A DNA stretch of 64,000 nucleotides from Ascidia mentula (Eukaryota; Chordata; Ascidiacea; Phlebobranchia; Ascidiidae), in NCBI GenBank assembly GCA_947561715.1, contig OX387198.1:14322001-14386000 (forward strand). The letters are read 5' to 3'. The translations under genes were made by a program, and so were the position numbers. The stretch's first letter is position 1. Each line of letters opens with the position of its first letter. Below the pieces are notes generated by a model. The model did not search any database. It saw nothing but the letters and a program-made list of their open reading frames with translations, and was not told where the DNA came from. This document shows, in pieces, positions 1-64,000 of the stretch.

Positions 1-775
1 TAACGTTTAACAAACTTACCTATCATGGACATAGTGCAACGTATAGCGTGACTACCCTAACAATTAAGAAACTTACCTATCATGGACATAGTGCAAGGTA
101 TAGCGTGACTACCCTAACAATTAAGAAACTTACCTATGATGGACATAGTGCATGGTATAGCGTGACTACTCTAACGTTTAACAAACTTACCTATCATGGA
201 CATAGTGCAAGGTATAGCGTGACTACCCTAACAATTAAGAAACTTACCTATCATGGACATAGTGCAAGGTATATAGCGTGACTGCTCTAACGTTTAACAA
301 ACTTACCTATCATGGACATAGTGCAAGGTATAGCGTGACTACTCTAACGTTGAACAAACTTACCTATCATGGACATAGTGCAAGGTACAGCGTGACTACT
401 CTACCGTTTAACAAACTTACCTATCATGGACATAGTGCAAGGTACAGCGTGACTACTCTACCGTTTAACAAACTTACCTATCATGGACAGAGTGCAAGGT
501 ATATAGCGTGTCTACTCTACCGTTTAACAAACTTACCTATCATGGACATAGTGCAAGGTATAGCGTGACTACCCTAACAATTAAGAAACTTACCTATCAT
601 GGACATAGTGCAAGGTATAGCGTGACTACTCTAACGTTTAACAAACTTACCTATCATGGACATAGTGTAAGGTATAGCGTGACTACTCTTACGTTTAACA
701 AACTTGCCTATCATGGACACAGTGCGAGGTATAGCGTGATTCCCGTAACAATTAATGAAGTTACCTATCGATGAC
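1..775. repeat. 57-bp tandem satellite
   Basis: About 13.5 head-to-tail copies of a 57-bp unit (a few are 59 bp through an extra TA). Two variants differ in a block reading either ACAATTAAGAAA or ACGTTTAACAAA. Since 57 is 19 codons, the array stays open in one frame, but this is a by-product of unit length and not evidence of coding. The array runs off the left edge. It is followed at 776-905 by about 100 bp that reappears after a decayed version of the same array at 21700-21830, so array and tail belong to one dispersed repeat family. Confidence 0.9.
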
Positions 776-931
776 GCTGTACAGGTTAAATGATTTCAAT
801 TACTCCCCTTGGATGAAAATATGTACCCTCCCTGTTTTCCGCTGCAGTCACGTGTTTAGGTTACCGATTTTGTCCAGTTTACTGATCTTGGACGCTTACC
901 TATGTTAGCCGAACGTTACAGCCCTATATGG

Positions 932-1559
932 CAGGGTTGCCAGATTGGCGCTTTCGGCGCCAAATTCCCTGAATTTGGCTTTTTTCCATTTTGTCTGGCG
1001 CCCAAAATTTGGTTTGGCTTATTTGGCCCTTTTCTGGCGTTTTTCCTGTTAGCTTTGCGTTCGGAAGTTGTCCGGGCTGGTTCGTGACGAAACAGGTTCG
1101 CAGTATGCTTCTTTTCGGTAAAAAACGTCACGCATCACAGCCCAAGCTAGTTCAGAAGCGTTGCAAACTGTATGCCTGGGTAGCATAAACCAAAGTCCAT
1201 AGAAAACATTTCTATGACTTTTTCGTAAACTTGACTACTTCTTTAGTGACGTCATAATTTGAGTTTTGAAAGACTGTTTGTTAAAAGTTTGCGTAGCACT
1301 GGCACTGCTATGCACATAGAAAGACGGATATAATCCAAGAGCATAAATAAACAAAGAAGAGATTATATGTTACTCTACCACATGAATGTAATTTGCCTGT
1401 AAATACAATTGAACATATGTTCGGGAAGCAGAAAATTAAACAATACAGTATTTAAACGATTGGCTCTTTTCTGTTTCACTCAAAACTAGTTTTGGCGCTT
1501 TTTGGCGTTTTTTGTCGTGTTGTTTGGCTCTAAACAAAAAAAATATTCTGGCAACCCTG
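932..1559. mobile_element. non-autonomous hAT-type MITE, 628 bp
   Basis: The ends are short inverted repeats: CAGGGTTGCCAGA at the left and its complement TCTGGCAACCCTG at the right. An exact 8-bp duplication CTATATGG flanks it at 924-931 and 1560-1567. The CAGGG start and 8-bp target duplication are typical of hAT elements. No transposase reading frame is present. It split a repeat whose two halves lie at 776-923 and 1568-1625. Confidence 0.85.
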
Positions 1560-1567
1560 CTATATGG

Positions 1568-1625
1568 ATTGATGGGGAAATGAAACATTCACCGATTTAG
1601 CAGCCGAGGGTTGGGTGCGTTTGCC
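1568..1625. repeat. dispersed repeat shared with window end
   Basis: This segment just upstream of the TRPM copy A start codon is nearly the same as 63944-64000: both read through AAACATTCACCGATTTAGCAG and then a GTTGGG-rich tail. It is a dispersed repeat or the edge of a larger duplicated unit; the window ends before this can be decided. Confidence 0.6.
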
Positions 1626-1638
1626 AAAGCCAAGCAGC

Positions 1639-4600
1639 ATGTCCGGAAATCGTATATCTCCTTCACAGGGAAGTGGAACGAAGCTGCTTGGTAAAAAAAA
1701 CTATTCAAACACCACCACAGGTTTTACATCTATTGGTGTCGTCAGGTCCAACAAGGGTAATATAATCCCCACAAAATTTTCATCTGTGCAATATTCTTTT
1801 TTACTATGACGTTTTGCAGACTTTGACCATGGAGAGCTTGAGATTATTGGAGCAAAAAATGATCTAAAAACCTCGCAGGTTTGTTCATATTTTGTCAAAA
1901 CTTTACATGACTTGTTTGAATGCATTCCTGACAAATCCTGTTGAGTTTTTGCTTTGCAGTGGTTTTTGTACAAAACTGAATACAATTTATTTTCACTTTC
2001 AGTTCATTAAAGTTTCCCACAATATTCAAAATATTGGCAAAGTCTATGACCACATCAAACATGTTTGGAAACTCGAAGAACCAAATCTTATTGTTTCTGT
2101 AACTGGAGGTGCTCAGAACTTCAGAATGAAACCAAGACTTACCAGGATATTCAGGAAAAGTATAATTAACGTGGCTGTGGGCACAGGTGGGGTGATTTTG
2201 TATTTAAATGTTAAGACAGTATTTATGTAACGTGTAAAACTTATGTAAAGCTGTTGTTGTTTTCTCGATAACCACTTTTGGGTCTTAGGTGGTACTTTTA
2301 TAGTGCTTTATTTTCCATTATTTGTCATGGAAATAAATTGTGTATGTTGAGTAAAATATATAAAAATAATATATTTATATGTATAGATCTGTTTTGGCTT
2401 ATGTAGGAGCGTGGATTGTCACTGGTGGGACGAACTATGGTGTGATGAAACATGTTGGCAAGGCAGTGCAAGAGTACTCTGCTGCAAAGTCAAGAAAAGA
2501 AGCCGAAAAAGTAGTTGCATAGTTAGGATTGTCATGTTGGCTAATTTAAAACCTTGTTTTAAACAATGAAAATCCAGGTTTTAAATATTATATATACGTT
2601 GATAAAGTAATAATGATTATGATTGCTGGTTTGCATCAGATATGTCTGCTTTACATAAAGGCACTTAAATGTATCTAAATAAAAGACTGTTCAACCATTT
2701 CTGAGTGATGTTTACATAGTCATGTGTATTTCACAGGTTGTCACACTTGGAATAGCAACATGGGGAGTAATTCATGACCGGCAAAAAATACTTGCAGAAA
2801 AGAAGGTAAATTTAGCAATAACTGAAAACAAAAACTTATTAGACTTAATATCTGAACATTTGCAGCATGATGTTAGCAACCCAAAAGTAGGAGGTGTTCT
2901 GGACAAAAACCATTCCCATTTTATTATGGTTGATGATGGTTCAGAAGGGCTGTATGGCAAGGAAATAACATTCCGTGCTAACTTTGAGGAGTACATAGGT
3001 TTGTATAAGCTTGTTTTGACTTGCAACTGCGCAAATGAGCCATTATTATAATCAAAGAGAACTGCAGTTAAAACCTGTAAGGTCTTATCAGTAGTGCGCT
3101 CCACTTGGTTCGTCTTTGTTGATTGGTACCTAGTTTGGTACCCAACGGATCGACAATTGACCGAAAGGTACCACAAAGTGGAAATCTGTGTGCCTGCTAG
3201 TGTACACCCTGTCTGCAGCGCTCATTGGTTAAGTTATATAAAAATATTTTTTAGCCAAAAGCATTAAGCCTGGTGGAAGAGATATTCTCATAAGTTGTAT
3301 ACTTGTGCAAGGGGGTCCAGGATCATTAAAGGTAGTTTTTGATTATTACCTGTAAACTTATTCCGTATGTGATAATGTAGATTACACATGGTCATTTGTT
3401 TCAGACTGTTAATGAAGCTTTGAAGGCAGGGACTCCTGTAGTAGTGGTTGGTGGTTCTGGACAATGGGCAAACATTTTGGCAACACTTTGCACCAGACAA
3501 GGAGAAGCAAAAGTGAATCAAAAGCTAATAGAAGAACTTTTGCAAGGTATATCTGAACAGCATTATATCATTTTTTCATATATGTTTATGTTTTTGTGGC
3601 CAACGTTTAAAAAGTAATCTCCATTGAATGATGGGTTGATCATTGTTTCAAGTCGAACAATTTGGTCAGCAGTTCTGTCCAATGTTTGTGTAGTTTGTGA
3701 CTGTTCACGTCTTGAGAAAAATGTCAACTGGATAAATAAATATGTACAGACTATATATATAAACAAAGACTCTTCCAATTTTTTATTGAACAATACCTTT
3801 GTTAAAATAAAGCATCAAAAATAGTCGTGAATACACGCTGATCAATGTAGAATTTTATTTACCAGAGAATATGATGAAATGGAAAACAAATGATGATCTG
3901 TCAAAGTGGACATACATGGCTGAGGAATGTGTGAAGAACAAGCACTTAATTACTGTCTTTCAACTTGACACACCAGACAGTGTACAAGAGCTGGATGTTG
4001 CTATTCTACAGTCATTACTGCTAGGTGTGGTTCTATGAATAATGTATACAGTGGTATAACAAAACTGCACAGAATTACCAGCTGTGTCATGCTGAGTAAA
4101 GGGTAAAATTCTTGAAACGATTGTTTTGTTGTTACCATTCTACACTTTTATGAGATTCAACCATAGATATTGTGTGCTGAGTAAACAGCACTTTCTTTTA
4201 CAATGACTTCTCAATGTTTGAACTTAACTCCCTGTGCCAACACTTGTTAAACATATATTCCTGATATTTTGAAGTTAATGTTATAAACTAGGTAATGTAT
4301 ATACTATATATTCTGTGTATGGACAGGTGCACTCTGTGTTTAACCAAGATTTGAATCCGGTTGGATTTTCTTGCCAATAACTATCCGTATAGCAACCTAT
4401 TCTGGGGTGAAAAGTCAATGCTACAAAAAATTGCTTAAAATACATCCAGCTGACTGAACAAATTGTTATCCCCTTTAGACAGAACTGCCTTTCTTTGATT
4501 ATAGCTAGATTGTGTTCAGACATCTGTGATAATCATACCTTTTTGATCTGACTAGTCTTTTATAGTCTTAAGTATGAACCTTTTTTCATTGAAAGTGAAC

Positions 4601-5512
4601 AGAAATAAATTTCTCTTCAACTCAAAATAGTTTGTTTGTGGAAACATGTAAGCATGGATTTCTATATTCTTTCATTTTAATTTTCATCGGTAAAAAGCCA
4701 TGAAAATAGATGTTAAACATAAAGTGACCTGTCTGAGTTTGCAGTGAAAATTCACTACTTTGCTTACATATACCTATGTTGTTCTTGGCAGCTGACGCAC
4801 AGAAAGACGAAGGAAAAACAGAACGACAACTAGAGCTGGCTCTTGCTTGGGACAGAAGTGACATCGCAAGTTCACACATTCTCACTGATGATTGCAATAT
4901 CAGCCAGAAAGTACTTACAATGATTTTTGTGGATGCTGTTAAGAAGGTAAGATAAAGTAGTTGCTAAAAATGATCAGTAAAAAACTTGTTTTTCAATGTT
5001 GATCAATGCATTTTTTTTTGATGTTTTTTTTGTACTACACTAAATTTCCGGCACTTGACAAACTGTACCTTTTTTTAAATATTTGCCCTTATTTTAAAGA
5101 ATGTTGCAGACAAGAGAAAAATGCTCATTTGTTAGAAACACAACTTTTTTTGGTCTTAGTTTTTTGTCAAGTGGTTCCTATAGTTTTTATGGCATTTTAC
5201 ACTGATTGAAATATTATCACAATAAATCACGAATTTGAACTACTTCTTCATGAAAAGTTTTTTTCCTGTTTGTTTGGTTTTGGTCAATGGTAACCCTGCC
5301 AATTCTGTATACTACGTTGTTTTGCAGGATAATGCAAAATTTGTTCAAGTTCTTCTCGAATATGGCTTAGATGTGAGAACACACCTATCATGGGATATAA
5401 TAATAGATCTTTACAGAAGCATTCCTGAATCACCAACATATTGCAAACAAATGCTGGAAAAGAAATCCCTATCAAACAATGTGGAACTCTTTGACAGGGA
5501 AGCACTCACAAG
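1639..5512 (+). other. copy A exons 1-11: N-terminal MHR region
   Basis: Exons: 1639-1690, 1820-1878, 2003-2186, 2407-2510, 2737-2805, 2866-2998, 3255-3331, 3405-3546, 3866-4024, 4792-4946, 5328-5512. They encode the conserved TRPM N-terminal homology region. Landmarks are SVTGGAQNF in exon 3, [17 protein letters not shown] in exon 4, [13 protein letters not shown] in exon 5, [19 protein letters not shown] in exon 6, VQGGPGSLK in exon 7 and [16 protein letters not shown] in exon 8. In TRPM2-type channels MHR1/2 forms one of the two ADP-ribose pockets. These exons are the part shared with truncated copy B. Confidence 0.9.
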
Positions 5513-8500
5513 GTACAGAATGGCCCAAAACTGCCCATGTTCGGGTCCAGTGAACATGCTGAATGTGCCCAGATTTATTTAGTTGCTACCGGAACCAAGT
5601 AGGGTCTTACATTGGATTTACAAGTCTTTAAGGTTCATACTGAACATTGCAGTTGTGCCAATCTACCAGTCGAATAAAAAAAATTAAACCGAAAACACAG
5701 ATTTGAACATATTCAGTTTACTGGGATACAAAGGCTTTGTTGAAATTTGAGCTTTGGCTTGTTTAAATCATCCTGTATGTTCAAAAATGCTTTGGTTTTA
5801 TGCAGGGTGTAGTGCTGCACCCGGCTGTACAAAATTACCTCTACAATGTATATAGTCTACATATAAATATATAAATAAAGTTTAAAACCTTTTTTTTTTA
5901 TTTTGGTTTCATTTGACTAAAATTATGTGATTTTACACATTTGTTATTTAAAGCTTTTACAGGAGTGTTATATATACCTATTTTTTCTTCAGTGTAATGG
6001 AAAAATTGCTGGGGCCTTCGTATAAACAAGTGACTAATGAGGTGAACTTTTAATTGCAACTAATGTAGGCTACCATACTTCAGTACTAATTGGTTTCAGA
6101 AAGACGCATATGTCTTCACAACTTTCACCATGTTAAATTTGATCATATGACTTGTTAGTTGATGCATATACATACATATTATATAATCAAACCGAATATT
6201 TGGTGTATAACCATTTCCATAGGTATTAACATGTAAAGTACTCTCGCACCTAAAACGTTATTAAATATATAAATTTTTACTAGTTAATTTAACCAGAATC
6301 AACGGAAGTACGTTTGAAAATTAAATTTTACTACTGATTATGTAGAACCTGAAACCCATTGACGCACTGAGAGAAGTCTTCCAGTGGTCGGTGCTAATGA
6401 ACAGAAAGGAATTGGCTCGGGCTATTTGGGAATCAATGATTGACCAACTGCCGGCCGCCGTCGCAGCAACAGCAATGCTGAAGGAAATGTCCAAGATGAG
6501 TTTCGCAAAAACGTCGGTAAGAACATTAGCACACCCGAAAATCCTGTGTATTTTTATTTTTCGCTGCTTATTCATTGTAAACCGTACAACATCATCATAC
6601 CACTGTCGGTACTTCATTTTAGCCTTTATTGATATTGTTGCAAGGTATTAACAGGTTAACGTTTTTCTTCACACAACTAGAACTTTTTGTTTGCGTATAG
6701 CTGTGAAGATTTTGTTAGTGCGAAGGGCCCAACCCGGCAAGTTTGTACTACCATTGCTAAAAAATTTAAAAAGATCAGTTTTGTACCCGCTGACCAATCT
6801 CATTATCAAAGGAAGTTTGTCCAAACCCATCTTGTTTAGTTTGCAGCACTCTACATGTCGTGGAAGATATTTTAAACCATGTATATCCAACAGTTATGGA
6901 AAGATATGTTTCCTACGTCGAAATCTGTTGACTTTCATGTAAAGTAAACATATTTCGCTGAAAAGCATCGTCAGTGCCTGTAAAAAACATCATAAAAGGA
7001 TTAAAGCACACCAAAAAAGGATCATCTGCCCTCCAGCTCAACATGAAAGTCAAAAGATTTTAACCTCGGAATGTCTTTCCATAAATGTGGTCGAAACCAA
7101 ACGGTGGAAAGCGCTGCGATCACGGAATGGGAGCGATTCCCTGAATCTTTTATTAGGCATGTATATCTAAATTCGTTTGTTGTTCGTTCTCAGCGCGACA
7201 GTCTGAACGAACACGCCGAGGAATACGCGTCAATCACTCAGGATATTCTCACCCAGTGCATGAAGGACGACCCTAAGAAGACTAAGAAACTTTTGACAAG
7301 AAAACATCCGAAGTGGAGAGGACTTGACTGCATGCAAATGGCAGTGGACGCCTCCAGTAGAGTGAGTTAATTATTGACGAAAATTTGTTGGTTGCAGAAA
7401 CACTGAAAGCGTTGTTTTCCACTAAATGTCGGCACCGTATTAAAGCTTATGATGAGCAATGCGACCTCAATATGTCATTTAATTGCATGCCTTTACCCGT
7501 TTTGTCCCCACAACTTAACACTGTAGTTGGAAAACAGAACGTTCTGAACGACATACCAGTTTCGTTTACCTCTATGCAACAATAGTTCGTTACGGTTGGG
7601 AGTATCATAAATAAAGGGTGGTGTACAAGTACCGGAAATTATTCACAGTAGCGCACACGTTCCAACCCAGCACGTTTTGTATGGTTATGGTGTTTGAAGC
7701 TAAATTCATCAAGCTAACGATAACATTACTATCCAATATTGCGGTTCTGTCTTTGGGTGTGAGCGATTTGAAGCATTACCGTGCAAAAATTAAACTTAGA
7801 TTTAAAAACCAGTGTATTGAGCTGCAAAGGTTTTATCGGGATTAAGTAATGGATCTCTCTTAAACTTTGGCTTGTTTAAATCATCCTGCATGTTTAAAAT
7901 TGCTTGTGGTTTTGTACAGGATGTGGTGGCGCACCCGGCTGTACAAAATTACCTCAACAGTTTGTGGAAAAATAACATGAACTTCAACGAATGGAAAGGC
8001 TACATACACCTTTTGTTGGCCGTTGTATTCATTTTCCCTCTTTATTGGATCGATTTCTCTGAAACGGATGAAGTTGAACCGAAGCAAATTGAAGGTTCGT
8101 TATTGATTTATCGACAAATAAGATATAAAAATAATCTTACTGATTTTTAATCCAGACGTTGAAAATGGTGGAACTGAAATTGTAAAAAAAGCGCCGCCAA
8201 AAACAAAGTTTGTTATCTTTCATGGAGCTCCGGTCACCAAATATGTAGTTAACATCATTTTTCACCTGGTGCGTTTATCATCAAATTTTAGCATGCATAA
8301 CCAGGATTTTGAGAAACGGAATATTTTTAGTTTTTAACAGTTTTTTCTTACTATGTAATTGTTTTAAGTCGTGATGTAACTGACATTAAAAACCTAATCG
8401 TTTTTCGACTTTTGTTTTAGTTGTTCCTGATATTGTTCAGTTACATTTTACTCTTCAACTTCTTTCCCTACACGGGCTCAGTTTCGACACTGGAGGCGCC

Positions 8501-11500
8501 TTCAATACCAGAGTGGTTGTTGGTTGTTTGGTCTCTGATCCTTTCCTTGGATGAGATATTCGCGGTTGGTTTCCAAACACAAAGAATAAATGAAGATTCA
8601 TGTTACCAAATGGTTTACGTTTATTTCAGATTGTTAGACCGAGGAACATAAACTTGGCACAGAGCGTTCGGTTTTGGTTTGCTGATCTCTGGAACAAAAT
8701 TGATACCCTTGCTCTACTGCTCTTCTTGTTGGGTTTCCGATTAAGGTTTGTTACACAAGCATAAGTTTGTTGTAAGCAACGTCAAGAATGACAACGAAAC
8801 AATCGTTTTTTCAGGTTTCACTCTGATTTGAATCCCTCGCGAATAATCCTGTCTCTTTCGTTTATTGGTTACTGCATTCGGTTGCTGCATGTTTTCACTT
8901 TGAGTCAAACAATCGGACCGAAAGTTGTCATGGTCGGCAATATGGTAAGGAAAGATAATGAAGCCAAAAATACATGGGTGGAAGAGCCACATGTGGCTCC
9001 GAATCTGTGTTGCCGACCTCGGCAATATATTGCTTATGACTTTGTGACATGTGAGATCTGTTTTTTTTCGTAAAAGTTGAAAGATCTCTGGTTCTTCGTG
9101 TTCATCGTGGCCATCTTTCTATTCGCTTACGGGGTGACAAGCCAGGGAATGCTTTACCCGAACGAGACAAGAATTGGAACGGCGATCTACGGTATCTTCT
9201 ACAAACCTTACTGGCAAATATACGGCGAGCTTTTCCTCGACGAAATAAACTACGACCCGGGTGAGTATTGACTAATGCTGAATGGAGGGAGAATTTTCCT
9301 CTACTTTTTCAGCCAATCACTGCAATAACAGACCTTTACCACTTTCCCACCAAACTTTTACGCAACCCCCCATCACAAACAATTATAGCGTTTTCATTAA
9401 TAATATTTTTATGGAGAATAATCTGACCTGTTCATAAAAAGTTAAGCCTGGTCATTAGAAATTTGCAATTCTGTTTTTACGTTTTTGAAGTATCATATTT
9501 CTTTTTTTAACTTTAAGCTTCTTCTGCGTTCAAATGCACGAACAACCAAACGTTGATAAACACCGGTTACCAGCGTTGCCCACAGCAACAAGATGCGGTT
9601 CCAGTGATTTCAGCCTTCTACATGTTGCTAGCCAACATCCTACTTCTCAACCTTCTTATCGCTATGTTCAGGTATAATATTTTCGGGTTTGTATTGGAAT
9701 TATAATAACTAAAACATTGCTACCGATAATCCATTGTGTGGCTTGTAATGACTTCCAAAAACATTTACATAACGTGACAGCATAAAATACATCCATGTTG
9801 CTATAGCCACACGTTCAACACGCTCGAAAAAAAAGCCAAGTCTACTTGGAAGTTTCAGCGATTCAAATTAATCGAAAAATATCGAAACCGACCACCTCTG
9901 CCAGCTCCGTTTAGTGTAATTTGGTATCTCGTGAAGGCCCTCGAGCACATATTCTGCGACACAAGCACAGCAAAAAATCAAGGTTATATTTCGCAGGTGA
10001 GTCCGAAGCCTTTTCATGCCTTTTAGTAATTTCATTCAACCTTATTTGATTGATATCCGCTAAGTTTCCTACTTTATAAGTGCGTTATTCTGATATATTT
10101 ATGTATCTCTGATATTAACATTTCATTGTTCTCGTCTTGTATAAATCCCAACATACATTTTAAAACTTCCGACCAATTTGTAGATAAAAAAAAAGAATGA
10201 TAAAAGGTATTTGGATGAATTCGAGAAGTGCATCACTGACAAATATCTGAAGAAAGCTAAGGATGACCCAAACTTGTCGACTCGGAAACAAGACCGGGAT
10301 GTTCTACAAATCGACTCTTTGAAAAGGTGTCAAAAGACCTCCCTGTTAAAGTGTCTTAATGCAAGAAATGCTGAAAAACTCTAGGCCAAAACTTAAGACA
10401 ATTTCTACCTACATACCAGGAAATTTGCAACCAAAGTTATTTTCTTCATATTTTAGGCAAGTTACTGCTAACGATGACCGCGTAAAGAAACTGGAAGAGA
10501 AGCTGGGACAAGCAAACGAGTCTCTGCAGTGGATTATGCAGGCGATGCAAGACAACAATACAGTGCCACAAAATCTAGAACAAAATGGTAAGGAACGAGT
10601 GTTTTGCACTTCATCTGCTACTTCACATATTTATAAGAATTTTACGAAATAGAAAAATCAGAACAAAATTTTTAGTTAAAAGTTTGTTTTGGTAAATTAG
10701 TATGAAGATTTTGAAAAGGAAAGCCAAAGCTAGAATGCTGTTGATCATATTATTAGTAAACCTTTCGAACACATACTGGGTGCATCATCAGTACTACAGT
10801 GAACTGCTTGCAGAAAAGCGTCGGGGTAATTATCTAATATGATCAACAGCATTCCAGCTTTGGCTTTCCTTTTCAAAGTCGTTAACTCCAGATATTTTGC
10901 ACCCAAAATGATGATTTTTATCCTATTTTCCCAGTGCACGTGAAGGCGCTGACGAGTCCATATCCACAAAGCAACGTGGATCGTTTTCCTGTTCCTCGGA
11001 TATTAGTGTCGTGGACGGTGAGAAAGTCTCATTTTTATTTTTTTTTCGTATCAAAACTACCACCTTACGTTGTTTGTAACCGCTAAACGACTTTTCTAGA
11101 TCTCAATGGCGTCGTACCAACCTAAATTTCACACGTCTAGAAAAGTTTTAAATAAACCACCATGGGCTGATCCGCCACTAGAGGGCACTATAGACAATCC
11201 GCGTCCACGGTTCAACGCTGAGGATTCTAACTACAAAGTGGACAGACGAAGTTACATGGGGAAATACCCTATTGTCAACAACATACCAAGGTAATCCTAT
11301 TGTATTTTCTAGGTAAAGGGAAGTGAGACATGTTTCAACACAACATTCTAAAGCGGAAACTTGGAATGAAATAATTGCAGTAAATTACCGTGTAGATATA
11401 ATGCAGAAATCCCATGGGTCGCACTGGAATCTGTGGCCGCGGTTTGCTTGGAAGATACGGACCCAATTATGCTGCTTACCCAATTGTAACTCGATGGGTG

Positions 11501-13568
11501 AAAGGGGATGACGGCAAAGATTTAAAGCTGGATGGAAAACGTGTCTTGGAATTCATCGCCATTAAACGTGAAGACACTGGAGATTGGGCGATACCCGGGG
11601 TAAGTGTGTTTGGTTTTAACTCACGCTATTTTACTTCACTTGAGTATCGCAAGTAAATACGCCTGTCGGTTTGTCCAGTTTCAAATTGCTCCCTCTAGTT
11701 TTCGTGAATGTTGAGTAAGAATCATTGCCTCGAACGTTGCTTTCAGAAACTGTGGCCAATTTCTTTAACATCAATAATTATTCATATATGTCAGGACATA
11801 GGCGCCTAGTTTTCATTTTTCCAGGGGGGGCGGCTATATTATGACGTCATAATTTGTTACTATGACGTCATCAAGTATCGAAAAACTGTGTTTGAATTTC
11901 AATGCATGAGGCGTATTAGCCAAAAGGGCGTCGTTAACGATGAACACACTGGATCGGTGTACGACGAAACCAACTAGTACCAGTTGGCATATCGTACTGC
12001 GAGACTGACGTTGCAACAACCGATGTCAGTTACGCAAGCGAAACTAGGTCAACACATTTTTTAGAAACACATTGTTTTTAGGTCCTTTTTCTTCAAACGT
12101 TACGACGAGTTACATGGTGCGGACAGACGCGCGTAATGGCCACTCGTTTTTTTTGAAGAAACTCGTTTACTTTTTTATTTCCAAACGCTCCACGTGAATA
12201 AAATTATTGAGATTAGTACGGTGTTTTGTAAATAAGTTAGAAGTAGATAGCATTTGTCCATGTTTGCACTTCAACGTTGTTTCACCAGGGGATGGTTCAC
12301 CCTGGAGAGACCATCACTGAAACTCTATTACGAGAGTTTAAGGAAAAAGTAAAATGTGTAAATCCTGATATGGAACCTGAGAAGCTGAGGAAAAAGCTAA
12401 AGACGTTCCTGGAAAACGGCACTGGGGTGAAAAACATTAATTTTTGTTTTGTTATGATTTTTTTATACTTTATCATCTTTAATGGCGTCACAATTATAAA
12501 CAGGTATCCCAAGGTTACACAGACGATCATCGCAACACGGACAACAGCTGGATTGAATCTGTAGTCCTGAATTGCCATGACGACAGTGGCGAAGTGCTTG
12601 CCAACCTGGTTGTGTCTGTGAGTATCTTATGCCCCAGCGGACATTTTTTGTTCTTTTATTAATGTATTTGCAATGGTGAATTTAGAGCAGCTAAGTTAAA
12701 ATTTGGTGCCTATTTGCAAAGATATCGACGTTTAAACTTTTCAAATGGGAAACACTTCCGGAAATTTTATTGTGGTCAAAAGAATGAGGCGGTACATTGC
12801 CTTGTTGTCATTACAGTTACAGAAATGCGTTTATTTGTCAAAAATTAAAAATTACGTATTTTATTTTAACGCCTGTTCTACACTAAAACAAATAAATGTA
12901 GTAAGTCAAATATGTATAGTTTCCGTGACGTCATATACTACTATTCCCAACGATTTCTGTAAAAAATATGTCAGTATGACGCTATAGCGTCAAAGAGTAC
13001 AGTAAAAGGGCGAAAAACGCGAAGAGTTAGACCCAAATACTGACAACTTTCGGTTACTACGATTATTGCGCACACATTTACAATTAAAAATTGGACTTTT
13101 TGTCTAAAACATTTTGTGGGCAGTGCTAATACCGTGTGCAGGTCAACTCTGCGCCCGTTCAGGAATAAAAATATGGTTTCAATGACAATAATAACAAATT
13201 GTAACAACACTTTATCCAGAGTGGCAAACAAAAGCAATTGATTTGATGTCAAAGTTGAACGTGTGCAGTTTATCCAGACAGGATTTCCCAATGCTTTTCA
13301 ATTTTTAGATATTTATGGAGCATTAATTTTAATAAAATGACTGTAGAACATCACCAGACATGATGCTTGAAATGTTGCAATTTCTGTGACAAGTACTTAA
13401 GCGTCCTTTCCGAATTGAGATAATTAAAATTGTTTATTCGTTGCTTCGCAGCCTGGTGTAGATGCAAAACGCGCCAAATGGAAACGAATCGAGAAGTCGC
13501 TGAAGTTGTTTGCGAGTCACGAAGACTACATTAAAAAGGTTGCCGAGATGCAAAAAGCGTATTTCTAA
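1639..13568 (+). CDS. TRPM2: TRPM2-like cation channel, copy A (30 exons)
   Basis: Calcium-permeable plasma-membrane channel of the TRPM family with a C-terminal NUDT9-H (ADP-ribose-binding) domain, the architecture of TRPM2. The rebuilt coding sequence is 4,023 nt (1,340 residues plus stop; vertebrate TRPM2 is about 1,500). All 30 exons have GT and AG boundaries and every phase agrees. Order: short N-terminus (ATG at 1639), MHR1/2 with the TRPM signature SVTGGAQNF and a TGG-NYGVM motif, MHR3/4, S1-S6, the TRP region ([18 protein letters not shown]), a coiled coil and NUDT9-H. The stop TAA is at 13566-13568 and an AATAAA lies at 13899-13904. Copies B and C follow in the same orientation, so this is a tandem family. 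The start is supported by a similar short first exon in copy B but is the least certain part. Confidence 0.9.
5760..5862 (+). pseudogene. duplicated fragment of exon 15 inside intron 11 of copy A
   Basis: About 100 bp repeats the end of intron 14 and the start of exon 15 (7868-7960), including the branch/acceptor region and the codons for HPAVQNYL. It carries its own AG before the exon-like part but then diverges with no matching donor. Best read as a partial local duplication that leaves a pseudo-exon. Confidence 0.75.
5993..7361 (+). other. copy A exons 12-14: MHR3/4 and linker
   Basis: Exons 5993-6041 (49 nt, [16 protein letters not shown]), 6346-6516 and 7194-7361. Exon 13 has [19 protein letters not shown], the TRPM ankyrin-like MHR4 signature also found in vertebrate TRPMs (L..W..L..R..MA). 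All three have exact counterparts of the same or nearly the same size in copy C (45330-45378, 45632-45805, 46030-46197). Confidence 0.85.
7920..9996 (+). other. copy A exons 15-22: transmembrane channel, pore and TRP helix
   Basis: Exons 7920-8094, 8156-8268, 8421-8564, 8630-8745, 8815-8944, 9077-9260, 9518-9671, 9807-9996. Exon 15 holds the pre-S1 segment, exon 17 S1-S2, exon 18 S3 with NKID (the N and D of the TRPM2/4/5/8 calcium site), exon 19 S4, exon 20 S5 and the pore ([15 protein letters not shown]), exon 21 S6 ending LLNLLIAMF, and exon 22 the TRP region. The pore motif resembles the PYW-IYGE type of TRPM1/3/6/7 more than vertebrate TRPM2. The glutamine expected beside the S2 glutamate is not seen (DEIFA). 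Confidence 0.9.
10184..11017 (+). other. copy A exons 23-25: C-terminal linker and coiled coil
   Basis: Exons 10184-10326, 10457-10587 and 10935-11017. Exon 24 ([19 protein letters not shown]) has heptad spacing and corresponds to the TRPM C-terminal coiled coil that aids tetramer assembly. Exon 25 ([17 protein letters not shown]) begins the run-in to NUDT9-H. Confidence 0.85.
10703..10882. repeat. fold-back repeat in intron 24 of copy A
   Basis: Two arms of about 48 bp are inverted copies of each other (left GAAAAGGAAAGCCAAAGC, right GCTTTGGCTTTCCTTTTC) and are separated by about 80 bp. The region would form a strong hairpin. It is probably a small fold-back MITE; I see no clear target duplication. 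Confidence 0.75.
11100..13568 (+). other. copy A exons 26-30: NUDT9-H (Nudix) domain
   Basis: Exons 11100-11290, 11407-11599, 12289-12426, 12504-12617, 13452-13568. Landmarks: [20 protein letters not shown] in exon 27 and the Nudix-box segment [20 protein letters not shown] in exon 28, then [15 protein letters not shown] in exon 29. Set against the Nudix consensus GX5EX7REUXEEXGU, REF is kept, but the second glutamate of EE is lysine and the following G is lysine. Hydrolase activity is therefore doubtful, while ADP-ribose binding is plausible. Confidence 0.9.
11839..11873. promoter_or_regulatory. tandem CRE-like palindromes in intron 27 of copy A
   Basis: Two TATGACGTCAT palindromes lie about 20 bp apart. 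TGACGTCA is the full CREB/ATF site. No promoter is evident nearby and TGACGTCA also turns up in repeats of this window, so function is unproven. Confidence 0.35.
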
Positions 13569-15800
13569 GCCTTCTAAAAGAAATTTTGATTTACCCAAAT
13601 TCCTGACTTGCCATGACTTTTTTGATCTGCTGTGTTATTCAAGCTGCGGCAATCCCCATGATCACCCATCAACTTATTTTGAGCGTATGTGTGTGTGTTG
13701 TTCGCCTTTGATTTTAAAACTAGCTTTTCTTTAGCAATCCATAGTTGATTTTTTGCTCTTAAATGCGCATCGCATTTGTCTGGTTCCATTCTGCGCCTCA
13801 GCATTGACCAGCAAATCATTTAATGTGGCAACTGTTTAACTCAATTCTATTTCTGAACTTGATTTGTACATCATTGCATGGAGAAAAAGTTACACGCAAA
13901 TAAATTCAAAATATACTAGAGGTTTTTGTGATGCAAAACTAATGTGAACGAAATCAGAAAAGGTTCGATTGAAGGACGCATATTGGTATTTCTATGAAAA
14001 TTAGTTTTGGTGCTGGGAAATGCCCACCGTGTAGACCCGTGTAGAAGTCATGCATCACCAAGCAAAGCAGTGACGCAATTAAGTTAAATTTACGGTTGAA
14101 TGAGCGCACATGTGCGTGCTGTTGTCATGGCGAATTTTAGGGTGTTTGGGGCAGTTTTAGTGGGGTTTTGAGCTATTCCAATTAGGTAGTAACTTGCTGG
14201 TGGGTGCTGCTGAAATTTATGTTGAAAATGGAGCAAAAAAATCAGGCTGTGTTTGTGGCAAAATGAATCGTTTAAGTGTCCAATCATTTGTGATTTTATG
14301 AAAGATCCATTTCATATCTACAAATTTTGAGCAAAATTATTCTCCGAAAAAATTGTTTAGCCACCCCCCTAGGGCCATTTGCCCCCCTGGTTACTCAATA
14401 AGAGCAACCAAAAATGGAACTGGATTTTGCAGAAAATTGAATCGTTCAACTACCCACTCATTTGCATTTTTTTGTAAGTTCCAACTCTTCTCTATGCAAT
14501 GGCATCAAATTTAGTTGCTGAAAAAGTGTCAATGCCCTCCCCCAAGGGCTGGGTATACCCCCCTGTTGGTCATATGATCTTCCAGGAGGCCCAAAAAGTC
14601 CTTGCTCTGTACAGTCTCATCCAGGAGCAATTTTTTTTTCAACTTTGTAGAATTTTAGGTCCCTGTAAGTCACAAGACCCATCAACGGTCATTGGGAAAC
14701 AAGCGGAACAGTCGCTAGATGCATTACAGCCGAGGGCCTTGAACACAGGATTTCTCCAATCTAATACCCATATAGGTCATTAACCCCATGATGCAGTCCT
14801 ACATCCAAATTGCTAGCAAAATAATATCTAGACAAAGGAAATTGATAAAATAGGAAGTCCAACGAATAAGATGTACCTTTAGTTTTACGCAAAGTTGCCA
14901 TGGCCGTGTGACATGCACTTTAAGGATATAAATCAGGTACTGTTAATAAAAACAAAGTAGGCCTAATTGTTGGTTTACTAACTACGTATTCTTGGATAGG
15001 CCGATGATGATTTTGACTGACGTTCAGTTGGCCGACCATCATTTTGTATTTTTTTGTCGGCACGTGGTCGAAGTATACTTCGGACATCATAGCAAAAAAT
15101 GTCAACAAGAAAACACTACTTTAGTTTTGGCAACATTGTCTGGTCATCAAGAGGAAAATAAACAGGAGCTGGATGAAATAAATAAATTTTAGCATGAAGC
15201 GGTTGCAGCTTTATTTGTAAGCACTTCAGTAATGAAACCAAAAACGCTCGCGCACAGCATTTTTTAAATGGCGAAAAATACACGGATAAAAGGCACACTG
15301 CACGCTTCGGTGCACACAGTTTGTGGCACGATCAACGAGGTCGCCACAGGCAATTAAAAGTATGAAATTCATTTGTTGACCTGCAAATTCATGATATCCG
15401 TGCTGCCATGAAAAGTACACCAGCTACCCGAAGTGTTGGAAGGTTCTGTACGTGTGAAAAGATCCAACCGGGAAAGTGTCTACGCCAGATTTTAGAAAGT
15501 TTAAAATATATTTTTAAAATGCGCTAATGCCTCAATGCTGATATAGCGCCGACTTGATTTTGATTGTTTATGAAAAAACGAACTTCTTTCTAACTCCACG
15601 GAAACGTTGCCAAAAAGTAGATTTTCCTTATCTTTTCCATACTTAAATTCCGATAATACTTAAATTCCGGGAAAACAATGCAATAAACAAAAAAATCATT
15701 CTGGACACGAAAAAGTGGTGAGAAGAACTGTAGTTGCCTGTGATTTACTCTGTGCATACGACTGAACAAGTTAAAACAGTACTTACCAAACTACTCTTAA
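13569..15800. other. intergenic between TRPM copy A and the LDLa fragment
   Basis: Begins with the 3' UTR of copy A (AATAAA at 13899-13904). Around 14230-14580 two diverged segments of roughly 180 bp appear to be tandem copies (each runs from GAATCGTT through a CATTTG block to a CCCCC-rich end). No convincing exon was seen on either strand. Confidence 0.5.
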
Positions 15801-16019
15801 AAGAACCAATTTATAGGTGTTGGAGAAAACACACTTGGAAACTTAAAACACTAGTTGGAATAACCAGAAAAGTTCCCCCGCCATAGCCTATATTACAAGT
15901 TTTAAACAAAGTTATATCGAACGAAATTCGCGCAAGTCTCTTTGGTAAAAAATTGTTTTTAATTTGTGACATTACATTGTCCATGATAAAAAAAACTTGA
16001 ATCGTCCATAAAATTATAT

Positions 16020-16290
16020 TCAACCGAAGAATAAATCAGTCCCGTTATCACAATCGTAAACTTGGTCCCATAAGAGCTGCTGTAGTAAGTTACACGCGAT
16101 ACCGTTTCTAACACATTTGAAACTATGACCTGTGTTTGGTAAAGTAGGACAAACATTACACGGATCGCCGTCACATACAGTAGAATTCCTCCAACAAATC
16201 GAATCCGAACACCAGCAATGGGAAACAGGTAATGTGACATAATCGTAACAGACTTCCAAATCGTAACAGTACAACAACCGACAAAAAACT
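16020..16290 (-). pseudogene. stray LDLa-type exon fragment
   Basis: The minus strand reads CWCSDSICWRNSTVCDGDPC followed by CPTLPNTGHSFKCVRNG, nearly the same as an exon of the LDLa-GPCR at 59131-59400 (CWRRSTVCDGHPC, CPTLPNTGHGFKC). Its C-terminal part (DQVYDCDNGTDL) instead resembles the neighbouring LDLa exon at 59764-60108. It ends in a stop and has no partner exons nearby. Most likely a duplicated, dead exon fragment. Confidence 0.75.
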
Positions 16291-16295
16291 TTTGA

Positions 16296-16495
16296 GAGCA
16301 GTTGGGTAAACAAATGGAAACACAGTTCTCTAACCACAATCGAACAACCTTCATATTCTGGTTGCGAAGGTCGTGAGTGCATATAGACTGCTATGCGGTT
16401 TTACCGAAACTCCAGTAGACAAACCGACCGCATTATTGCCTCTCTGAAGTCACGTAAAAAAATCAAACAATACCTTCTATATAGCACTGGGTCAT
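16296..16495. repeat. local duplication, copy 1 (copy 2 at 17140-17345)
   Basis: About 200 bp shared with 17140-17345 in the same orientation. Both contain GGTAAACAAATGGAAACA and TGCGGTTTTACCGAAACTCC, with scattered differences. Copy 1 directly abuts the LDLa fragment; copy 2 has no LDLa sequence beside it. Confidence 0.75.
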
Positions 16496-18110
16496 GGGCG
16501 CCGATAAGAGAAAAACAAATACAAATATGGAAAACAGTTTTGCGAGGCTTTTATGTTTCGAATCTCGGATGACTGTTTTCGTATCTCAGTGTCATCGCTT
16601 TTTTGTTCCTGGTTTTCTCAGGCTTTCAGAATTCAAACCCATTTTCGATTTTTTTTTTAACTCCATCGATTTTTTCTGTAGGTAAACTGAATGTCAGAAG
16701 GCTAAAAACGTTCTATCGTATACAATTTGTGCATAGTTATGATCGTGTTATTGTGCGGGCCGCAATTATTGAGTGTTTGCAGGAACTATAACACAATAAC
16801 ACATGTGAGTGCTGGGTGCAGGCAGCATTGAAACCGAAAGTAAATAATGTGTCTTGTTCTATGTTGTTGATACGATTTCGTTTTAATTTCGTCTAAGCTG
16901 TAACTGTTGGAAGAAGGTGTGGGTTATTGCTACATTATGTCGAAAGAGACCGTTGGTTCGTCATGGTCGACTGCTTGTCAATCGAAACAAAGCGATGGAA
17001 AATAAAACAGCTTCCGTAATAAAAATATTTATTGACACTCTTGTTCACGTAATTCGTTCAAACAATAACGTTTAGTAGAAAAAGTTGACTCCATTAGGCA
17101 AAACAATACTCAATAAAGGTACAGAACAGTTCGACAAATTGTTCTTTACAGAAGTTTGGTAAACAAATGGAAACAAAGTTCAGTGACCCCAACCGAAAAC
17201 CTTCGTCTTCTGCTTACGAAGTTCATGAGTACATAGACTGCCATGCGGTTTTACCGAAACTCCTGTAGACAAACGGATCTCATTATTTGCCTCGCTCAAG
17301 TCACGCAAACAAATCAAACAAAATCTCTTGTAAAGCACGTGGGTTTTACATTTCCAATTCTTCGCCCTAATAGGTATGTATTTATTTTCCGCTTTCCAGA
17401 GGCAATTGACACAACGCCCTCTGGAAGCATAGATAAAACTTTAACTCCGACCGACTGTTTAATTTAGGACTTAGGATATATGATGACCGAAACTTTAATC
17501 AAACTAACGTCAGTTTCTGTATCGCACCCAGGATTAAATTAATTCCAACTTCTCGGAAAGAAAGTTATTTCGTTCGAATAAGTGCTTTGTGCAGCAATGT
17601 TTCAAAAGGAGGGTGGCGGTAGTTCCGTAACTGACTACGTGAGCACACTTTATTGCTTAAAAACGCTTGTTGCAATACTGGAGGCTAGATTGAAAGTGGC
17701 CATGCGCGTTGAGGAATAAGCGAATAACCGAGTTCACAGAATTAGAAAACGGTTGTAGCGAAATAAGTTTTCAAAGTAACGAGCCTAGGAGAGCGAGCGT
17801 TCTGGATTTTTCATTTGAAATTTGTGCTTACTTATGCCGTCCCTACGTTTACCGCAATTGCTCAGTTTACGTAGGATATATTGTATAACAGGTCATGTGA
17901 ATTTAAAAGTCAACGATGCTACTTTAATTAAAAAAGGTAAACATGAAGTTTCCTGCTTGATGTTTTCGATTTGTGTTTCTATTTATCCAAAATCGTAACT
18001 GTTGCAAGAAATAGAGTGCGTGTTTGTTACAGCATAGTATAATCTTCCCAAAAAGAACAAAGAAACGAAAAAGCATTTACATTACTATAAGAGTATACCA
18101 AGATTGCCGC

Positions 18111-21100
18111 ATGTCGGAGAGAATACGTCTATTTTCAACACGGCGCCAACCAAGCGGTATGCAATACACAAGCTTTTCAACTTCCCCAATTTGTGAAGAA
18201 CCCGAAGGTACGTAACTTGCGTTCATACAATGTTTAAGGTTTGTTTTGTAAACATTTCTTTATCAGATACACCGCTGCACGGTACTGAATTTAAATTCAT
18301 TGAAGCAGAATACAACCAAAAAAAACAGGAGTCTGATATCGAAAAAAAGGTACAGTATGATAAAAGATTCTTGTTTACTTTTCGCACCACACAAAATCAA
18401 AACTATCACTACAAACAAAATACAGAACACTACAAACAAAATACTTGTTCACACGAATGTTAAATGACACCTTACGAGATACTGTGCCACATTCGTCAAC
18501 AACTATCACGTAACAAAATTTACAAGAGTTCTAAATTCTGCTCTCCACGAGCTACGAACATGTACTGTTAGCAACCAACGAACATGTACTGTTAGCAACC
18601 AACGAACATGTACTGTTAGCAACCAACGAACATGTACTGTTAGCAACCAACGAACATGTACTGTTAGCAACCAACGAACATGTACTGTTAGCAACCAACG
18701 AACATGTACTGTTAGCAACCAACGAACATGTACTGTTAGCAACCAACGAACATGTACTGTTAGCAACCAACGAGCATGTACTGTTAGCAACCAACGAACA
18801 TGTACTGTTAGCAACCAACGAGCATGTACTGTTAGCAACCAACGAACATGTACTGTTAGCAACCAACGAACATGTACTGTTAGCAACCAACGAACATGTA
18901 CTGTTAGCAACCAACGAAGTCCATTGAGGCTGCGCTGTAATTTTTTTTTGACCACACCGGGATTTGAATCCAGGACATCCTGGGCACGAATCGGGATCAG
19001 GTTTTCTTCTTGATATATGGGTCGGACGCTTAACCATTGCTGCAAAGATGTATTACGCTTGTGCGACACCTAATGGTGTATAACCGAAAAACGATTAACG
19101 CCACATTTTCACGTCACTAACAAATTGAAACTTACTTCGATCGATTGACATGACCTTTGTGACAAAGAGTTTCAAATTCTGCTTACAACAATCCTTGTTT
19201 TAAAAAATATGTGACATCTTTCGAACTACGTAATTTATATTACATTTGTAATGTGTCTGTGACGTCACAATGTTGCGAAAATTGTTCTCATATAAAACGC
19301 CACTAGGTGTCGCACAACGAGAGTTGAAACTAAAATTTTGGTGGACGGTAAAGCAGTAGACCTTCCAGAGTACGTATCAACCGTTTCTTTACAGTAAGTA
19401 GGTATTGCGCTACAAACAAATTGCTGGTAAAACTATACACGTATGGTGGTTTCAGGCCCTCTCGTTATCTGAGTAGGGTGTTTCTAAAATGCACAATGCC
19501 GCTAAGGTAGCTAATGCCGCTAATGCCCGCTAATGTAGCTAATGCCGCTAATGCCCGCTTGTGGAGCTAATGTCGCTAATGTCGCTAATGTCGCTAATGT
19601 CGCTAATGTCGCTAATGTCGCTAATGTCGCTAATGTCGCTAATGTCGCTAATGTCGCTAATGCCGCTAATGCCCGCTAATGTAGCTAATGCCCGCTTGTG
19701 GAGCTAATGTCGCTAATGTCGCTAATGTCGCTAATGCCGCTAATGCCCGCTAATGTAGCTAATGTAGCTAATGCCCGGCATTAGCGGCATTAGCGGCATT
19801 AGCGGCATTAGCGACATTAGCTCCACAAGCGGGCATTAGCGGCATTAGCTACATTAGCTACATTAGCGGGCATTAGCGGCATTAGCGGCATTAGCTACAT
19901 AGCAGCATCATTCACAAAACGGGGCATTAGCGGGCATTAGCGGCATTAGCGTCATTAGCGACATTAGCGACATTAGCGACATTAGCGACATTAGCGACAT
20001 TGTGCATTTTAGAAACACCGATCTGAGTAGATGGGTGTGTTTCATACCGCATATAAAAACCTAACGACGCAATGCACTTTATTTGTCAGACGTGGTAAAT
20101 TTTACTAAAAAAACTCTTTTAGGTTTGTAGGTATTGTACCTTACGGGGTAGATCTACCATTGAATTTCGTTACGTCATAGGTGATGAAATCAAATTTGTC
20201 AGGGTATCTCGTAACGTGTTATTTAATATGCGCGTAATGTTCGGGATTGCTAAGATATTAGGTTTGTGACCCTTGTTTTTTAACTGACCCATTTTACAAC
20301 ACGTACAACGTTTGACGCATTGACCCTATCTCCTTCATTTATTCGTTTTTCTCAACTCGTTTTTTCTCAACTTTTTCAAATTTTGGCTTAGGGCAAGCCC
20401 ATATTTACAGTACGTTTTTTAACGATGTATAGTAGATTGCAGAAATGAATACAATCAATTTCCAAGAACGCTTTACTAATAAGTAGTCGATGTACATACT
20501 AACCCGTAGTATTTTTAACAGTTAATCAAGGTGCGACATGACATTGAAGTAGGTAAAGTGTACGACTACATCATGAACAAATGGAAACTCAAACAACCAA
20601 AGCTCATTGTTTCTTTTACTGATGTACCTCAGAACTTTAAAATGAAAGAGTGGCATACAACGTTTTTGAAACGTCTGATTAAAATAGCTGTGGATACAGG
20701 TGTCTTGATTTGAAAAGTTATAAAAAAAATTTTTGTTGCTAAACCGCACAAACAAACTTCATTATCTTAACCCAAGTTATTGAAAAACAAAAAAATCATA
20801 CTTTATTATTATTTTGTTTACTTCCATGACCATTGCCATGTATAGATGCATATGGGGTTTTAAATTATAAGCTTAAAAAACAAACTAGTTCAAACCAACA
20901 AGTTCTGACCGGGTGTCTTAAATAGGTGCGTGGATTGTCACCAGTGGGGCAAATTATGGTGTGATGAAACATGTTGGCAATGCAGTACAGGAATACTACT
21001 CTGACTCCCAAAACTTTGATGGAAAGTCGCCGAAAGAAGCAGAAAAGGTTATTTTACAGTTGCTGATTTTGTTTATACAGTTACAAGTTAATTAAATATT

Positions 21101-24100
21101 TCCCTTTGTTAAATGTTTGCCTACTTTTTTTATTGCAACAAAACTTTTGCAGCTTATGTGTCGATATAGATAGAAACACGAATCTATTTATTTCACAGGT
21201 TGTCGCAATAGGAATAACCACCTGGGGAGCGATTCATGACCGGCAGAAAATATTTCAAAATAAGCAGGTAAAGTAACATCGGCTCCCGGGGCTGTTTTTG
21301 GGGATGTAACTTGTTACGACTGATCTAGTTTGTCGTCCAACATTTGTTGTCTGGACAAATCTGTTGCCTGAACACTTGACTGACGCGGCGACAGATATTT
21401 TTAATTATAGGAGGGTTAATATCAATTGTAACGCAGTTTCCCTCTTTCCTTTGCACTGTGTAGGATGCTTAGTAGATTTTGCCGATATGTTGCTTAATCT
21501 TACGTTTTACAAAGCAACCTATTGTGGACACTGTGCGAGGTATACGCCATGTACTCCCAACATTTATGAAAGTAACCCATCGTGGACGCCGTGCAAGGTA
21601 TAGCCAATCTACTTAAACCAGCAACCTATCATCGACTCAATGCGAGGTATAAGTTCCTATGGTTACGTTGAACAAAGCAGCTTAGTGACACAAAGTGAGG
21701 TTTAACAAAAAGGGGAAAATATGAATCCCCTTCTTAAATAAAAATATGTGCGGTCCAGTGACGTGTTTAGGCAAACGTTTTGTCCAGGAATTGATGTTGG
21801 ATAACAACTTACGTTAGCCGTGGCCCACGGTATTTTTAGCTTGGGTGCAAATAAATACAAATATCTTGTTATGTACACTTTAATGTCAGACTTTCCAAAT
21901 ATACCTTATGAATTTGGTATAAATGCACACATAGTTGACATCATAGAGCAGTGCTTCCCAACCAGTGGGTCGCGACCCATTGGTGAGTCGCGAAGCTATT
22001 TCAGGAGGGTTGCGAAGCATTTCTAAATGTTACAGTTTTCTATTAGTTCACGAAAATTTGCATTATCATTACGTAACATTTATGCAACAATGCAACAAAT
22101 ACGTAATAATTAGATGTGTTGTGTCGCATTATAACTATTTCAGTACGCATACCAGCAGTAAAGTTGCAGGATTTATGTAACTGTTAAAATGTTAATTGTC
22201 ATTGTGGGTCGCACAATAAAACTTGCATTAAAAGTGAGTCGCGAACTGAAAATGGTTGGGAAACACCATCATAGAGTTCAACTGTTTGTTACGTCACAAT
22301 TAAAAAAGGGGAATGTCCCAATGCCGAAACTTTTCAAGTCAGACTTTATTTACTATTGTCATCCTGGCAGACTCCGAATATGTTTCATCGAAAAAAGAGT
22401 TCCGCATCAATAATCACCATTTCACGAGATGGTTCATAAGATACAAACGTGTTTGTTCTGCCTATAAATCAAAGTACGTCTAATTATTTCAACCAAAATC
22501 AAACTGGACGGTTAGTACACACAAATTAATGGCAGCAAATCCCACGTTTTTTATCGGAATGTCTACAAACATCATCGATTTTAAGTATTTCACTAAGGGG
22601 GGTATACGTCACATTCAACCGCGTGCCAAACTACTTTCCGCCCCCTATAAATTTTTTTAAATCTCTGCATCTGTCAAGTATCTAGTGCTGATTAACGGGA
22701 AAGTAATTAAAATCGGTACAAATCCCAGGTATTCCATCAGAATGACTTCAAACACAGGCGATTATGCGTGTTTTGCTTGGGGGTGTACGTCACATTCAAC
22801 CGCGTGCCAAACTACTTTCCGCCCCCTATAATTTTTTTTAAATCTCTGCATCTGTCAAGTATCTAGTGCTGATTAACGGGAAAGTAATTAAAATCGGTAC
22901 AAATCCCAGGTATTCCATCAGAATGACTTCAAACACAGGCGATTTTGCGTGTTTTGCTAGGGGGATACGTCACATTCAACCGCGTGCCAAACTACTTTCC
23001 GCCCCCTATAATTCTTTTTAAATCTCTGCATCTGTCAAGTATCTAGTACTGATTAACGGGAAAGTAATTAAAATCGGTACAAATCCCAGGTATTCCATCA
23101 GAATGACTTCAAACACAGGCGATTTTGCGTGTTTTGCTAGGGGGATACGTCACATTCAACCGCGTGCCAAACTACTTTCTGCCCCCTATAATTTTTTTTA
23201 AATCTCTGCATCTGTCACGTATCTAGTACTGATTAACGGGAAAGTAATTAAAATCGGTACAAATCCCAGGTATTCCATCAGAATGACTTCAAACACAGGC
23301 GATTTTGCGTGTTTTGCTAGGGGGGATACGTCACATTCAACCGCGTGCCAAACTACTTTCCGCCCCCTATAATTTTTTTTAAATCTCTACATCTGTCAAG
23401 TATCTAGTGCTGATTAACGGGAAAGTAATTAAAATCGGTACAAATCCCAGGTATTCCATCAGAATGACTTCAAACACAGGCGATTTTGCGTGTTTTGCTA
23501 GGGGGATACGTCACATTCAACCGCGTGCCAAACTACTTTCCGCCCCCTATGATTTTTTTTAAATCTCTGTATCTGTCAAGTATCTAGTGCTGATTAACGG
23601 GAAAGTAATTAAAATCGGTACAAATCCCAGGTATTCCATCAGAATGACTTCAAACACAGGCGATTTTGCGTGTTTTGCTAGGGGGATACGTCACATTCAA
23701 CCGCGTGCCAAACTACTTTCCGCCCCCTATAATTTTTTTTAAATCTCTGTATCTGTCAAGTATCTAGTGCTGATTAACGGGAAAGTAATTAAAATCGGTA
23801 CAAATCCCAGGTATTCCATCAGAATGACTTCAAACACAGGCGATTTTGCGTGTTTTGCTAGGGGGATACGTCACATTCAACCGCGTGCCAAACTACTTTC
23901 CGCCCCCTATAATTCTTTTTAAATCTCTGCATCTGTCAAGTATCTAGTGCTGATTAACGGGAAAGTAATTAAAATCGGTACAAATCCCAGGTATTCCATC
24001 AGAATGACTTCAAACACAGGCGATTTTGCGTGTTTTGCTAGGGGGGATACGTCACATTCAACCGCGTGCCAAACTACTTTCCGCCCCCTATAATTTTTTT

Positions 24101-27100
24101 TAAATCTCTGCATCTGTCAAGTATCTAGTGCTGATTAACGGGAAAGTAATTAAAATCGGTACAAATCCCAGGTATTCCATCAGAATGACTTCAAACACAG
24201 GCGATTTTGCGTGTTTTGCTAGGGGGGGTACGTCACATTCAACCGCGTGCCAAACTACTTTCCGCCCCCTATAATTCTTTTTAAATCTCTGCATCTGTCA
24301 AGTATCTAGTACTGATTAACGGGAAAGTAATTAAAATCGGTACAAATCCCAGGTATTCCATCAGAATGACTTCAAACACAGGCGATTTTGCGTGTTTTGC
24401 TAGGGGGATACGTCACATTCAACCGCGTGCCAAACTACTTTCCGCCCCCTATAATTTTTTTTAAATCTCTGTATCTGTCAAGTATCTAGTGCTGATTAAC
24501 GGGAAAGTAATTAAAATCGGTACAAATCCCAGGTATTCCATCAGAATGACTTCAAACACAGGCGATTTTGCGTGTTTTGCTAGGGGGATACGTCACATTC
24601 AACCGCGTGCCAAACTACTTTCCGCCCCCTATAATTCTTTTTAAATCTCTGCATCTGTCAAGTATCTAGTGCTGATTAACGGGAAAGTAATTAAAATCGG
24701 TACAAATCCCAGGTATTCCATCAGAATGACTTCAAACACAGGCGATTTTGCGTGTTTTGCTAGGGGGGATACGTCACATTCAACCGCGTGCCAAACTACT
24801 TTCCGCCCCCTATAATTTTTTTTAAATCTCTGCATCTGTCAAGTATCTAGTGCTGATTAACGGGAAAGTAATTAAAATCGGTACAAATCCCAGGTATTCC
24901 ATCAGAATGACTTCAAACACAGGCGATTTTGCGTGTTTTGCTAGGGGGATACGTCACATTCAACCGCGTGCCAAACTACTTTCCGCCCCCTATAATTTTT
25001 TTTAAATCTCTGTATCTGTCAAGTATCTAGTGCTGATTAACGGGAAAGTAATTAAAATCGGTACAAATCCCAGGTATTCCATCAGAATGACTTCAAACAC
25101 AGGCGATTTTGCGTGTTTTGCTAGGGGGATACGTCACATTCAACCGCGTGCCAAACTACTTTCCGCCCCCTATAATTCTTTTTAAATCTCTGCATCTGTC
25201 AAGTATCTAGTGCTGATTAACGGGAAAGTAATTAAAATCGGTACAAATCCCAGGTATTCCATCAGAATGACTTCAAACACAGGCGATTTTGCGTGTTTTG
25301 CTAGGGGGGGTACGTCACATTCAACCGCGTGCCAAACTACTTTCCGCCCCCTATAATTTTTTTTAAATCTCTACATCTGTCAAGTATCTAGTGCTGATTA
25401 ACGGGAAAGTAATTAAAATCGGTACAAATCCCAGGTATTCCATCAGAATGACTTCAAACACAGGCGATTTTGCGTGTTTTGCTAGGGGGATACGTCACAT
25501 TCAACCGCGTGCCAAACTACTTTCCGCCCCCTATAATTTTTTTAAAATCTCTGTATCTGTCAAGTATCTAGTGCTGATTAACGGGAAAGTAATTAAAATC
25601 GGTACAAATCCCAGGTATTCCATCAGAATGACTTCAAACACAGGCGATTTTGCGTGTTTTGCTTGGGGGTGTACGTCACATTCAACCGCGTGCCAAACTA
25701 CTTTCCGCCCCCTATAATTTTTTTTAAATCTCTACATCTGTCAAGTATCTAGTGCTGATTAACGGGAAAGTAATTAAAATCGGTACAAATCCCAGGTATT
25801 CCATCAGAATGACTTCAAACACAGGCGATTTTGCGTGTTTTGCTAGGGGGATACGTCACATTCAACCGCGTGCCAAACTACTTTCCGCCCCCTATTATTT
25901 TCTTAAAACTTCATTGTTTTGCTGGATAGTTTTTGGTTTCACATCTATGGCAACCCTAAGCGCGGATTGACCCTTAACATACTAGTTTTGTTTTCGTCCC
26001 TTTTGCAGCCAGGCAAGTGTAACATACGTCACAGAAATCAGTGTTTATATTTCGTAATGTTTCGTGTGCAGCAATGCACAAGTTTTGCAAAATCCCATAA
26101 TGTGACATCTCCTGCTGATGGAGTCGCTGTCCATACAACAGCAACAACCACAACTCAACGTGGACGGCACTTCTGCACCACTATTTTTAATTAATGTGTA
26201 ATGTGTTTGTTGCGTTTTATGCCGTTTATTGTGTATTTTGCGTTTTGCGTCGCTTTCTGCGCATTTTCCGCCTCTCAGTGGTGTGTGGCCGATAGCAAAA
26301 TGACGTCACCACCCGCGCGAGCCTTATCTGTGACGTCGGTCAGGTCAGCTCCTTATGTTGATGGAGCTCTACCAATCGCGTCAGTCAAACTGATGATGAC
26401 AAAAGTTTTTGTCGAAACGTCTTTAACATGACAGTGTTAATAACAATATGGGCCAGTCTATTTATACTCAGCGTGACCCAAATGATTTAGCCATCGAATA
26501 TTCTCGAGTAAAGTGATTCATTCAATATCCTGTTTGCCACATAAAATGTTCTCCTATGCTTAGGTCACATCACACCTATGTTCTTGTATTATATTACTTC
26601 GTGCGGTTCGTGATATCACGTGACATTATTGACCAATCAGCTCTCAGTGTGGAGAGCTTTAAAAAGCCCAGTTTAGACCGGTAAATTCATTCTATTTAAT
26701 TCCATTCGATTCTACTTGTTCTATCGTATTACTGTTACACTGCTATTATTACTGAGACTCTACAAGTTATTCACCGGATTGGGATTTATTCCCACAGCCT
26801 GATAATAAACTGTTTATTCGGATACAACGGTTTGCTGGTGAGGTCCAAACCTTACACAAGACACTATTGGAACTGCATCTGCCATTTGCAGCAGAACAGC
26901 AAAACACTTTACGCCTTGCATTACGTCCTGAAATAAATCATTTATTGTTGCTATTTGTGTGTTTAGTTATAAGATCTTTAATTTACTTTTTATTTTCATA
27001 CCCAACCGCGATGACATTACCTACCAATGCATACATGCTACAAAGGGTTTGCCCACGACATTGTGTTGTCACAGTGTTTTGTTTTGCATAATAAAGTACC

Positions 27101-30100
27101 TTTACATGTCACAGACAACAATCTAAGAACGTTTCCTTTCGCAAAGGCTCGCATAGGCTTTAATAATCAATATTTGGGTTCTACAAGAAGTTACCGGCAG
27201 TATGTTAAATTTATGCTCATGTTGTGACACCAGCGACTGGTCATAAGAATTTTGTTTTGCCAAGAGACTGGGCTATTAATGTAAACAAGCAAACTTTTAG
27301 CAAGTTTCATGTGGATTGCAGCTACGTAACAAGGAGTGCGTAATTAAAGCTTCATTTGTCAAGTCGATGTACATGGAAACATTTTTGATTTGTTTTTTTG
27401 CATTAACATTGGTTGGATAAACTCGTATTTTACTGCTTCTCTTTTTCGCTCCGCTCCTTCTCTTTTCCGCTCTTTCCTCTCGTTTCTGAGGTCACGCTAC
27501 ACCGGAATGGCCAATCACGTCAGGTTGCATTTTAAATCGTCGTGCCAACTCTTATTACGTAACAGACAGCTTGTTTGACGCAAAAATTTGACCTGCATTT
27601 CCTTGTGATTTTCAACTGAATGATCGTCAAGCGAACATGCTTCTGTCTTGTTAGATTTTTTGTCAGTTCGTGTAGGGTCGTTTAGAAATGAAACATGGAG
27701 AGACATGTGGGTGTCACATGTATTGCGCTACCTGTAAATACAATATTTGAAGTTTCCTAAATTTATTATTGGACGTTAAAAGTTGATTGCTATAAAGCTA
27801 AAATTAACCTGGCAACAGTACAATAGTAAAAACGGTCTTGTTTGTACTAGTTGCTTTGCATTAACGAAACAAACTTTTCCGTACAGAATTGTTATAAATA
27901 TATCATTTGAAAGTACATTCATCAGCTTATCATTTATTTGCAACATCGTTTGCTGCTCATTTCCTAACTGAAGAATAGGTTCGACAACACAAGACGACGT
28001 TGAACGCAATCAGTTTGAGAGAAATATACATCATGGGAAGAAGAACTCCAGCTGTTCAGTACAACGTGGGAATCAGCGGAAAGCAGACCTGTTACCTCCG
28101 TGCTAAAGGTTCACAACTTCCCTCCGTGTTGTTGGTGACCGATAGCAACGGGAGGAACATTGTCTGCCCCCAGGTAGTATCGTCTCGTAGTAAACAGTTT
28201 GCTTTAAATGCGATTTCTATTCCAGGGGGTAAAATCGGACATGGAGCTGAGGAGATTATGTACGGGAATAGGTTTGAGTCAGTCGATGTCATCGTCCTGG
28301 CTCTTGGCACCAACGACTTGGCTTCCCGACGTGCTGAACACCACCACCACAGCATCGGGGCCGAGTATCAGCAGTTGATTGAGGTTTGTCAACAGAAGTA
28401 CCCGCAATGTCAGGTTGGTAAAGAAATAGTGCTATTGGCAGCAGTACAGCAGCAAGACTTTTTATAATATATTTAACAATTAACAGATCGTTGTGGCTGG
28501 AATTCTACCGCAGACCGGCTTCCATGAGCGTTGTGTTTATGGCGTTAATCGGGTACTTCGAAACCTCGCAGTCGAATATGGATTGACCTTCCTTGATTTC
28601 AACATCTCAGACGACCGGGAGAACTGGAGCGACAACCTTCATCTCTCGGACGTCGGGCTGCGCCATTATATGGACAGCCTGGAAGCTCATGTCCATACCA
28701 TTTTTGCTGTTTCCGATGCCACAGGTTTGAAAATGATAAATTAGTATATTCAGGATTGATCTCCCGTGCTTAATGCTGGAATTTGTTTAGGCCTAAATAT
28801 ATACATAATTAACGCATGCAACAAAATACAAATTGCATACAGTATATGTAATCCTCTATGATGGTTTCATTACCATTCATTAGGATTTCGTTAATTCCAG
28901 AACCTTCAACATCAACATTAACATCCACCGCTGCAACGACAAAGAAAAAAAAAAAGCGGTTTCACACCATCGATTGTTTTGGATGTGTCACCAACTGTTA
29001 TTTCCATGCCACAAAAAAACAATCTACATCCACGCCGGACCACAAGCTACATGCCAAAACTGCAGGGGTGCCATTCAAGTCCACGCCGGGCCCCAAGCTA
29101 CATGCCCAAGATGTAGGGGTGCCACCCAAGTCCACGCCGGGCCCCAAGCTACATGTCAAAGCTGAAGGGGTGCCATTCAAGTCCACGCCGGGTCCCAAGC
29201 TACATGCCAAAGCTGAAGAGGTGCCATTCAAGTCCACGCCGGGCCCGAAGCTACATGCCAAAGATGTAGGGGTGCCACCCAAGTCCACGCCGGGCCCCAA
29301 GCTACATGCCAAAGCTGAAGGGGTGCCATTCAAGTCCATGCCGGGCCCAAAGCTACATGTCAAAGCTGAAGGGGTGCCACCCAAGTCCACGCCGGGCCCA
29401 AAGCTACATGCCAAAGCTGAAGGGGTGCCATTCAAGTCCATGCCGGGCCCCAAGCTACATGCCAAAGCTGAAGGGGTGCCATTCAAGTCCATGCCGGGCC
29501 CCAAGCTACAAGCCAAAGATGAAGGGTTGCCACCCAAGTCCACGCCGGGCCCCAAGCTACATGTCAAAGCTGAAGGGGTGCCATTCAAGTCCACGCCGGG
29601 TCCCAAGCTACATGCCAAAGCTGAAGAGGTGCCATTCAAGTCCACGCCGGGCCCGAAGCTACATGCCAAAGATGTAGGGGTGCCACCCAAGTCCACGCCG
29701 GGCCCCAAGCTACATGCCAAAGCTGAAGGGGTGCCATTCAAGTCCATGCCGGGCCCCAAGCTACATGTCAAAGCTGAAGGGGTGCCACCCAAGTCCACGC
29801 CGGGCCCAAAGCTACATGCCAAAGCTAAAGGGGTGCCATTCAAGTCCATGCCGGGCCCCAAGCTACATGCCAAAGCTGAAGGGGTGCCATTCAAGTCCAC
29901 GCCGGGCCCCAAGCTACATGCCAAAGATGAAGGGGTGCCACCCAAGTCCAAGGCGGGCCCCAAGCTATCACGGAAACGCGTTCCTTGTTTGAGCCACAAA
30001 AAAGGTGATGTAGAAGTTTTTAGTGGTAATTACAATTCACGTTGGTCTTTTTTTTATCACGGTTTGGCCAGCGCGTTTGAGCTGCTTACGAGTTTGTGGC

Positions 30101-33100
30101 TAGTATTACGGTTTTGCAAACATGTGTTTCGCTGTCTTATTTTGCTGGCTTTGTTTTATGCATTTTTTTTGTATTTTTTGGTTTGCTCCTCTGGATTGAT
30201 GCAGGTTTTGGATTGTTTGAAGTTGTTTTTGAAGCACCTGTTGGCCTTGTTTCCTATAAATTGCGCCAAACCGACTGCCATTGACAGAAAACGTTTGTTT
30301 CGTCGGTGTAGTTTCTTCAATTCTCGTGGTTGTTACAAGGTTTTGGATTTTCCTTCCCGTTTGGTATTGACAGGTGGTGGGCGTTTTACCAAGTCAGAAA
30401 ACATGTCCAAAACTATTGCCCATTATTTCACTTTACATAACCTCAGTTACTTCAACGTAAGCACAGGAAAGGAATTTCTGCAAAGTAACGCATTTTGGCA
30501 AGGAAAGCATATGGCGAAACGCCTAACACTTCTTTTGAATTTCGTAAAATTAAATAAAAAAGAAATTGATTGTCTTGTTGTAAAACACCCAGGTACTAAC
30601 AAAAATAACAGCGACCCTCAGTCAAATTTGCTTTGCGAAAACTTTGTTTGTAAATTGGCAACATGTTTCAAAAATTACCCAAATACGACAAATCTGCCTT
30701 TAATTGCTGTAAGAACAATGCTAACACACCTAAGAAAACAATTTACCAGAAAAAATTATTTTAAAATGAACCGGCTTTGGATAAAAAACGCTAAATTCAG
30801 GCAGATGGTTCAAAATAAATGCAAAACTGATGTTAACACCAGCTGTGAACCTCCAAAGGAACATTCCATTCATGTACGCCTACCACCTGGTCAACTATTA
30901 AATGTTGTAGAATTGTACTGTGTTTGCAATACCACGTATGATGGCAGATTGATGGTTGAATGCGAAACTTGTGGCAAATGGTTTCACCCGAGTTGTGTTT
31001 TTGATCCTGTAAGTGTTGCTGCAACGTTGTCGGCTAAACAATGGAATCGGTCTCATTTGGTTTGTCCAGGCGCTGGAATGTTTTTGAACTCACGTTTTGA
31101 GCATAAAGGTACTGTTGACATATCAATTAACAGCAATACAGGCAAAAATCGAACAAAGGTAACAGACGCTTTAGATTGCACCAATTTGCATGTGGACTAC
31201 ACTAGTTCCAACAATGATGATGACATGTCGACTGTTTTTTATGGAAGTAATAGGAGTTTAAATGACGGGGACTTTAACAGCCAAGTTTCCCGCAGTTGTA
31301 GTGACGAAAAATCGAAGATATTGCATAATGCGCCTATACATACTATAGAAAAAAATTCTACGGAACAAAAGCAAAACATTCCAGCGCCTGTCGTTGATAA
31401 GGTAACCGTGGAGCGCAATAGTTTTGGCGACAAAGAATTTGACCACCATAATAGCGTATCTGATTATAAGTTTCGTATCCCCCCTGTTTGCACAAGTTCG
31501 GGAGAGAGCAGCTCCGATTGTAGTGGCACTTGTTCTGCAACTTTTGATGGCCGTGATAAGGATTGTGTTGTTTCAGATGGTGATGATGATAGCGATAACG
31601 TGATTTATGATGTGAGTGGGATTGGTGCTGACATTCGTTTGAAATTTAGACGTTCTGTTGAAATTGATTCCAGCGGTGTATTTGTGATTTCAACTCAGGA
31701 ATGGAAAGAAATGGTGAAAAATAGAACAGAAAAACATTTTGGAAACAATTTATATGTGGATTTGACGGTAAAAAATGTACATAAAATATATAGTGGTTGC
31801 GTGCCAAACGTTCTCAACAATTATTTACGAAGTGAAGGAAGTGTTGCAAACATTACGAAAAATGATAGTTGCTATAAAGAGGGATGGGTGAACTTGTATT
31901 GTGCGCATAGGAAGTGTGAGGATTGCAAGTGTGAAGTTGTTTTTGTGGTGACGTTTTGGTCTTTTGTTGACAAAGTTGAGGGGCGCGTCAAGGTATCTGG
32001 TATGCGAAACCATTGTTCTGGGTGTAAAAAATGTAGGCGGGTAACAGGAGTAATGAGGAAGAAGCTTCGCAAATCATTAGAAAATAAAAGCGCCGTAAAA
32101 CGATTTCGGGAAATTTACAACGAATTATCACCAGAAGAACGCTGGCTTGGGGCTCGTACTTTTTTGCCATCGCAATCTGTTTTGAACAACATCAAAAGTG
32201 AACAAAAAAAGATAAGTAACTTATGGTTTATCAATTTAAATGAAATCCGCCTGGAAATGTTAAAGAAAGGAGAAAATTATATTCGATCAATAGCCATTCA
32301 TCCCCCAGAAGTCGCATTGTATTGTGATAGCCAGATCAAAATATTTAATCATTTATGCTGCAAGGACGTTGTCTACTTTGATGCCACTGGAAGTGTCCTC
32401 AGACGTATTGATTCATATTCAGATTTTCAAATTTATACTTTGGTTGTAAGAAATCCGAAAAAGGGTGGCACTCCACTTCCTGTGGCAACATTTTTGACAA
32501 CGCGCCATGATTCAAATACCATCAGTCATTTTTTGGAAAAATTCATGTTTGATTGTTTAAAATTGTGTAGCGTGGCAAAAAAGCCCAGCCTGCTCATCAT
32601 TGATGGCTCCATGGCAATGTGGAATGCAGTTTTAAAGGCATTATGTCAAGAATTGCGCATAGAATTTTATAATCGTTGTTATCGTATTGTAACTGGTGTC
32701 CCCAATGAAAAAGATTTAAAGAAAACTGTATTACACAATTGCTATAGCCATGCAATGAGGGCTGCCAAAATTTTTTGTCATAAACATAGCAAAAGCAAAA
32801 AAATTGTTGAGACCTATCTGTATTGGATAAACATAATGTTTTCTTGTGACACTTTAGCTGGACTAGATCAAGTAATGGAAAGTTTTTATATTCTTACTAA
32901 TTGTGAAGCTTCTTCCTCACTTGTTGAATTTCATTTCAATCTGATTAAACATAGAATTAATCGAACCGAAACTGACCATGACGGAAATTGTGACAATGCA
33001 TTAGATGAGACTGATTATTTTTTTACTGCTAAAGCAACTGATAGGTTACAGGAGAAACATTCACCATTTTATCAAAGGTACAAGAAACAGCTTGATGATT

Positions 33101-36100
33101 TTTTTATGTCTGATATTTATAAGCAACATGTGGATCCCGAAATTTCAAAAAACATATATTACAACCCTGAATTTTGTCTGAAAGTGTTGGAGGTAATAAT
33201 TTCCCGAATATGCTCAACTTCAAAACTGATGCTAGGAGATTTGTCCCGACACATAAATGCATGCATAACGAGTAATGTACAAGCGCAAATGTATCACAAA
33301 CAAAAAGTCCATTGTACTGAGTTAAAGAATACCGATCATCAAACAATAATGCATGATAATCACACTCAAGGTATAATAGAAGAACATTTTCGTGATTTAA
33401 AGACTAACATTTTGGATGGTAGGCGTATATCAAAAATTGATGATTTTGTTGTTAAATATTATAATGCTCTAAAGATTTTGGTTAAAATATTTTGTGACAC
33501 ATTTATGCAATGTAAAAGATTTCGGGACAAATCTTCTAGTTTGAATATGTCCAATTTAAAACAAAGTGGGACCCAAGTTGTAGAATCCAAGTTTAAAAAA
33601 CGTAAGCATAATCCTAGTAGCTATTATTCATCTAATGCAGCTTCAAAACGAATTAAGTACAGAAATGAAACAATTGAATCTTTGTGCCATAACAACATGA
33701 AACCTTCTCCATTTGTCTCACAACACATTTTCTGCCCCCCTGATGAAGTAGTTCATCGGATTTGTAAACCAGTAGCTGATAAAATATGGACCCATGACCA
33801 GTTAAACAAAACTTCAATATTTGATACAGCTTTGATCATGCATTGTCACCAGTCATTGTCATGGTTGGATTTGTGTTCATTGTGTCTCAAACCATGCAGT
33901 AAAACATATATTGCTTTGACAGAGAATGCTGCTAAGTCACATACTCACTTGACTTTGGGTTGGCTAACAGATAAGGTAGTTGATGTTTACATAGCTAGAA
34001 CAGTTTCATTGTGTAACGCTGTATCACCTAAAACATTTGCGTGTTTGCCAACTGCTTTGGCTTTGGAAGCGTTAAATGGTAAAGTTTTTAGGAGTCTGCC
34101 TAAGGCTTTCGCTGGCATTTTTTGTGATGATAAAACTGTGTGTGAAAATGTTTTTATACCTGTTTTGTTTAAAAGTCACTTCGTTCTTTTGTGGTTTGAC
34201 AAATTTAGAAACAAACTTGTATTTTATGACTCATTCCAAAGATTTGATGTTGAATTGACAAAATTGATTTTGCATAACCTGGTTCCTATTTTGCAAGTGT
34301 TAACTGGCCATGTAGTCAAGCTTGAAAGTGATTCAATTGTGAAACAATGTGATGATTCTAGTTGTGGTTTGTGTGTTTGTTATGCTGTGGATTATACAGC
34401 CTGTAAGATTTTAAAAATGGAAATTTTACCTTTTAATGCTTTGATGTTTCGAATGTGGATGGTGTTTAGTTTGGTGTGTAATTCAAGTAGTTGTAAGGAA
34501 GCAATTTACATTTGTGGTTTAAAAAGTTTTGAATTTGTGTTTGTAGGAATTCCAAATCAATATAACAATTGTTGGTTGAATTCTATTGTACAAGGTGTTA
34601 GATGCCTTTTTAAAGAATCCCCTAGGAGTTTTAAATGCAAAGGTGGTGTTTCTGATAGACTTGCGTCAATAATTTGTGATGTCGCATGTGGCAAATTGGA
34701 TAGGGCCATGTATTTTGAATTATTAAAAGATATTTGTAAGCAATTACACTGGGTTTTGAGTGACCAACAAGATCCCAGTGAGTTTATTTTTGTGTTTGAT
34801 TTAAGTACTGTTTTTGAGAAATTTGGTTTAGATGTCACATTTCAATTGGTTACCACAAGAACATGTCAGTCCTGTAGTAAATTTCAAAGATCTGTCACTG
34901 TCAACAACCAATCAGTATTTACTTTACCCATGTTTGAAAATGTTTTGGATGGTTGCTATCTTAGTAATTATTGTAAAACTGAATTTAAAAGTATTTCAGT
35001 CGGTCTTTGTCCGGATTGTAAACAGAAAAGTGGAATGACTGTTGAAAAAACATTTGAAAATTTGTCTCAAATTTTGTGCATAGTTTTAAATAGAAATATT
35101 GGTGGTAACAAATGTATGAAAAAAGTAATTCCTGACCAAACCTTGACTTTTCACTCCCCATCCCATAAATTCATGCTAAAATTGGTTTCGGTAATTGTTC
35201 ATGTTGGGTCAAATGTTAGTTGTGGACATTATATTACGTATAAATTTGTTGATGAAGAATGGGTGCTTGAATTAAATGATGAAGTGGTTAGGTGTGTGCC
35301 TTTAAAAGTAGTGGAAGAGACCCTGTATACTGGTGGCTGTATATTTTATTACCGTGTTATAGAGGAATTTGTAAAAATGCCAGTTAAAGTGATCCCCAGA
35401 AAGCGTCGCCACTGCAACTTGGATGCAGTCAAAACATGTGAAAAACTGACTTTGAAAGATGTCAATCTAATTCAGCATATTGATGGCAATTTAATTGACT
35501 GTGCAACCCCAGCGATTTTGGGAAATAAAGTAAATTTCACTTACAAACAAATACTTGACAAATTATTTATGATAATGCGCCACAGTGTTAGTGAAGTAAA
35601 CTTATTTCCAGAATTTCAACGAGTTCATTTGTTTTTTAATGGGCAAAGAAAAAACCTAATTGAATTTAACTCCTTATTAGTGTTAACCAACACAAACGTA
35701 ACAAATGTTGATTTTGAAAACGTAATTCGATTTGTTGATTATACCATTTGTCAACATCAGTGGCGACAACGCTTTGTTGGGGATCAACTGTTTCGTGAAA
35801 CTTTTGTTGGTAAAGTTATAAAACCTCAATTTGTTGTCCATGGAAGTAGTTTGCAAAAAAATCTGGAGGGTAATTTGTTAAATGTACATACATACTTGTC
35901 ACAAGTTTTATATTTAGAAGGATTAACTTTTTTTGTGATGTTTGCAGAAAATTTGTCTTATGAAAAAGCATCAGTAGCTCTAGGTTTTTTTACCACATTT
36001 TAGGCCTAAAAAGTGTGTTTTTTTAGTGTTTTGTAATTGTTTATTAATCAAAGAATTTGGCCCCCAAAAAGGGGATGTTCGAGGAACATAATGGTTTTTA

Positions 36101-39100
36101 TACGAATAATTCTAAAACTTCGTTTGTTTTTTATCATAAATAATGTTATGTTGTAGTATACGCCATTGTGTGCTATGATTGGAAAATTTGTAATAGCTGT
36201 TGCACCTGTGCAGTTGCATAGTTAGCCAAACATGATTAAGAATAAAATGTTTATAGTCCCATATTTTTTTTGACTGGTTTTCTGCTGAGGATTATTTTTT
36301 TGTTTTAGATTCACAAAACTACAGCAATTCTTGATGCTGTCACCAGAAGCAACTGACAACAGATGCAGAAGTGTTTCATGCCAGCTAAAACTTATGTGGC
36401 AATTGTTAAAACTTTAACTTAATGATTGAAAACTGCCCAAATAAACATGCAAATTTCTTGTTTTATTGTGCCCGATTTTACTATTTGTTTCCTACATTTG
36501 GATGCCACTATAAACATTTTCTTAAAATTCCTGTTTATGAAGCAAAGGCATCAACATTGTGATTAACTTTTACCAATGTCACTTACCATCATGTTTAATT
36601 ATATCTGTTTGTCTATCATTTTTGATTAACAATCTTGTATTTTGGAATTTTTGGTTTCTTTTCAAAATGTTAAATCAAAATATTCTTTTGTGTTTTACTT
36701 TAACTTTTTGGTTATTTGTACCCACTATGAAACAGGAAAGAATTGGTAAATGTTTGTGGCCCAATAAAACGTTCTTGCATGTTTCCCTACGTAAGTAGAT
36801 TTGTTGGCTAGGCATGTTTCCTAGTAGGAGATATGCATTTGATGGGTATTTCAAATCATTACATCGTGTGAATTAGTATTTTCGCCCATTTTAAATACTT
36901 GCCCAAATTTGAAAAATGTATTTCGGCACGCGGTTGATTGTGGCGTAAAAAAACACCTAAAACCGCATGTGTTTGAAGTCATTCTGATGGAATACCTGGG
37001 ATTTGTACCGATTTTAATTACTTTCCCGTTAATCATCACTAGATACTTGACAGATGCAGAGATTTAAAAAAAATTATAGGGGGCGGAAAGTAGTTTGGCA
37101 CGCGGTTGAATGTGACGTATCCCCCTAGCAAAACACGCAAAATCGCCTGTGTTTGAAGTCATTCTGATGGAATACCTGGGATTTGTACCGATTTTAATTA
37201 CTTTCCCGTTAATCAGCACTAGATACTTGACAGATGCAGAGATTTAAAAAAAATTATAGGGGGCGGAAAGTAGTTTGGCACGCGGTTGAATGTGACGTAT
37301 CCCCCATAGCAAAACACGCAAAATCGCCTGTGTTTGAAGTCATTCTGATGGAATACCTGGGATTTGTACCGATTTTAATTACTTTCCCGTTAATCAGCAC
37401 TAGATACTTGACAGATGCAGAGATTTAAAAAAAATTATAGGGGGCAGAAAGTAGTTTGGCACGCGGTTGAATGTGACGTACCCCCCCTAGCAAAACACGC
37501 AAAATCGCCTGTGTTTGAAGTCATTCTGATGGAATACCTGGGATTTGTACCGATTTTAATTACTTTCCCGTTAATCAGCACTAGATACTTGACAGATACA
37601 GAGATTTAAAAAAAATTATAGGGGGCGGAAAGTAGTTTGGCACGCGGTTGAATGTGACGTATCCCCCCTAGCAAAACACGCAAAATCGCCTGTGTTTGAA
37701 GTCATTCTGATGGAATACCTGGGATTTGTACCGATTTTAATTACTTTCCCGTTAATCAGCACTAGATACTTGACAGATACAGAGATTTAAAAAAAATTAT
37801 AGGGGGCGGAAAGTTGTTTGGCACGCGGTTGAATGTGACGTACCCCCCCTAGCAAAACACGCAAAACACGCAAAATCGCCTGGGTTTGAAGTCATTCTGA
37901 TGGAATACCTGGGATTTGTACCGATTTTAATTACTTTCCCGTTAATCAGCACTAGATACTTGACAGATGCAGAGATTTAAAAAAAATTATAGGGGGCGGA
38001 AAGTAGTTTGGCACGCGGTTGAATGTGACGTACACCCCCAAGCAAAACACGCATAATCGCCTGTGTTTGAAGTCATTCTGATGGAATACCTGGGATTTGT
38101 ACCGATTTTAATTACTTTCCCGTTAATCAGCACTAGATACTTGACAGATGCAGAGATTTAAAAAAATTTATAGGGGGCGGAAAGTAGTTTGGCACGCGGT
38201 TGAATGTGACGTATACCCCCCTTAGTGAAATACTTAAAATCGATGATGTTTGTAGACATTCCGATAAAAAACGTGGGATTTGCTGCCATTAATTTGTGTG
38301 TACTAACCGTCCAGTTTGATTTTGGTTGAAATAATTAGACGTACTTTGATTTATAGGCAGAACAAACACGTTTGTATCTTATGAACCATCTCGTGAAATG
38401 GTGATTATTGATGCGGAACTCTTTTTTCGATGAAACATATTCGGAGTCTGCCAGGATGACAATAGTCTTTATTTGGCGTCAGTTTGTTGTTAATTTGGCG
38501 AGGTTTGAATGTACATGTCCTCGAAACTGTTTTTTAAAGTAAAATGAGAACATCTGCAAAATGATGACGTTTATTTAGTTTAACCGATACAAACGTTATT
38601 GATGAGAAATAGACTGGTTTAATCTGTTTAATAAACGCCTTAATCAAAGTAAAAAATTCTCCAATAAAATAACCTTCATCTCCATATAGACCCGCGATAC
38701 TGAAAAGGTTGGGCATGCCTGTTCTGGAACAACTAGGTTTATTTTGGGCTTTAAACATATTCAAGCATAAATGTAATCAAATTTTGTAGCATGATGTAAG
38801 AAACCCAAGTGCAGGAGGTGTTCTCGACCAAAACCACTCCCATTTTATTTTGGTTGATGATGGTTCAGAAGGCCAGTATGGCAAGGAAACAACATTCCGT
38901 GCCAAATTTGAAAAGTTTCTAGGTGTTTGTTTTGTTATAATATATTGTATTGTATACATAATGATTGTATATATAAAATATTTTTGTCATCAGCCAAAAC
39001 AAAGAACGGTGAAAAGGAAATTCTAATAAAATGCGTACTTCTACAGGGTGGATCTGGATCAATAAAGGTCATTTTTAGTTGATTTATATGTTGCTTATTA

Positions 39101-39729
39101 TGTAGGTGACATTATGTATTTTTCTGCATTGTATAATTTTTTGCAGACTGTTTATGAAGCTTTGAAAGGTGTAACTCGTGTTGTTGTGGTTGGTGATTCT
39201 GGGCAATGGGAAAATCTTCTGGCAACATTCACCAAACAAGAGGGAGCAAAAAAAAAAAATCTTTTTTCTGGTATATCTGAATGACTATGGAACAATTAAA
39301 TAGTTATGCTGCATATTATAATGCTTTAAGACTTATTCCTGATATTTGCAAAATGTTCATTGAATATCATGGTGTGGATTAGTGGGTAAAAAAATTCATT
39401 CTGCCTGTAAGTATGGTGTCTAAGCCTCACAATGTTTTGTAGCAATTTAAACAAAAAATACAACAATATGTCACTGCTCTCCAGTATGCTTTGCAAATTG
39501 CTAGTTATCGAACCCTGAATAAAGTTTTAAAAATCTAGTGATCAACTAAAGGCTTTTTGAAAAGCAACAAAATTGATATTTTTATTGACAGAGTTTCAAA
39601 ATAAGGGAAAAAACGATGAAGAGCTAAAAAGAATGGCTAAGGAATGTGCTTCGAACACACATTTCATTGCTGTCATTCCAGTTGATACAATAAACAAAGA
39701 AAACTTATGTCTCAAGTCATTCCTGCTAG
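18111..39729 (+). CDS. TRPM N-terminal copy B (9 exons, no channel domain)
   Basis: Nine exons homologous to exons 1-9 of copies A and C: 18111-18207, 18267-18349, 20522-20699, 20926-21047, 21199-21267, 38790-38922, 38994-39067, 39147-39270, 39592-39729. They join in frame with GT-AG sites to give 339 residues of MHR1/2, with no ankyrin-like, transmembrane or NUDT9-H exons before copy C begins. Oddities: the TRPM motif VTGGA reads FTDVP, and exon 8 has an 18-nt in-frame loss with an A-rich tract. Intron 5 is about 17.5 kb because a 16-kb transposon sits in it. Reading through the last donor stops at 39779. It ends in phase 1, the phase needed by exon 10 of copy C (43953), so it could be a 5' alternative module of C. 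Otherwise it is a truncated paralog or a young pseudogene. Confidence 0.75.
18555..18914. repeat. 24-bp minisatellite, 15 copies
   Basis: Fifteen near-perfect direct copies of CGAACATGTACTGTTAGCAACCAA-type 24-mers fill 360 bp; only a few carry GAGCATG for GAACATG. There are no spacers. It directly adjoins a tRNA-derived SINE on its right and lies in intron 2 of TRPM copy B. Confidence 0.95.
18930..19051 (-). mobile_element. tRNA-derived SINE
   Basis: On the minus strand there is a tRNA-like A box (TGGTTAAGCGTCC) and a clear B box (GGATTCAAATCCCGG) followed by an A-rich stretch. The segment CCATATATCAAGAAGAAAAC and the B box recur on the plus strand at 54300-54375. The folding potential of a real tRNA is lost, so this is a SINE and not a tRNA gene. 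Confidence 0.65.
19059..19317. mobile_element. 259-bp MITE-like inverted-repeat element
   Basis: Ends are inverted repeats TTGTGCGACACCTA at the left and TAGGTGTCGCACAA at the right. It abuts the SINE. No reading frame and no clear target duplication were seen; a palindromic TGACGTCA lies at about 19261. Confidence 0.55.
19476..20020. mobile_element. fold-back element made of 9-bp repeats
   Basis: The outer ends are inverted copies (GTGTTTCTAAAATGCACAATG and its complement), flanked by a direct repeat ATCTGAGTA at 19467-19475 and 20021-20029. The interior is almost wholly 9-bp units such as GCTAATGTC and GCTAATGCC. These run forward to about 19769 and then as the complement (GGCATTAGC), forming a near-perfect giant palindrome. 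It is a fold-back transposon with hAT-like target duplication, in intron 2 of copy B. Confidence 0.85.
21480..21830. repeat. decayed copy of the 57-bp satellite and its tail
   Basis: Three or so diverged units (CCTATTGTGGACACTGTGCG, CCCATCGTGGACGCCGTGC and CCTATCATCGACTCAATGCG forms) are followed by a tail that shares ACGTGTTTAGG and TTTTGTCCAG with 840-890. Same family as 1-905. Confidence 0.65.
21949..22268. mobile_element. non-autonomous hAT MITE, 320 bp
   Basis: Left end CAGTGCTTCCCAACC and right end GGTTGGGAAACACCA are inverted repeats (two terminal bases have drifted). An exact 8-bp duplication TCATAGAG flanks it at 21941-21948 and 22269-22276. Subterminal GTGAGTCGCGAA motifs lie near both ends. 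Typical of hAT (Charlie-like) MITEs. It stops 83 bp short of the giant transposon. Confidence 0.85.
22352..25900. repeat. left terminal inverted repeat with 181-bp array
   Basis: About 240 bp of unique end sequence (to about 22590) is followed by about 18 head-to-tail units of 180-181 bp, counted from 19 occurrences of CGCGTGCCAAACTAC. Units differ mainly in a G-run after TTTTGCTA, in a T-run before AAATCTCT, and in single bases (CTGCATCTG or CTGTATCTG). Alternation of these variants at every second or third unit suggests amplification by unequal exchange. Long open frames here only reflect the unit. Confidence 0.95.
25901..28032. other. 5' non-coding core of the transposon
   Basis: About 2.1 kb between the left array and the first recognised exon. 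No convincing coding exon was found. It holds the promoter-like block at 26633-26664 and an unassigned T-rich stretch at 27390-27480. A 5' leader intron is possible: GTGAGG follows CTG at about 26836, and AATAG precedes the SGNH exon at about 27978. Confidence 0.5.
26633..26664 (+). promoter_or_regulatory. putative promoter of the transposon gene
   Basis: A CCAAT box in GACCAATCAGC (about 26633) is followed 25 bp on by a TATA-like TTTAAAA (26658-26664) and a pyrimidine-rich, initiator-like stretch. It is the only such combination I noticed between the left array and the gene, 1.4 kb upstream of the first ATG. An LTR promoter of an older retroelement would look similar. Confidence 0.35.
28033..28724 (+). 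other. SGNH/GDSL hydrolase domain (exons 1-2)
   Basis: Block I is LLVTDSNGRNI (Ser38; the usual GDS is TDS), block III is ALGTNDLAS (Asn94), and block V is WSDNLHLSDVG, giving Asp176-x-x-His179. This is the catalytic set of SGNH esterases, with the intron between blocks III and V. Such esterase-like domains are known in the ORF1 of some non-LTR retrotransposons; one fused to a DDE transposase is unusual. The join is supported by in-frame GT-AG introns at 28414-28486 and 28725-28900. Confidence 0.8.
28033..36003 (+). CDS. multidomain transposase: SGNH, PHD, MULE DDE, Ulp1 and USP
   Basis: Three exons, 28033-28413, 28487-28724 and 28901-36003, join in frame (phases 0 and 1) to 2,573 residues. 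Domains in order: SGNH hydrolase 30-190; 17-residue repeats 250-563; hydrophobic segment about 590-660; PHD finger about 880-930; acidic linker; WRKY/GCM1-like zinc region about 1204-1255; DDE core (D1367, D1441, CxxH 1487-1490, E1700); Ulp1 (H1966, D1983, Q2022, C2028); USP (C2097, H2316, N2332). Presumed role: the nuclear recombinase that binds the element's ends and moves it, with proteases that strip SUMO and ubiquitin from itself or host factors. Basic, NLS-like stretches (KKRKH, PRKRRH) lie near residues 1771 and 2373. No frameshift or internal stop was found, so the gene may be active. ATG 28033 is the first in frame, but an upstream exon cannot be excluded. AATAAA at 36241-36246. Confidence 0.88.
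29029..29985 (+). repeat. in-frame 51-bp coding minisatellite
   Basis: About 19 copies of a 51-bp unit encode the 17-residue repeat KSTPGPKLHAKAEGVPF with variants (MPGPKL, HVKAEG, AKDVGVPP). A block of five variant units starting near 29150 recurs 408 bp (8 units) downstream, showing a higher-order duplication. The unit is rich in Pro, Lys and Gly, so it probably forms a flexible basic linker between the SGNH and PHD parts. All three plus frames and one minus frame are largely open, as expected from unit length. Confidence 0.95.
30916..31068 (+). other. PHD finger
   Basis: YCVCNTTYDGRLMVECETC followed by GKWFHPSCV and, about 25 residues later, HLVCPG. The spacing fits C4HC3 (C-x-C, C-x2-C, W-x-H-x2-C, then a final C), the hallmark of a histone-tail-reading PHD finger. 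It could direct integration to particular chromatin. Confidence 0.85.
32341..33420 (+). other. MULE-type DDE transposase core
   Basis: First Asp in VVYFDATGSVLRR (32380), second in LLIIDGSMAMWNAV (32602), then NCYSHAMRAA with the C-x2-H signature (32740-32751), and a candidate Glu in QGIIEEHFRDLK (33379). The DATGSV and CxxH pattern belongs to the MULE-related group of DDE transposases. The interval from second Asp to Glu is long (about 260 residues) and mostly helical-looking, as in families with an inserted helical domain. Which of the two adjacent glutamates is catalytic is not certain. Confidence 0.8.
33930..34420 (+). other. Ulp1-type (C48) cysteine protease domain
   Basis: WLTDKVVDVYIARTV opens the fold. 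Catalytic residues follow in the Ulp1 order: His in KSHFVLLWFD (34177), Asp in LVFYDS (34228), Gln and Cys in QCDDSSCGLCVCY (34345 and 34363), the Q-x5-CG pattern. Ulp1 domains occur in many MULE-group transposons and are expected to cut SUMO or a similar modifier. Confidence 0.9.
34540..35370 (+). other. USP-type ubiquitin protease domain
   Basis: Cys box NQYNNCWLNSIVQG (Cys at 34570), the QQDPSEF motif (34768), a four-cysteine zinc ribbon (TCQSC and CPDCKQKSG), and His box SCGHYITYKF with EWVLELNDEVV (His at 35227, Asn at 35275). These are the ordered landmarks of a complete, if short, USP/UCH domain. It follows directly after Ulp1 in the same chain, so one protein is predicted to remove both SUMO-like and ubiquitin-like modifiers. 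Confidence 0.9.
36004..36860. other. 3' flank of the transposon gene
   Basis: No second gene was recognised. AATAAA signals lie at 36241-36246 and near 36440. The region leads into the right-hand array, whose innermost unit (36900-37040) is the most diverged. Confidence 0.6.
36865..38466. repeat. right terminal inverted repeat with 181-bp array
   Basis: Inverted counterpart of the left end: about 7 units of 181 bp (8 occurrences of TTTGGCACGCGGTTGA or a close variant), then the 240-bp unique end (38229-38466). One unit has a 10-bp duplication (AAAACACGCAAAACACGC at about 37855). The array is less than half as long as on the left, so the units expand or contract independently at the two ends. 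Confidence 0.95.
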
Positions 39730-40110
39730 GTATGTATGCTGGGATTGCCGAATATGCTAGTAATATTTTTTTTATTTAATATAATGGTTATCGATCTTTG
39801 GTACCATCTGCACTAGTGTGGATATTAAAGTGTGTGTGTGATTGTCAGCAAGTGAAAATTTATGTCTTGTATCCAACAAATAAGATTTTATTAAGATTAT
39901 ATGACTGGGCAACCATATTTAAATATAGACCACCTTTTAAATCCAATTTACATTGCAACTGCATGCTGGATTTCCCTGTCATTATTATGACCTTTTTTAT
40001 ATTTTCAAACTTCTTTTGGGTTTGCTTTAAAATTATTGGCAATGAAAGCTACAACTGGAAAGCAATGTAAATAATTCCCCAAACTAAATTATTTTCTCAA
40101 ATCAAAATTA

Positions 40111-40377
40111 TTGGCTTGTTCCGTGTATGAAACTGATGGAAAGGGAGACCCATCTTCAGAAAGGTTGAAAAACACTGTGCTAGGGTATGAAGGTCCATTG
40201 GGCCACTATTGCATTCTGAATGAAAATGATGACAAAATAAAATGCAATTTAAGAAAAACAATTTGGGAAAAAAATAATTTTGCAGTATCCAGTGAAAAAT
40301 GCACAGTTAAATGGCAGTTTGAAATTGTAGTTAGTCTAGTGGCAGATGTAAGATTAGTCATTATTGTCCAACAATGA
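40111..40377 (+). other. unidentified open segment between TRPM copies B and C
   Basis: An open stretch of 88 codons with balanced composition (for example YEGPLGHYCILNENDDKIK), but no ATG in frame and no obvious acceptor at its left edge. I do not recognise a family. It may be part of an exon of C's 5' region, a fragment of an inserted gene, or chance. Confidence 0.3.
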
Positions 40378-40488
40378 ACTTTTAAAGAAAAGTCTTGCTG
40401 CAACATGCACACTTTAAACACAATCTAGAAACTAAACTATGCCATTGTAATTAAAAACACATTTTTTTATTAATTTTTCCAGATTCCT

Positions 40489-43400
40489 ATGCGAGAACCA
40501 GTATGCAATTTGTATTTAATTGGTTAACAAATGTCTAGTTTAGTTTACCTTTTATTATAGTTTCTTAATAAAATTTCTTTTACAGATTCTGTCATCAGTA
40601 AGGAGTTTACAATCATTGATACTGAAAGAAACCAAAAGCAGGATTTGAAAAAAAAGGTGTGCCAGAAATTTATAGATTAGCTTTTTTAATTATGGAGGTT
40701 GCACTGGCAAACAAATCCTACAATATTGATTTGTGTTGTCTGTTATTCTTTGCATAGTAACTGTATTATTCTTGAAAGTTGATAAAGGTGCGACCTGACA
40801 TCGAAGTTGCTGAAGTGTATGATTACATCATGACAGAATGGAAACTCAAACCACCAAAGCTCATTGTTTCTATAACTGGTGGAGCTCGGGACTATAGAAA
40901 GAAATTGTGGCATACCAGATTCATAAAACATCTAATTCATGTAGCTGTGGATGCAGGTGTAGCAATGTTGCATTCAACTATGTTAAAATAAATATGCTAG
41001 TGATGCACTGAAACAGCAATTTGTTTATTCAGCTGAAACCAAATATTTGGCAAAAGCCGAAACTAATTTTGGTATACATCTCCTTTAACATGATAAATTT
41101 AAACGAAGCATGTGCTGGATTGGATCTAATCAAATAAATCAAATAAATCGAATACACAGCTTGAACAATGATTCAAATCTGCGTATTAGTGTTGCATGCT
41201 GTCAAAAAAAGTTTCGGTTTCGGACAAATTTTGCAAAAATTCTTCTTTGAAACTGAATAATTATAAAAGCCTTAGTTTCAGCCGAATAAATTCTGTAAAC
41301 TGAACTTTCGGTTACATCCCTAATTAAAACCATACAGTAAGACATTATAACCTAAACCACCATACTTGACACCTAATATATATATATTTTTGATGCATAT
41401 TACCTAACTAGATAAACCGTACTGTCCCACTTTTTCTGTAGGTAGTCAAATTGTAAAGAAATGACATTTCAATTTTTTTTTATTGTCTAATCCAGATACC
41501 CCGCAAACTGTTGTTATGTAAGAAAATTGACCAAAAGAAAAAATTATTAAGTTTTGACCGATTTCTGTTACTAGGGGCATGGATCGTTACTGGTGGGACA
41601 AATTATGGTGTGATGGCAGAAGTTGGCAAAGCAGTGGAGGAATATTGCAGCAAGTCAAAAAAAGAGGTTAGTATTAAGAATCGGAAATTGAAATAGCCCA
41701 ATTGGTTTAACATAGTACATCAGTATAATTTTCTTTTAAATTTATTTACATTTATTGATGTTGCAGCACACTTAGTTAAAACCATAAATTAATATTTCCC
41801 ACAGGTTGTCACGATTGGAATAACCACCTGGGGAGCTATTCATGACCGGAAAAGTATAATTAAAGATGAGAAGGTAAAAAGAGGATGTAGGAGTAGTAAA
41901 CAAGAACCTTAAGGCAATTGTTTGTGTCAAAGAAACCCATCAACTAAGTCTAAGATCAATGCTTTAATGTTCCATTGTGTTTTGTACAAAAATCGCTTGG
42001 GATCGGAGATTGTCATAGAAAGCTATTGAGTCGACTTTCTATAAAATGCAATTGCATTTTGTATGGCTTTCTAACCAAAAATAATGTTCAACCTAGAGGT
42101 CAATTGCCTCCAGAGAGGCACCTAAGGCTTTTTTTGTTTAATAGAGAAAGTATTTCCCAATATGTGGCCTTACAAGGTAATTAAATATAAAAAAAACTTG
42201 TTTGGAAAAATTGCAGCATGACGTAAGCAATGGAAAAGGTGTTCTGGACAAAAACCACTCCCATTTTATTATGGTTGATGATGGTTCAGAAGGGCTGTAT
42301 GGCAAGGAAATAACATTTCGTGCTAACTTTGAAAAGCATATAGGTTTGTGTTTTGTTAATTTGAAAAACTTCTGTAATATTTTTGGATGAAAATTTTGGT
42401 TATCAGCTGAAAGGAAAGACGATCAAAAGGAAAGAATTCTGTGTTGCATTCTTCTGCAGGGTGGATCAGGATCATTAAAGGTATTTCCGTGTTGATTAGT
42501 ATGTTACCCATATAATTGTTGGGTGGTTATATGATGTATTTTCACAGTGTACCATGCTTTGCAGACTGTTAATGAAACTTTGAAGACAGGAACTCCTGTA
42601 GTGGTGGTTGGCGGTTCTGGACAATGGGCAAATATTCTGGCAACACTTTGCTCCAGTCAAGAGGAAGCGCAAGTTAATCAAAACCAAATAAAAGAGCTTT
42701 TGCAAGGTATATCTGAATGACTATGGAACATATAAACAGTTATAGTTTATATACTACATACTATATTCCTGAAACTCCAAAAGGAGTAAAGTTTGATCAG
42801 CACTAGTGCATGATCTTTATTTGTTATCAAAGATATAAATTTCGCCTATTGGCATTCTCAGTTTATCAAAGTAATTTTTCAAATCTCGCTCTGACTTATC
42901 AGGAAAAAGTGACTGATCCGTCTAAGCCTGCAAACCTAATGATCTTGGTGTGGTAGCTCTGATTGCAGAGTAATACAAGTAATGCTCAGTGGGGAAGATT
43001 ATGCCATTGCATGAAAAATTACTGCATGTCTGATTACGGTTGTAGAGATCCCCTACATATGTGTGAAGGTTGCCTAGCATGTTGTGCACTTGCGCACCAG
43101 TGTGTCTTGACCACATTATATTCTGAAAAACCGCTGAGCTCCTGTAGCTCACTTGGTAGAGCATCTGGCCTGATTAGCCAGCGTTTGGCTTGTGAGTTTA
43201 AACCTTACTGAAAGCTTGATTTTATCAATCTCAATCCGACTTGTCAGAAAAAGTGGCTGATACAGCCTGGCTGCAATGCCTGGGCTGCGAAGCCTGCCAA
43301 CCTAATGATGCCAATACGATAGCTATGATCGCCAAGTAAGGACCTGCAAATTGGGTGATTTACTGCGTGGTATCACATAAAGTGCTAAAAAGTAACTAAA

Positions 43401-46197
43401 TTAATATTTTTATTAACAGAGAACATGATGAAGTGGAACACAGATGAAGAGCTATCCAACTGGACATTCATGGCTGAGGAATGTGTAAAGAAAAAGCATT
43501 TACTTACTGTTTTTCAACCTGATACACTAGACAGTGCAGAGGAACAGGAAGGTGTTGTATTTGCTGCACTACGTCTTGGTATGAATCTAAGAATATAATG
43601 TTTGAAACAGGGTTGTGGAGTCAAAAAACAACATTTTTTTTCAAAAAAAATTCCATCTCAGCTGTGTACAGATCGTTTGTGGAATTTAGCAAATAATGAT
43701 GTTGACACCACATAAATTTTATTTGACTAGTTTTGTTAGATTTTAGCGTTTGTGACTCTGCAATCCTTGTACTAAGTTGGTCCAATAGAATGTAATTTTG
43801 ATGCAATTCTAACTTTTTCAAAACATGTGACATAATTTTCATGTGTCTACATCATGTTGCAACATGCAAATATTTGCTGTAATCAGGCAAAAACTATTGC
43901 CTCTTTGTAAGTTACAAGCATCACTTGCATTTACTTTTGTTGCATTTGACAGCTAACATGCAAAAATATGAAAAGAGTGATGAAAATGTGCATGGAAAGA
44001 GCATAATTGCAAGGTCACACATTCCAAAGCAGATAGACCTTACAAACATATTTGTGGAAACTGTTAAGAATGTAAAGTGTTTTTTTATGATAATATTAAC
44101 ATTTTATGTCTAAAGAGATATTTTCTCAAGGATAATGCCAAATTAGTGAAATACTTGTTGGATGACTTACATTTTCAACCTGAACTAAAATGGAATATAT
44201 TGATTGATCTTTACAAAGCCATTCATGGTTCTTCAAACTTTTGGAAACAAATGCGTGAAAAGATATCTGTTTCAAACCGGGCAGATGTGACCAGGTATTG
44301 TTATAGACTAATCCATATGAACAGCCAAAATGAAGTACCAATAATTTATACAATTCATTGTATATTTGCCAACTAAGGGTCATGTGATGACATGAAAGAA
44401 TTCTGCATTGTCTAATTACTGGCGGTGTCATTTGTTCAACAAAATAATATAGGCTATACATTAGGGCTGTTAAAAAAACCTTTGCTTTTGAAAAACATTG
44501 CCCTTTAACTGTGAGGTTGTGTGAGAAACATTGTAAATCAAGTATGAAATAAATGGGTTTTGTATTTCCACAGCACAAGTTATAAAATTTTCGATCTATA
44601 TGTGCTAATGCAATAAGAAAGGAAATGATGTTTTCAGCAGTAACTTTTTAAATGACTGTAATGCCACAAATGAAAAATCAGCAGTTTTAACTAGATCAAT
44701 GAACTAAGCCACCCTGGCTGGCTGTCGATTATTTACCATATGTATAGTTACTGAGTATAAACTGAAAAAATCAATCTGTCAGACAGCTCTCAAGATTAAT
44801 AACGTTTCCATATTTGCTGGACCTGTGTTTGAGCTTAGTTTTTTACGTTGCTTTTTTTCATATCTACTTTGTCTTTAGAGAAATGATAATACAAAATGTT
44901 GTTTCAATACACATGTTGTTGACTTTGTAGCAGTATGACACAATGTAACAAATTTAAAAAAAGAAAGAATGGTAACTAGGGATTTACTGCTACAAGCTAT
45001 AAGTTAACACCATTTTGACATTTATGTAACCGATTTTTTGCTCCCATTTATAAACGCAACAAATTGAAGAATTATCCGGCAATCAGGCCAGGAAGATTGT
45101 CCTCTCCCCAAGCTCACTGTCATCATTTTTGGCGCATAACGTTAATGTTGAATTAACAACTTCAGTGAATGCTAACAAATAACTTGTTGTGAAACAATAA
45201 CAGCGATTTAGCTCCTTGCATTTTACTCAAGATGATGGGTTTTTGAAAGGCTAAATACATTTTTCGACTAATACGTACTTTTCACCGCATATGCATTTTT
45301 TGGACATCTGTTATTATTTCTTGTTACAGTGTAATGCAAATGTTACTTGGACACTCATATGAGCAACATGAATTAAAGGTAGGATTTAAGTGCATGTAGT
45401 TTAGCTCATGTTTTCGGTTTTGCTGTTGGTTTTCTGAGCAATCGTGCCCCACATAATGTATGTTGTGAGTTTAATGATCACTCATTTGGATTTTTTACCA
45501 CCATTTTCCGAATTGATTTGTAACTGTGAAACATAAATGATATAGGCTATAGCTGCAAAAACAAATTTGTGGTTTTGCTCAATATAAATACGCAAGCCAA
45601 TACTTTCAACTGAATTTGCACGATTGAAAAGGATGAGCCAATTGTTGACTCGCTGAGAGAAATCTTCCAGTGGTCGGTGATAATGAACAGAAAGGAATTG
45701 GCTCGCGTTGTTTGGGAATCAATGACCGATCGACTTCCAGCCGCTGTCGCTGCAACTGCAATGCTGAAGAAAATGGCCAAAAAGATGAGTTCTACAACGA
45801 CGTTGGTGAGAGCACGTCTGAAAACTGTGCATATCATTACTACCATGTATTGACTACACTTCTGTTTTACTATCGTCACTATTCACACACCACAGTGGCA
45901 AATCACATAAAAACATTATATTCCCGTACTAGCAAAGTTAGGCGACGCAACAACATAAAGAACAAGTCTGTTATTGGCAAAGAGGTACTGTTTACCACGT
46001 AACGTAACGGTTACTGTCCTTGACTTAAGCCTGACAGTCTGAACGGACATGCCGAGGAGTACGCGTCACGAGCTCAGGATATTCTCACCCAGTGCATGAA
46101 GGACGACCCTGAGAAGACGAAGAAACTTTTGACAAGAAAACATGACAAGTGGGGAGGACTTGACTGCTTACAAATGGCAGTGGACGCCTCCGACAGA
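40489..46197 (+). other. copy C exons 1-14: MHR region
   Basis: Exons 40489-40522, 40586-40656, 40779-40956, 41575-41666, 41805-41873, 42217-42343, 42407-42480, 42565-42706, 43420-43578, 43953-44071, 44131-44294, 45330-45378, 45632-45805, 46030-46197. Conserved blocks match copy A, for example [13 protein letters not shown] in exon 4 and [16 protein letters not shown] in exon 8. Exon 10 is 36 nt shorter than in A. The acceptors of exons 3, 11, 13 and 14 end in AAG, a weaker form, and exon 13's tract is poor in pyrimidines. Confidence 0.85.
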
Positions 46198-49100
46198 GTG
46201 AGTTAAATGAATTTTTACTGATGAGGGTTCCGAATTCGATTTGTCGACAAATTTATCCGGATTATGCAAATATTTAAATAGCGTCACGGTTTGAACAGTA
46301 AAGTCACGTTTGTAAAGGTCTAAACAGCAATGCAACACATGTTTCTAACCTTACCATTTGTTTAAATTAAACTTACCTGCAAACCATTTGGAAAGGTCAC
46401 GGGAAAGGACAGGTCGTTTTTCTTTTTGCAGGATATAGTATCCAACCAAGCTGTACAAAATTACCTCACCAGTTTGTGGAGAAATAACATGAACTACAAC
46501 GGGTGGATACACCTTTTGTTGGCCGTTTTATTAATTTTCCCTCTCTTCTGGATCGATTTCTCGGAAGTTGCTGTTGACGAAAGTAACGAAGGCAAAATGA
46601 AATTTTACAAAATTTAAAACGAACACTTTTAGGTTTGGAAGCTGGGAATGCTGGCAGTGAAAATAAGAGGAAAGTTTCATTTCCTAAAAAGTTTTCAACC
46701 TTTTATCAAGCGCCGGTCACTAAATACATAATTGACATCATGTATCGCTTGGTATGTTGAGTTACCATAGGTTACCACAGAAATTTAATTTTCCCATAAG
46801 CTAAGATTTTGTTGCTTATTATTTAGTTTTTAACTTCATGTCTCTTGTGCGAACTTATTACAATAACTTACGATTTTGATCGTTTTGTTTCAGTTGTTCC
46901 TGGTATTGTTCAGCTACATTTTACTCTTCAACTTCTATCCCTACAACGGGTCAGTTTCGACACTAGAGGCGCCATCTATAGCAGAGTGGTTGTTGGTTGT
47001 TTGGGCTCTGATCCTCTCCTTGGACGAGATATACGCGGTTCGTTTTGTGCTGAACTAAAAACTGTGGGTTAACTTTGTTACTTACCAACCATTTACCACT
47101 TGCAACTACATTTTTTTTCAAAAAGTCGTATATTTGTCTGTATCGTCCTGTACCGCATCGTATATTAATATACTTTACTCTTCCTAGACATGCATATCTC
47201 TTTATTCGGCAAAATATTTTTGCTTATACTGTTTGTTATTTAGCACGTTATTATTATGTGCACAATTGCGTTGTTATGGTTTTGTTTATCACAGGTTTTT
47301 GGAGAGAAAAACAAAAAACTTTTGCAGAGCGTTCAGTTTTGGTTCGCTGATCATTGGAATAAAATGGCTACCTTTGCTCTGCTGCTCTTCTTGTTGGTTT
47401 TTTTTTTAAGGTTTGTCACGCAAACATGAGTTTTTGTAAGCAATGATAACAAAACCATCTTTTTCAGGTTTCACTCTGATTTGAATCCCTCACGGGTAAT
47501 TCTGTCTCTGGCCTTTATTGTTTACTGCCTTCGGTTGCTGCAAGTCATAACTTTAGGAGAAACTATCGGCAAGAAAATAGTCATGATAGGTTATATGGTA
47601 AGCATGAGCTGAAGATTTTTTTTTTTTTTTTTCTGGGACGCGCTACCAACAAAGCTACCAAACGCTTTTCTCTTTAATGCTTGAATCTTAGCTATCAAAT
47701 ATTTTGTTTAAACATGAATTCCGCTAATATTAATTCTCTTTACCTCTGAAAACATGCTTCGCATTTGGGAAGTGGTTTTTGATTTCACCAGAAAAAATTT
47801 CCAACGTTGTCCGACTATTCTGTAAGATAACATCCGCTTGTTTAAAAGAGAACAGTTTTTGTAAATATTTGTTTTTATTTCGCAAGTTGAAAGATCTCTG
47901 GTTCTTTATTGTCATTGTGGTCATCTTTCTATTCGCGTACGGAGTAACAAGCCAGGGAATGCTTTACCCGAACGAGACAAGATATTGGTCGGCCATCAAA
48001 GGAATTTTCTACAAACCTTACTGGCAAATATACGGCGAGCTTTTCCTCGATGAAATAAACTACGACCCGAGTGAGTAGTTTGGCCCTAACTACAAATTTT
48101 GTGTTCATGTAGAATTACGCATTGTCTTACTCTATATGAAACTGTCGACAGGTGCAAGTAAATAGTTAGTGAAAACAATTCTACCGTGTCCAATACCTTT
48201 TACTGCAATTTTGTGTTTTTTTTTGCCGTCGTAAGAGTGCTCAGGGTAAGCATCTATTTTTCGTTTAACTTAAAGCATCTTCTTTTGTTTAAGCTTCTTC
48301 TGCGTTTGAGTGCACGAACAACCAGACGATGCTAAACGCCGGTTACCAACGTTGTCCACAGCAACAAAACGCGGTTCCAGTGATTTCAGCCTTCTACATG
48401 TTGCTAGCCAACATCCTACTTCTCAACCTTCTTATCGCCATGTTCAGGTATATAATATTCAAATAAGCAACTAGCGGGGTTGTAGAATGTGTGTTATTGA
48501 GTGTAAAAACTAAATCCTAAATTAAGGCAATTTGCTGGTCGACCGCGTAAATTATTACGATTCACAAACCGCATGTCGCTACGCAGGAAATTTACCTCGA
48601 ACTGAAAAAATTCCCAAAAAGGGTTATTTATTATGAACAAAATCTGTACCAAAGCTCTTAATAAAATTATTTGAAAAAAGCAGTTTAGGTTTTTATGATT
48701 GGGTGTGAATGGGATTTGTGCTTTGCCTTGTGAAGTTGTGATATATAGAATATTCGCCATCCTGGCTTAACGCGTTGATAACAACAAAACATGTATTTTT
48801 TAGCTACACGTTTACAAAGGTGGAGGAAAACGTCTCCATTTGGAGGTTTCATCAGTACCGACTGATTGCAAAATATCAAACCCGACCACCTCTGCCGGCT
48901 CCATTCAGTGTAATTTGGTATGTCTTGAAGGCCGTATCGTGCGAGTCATGCACAGAAAACAAATCGGGTAAGTTTCGCCAGTGATTCCAAAGCCTTTTCA
49001 AGCACAATTTTTCTCTTGTAAAGCTGTCGTCATACTACGTAAATATGTAGTACCTTGTAGTAATTTGGTTGATATCCGCTAATGTACATCTTCTATTTTA

Positions 49101-52100
49101 TTAGTTCTCCATTCAGGAATATTTCACTGTTACAATTACTTCATTGTTCTCGTTTGAAATAATTCCCAAGAAACCTTTTAAAACGTTCGACCAATTTGTA
49201 GATGAAGACAAGAGAATTAAAGACCAGTTAGATGAATTCGAAAAGCAGAACACTGACAGTTATCTGAAGGAAGCTGCGCATGCGCCAACCTCGTCGACTC
49301 GGACACAAGGCCGGGATGTTCCGCATGTCGACTCTTCTGAAAAGTGGTAGATTACTTGCGTGTTTCAGTGTCTTATTGCAAGATATGCTGAGAAACAGTA
49401 CACCCATGCAATTTCGCCTTGTCTAGATATAACACTTGGAAAAATTGTTCGACAATTGCAGATACCCCACCCTCCCTTGTTCGGCGATCACAGCTATCGT
49501 ATCGAGATCATAAGGCATTGCAGCCTATAGCTGGATCAGCCTCATTTTCGTTAAACTATGTGCGAAATTTGAAAAATCTTTTCAAACCTCACCCGGAGCT
49601 TGATTTTTGGAGCCTGGCCTGTGATACCTGTACACCTAATGAAGCCATGTTAACTTTAATAACACTTTGGGCAACCACCGTTGCAGCAAAAACTATTTTC
49701 CTTATATTTATGTGTGTTGTTTTATGAAATTATCCGATATTTTTACTCGTAGGCAACAGGTTAGTGCGATCGATGACCGCGTGAAGAAACTGAAAGCGAA
49801 CCTGGGACAAGTGAGCGAATCTCTACAGTGGATTATGCAGGCGATGCAAGACAACAATACAGTGCCTCAAAATCTCGAACAAAATAGTAAGAAACGATTT
49901 TTTGCACTTTATCTGTTACTTGACAGATTATCAAATTAGAAATATCAGAACAGTAGTTTTAATCAAAATTTTATTTTGATGAATTAAAACCCCTATTTTG
50001 CCCTATTTTCGCAGTCCATGTCAAGGCGCTGACGAGTCCATATCCACAAAGCAACGTGGAGCGGTTTCCTGTTCCTGGGGTCTTGGTATCGTGGGCGGTA
50101 AGAAAGTAAATTAAATATCACGGAAAGCTATCATGCCACGTTGTTGAGACCGCAGAGCGAAATTTCAAACTATTTTCGCAGATCCCCATGGCGTCGTACC
50201 AACCAAAATTTTACACTTCTGAGGCGGTTGCGAAAAGTCCATTTCGGGCTGATCCACCACTAGAGGGCACTATAGGCAATCCGCACCCACAGTTCAACAC
50301 ATACGATTCTCACTACAAAGTGGACAGACGAAGTTACGGGCGAAAATACCCCATTGTCAACAACCTACCAAGGTAATTGTTTTCCAAGTGTAATTTGTGG
50401 ATAATATTGCTTTACAAACCAAGAGAAGTGAGACATACTGCAACACAGCATTGTTGGTTTTCAAAACTATTAAATTGCATAGATTTTCACACAATTGCCA
50501 ATAATCATGTTATACCCGAATTAAACCATTGCTGTATGGCAATATAACTCTGCTTTGTGTTAACAACTCAACTTTTTAGTATTTTTATTCATTTCACCAT
50601 AATGCAGAAATCCCATGGGTCGCACTGGGATGTGGGGCCGTGGTCTGCTCGGAAGGTACGGACCCAATTATGCTGCTGACATCATTGTCACTCGATGGGT
50701 GAAGGGTGACGATGGCAACGATCTGGAAATTGAAGGAAAACGTGTCTTGGAATTCATCGCCATTAAACGTGAAGACACTGGAGATTGGGCGATACCCGGG
50801 GTAAGTGTGTTCGATTCACTCTGTTTTACTTTTGAAATTCGTAACAGTGGATGAATATCGCTGTTTCAAGCCACTTTCGTGTTGTGTCAAGATCTTGCTT
50901 TCTTTGGGTTTTGTTGCGTCAAACGAATCTTTGCCTCGAACGTTGTTCATGTCCAATTTCCAATTAGGGAAAGTATTTTAATAACATGTGAGGATGGTGA
51001 CCTTGTTTGGAGGCAAACTGCAATAATTTTTGTCATTACTTTATTACACCATGCATATCTCAATAATTTGAACTCATTTACATTTGTAATTTCTAAGGCT
51101 CTTCTTGAATATAAATACAATTCCTGAGATATGCACTATGGGGTAACCATGTATAGATCGGTTGTGTTTGTCAATATTGTACTTTAAAAAGGACTTCAAC
51201 GTTGTTTCACCAGGGGATGGTTCACCCTGGAGAGACAATAACTGAAACTCTACTGCGCAAATTTGAGGAGGAAGTCAAATGTGAAAATCCTGATATGGAA
51301 CCTGAGGAGCTCAGAAAAAAACTCAAAACGTTCCTGGAAGGCAACGTCGCCATTGAGGTGAAAACACATTAAATTGTTTGTTATAAAATTCTTTGCATTG
51401 TGACGTCACTATCAACCTCAGGTATTCCGAGGTTACGCTGACGATCATCGCAACACGGACAACAGCTGGATTGAATCAGTAGCCATGAATTACCATGACG
51501 ACAGTGGCGAAGTGCTTGGCAACCTGGTTGTGTCTGTGAGTATCTTAGTCCATCAGGAAGCTTATTTTAATACTTACGTTTAATGTATTTGCAATGGCGA
51601 AGTTAGAGCAGCCCAGTAGAAATTGATTGTATATTTGCTAAGATATCGTCGTTTAAACTTGTTGTTACTCTTTACAAATATGAAAATGCATTATTTGTCA
51701 ATTATTTACGTAGTTTGTTTTAACGCCTGTGTTCACCAAAACAATTGAATGCAGAAACGCAAATATTTGTTGTTCCCATGACGTCATACTACTATTCCAA
51801 CCTATTGTAGCTAACACGTCAGTAGCGCTACAGAAGGGAAGGGCGTAAAACTCCATAAACGGGACGAAAAAGACGGACCTATTCGATTAAATATAAAATA
51901 GACCCCCTTGTGTTTAAATTCATCAATTTTTTTAGATATTTATGGAGCATTACTGTTAATGAAATGACTGTAGAACATCACGAGGCATAATGTTTGAAAT
52001 GTTGTCATTTATGTGACATTCCTGAAGTCTTGGCGACCCATAAAGTTGTGCGACCCCCGGTTTCCCACAAATAAGGGTTATTAAAATCGGTTATTCGTTG

Positions 52101-52228
52101 CTTCGCAGCCCGGTGTTGTAGATGCAAAAGGCGCCAAATGGAAACGGATCGAGAAGTCGCTGAAGTTGTTTGCGAGCCATCAGGCTTACATTGAAAAAGT
52201 TGCCGTGAAGAAAAAAGCTTATTTCTAA
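40489..52228 (+). CDS. TRPM2: TRPM2-like cation channel, copy C (30 exons)
   Basis: Full-length tandem paralog of copy A; exon for exon it keeps the same number, order and nearly the same sizes. The joined coding sequence is 3,912 nt (1,303 residues plus stop TAA at 52226-52228), with all phases consistent. It has MHR1/2 (SITGGARDY), MHR3/4, S1-S6, the same pore ([15 protein letters not shown]), S6 ending LLNLLIAMF, a TRP region, coiled coil and NUDT9-H. Differences from A: the S3 motif is NKMA where A has NKID, and the Nudix box reads RKFEEE where A has REFKEK. Intron 15 uses a GC donor. The first exon (40489-40522, [11 protein letters not shown]) is the weakest call; exons of copy B might serve as an alternative 5' end. 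Confidence 0.88.
42870..43345 (+). mobile_element. tRNA-headed SINE and partial second copy
   Basis: At 43136-43215 a tRNA-like head has an A box (TAGCTCACTTGGTAGAGC) and a weak B box (GAGTTTAAACC). The body follows: AATCTCAATCCGACTTGTCAG to CCAATACGATAGCTATGATCGCC. The body's first part also occurs at 42876-42975 and, on the minus strand, around 57585-57665; its last part appears on the minus strand near 49475-49560. This is a dispersed SINE family in intron 8 of copy C, not a functional tRNA. Confidence 0.6.
46432..48967 (+). other. copy C exons 15-22: channel, pore and TRP helix
   Basis: Exons 46432-46591, 46633-46751, 46894-47037, 47295-47410, 47468-47597, 47887-48070, 48294-48447, 48804-48967. 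Exon 15 must end at 46591 with a GC donor (GAAG|GCAAAA) to keep phase 1 into exon 16; the A counterpart has GAAG|GTTCG. The S3 segment reads [12 protein letters not shown], lacking the Asp that coordinates calcium in TRPM2/4/5/8. The pore and S6 match copy A almost exactly. Confidence 0.88.
49202..52228 (+). other. copy C exons 23-30: coiled coil and NUDT9-H
   Basis: Exons 49202-49346, 49753-49886, 50015-50097, 50182-50372, 50608-50800, 51214-51357, 51422-51535, 52112-52228. Nudix-box segment [20 protein letters not shown]: the Glu of REU is Lys, the EE pair is present and the final Gly is Lys. [15 protein letters not shown] follows in exon 29. NUDT9-H of copy C is thus altered at a different catalytic position from copy A. 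Intron 23 carries part of the SINE body in minus orientation. Confidence 0.88.
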
Positions 52229-52674
52229 GCCTTCTGTGACCAACGCAGAAAGATTTTTTGATTAACGTCTTGTCATCACTTTCTTTGAGTTTATCCAACA
52301 TGTGACAATCACCTATAATTACCCATCAACTTATTTTTAGTGTATATGTGTGTGTTTTGTTCACCTTTGGTGAAAACCAGTATTTCTGTACTAATTCTTA
52401 AGTCGATATTTTTTGCACTTAATTGTGCATCGCATTTAACTGGTCTCAATCTGCACCTCAACGTTGACCACCAAATCATTTATGTGGCAACTGTTTAATT
52501 CAAATCTATTTCTGAATTGTAAAAAAAAGTGTTTCATGCAAATACATTGAAAGTGTGTTTTTCGGTGAGCTATATCCTGCAAACTTTATTTCAAAATGTA
52601 AAGAGCCTGTGATGAATTACAAACTCAAAATATCGGGGTGTCGTAAAAGTTGTTCGGTGTGAAATAGTCAAAGT

Positions 52675-53963
52675 TAACAGCTGCTCCTTCGTATGAAAAA
52701 TCTTGTGTGGAAGAAGTTGTAGTAGCGGTTTTTCTTGGCAAAGCAAGCGCCGGCCTTTTTGTCGCATTCGCAAGCTGCTTTTGCCAGACCTCTTCCATCT
52801 GCAATGGTTGGCAGTGGTTTATATAGCTCGCCCCGGGTTACATGACTTTAAACATATAATATAGGCAGGGAAATTGCGTTTTGTATCTTTGTTACTATGA
52901 TATGTGAAATGAAATATGGTGGCCCAGTATATCAATTTTGTCCCATTCTAACTTTTTTCTTATCAAAGTTATTGGACGTAATGAATGCGTGTATTCTGTT
53001 GAACATTATAGGCCTATAGTTGCACATTTTAAATATGGCATCACAGTGTTTCCATTTGCTAAGACTTACAGCACGTTGTTCGCTTATTGGAACACTTGGT
53101 CTTGTATATGGTTGTGGCAGCCAAGAAAGCAGTCCATTTGGTGCCCTTGTATTTTTTTGCGACAGCAAGCAAGCAAAGATCATGAGCTTTGCAGCATCTA
53201 AAATTGCATTTGATGAAAAAACATTTCTTCATAATAATTCCTTATGCATTAGGTATGACAAAGAACTTTTTGAAGGATGCCAAAGTCTTTTCAGGCACAG
53301 TATTACACTGGCGCTTATCGCATGTCACTTTGTTTTAAGTCGGATGGATTTTACTGCTGTGTTAGTTAACAGTTGATGGGATTGTTCAGCTAAATTACAG
53401 AAGCATCCGGCGTATGCCTAATTATGGCATTTACGTTTGATGAGGAAGTAGGGGAAGCAATGATTACTTCCAACCAAGCGTTGGCAGATCAACCAAAAAG
53501 AAGTTTTTGAGGTTCTCATTGGAGGACGTAAATAAACACTTTGTCCATTTACTTGAAACTTTTTTAAAGCTTCTTGATTATACAATGGTGGTTCGCTTGC
53601 TTAATCCAGTTCAACAACCACTAAAATATAAGGTTTGAATTTCTTTCACAGAAAAAATTTACAAATAAATCGGTGGCGAAGTTAAACAAGTAGAACTTGT
53701 CACCCCTTTAAAAAAACAAAGACATACGCGTCAATAGGATCCACAACTCTTCCAGCTCCTCCCCATCCGCACCAGCATCCGTATGCGATGTATCTTGCTC
53801 CAGATCCTAAAAGGTTTCCCAAATTTGGTGTCAAACCGCGATAGCACGCAATTGAAAATCCGAGGTTGTATGGAGGAATACTGGTGGAAGTTAAATCACC
53901 CTCCTCCTCTTCAATCTCCAGGAGTTCCCTCTCATTGAACACCGGCCAGTTGTTCAACTCAAT
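52675..53963 (-). CDS. secreted phospholipase A2 (three exons, 5' end not found)
   Basis: Calcium-dependent lipase releasing sn-2 fatty acids from phospholipids, a secreted, disulfide-rich family. Minus-strand exons 53963-53728, 53197-53070 and 52798-52675 join in frame (phases 2 and 1). They give the calcium loop YGCWCGWGG, the catalytic block DACCKAHDLC (His-Asp) and the C-terminal helix ACECDKKAGACF, which supplies the second catalytic Asp; stop at 52675-52677. The usual Tyr of HDxCY is Leu here (HDLCL). The first visible exon has an acidic stretch (LEIEEEEGD) before the calcium loop. No signal peptide exon was recognised upstream, so the 5' end is incomplete. The gene lies head to tail with the LDLa-GPCR and convergent with TRPM copy C, whose stop is 447 bp away. 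Confidence 0.85.
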
Positions 53964-55980
53964 CTGAATAAAATTGTTCTTATTTGTGTGACGTAATATT
54001 ATGTTGCTGTTGCTGTTGCTATTATATTTTAATAATCTGTCGTTCTGGCACAATTAACGTGAATTTTATTGTCTGACGTTTCAACTGTTATACAGATAGG
54101 CTCCATCAGGGTGCACCTATAGGCCTACCCGTGGCGACCGAAGGTTAGCAGTATCGGTATACATCAAATGTTGTATTTGACAATTGAAGGTAAACCTGTG
54201 TTTCCCAAAATAATTTTTCCACACAACCCTACAAGGTTATTTAGGTTGATATGACACCCTAAAACGTCAAAATAAGTGTTTCTAGTATTCCTAAAATGTC
54301 CAACAAACCCATATACCAAGAAGAAAGCCTGATCGCAATTCGCGGCCATGATATCCTGTGTTCAAATCCCATTGTGATAAAAAACATTTCAAGCACATTT
54401 GTAATGTAAATATAACCGCTTACTACATGGGCACACTTTTTACCTCCCGCGCAATTTGGTTGGTCCTCTGCAAGTTTAGAGCATTGATGCAAGTGCAGAT
54501 GACCAAGTTAGTCGCCAATAGCAACCAGTTATTCATAGCTTTTGTGAGCCTCAACGCCTTATCAAAAATACTTCTGTAAGAAAGAATCATCAATTACATA
54601 TTACACATAAAATTACATGCATCTCAATGTTTTCTGCTTTACACATCTTACCAATAAGCTGCAGCAGTTGACCGAAATACTGTAAGGGTTTATATCTTCA
54701 AAAGATTATGCGAAGAAGGAAGTATTTCTTCAAAGGGTTGAACAATACCCCTCAGAGGAATCTGATGCAAGCAGAATATCTTTTGTATGGTAGTTGCGTA
54801 TGGGTTATGAATGACAACCTCAACACCAGCTGTATCCTTTTATTGTGTTTGCCACCTCAATCAAACAATGCCGGGTTTTTTATGGCTGGCAAGGAAGCAG
54901 TATACTGTGTAAGCGTAAATCATGATACAGTGTTTCCTATCAACGAGCAAAACAGATTTATTCCACAAAAAATTCTCACAAAAGACCCTGACAAACTTTA
55001 CGAAATACAAAAGTACATTGAATGTGAATTGCTCTATTTCTTATTTTGGCTCGTTTTTCTTTATGCAGTCCTGATTTGTGTTTCATACATTTAAACCACA
55101 ATGTTCTAGAAGCAACACAACCATATAATGTTTTTGGGCAAAGCTGCTTCGGCCTAACAGGTCTCATCACAATGTTCTACCTAACTTTACTAAAATGCTC
55201 TGGGACAAATTTTAACAGACGCCTCTGTAAAATGCGCCTAAATGCGATGATAGAGAAAACAAACGCCCACATGGTTTCAATTTAATTTGTGAGAACTAAG
55301 ACCCATACGAACTGTAACGTACTACATTTCGCGATAAGATTTCTGGCTAGCGGCTCTTTCACACTGAAGTATTTTGAGTAGTTTTTTTTTCCGCAATTGC
55401 CAGAACGCATGGTGTATCTAGCTGTTAATCCAAAACAAGTGCATATTCACGAGCGAAGGGTTTAAGTTAATTGATATGCTGTGTCCGGTCTTACCACAAC
55501 ACAATGCTTCGACCGATATATCTTGCTCCAAAAACAAGATTAGACTATTTCAGTAAGATTGCATAAAATTAATCCCTTTGTTTTTGATTCTGGGAATCAT
55601 TCTCCACTCTTACCATTGCTATGATTTCCCCAAGCTCCGACCGGTTCAGTTGTATATGTGGCAAGCTTTCAACTGTGTCCAAGGTGTGCTAGAGGTAGCA
55701 GTGACCTTTCTCTGATTTCAAACCATTTTACCACACACTGACAATGCTTATTTTAGCGAAATTTTGTATATCTTCAGTAAAAAACTGACTGGTTTTAAAT
55801 GTTTCCATATTGCTTGTGAATTTAAACCCGCATAAAATTGTCTGTTTTAATTAACTGAAAAAATAAAAAATCAAGAACGCTTTAGTTACGACTCGGCGAT
55901 CATTGAACACCAAAGAGTTTCAGGTTTCACAAACTTGACGATAATTTCGTATGCTTTGCCTGTTCGCCGAAATGCCACAT
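53964..55980. other. intergenic, with one SINE fragment and an unassigned ORF
   Basis: At 54300-54375, plus strand, lies a second copy of the SINE seen at 18930-19051 (CCATATACCAAGAAGAAAGC, then B box GTGTTCAAATCCC). A 128-codon ATG-initiated open frame at 54708-55094 ends in a hydrophobic stretch (LLYFLFWLVFLYAVLICVSYI) but matches no family I recognise. The 5' exon of the phospholipase should lie here or beyond but was not identified. Confidence 0.4.
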
Positions 55981-58900
55981 TTACACAGTTGATACTGCAA
56001 TCTCTGGCAGGTTATGTTTAGCATTTGCTTCTTGTGGACTTGCTTGAAAAGCTCGAAGTTGGTTAAGCAACATTGTTGGGGCATTCGAATAGATCAGGGG
56101 ATTCAGAGAGCTGTTGATGGGAAGAAGGATGACTGCTGAAAGAGCGTAGATCACCGGAGGTAAAGGAATTCCACCGAAGTTCATAAAAGCCATGACTGAT
56201 ATTGGAACCCAACAGAGGAAATCAGTAACGATTAGACGAAGAATCTTCTTCTGCATTTCTGTTGAACGAAAATAAATAAAATTTGAAGTACTATAGGACA
56301 CGTGGCAAAATTAACTATAAGCCCAACTTTTATTTTGCTTTTCCGATTTTCCGCCCATTGACGTATGGCCCACTTGGCTAGCACTCGTAACAGATTTTCT
56401 GTAAATCCAGAAGTATGAAACCGCCACAAACACGAATGCTATAAAGTTGAGTGTGATGATGGAAATTGAATATCCCCATGCTTTGTCGTTTGGTGTTACG
56501 TAAAGTTTGCTGATGCGGACGCTGTTGGTGCTGTAGTATCTAAACAAAGTTACCGTTTTTGTTTTAATAATTATCTAAGAATAAAAGTATATGCTGTACC
56601 CGAAGTATCCCGATATATCAAACATATTTGTGTAATTGTAGTAAATCAGAATTTGCTGGAAATCATTCCAAGTATTGGCATTACGTACACGCATGAGGGC
56701 GCTGTTTAGTGCTTTGGAATCAAAATCGGAGTTATTGTGTTTTAAAGTGACAAATCGTCTCAAGAAAGGATTGATATCTACAAAGATGTTAGTGAGTAAT
56801 TACTGAATTTTTGCTACAAGAAACACACTTTTCACTGCTATGAATGCTAGGCGTTGTTCAAAACAAAAGCGGCATAATTTGGCAATAGGACTTTCTTTAA
56901 AAACTAAATCGCGTGCAGCTTTACGATGTACAAGTTCAAAACGTTACCAAACCAAAATAGCTTAACCCGTCGTGTTTCTCATGCCTTTGTCATCTTACTT
57001 TTCATCTCCACGACGTCGTTGTCGAAATATGGATTTTCCTTTATCCATGCCCTCATTTCGAAAAGATTTTCAAATTTTGACAAAAGGGGAAACAGTGCAA
57101 TGGAAAATGACAACATCCAGGACACAATAATGCAGAGAAAAACTGTCGTCAATTGTGGTTTCCTCCTTGCATTGAATGGCTGTAAAAGTTGTTTTGGGAA
57201 AAAATAACATTAAAATGTGTAAAGAGACAAAAACTTACGTTTGTTATGGTGTATAGTCTAAATACTGTCAACAGAACCATTGTAATCATCGATGTTTCGC
57301 TTGAAAGTACGACCAAAACGCCCATAGCTTTACAGATCACACTTGACCTCCATGCAAGATCATTGGCACAATATCTCCCGGAATACCGGACACCAGCAGC
57401 ACCAAGCATGAGGAGATAAATTCCCATTAGAAAGTCGGATATTGACAAGTTAAGAACAAGCAGGTGATTTGTTCGACATGCAGCTGTTGGCGTATTTTTA
57501 TTCGTTAAACTTCTGAGCTCCAATACCATCACAATCTGAGAAATACTGCAGTTAATGCAATCCATGCCCTAATATTGTATTTTAACATTGTAATACTGCT
57601 GGCTGGATCACCCTTTCCTGACAAGTCGGAGGTGAAAAATCAAACTCCTGGTGAGGTTTGATGTGATTGCATAGCTGTGTTGTCTTTAGTTTACCAGATT
57701 TCCAGTTAGAGCCAGAAAAGCCATGATCCACACGACGGCTCGTAGAAATGGGTTTGCGATCAGCTCGTATCGTGATGAAAATATATTTTCATCAGTACTT
57801 TTAGTTAGAGTTGGACATTCATCACTCCAGTCAGAGCAATCGCCAACACCGTTAAATTTCTGATGGGCAGTGTTGTTGTATTTGTTGTAATGTTTTTACC
57901 TCATGAAAATGAACAAACCTTTTTTTTTCAACAAATAATGGCTGTTGATTTTCGCAGTAAAACCTTCCGTCTTTTGTGCAGTACATTTCGTCACTTTGGT
58001 CATCGCAGTCAATATTCAAATCACATACTTCATCTTTACTGATAGAAATCTAAACAAGTTATATGCTGAGCAAGAAACACTGTAACTGAATATAATTAAG
58101 ATCAGCTATTCTTTTGCGGACTTAGACTTTAACCCCACAGCATATTGATGCTGAATCTGTCAAATGACCTGTATAAGCAAAATATATATTTGCTTAAATT
58201 TCTGAACGTATTACTGTATAGATAGGCTCTATAGGTCTGCCCGCATTCGGTGCAAAACAGTTTTGGATCATCGAGTATCCAAGTAATTTAGAAGTATCTA
58301 CAAATACTACATTTATAAGATAAACTTCTTACTTTCTTTCCACTTAAAGCTGAACAATTTATTCTTCCTTGTTTTGTGCATTTTTCCAGGTATTCATCGT
58401 TTCCGTCAAGGCCATCTAAAAATCCGTTGCAAACAAAGGATAGAGGAATGTGCGTAAAAAACGCGGTATTTGTTCTGCAATACGTCTTATTGCAAAGTTC
58501 CGAGCTTTCATCCGAATAAAAAACTTGATTCTCGTATGAGTCATAAAGGTAATCAAAATCATGCCGGCCGTCACAAGGCAGTGTGCTGGTGATCTCATGT
58601 TTTTGGATCTGTAAACAAAATTGACTGGAAAACAACAATGTGATAAAACAAAACTCCCAGGAACCGTGTTTAGGTATGCAGGTTCGAAGATGGTACATTA
58701 CGTCAATACATACGTCAATCACACCGGTATTTTCCCTGGTCCGTAATCTGTGGCAGTTTTTGAAAGTGTCTCTGAAAAAAAATATGTTTTGACTGGTATT
58801 TAAAAAAGACAAAAGCCACATTGAGATAAAGCGTTTTTTTTGATGAAATAAATGCTGAATCATTTGTCAAATATGATATTGGCCTTAAGTTGCTTACTTC

Positions 58901-60737
58901 CGATTTTCATATCCTCCTGTCTTTGTGGATTGACAGAGACATTCATCACTCATGTCAGGACAATCAACCATACCATTACAAACTTGTGACCTTGAAATTA
59001 TTGTGGGGTCATTTATGCACTGGAAGCATAAGGAGTAGTTAAAGGTCACCGAAGGAAATTTTCGTATATCTCTGGACAAAAATGTCTGAATTAGGTTAGT
59101 TTATGGCGTTTGTAAGTATCTAATCACATACCTAGGTTGGCCTTCATAATCGTGCTTAGTCGCAGAATACACGGTACCGTTTCTAAAACATTTGAAACCA
59201 TGTCCTGTGTTTGGTAAAGTTGGACAATCATTACATGGATGGCCGTCACATACAGTAGACCTCCTCCAACATATTGAATCCGAACACCAGAAGTGAGAAG
59301 GGCACAATTTTAAACAAGCGTGGTTGTCAGAACAGGAGCCGTAATCGTAGCAGACTTCCTCTTTGGTATGAAAACATTCTGTGCGGTTGCCTGGACGTAT
59401 GATGTTGTGACACACTCCGTGCTCGTCAAAGCAGTTGCACTTTTAAGATGGCCTGGAGACACATGTTATGAGATGAAAGTTGTCGTGTGTTTGGGAGCTC
59501 TCTATCTCACAGTGATTCGTGTATGATTTCTTTCATACGTAGTTCATATTCTGCCGAGCAGTTAAACTCGTCACTTTTGTCTGGGCAATCAATAATTTTG
59601 TCACACACACTTGATCTTGCAACGATCATGGAATTAGTTTTGCATTTAAAACACAACTGTTTGTTGAATGGAGCGTTGGATATGATGTAACGGATGTCCC
59701 TGTACAGATTTTTAAAACAAGACACAATAATTTTGAAATCAAACCGTAACTTTAATATAGTACCTCACGTCTCCGTTTTCCATGGAATAACACAAATCTG
59801 ACTTATCGTCACAATCAGCAACGCCATCCAATAAAAAAAGCTGCGGAAGATTGCAATTCCGACCATTGCGAACACATTTAAACCCGAACCCGTTATCCCA
59901 GTGTTGAAAGGCCGGACAATCGTTACAAGGATCTCTGTCACACACAGTTGAACGTTTCCAGCAAGTTGAGTTAGGACACATGAAGTGTGATGAACATCCA
60001 CCGTCGCAAAAATCTATGTTGTTTTTGCACGTTACGATCCCATTGCAAAATTGTTGGTAAGACAGAGCACATGTTTTGTTTTTTTGTCGGTCCCACACAG
60101 GATTGCAACTGTTAAAGCGAATAAATATTACAATTTGTCGGAATGTGGTGTACGAATGCAACGGCAAATAATAGAAAATGTCTTTATATTGCAAAATAGC
60201 TATAGTTTGAAAATAGCAACGGTTCATTTTTCTGGGGCAAATTGATAAAGATGCTTTTGAAATTCAGTGTTTGATATGCACGCCATGAACTATCACAGTT
60301 TCACAACAGAAAATAGAGTACTTCATCCTGATAAAGGAGATGCGAATTCTTCTTTAGCAATCACGTGAATCCTTTCTTTGAATATTCGTTGTGTCAGGTT
60401 GTGCAAAATATTAACAAGTATAGACCAGGGAAGCGAAGAATTATTTATCACTTAATTCAAAGCTACTCTACCTGACATAGGAAGACAATGAGTTGTATGG
60501 AGGAGTTTCCTCAATACCCGGCGACCAATCACTGAAGATTTTCATAAAGATCGCAAGTTACCATCTCCTTTGTATGTCAAAATACGACAGGGATAAATAC
60601 TGTTGTAATGGCAAATCTGTATGTTTTGGGCGAGCGGGAATCTGATAAACAACCTCAATTTCATCACTTGCGTCTGAGCAATCTTTAATTCCATCACAAA
60701 ATTTCGATGCATTAATAAAACTTCCGTCCAAGTCACA
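55981..60737 (-). CDS. LDLa-repeat rhodopsin-like GPCR (GRL101/relaxin-receptor-like), 5' incomplete
   Basis: A large ectodomain of LDL-receptor class A repeats is followed by a seven-helix receptor, an architecture like the snail receptor GRL101. Minus-strand exons: 60737-60562, 60108-59764, 59699-59539, about 59410-59131, 59071-58898, 58771-58714, 58608-58333, 58049-57900, 57859-57695 (last LDLa end and TM1), 57535-57239 (TM2-TM3), 57179-56999 (TM4), 56777-56600 (ECL2), 56539-56328 (TM5), 56258-55981 (TM6-TM7). From 59131 to the stop every phase fits; the 5' border of the 59131 exon is unresolved. LDLa signatures include GDCSDWSDEC and CDDQSDEMYC. TM7 has NPLIY. The DRY position after TM3 reads FRL, lacking the acidic residue. 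The signal peptide and first repeats lie beyond 60737, possibly outside the window. Confidence 0.85.
57585..57665 (-). mobile_element. SINE body fragment in the GPCR intron
   Basis: The minus strand reads TTTTTCACCTCCGACTTGTC and then GGAAAGGGTGATCCAGCC, matching the SINE body at 43225-43260 (CCGACTTGTCAGAAAAAGTG). It lies in the short intron between the TM1 and TM2 exons. Confidence 0.5.
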
Positions 60738-60740
60738 CTA

Positions 60741-62019
60741 ACCCCGTTTACATGACGGTTTAAGACGGCTTTGAAGCTGACTCGCCGATCCGACTCTCTC
60801 GTTTATGGCGAAGAGAAAAAGGCAAGCGTCTTAAGCCGTCTCGGCCTTCGATCTAACGCGGAGAGTGGTTTATGGGACAGCTTAAGCGATTAAGTCAGCT
60901 TAAACCCAGTTGCGACAAGTGCCGCGAAGAAGTTAGGATTAGGTGATTTGTTTATGAGGTTGTGCGTTGAGGGTTTGCTGTTTACAATAAACCTTAAAAG
61001 TAATAAACTAGTTCTAGTACAACTAGGTGAGTATGCTCTATGCTGCAGGGGCGAGAAGGATGTGCTTACTGGAGTTAATTTTGATAAATACTGCACAAGT
61101 GTTAAATGAATTGTACAAGCATCAAGATACAAAAAAGCAACATTCGTTTTGAGGACCTAAGTTGCATTTTGGAGACCTGAAGGAAACAAATGCATTGCAG
61201 GAATGCTGACATTTGCTTGAAAGAATGCACTTGTGTTAACTGTTTTCATTTGCTGCTGGATGTGCTATAATATAACAAGTCAATGCAAACTGGTTGTTTA
61301 TTCATATTTAGGCTACTGCATCTTATTTATGCAAGGATTATGTGAACAACAATCAACCATAAAATATAAAAGCAGGCTTATGTAAACCTTTTCTGTACGT
61401 CAAAAAAAAAAAATATGACATGAATGCCATGACACAAGTTTATGTTATGTAACTATCACATCTTCTGTATATTTGTTTCAAATTAATTAACATTGGGCTG
61501 GTATGAAACATTCCATTCAGTCTTTTCTGACACTCAATTGTACATGGGATTACGGGATTAGGCAGCTTCTGAAAAGGATCCTGTGAAGAAGGACAGAGAT
61601 AATTAATACTACTAAACATGAAATTTTCACTTGAATACTCTTACCATGGTGTTGTTGTGAACACATTCCAGGAAATGCAGCCTTTTAGTTTAATCAGAAA
61701 TTAAAAAATATGGGTTGCAGCAGGCTTTCTAGTTATATCTGGCAAAGTAAACTCACATTATAATCAAGGACCAATTTACAGCAAGCATTTGCACAAACTA
61801 ACTGCCAATAACTTTTCTCTGCATGCTTAGATTAGAAATATTGATAATTTATTTAGTAAAGAGTCTGAATTTACAGCCTGTCAGCCCGAGACAGCTTAAC
61901 TTAAGCTGACTTAAAAGCCCCATGTAAATTCGTCGTTTTCGCGCGTCGAATTTGAAAATCACGTGACCCGGTCACGAGTCGACTTGATGCTCAAGTCGAC
62001 TTGGCCATGTAAACAGGGT
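60741..62019. mobile_element. 1.28-kb non-autonomous transposon at an exon boundary
   Basis: Inverted ends ACCCCGTTTACATG at the left and CATGTAAACAGGGT at the right are flanked by TA on both sides (60739-60740 and 62020-62021), consistent with a TA target duplication. Subterminal motifs (TTAAGACGGC, AAGTCGACTTG) cluster near both ends; there is no transposase. Its left edge is 3 bp from the first coding base of the 5'-most visible GPCR exon. Confidence 0.8.
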
Positions 62020-62021
62020 TA

Positions 62022-63940
62022 CTGAAATTCTGTGAAATTTAATAAGTTGGATCAAACTGTAATCACACATATCCATAAATCCTTTTTTTTGCGTAAATTG
62101 TTGACATATAAACTGTAGTTTTGCTTTTAGGTTATAATCAATAAATGTATTTGTGAATGTCGAAACCAAGGTATTGCGAGTTCAACAATCCATGAAAGTA
62201 TTAAGTTCTTTTAAGCACCATTGGTCCAAAATTGGAAAAAAATAACATAAATTGTATTACTAAATGCCGTTGACGGAAGAAAAACAGAATAAGCCATAAC
62301 CGGAAACAAAACGTGGGTAAGCAACATTGTGTGGTTACATGCATGAGCTACATCAAGCTAATAAATACAAAACATTTAATGAAAACAAGGCTTTAAACAA
62401 GATACGTTTCCTGACTACACCTGCGTGTACACTACTCGTTTGATTGATGTTCAATAATTTGTCACACATCTAAGTAGCAAACACAGAATCAGTATTTCAA
62501 AAACGTTCAGCGTCTTTAAAACACATCTCATAGCTTCACTTGCGTTGCGATAGAATTGTGGCTGTCGACGACATTCTAATTACCACCCATAATTTCCGAT
62601 AAGGCTTGTCGGAAACAACCTTGGTCAATAAGGTAACGATATTGTGTTTCATTTTATACCTCATTGTCGGGTATTGCGCTGCAATCACACCGTAAATCAA
62701 TTTGGAATAAAGTGTTTCCCACTGCCTGAATATACACAAACTTGTATGCTTCGATTGCTTGCCTCGAAATTTAAAAATCGCTTCCACCTCTTCCGCTCGC
62801 GTGGTTTATTGCCACAGCTTTTTAACCGAAACAAAAAGGCAAAATTCATGTAAGATAACATCTATAGCCGATTTATGAATAGATCCTACAAAAAGAAAGC
62901 GAAGTGACATTTTACTGAGTTGCACAAATATATAGCCTAGTTTCGTATTCATGTGCTTAGGGCAGCGGTTCTCAAGGATAATATGAGTCAATATAGCTTT
63001 CTGCTAGTGTGCATTGAAAACATGCGAAAAACCGCATTATCTCTGCTAATTCCAAAATGATCACACGTCAATAGAACTACGTATAGGAAGTACAACGGTT
63101 ATGGAATATAATGTAGTCAATATCCTAAAGGCAAAATGCCTTCGTAACAAAACGGATGTTGGTGGCATTTCTTCAAAATGCCGAGAAATCGTGCTGGTGT
63201 AAACCGCAGTCTGGGCCACGACCCAATAATAGGTCACTACCTTACCAGAAGGCAGTTCTAAGGACAATGACTGTGTTTCTATTCATTTCTATAACGTTTA
63301 TATGTAAATTATGCCCATCGTTGGAATTGTAATAACAACCTATATCAATACTTCCTTGAAATTAAGGAAAAAATATTGTTGTTGCCCCGACAAAACTTGC
63401 CTCTTGGCGTGTGAATGGATTCGGGTGTTCGTATTCCAGTCGACCAACCGATGCACAAAATTAACGTCTTATGTTTGCACTTGTGTTATATAAATACACC
63501 CCCTCGCAAATGCAAATAAGTGTAATACTAAGGAAACTGAGTAAAATATTTCGCCCTATGGCTGCTGGATGGTATCATGGCAAGCTTGTTTCTTTTTTAG
63601 CAAAAAAACAAGGTTCAACTTTTTTCTGTATGTCACGCGTGTATAAAAAGCAAATTTTTACTTGACAAGCCAATCTTCCACGGAAAACCCGAGGCATTAT
63701 TGCTCGTGAATGAAAATGCATTTTGCATGAGACCACATCTATTCCATATATAAAATGCCTTCCGAACAAAGAATTAAATTAGTTCGTTTTTTAAAGTTAT
63801 GTGAACACACTATGTTTCAGGAAAGTTAATTTTTGTGAAATACTTACACGTCCACATAAAAATAATATCATTTCGGCTGTGAAAAATTCGTTTTTTTTTT
63901 AATTTTAGGGAAATTCCCATGTTGTACTGAGGTTGGGTGG
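62022..63940. other. no gene recognised at the right end
   Basis: Several open stretches of 60-83 codons occur on both strands but none shows a domain, a codon pattern or splice context I can support. Missing 5' exons of the minus-strand GPCR (signal peptide, more LDLa) would be expected here or further right; no cysteine-rich exon was found. Confidence 0.5.
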
Positions 63941-63943
63941 ATT

Positions 63944-64000
63944 GATTGGTGAAATGAAACATTCACCGATTTAGCAGTAAAGCGTTGGGAGCGTTTGCCA
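63944..64000. repeat. second copy of the repeat preceding TRPM copy A
   Basis: GAAATGAAACATTCACCGAT and the following bases match 1576-1625 with few changes. In copy A this repeat ends about 15 bp before the start codon. The window ends here, so what follows is unknown. Confidence 0.65.

Follow-up and report, generated by a model that had tools for sequence, protein, structure and literature searches.

The locus raises the question of what kind of genetic unit carries a transposase beside modifier proteases, and of how many of these domains belong to one protein. An earlier note on the window, the whole 64,000-nucleotide stretch of Ascidia mentula DNA analysed here, had proposed a single transposon protein combining an SGNH hydrolase, a PHD finger, and a DDE transposase with two proteases, one for SUMO and one for ubiquitin. 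We found four of these parts, namely PHD, DDE transposase, Ulp1-like, and USP-like, in this order in one open frame, each with profile or fold support, but the SGNH part is a doubtful member of this chain, a stand-alone Styela homolog counting against it. The locus is best explained, with good confidence, as a DNA transposon of foldback type belonging to the Mutator (MULE/Rehavkus/IS256) group, complete in structure and apparently of recent insertion, which would work by the mechanism proposed below (Table 1).

Table 1. Features of the element and its insertion site, numbered by position in the window
Feature	Position	Strand	Remarks
Left target-site duplication CTTTATTT	22344..22351	no strand	identical to 38467-38474
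Left inverted arm	22352..25908		247-bp outer domain 22352-22598, then ~180-bp tandem units
Exon 1, N part of SGNH hydrolase	28033..28413	+	S, G, N blocks TDSNGRN, PGG, GTND
Exon 2, C part of SGNH	28487..28724	+	DNLH, the D and H block
Putative intron 2 or intercistronic stretch	28725..28900	+	contains ATG 28858
Main open frame	28852..36003	+	2,383 codons, uninterrupted
51-bp (17-aa) tandem repeat, in frame, N part of protein	29029..29967	+	18.4 copies
T-rich 369-bp stretch, hydrophobic in translation	30005..30373	+	possible intron, or real segment
PHD finger	30919..31020	+	Pfam 5.4e-7; PHF2 match 9.3e-6
DDE transposase region	31699..33531	+	D1177 (32380), D1251 (32602), C1297/H1300 (32740/32749), E1510 (33379)
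Ulp1-like (C48) protease core	33934..34446	+	H1776, D1793, Q1832, C1838
USP-like (C19) protease	34543..35304	+	C1907, H2126, N2142 (last two numbered by hand count)
C-terminal ~215 aa	35359..36000	+	no Pfam match at E<=10
Right inverted arm	36915..38466		tandem units, then 247-bp outer domain 38220-38466
Right target-site duplication CTTTATTT	38467..38474	no strand	matches left copy

Self-comparison of the window revealed two inverted arms, 3.6 kb long on the left and 1.6 kb on the right, which bound an element of 16,115 bp (22352-38466) that the earlier note had missed. The left arm holds 18.4 copies and the right arm 7.3 copies of a unit of ~180 bp (TRF; 19 and 7 exact landmark sites, respectively), and the outermost ends of both arms are identical at 247 of 247 bp. 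Since the arms consist of ~180-bp tandem units and end in identical 247-bp outer domains, the element is a foldback element, a type recognized by long inverted arms made of tandem units; its 8-bp duplications and long TIRs also agree with the Mutator/MULE type (8-11-bp duplication, long TIRs). Both ends are complete, and the frame between the arms is open with its catalytic residues kept. In a TRPM-like tandem gene family, blocks separated by 48 bp in one copy lie on either side of the element in another, the pattern expected if the element inserted into older DNA.

The surroundings of the element contain further genes and repeats. Tandem copies of a TRPM2-like channel gene lie at 1868-13857, 20495-21272, and 38783-52516, one partial copy being split by the element, with a Pfam match to SLOG in TRPM (5.3e-14) and a NUDIX match just below the cut-off (6.9e-4). 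On the minus strand, ORFs at 55984-60800 have a sub-threshold 7tm_1 match (E=0.0017) suggestive of a 7-transmembrane receptor, and the cysteine-rich stretches near them look LDLa-like by eye and have no Pfam match. A minisatellite of inverted and self-complementary 9-bp units occupies 19477-20019, 15.2 copies of a 24-bp tandem unit with 98% similarity at 18554-18918 leave three reading frames open, counting both strands, and an array of 57-bp tandem repeats at the window edge (1-739) shows weaker similarity to 21495-21676.

In base shuffles (n=200) of the 30374-36003 part of the main frame, the longest open run did not exceed 172; AATAAA sites follow the frame at 36241, 36440, and 36763. Using residues 960-2170 as the query, we found two long proteins, P0003 (2,074 aa) and P0004 (1,735 aa), which share 30-31% overall identity with the element protein and hold PHD, DDE, Ulp1, and USP motifs in order, P0004 being cut within USP and having no UCH Pfam match. 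A second search with the core found nine further, shorter proteins; of the resulting family of 12, the element's own protein included, three contain all four parts (PHD, DDE, Ulp1, USP). P0008 and P0011 hold DDE, Ulp1, and USP motifs, P0011 lacking the first Asp of the DDE; P0010 retains the Ulp1 His motif together with part of the DDE; a PHD with part of the DDE is present in P0005, P0007, and P0013; and P0006, P0009, and P0012 hold DDE motifs alone. The spacing between the two DDE Asp residues is 74 residues in all ten proteins holding both motifs. Among the relatives, the Pfam PHD bit score passes the cut-off in P0007 alone, those of P0003, P0004, P0005, and P0013 falling short of it. Judged from these sequences, the PHD-DDE-Ulp1-USP fusion is conserved, since both long relatives found carry all four domains. 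P0013 is Styela clava LOC120329920, and the SGNH homolog of the same species, P0016, is separate, both named homologs being from Styela. Pattern scans of viral contigs (two scans, 153 and 37 matches) and of prokaryote genomes (35 matches) gave no match confirmed as a relative.

Concerning the individual domains, the catalytic sets claimed for the SGNH (its blocks), transposase (D/D/CxxH/E), Ulp1 (H/D/Q/C), and USP (C/H/N) parts were all located, and the PHD finger was confirmed by Pfam. The residues Y, Y, M, and W, which we take to be the PHD cage residues of PHF2/PHF8, seem kept in the aligned PHD of the element and are not kept in P0003, so that H3K4me3 reading would be only a guess.

The transposase holds a Mutator/MULE DDE core (D, D, C/DxxH, E, and a helical insertion), and its fold resembles those of IS256/hAT/P transposases in a model with a mean pLDDT of 57.2 and low TM-scores. 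The five Foldseek matches at E<=0.001 were all chains of the bacterial ISCth4 transposase, the best fold match, which presumably belongs to the IS256 family, a bacterial relative of Mutator; ISCth4 transposase is far shorter and is not known to carry proteases. The Pfam MULE matches, in three of six core pieces, were all sub-threshold (best E=0.012), and a PDB sequence search with the transposase profile gave no match at E<=10. Therefore, the MULE-type assignment made earlier is supported by the predicted fold and the motif, and weakly by Pfam. An integrase-like Ginger identity was rejected, as fold and motif favour IS256/Mutator, and so was KDZ/Zisupton, as no KDZ family was among the Pfam matches listed and a search of open-licence papers also found none on it.

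The Ulp1-like domain shows the H, D, Q, C set in a CE-clan fold (Ulp1/C48), with the catalytic Asp replaced by Asn in two of six members. The earlier note had called it a SUMO protease; the Ulp1-like fold and catalytic set hold, but the fold matches include NEDD8- and ubiquitin-acting proteases. The USP-like domain has the Cys and His boxes of a UCH domain (USP/C19). Both may act on SUMO or ubiquitin. The catalytic residues of DDE, Ulp1, and USP are intact here and in P0003, and because these sets are intact, it is a fair hypothesis that SUMO and ubiquitin marks are edited during movement.

Whether the SGNH hydrolase belongs to the same chain is less certain. Its S, G, N, and H blocks form a good Pfam-supported domain, whose best PDB match is 4c1b, an ORF1-encoded protein (E=2.8e-4) that we take to be the esterase of a zebrafish LINE. 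The three SGNH homologs found comprise P0014 and P0015, both located on short contigs, and the nearest named homolog, P0016 (Styela clava LOC120335056), a stand-alone protein of 210 aa that is 43% identical over 96%. The P0016 homology runs gapless across intron 1 and ends about at intron 2. That five domains lie on a single spliced protein of 2,573 aa (or ~2,450 aa) is possible though doubtful. The SGNH exons are within the element, and the in-frame joining of all three exons to 2,573 aa that had been claimed is possible at GT-AG sites, but many other splice-site combinations are equally in frame. The exon 1 donor is real, since P0014 and P0015 both diverge right after the same YPQ.QV point, and no AATAAA or ATTAAA separates SGNH from the main frame (28700-28960). 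Against the fusion, P0016 stands alone; no GDSL/SGNH Pfam match is seen in P0003, P0004, or P0013, the last a piece of a Styela transposase; and with intron 2 retained, the SGNH frame ends six codons on (TAG 28742-28744, by eye), while an ATG belonging to the main frame lies inside this putative intron. We lean slightly towards a separate SGNH esterase, arising through retention of intron 2 or from a second cistron, over the fusion. We think it unlikely that a single spliced chain of esterase, histone reader, DDE transposase, SUMO protease, and ubiquitin protease finds chromatin, strips silencing or degradation marks based on SUMO and ubiquitin, and cuts DNA; in such a chain, the esterase would perhaps act on membranes or lipids.

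Two segments of the main frame are unusual. In 18 of the 17-aa repeat units, the codons that depart from the consensus do so nonsynonymously in 34 cases and synonymously in 7, compared with 113:40 expected for single changes. The T-rich stretch is bounded by GT..AG, as an in-frame intron could be, and the Styela P0013 homology picks up again about where it ends; as protein, its best 19-residue mean is 2.52, against a maximum of 1.64 among 15 other proteins. Its codon-usage score in the main frame, -0.07, exceeds those in its other frames (-0.38 and -0.33) but falls under that of every one of the 15 downstream windows (0.06 to 0.22), the same windows having served for training. The stretch could be an in-frame intron or a hydrophobic segment.

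These segments, the repeat units varying freely and the hydrophobic stretch having no counterpart in the 15 other proteins compared, of which several do not extend over this region, would suit a non-functional relic whose proteases are passengers without a role; we consider this quite improbable, as 2,383 codons are open, the DDE, Ulp1, and USP residues are kept in two proteins, and the outer ends are identical. A domesticated host gene, or one fallen inside the repeat structure, would fit the single copy seen and a protein large for a transposase, but is very improbable for a frame with intact DDE residues between inverted arms with exact duplications.

Returning to the foldback transposon, we propose that its protein would bind the repeated units of the arms and pair the ends, and that the element would move by DDE chemistry, the cut being staggered by 8 bp. 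The PHD finger may tether the protein to histone H3 tails, and the two proteases might clear the transposase itself, or chromatin and repair proteins at the ends, of SUMO, ubiquitin, or a related tag, which would protect the transposase and open silenced chromatin. Put most economically, the transposase would shield itself or open its site by stripping SUMO-, ubiquitin-, or related marks.

The following comparisons draw on sections of the cited papers. Transposons with one modifier protease are already known: Ginger1 and Mutator transposons resemble the element in joining a DDE transposase to Ulp1, and in one family to PHD too, although the Ginger1 transposase is integrase-like, unlike that of this element; a SUMO/ubiquitin role was suggested for such transposons, and USP (C19) is named there just for a Trichomonas Transposase_11 protein, not alongside Ulp1 (PMC2836005). 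With Ulp1-type and USP-type proteases fused to a transposase in at least three proteins, this idea becomes directly testable. In the sections consulted of PMC2836005, PMC6446971, PMC4079207, PMC13359780, PMC8277862, PMC4021074, PMC6431247, and PMC3212892, no DDE element is described as combining Ulp1 with USP, and in the portion of the open-licence literature covered, no DDE element was recognised with both or with SGNH. SGNH is carried by other mobile elements, LINE ORF1 (4c1b) and Texim/Helitron, but sits there in a retrotransposon or Helitron and here in a DDE element (PMC4021074).

Rehavkus, a MULE outgroup of insects and annelids, shares with the element a PHD in the transposase, long TIRs, a minisatellite, and a MULE-like DDE, and the main-text sections of its paper make no mention of Ulp1, ubiquitin, SGNH, or peptidase (PMC6446971). 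Its minisatellite lies before the 3' TIR, whereas here tandem units occupy both arms and the N part of the protein, and its duplications are 9 bp as opposed to 8 bp, compared by description (PMC6446971); therefore, the element is placed near Rehavkus, not within it. The Tetris foldback of Drosophila virilis is alike in its long inverted arms, composed of an outer domain and ~220-bp tandem units, and in its 8-10-bp duplications, but its copies are described without conserved ORFs (PMC4079207). According to their descriptions, neither Tetris (PMC4079207) nor FB4 (PMC8277862) encodes a transposase of its own, in contrast to this foldback element with its complete coding frame.
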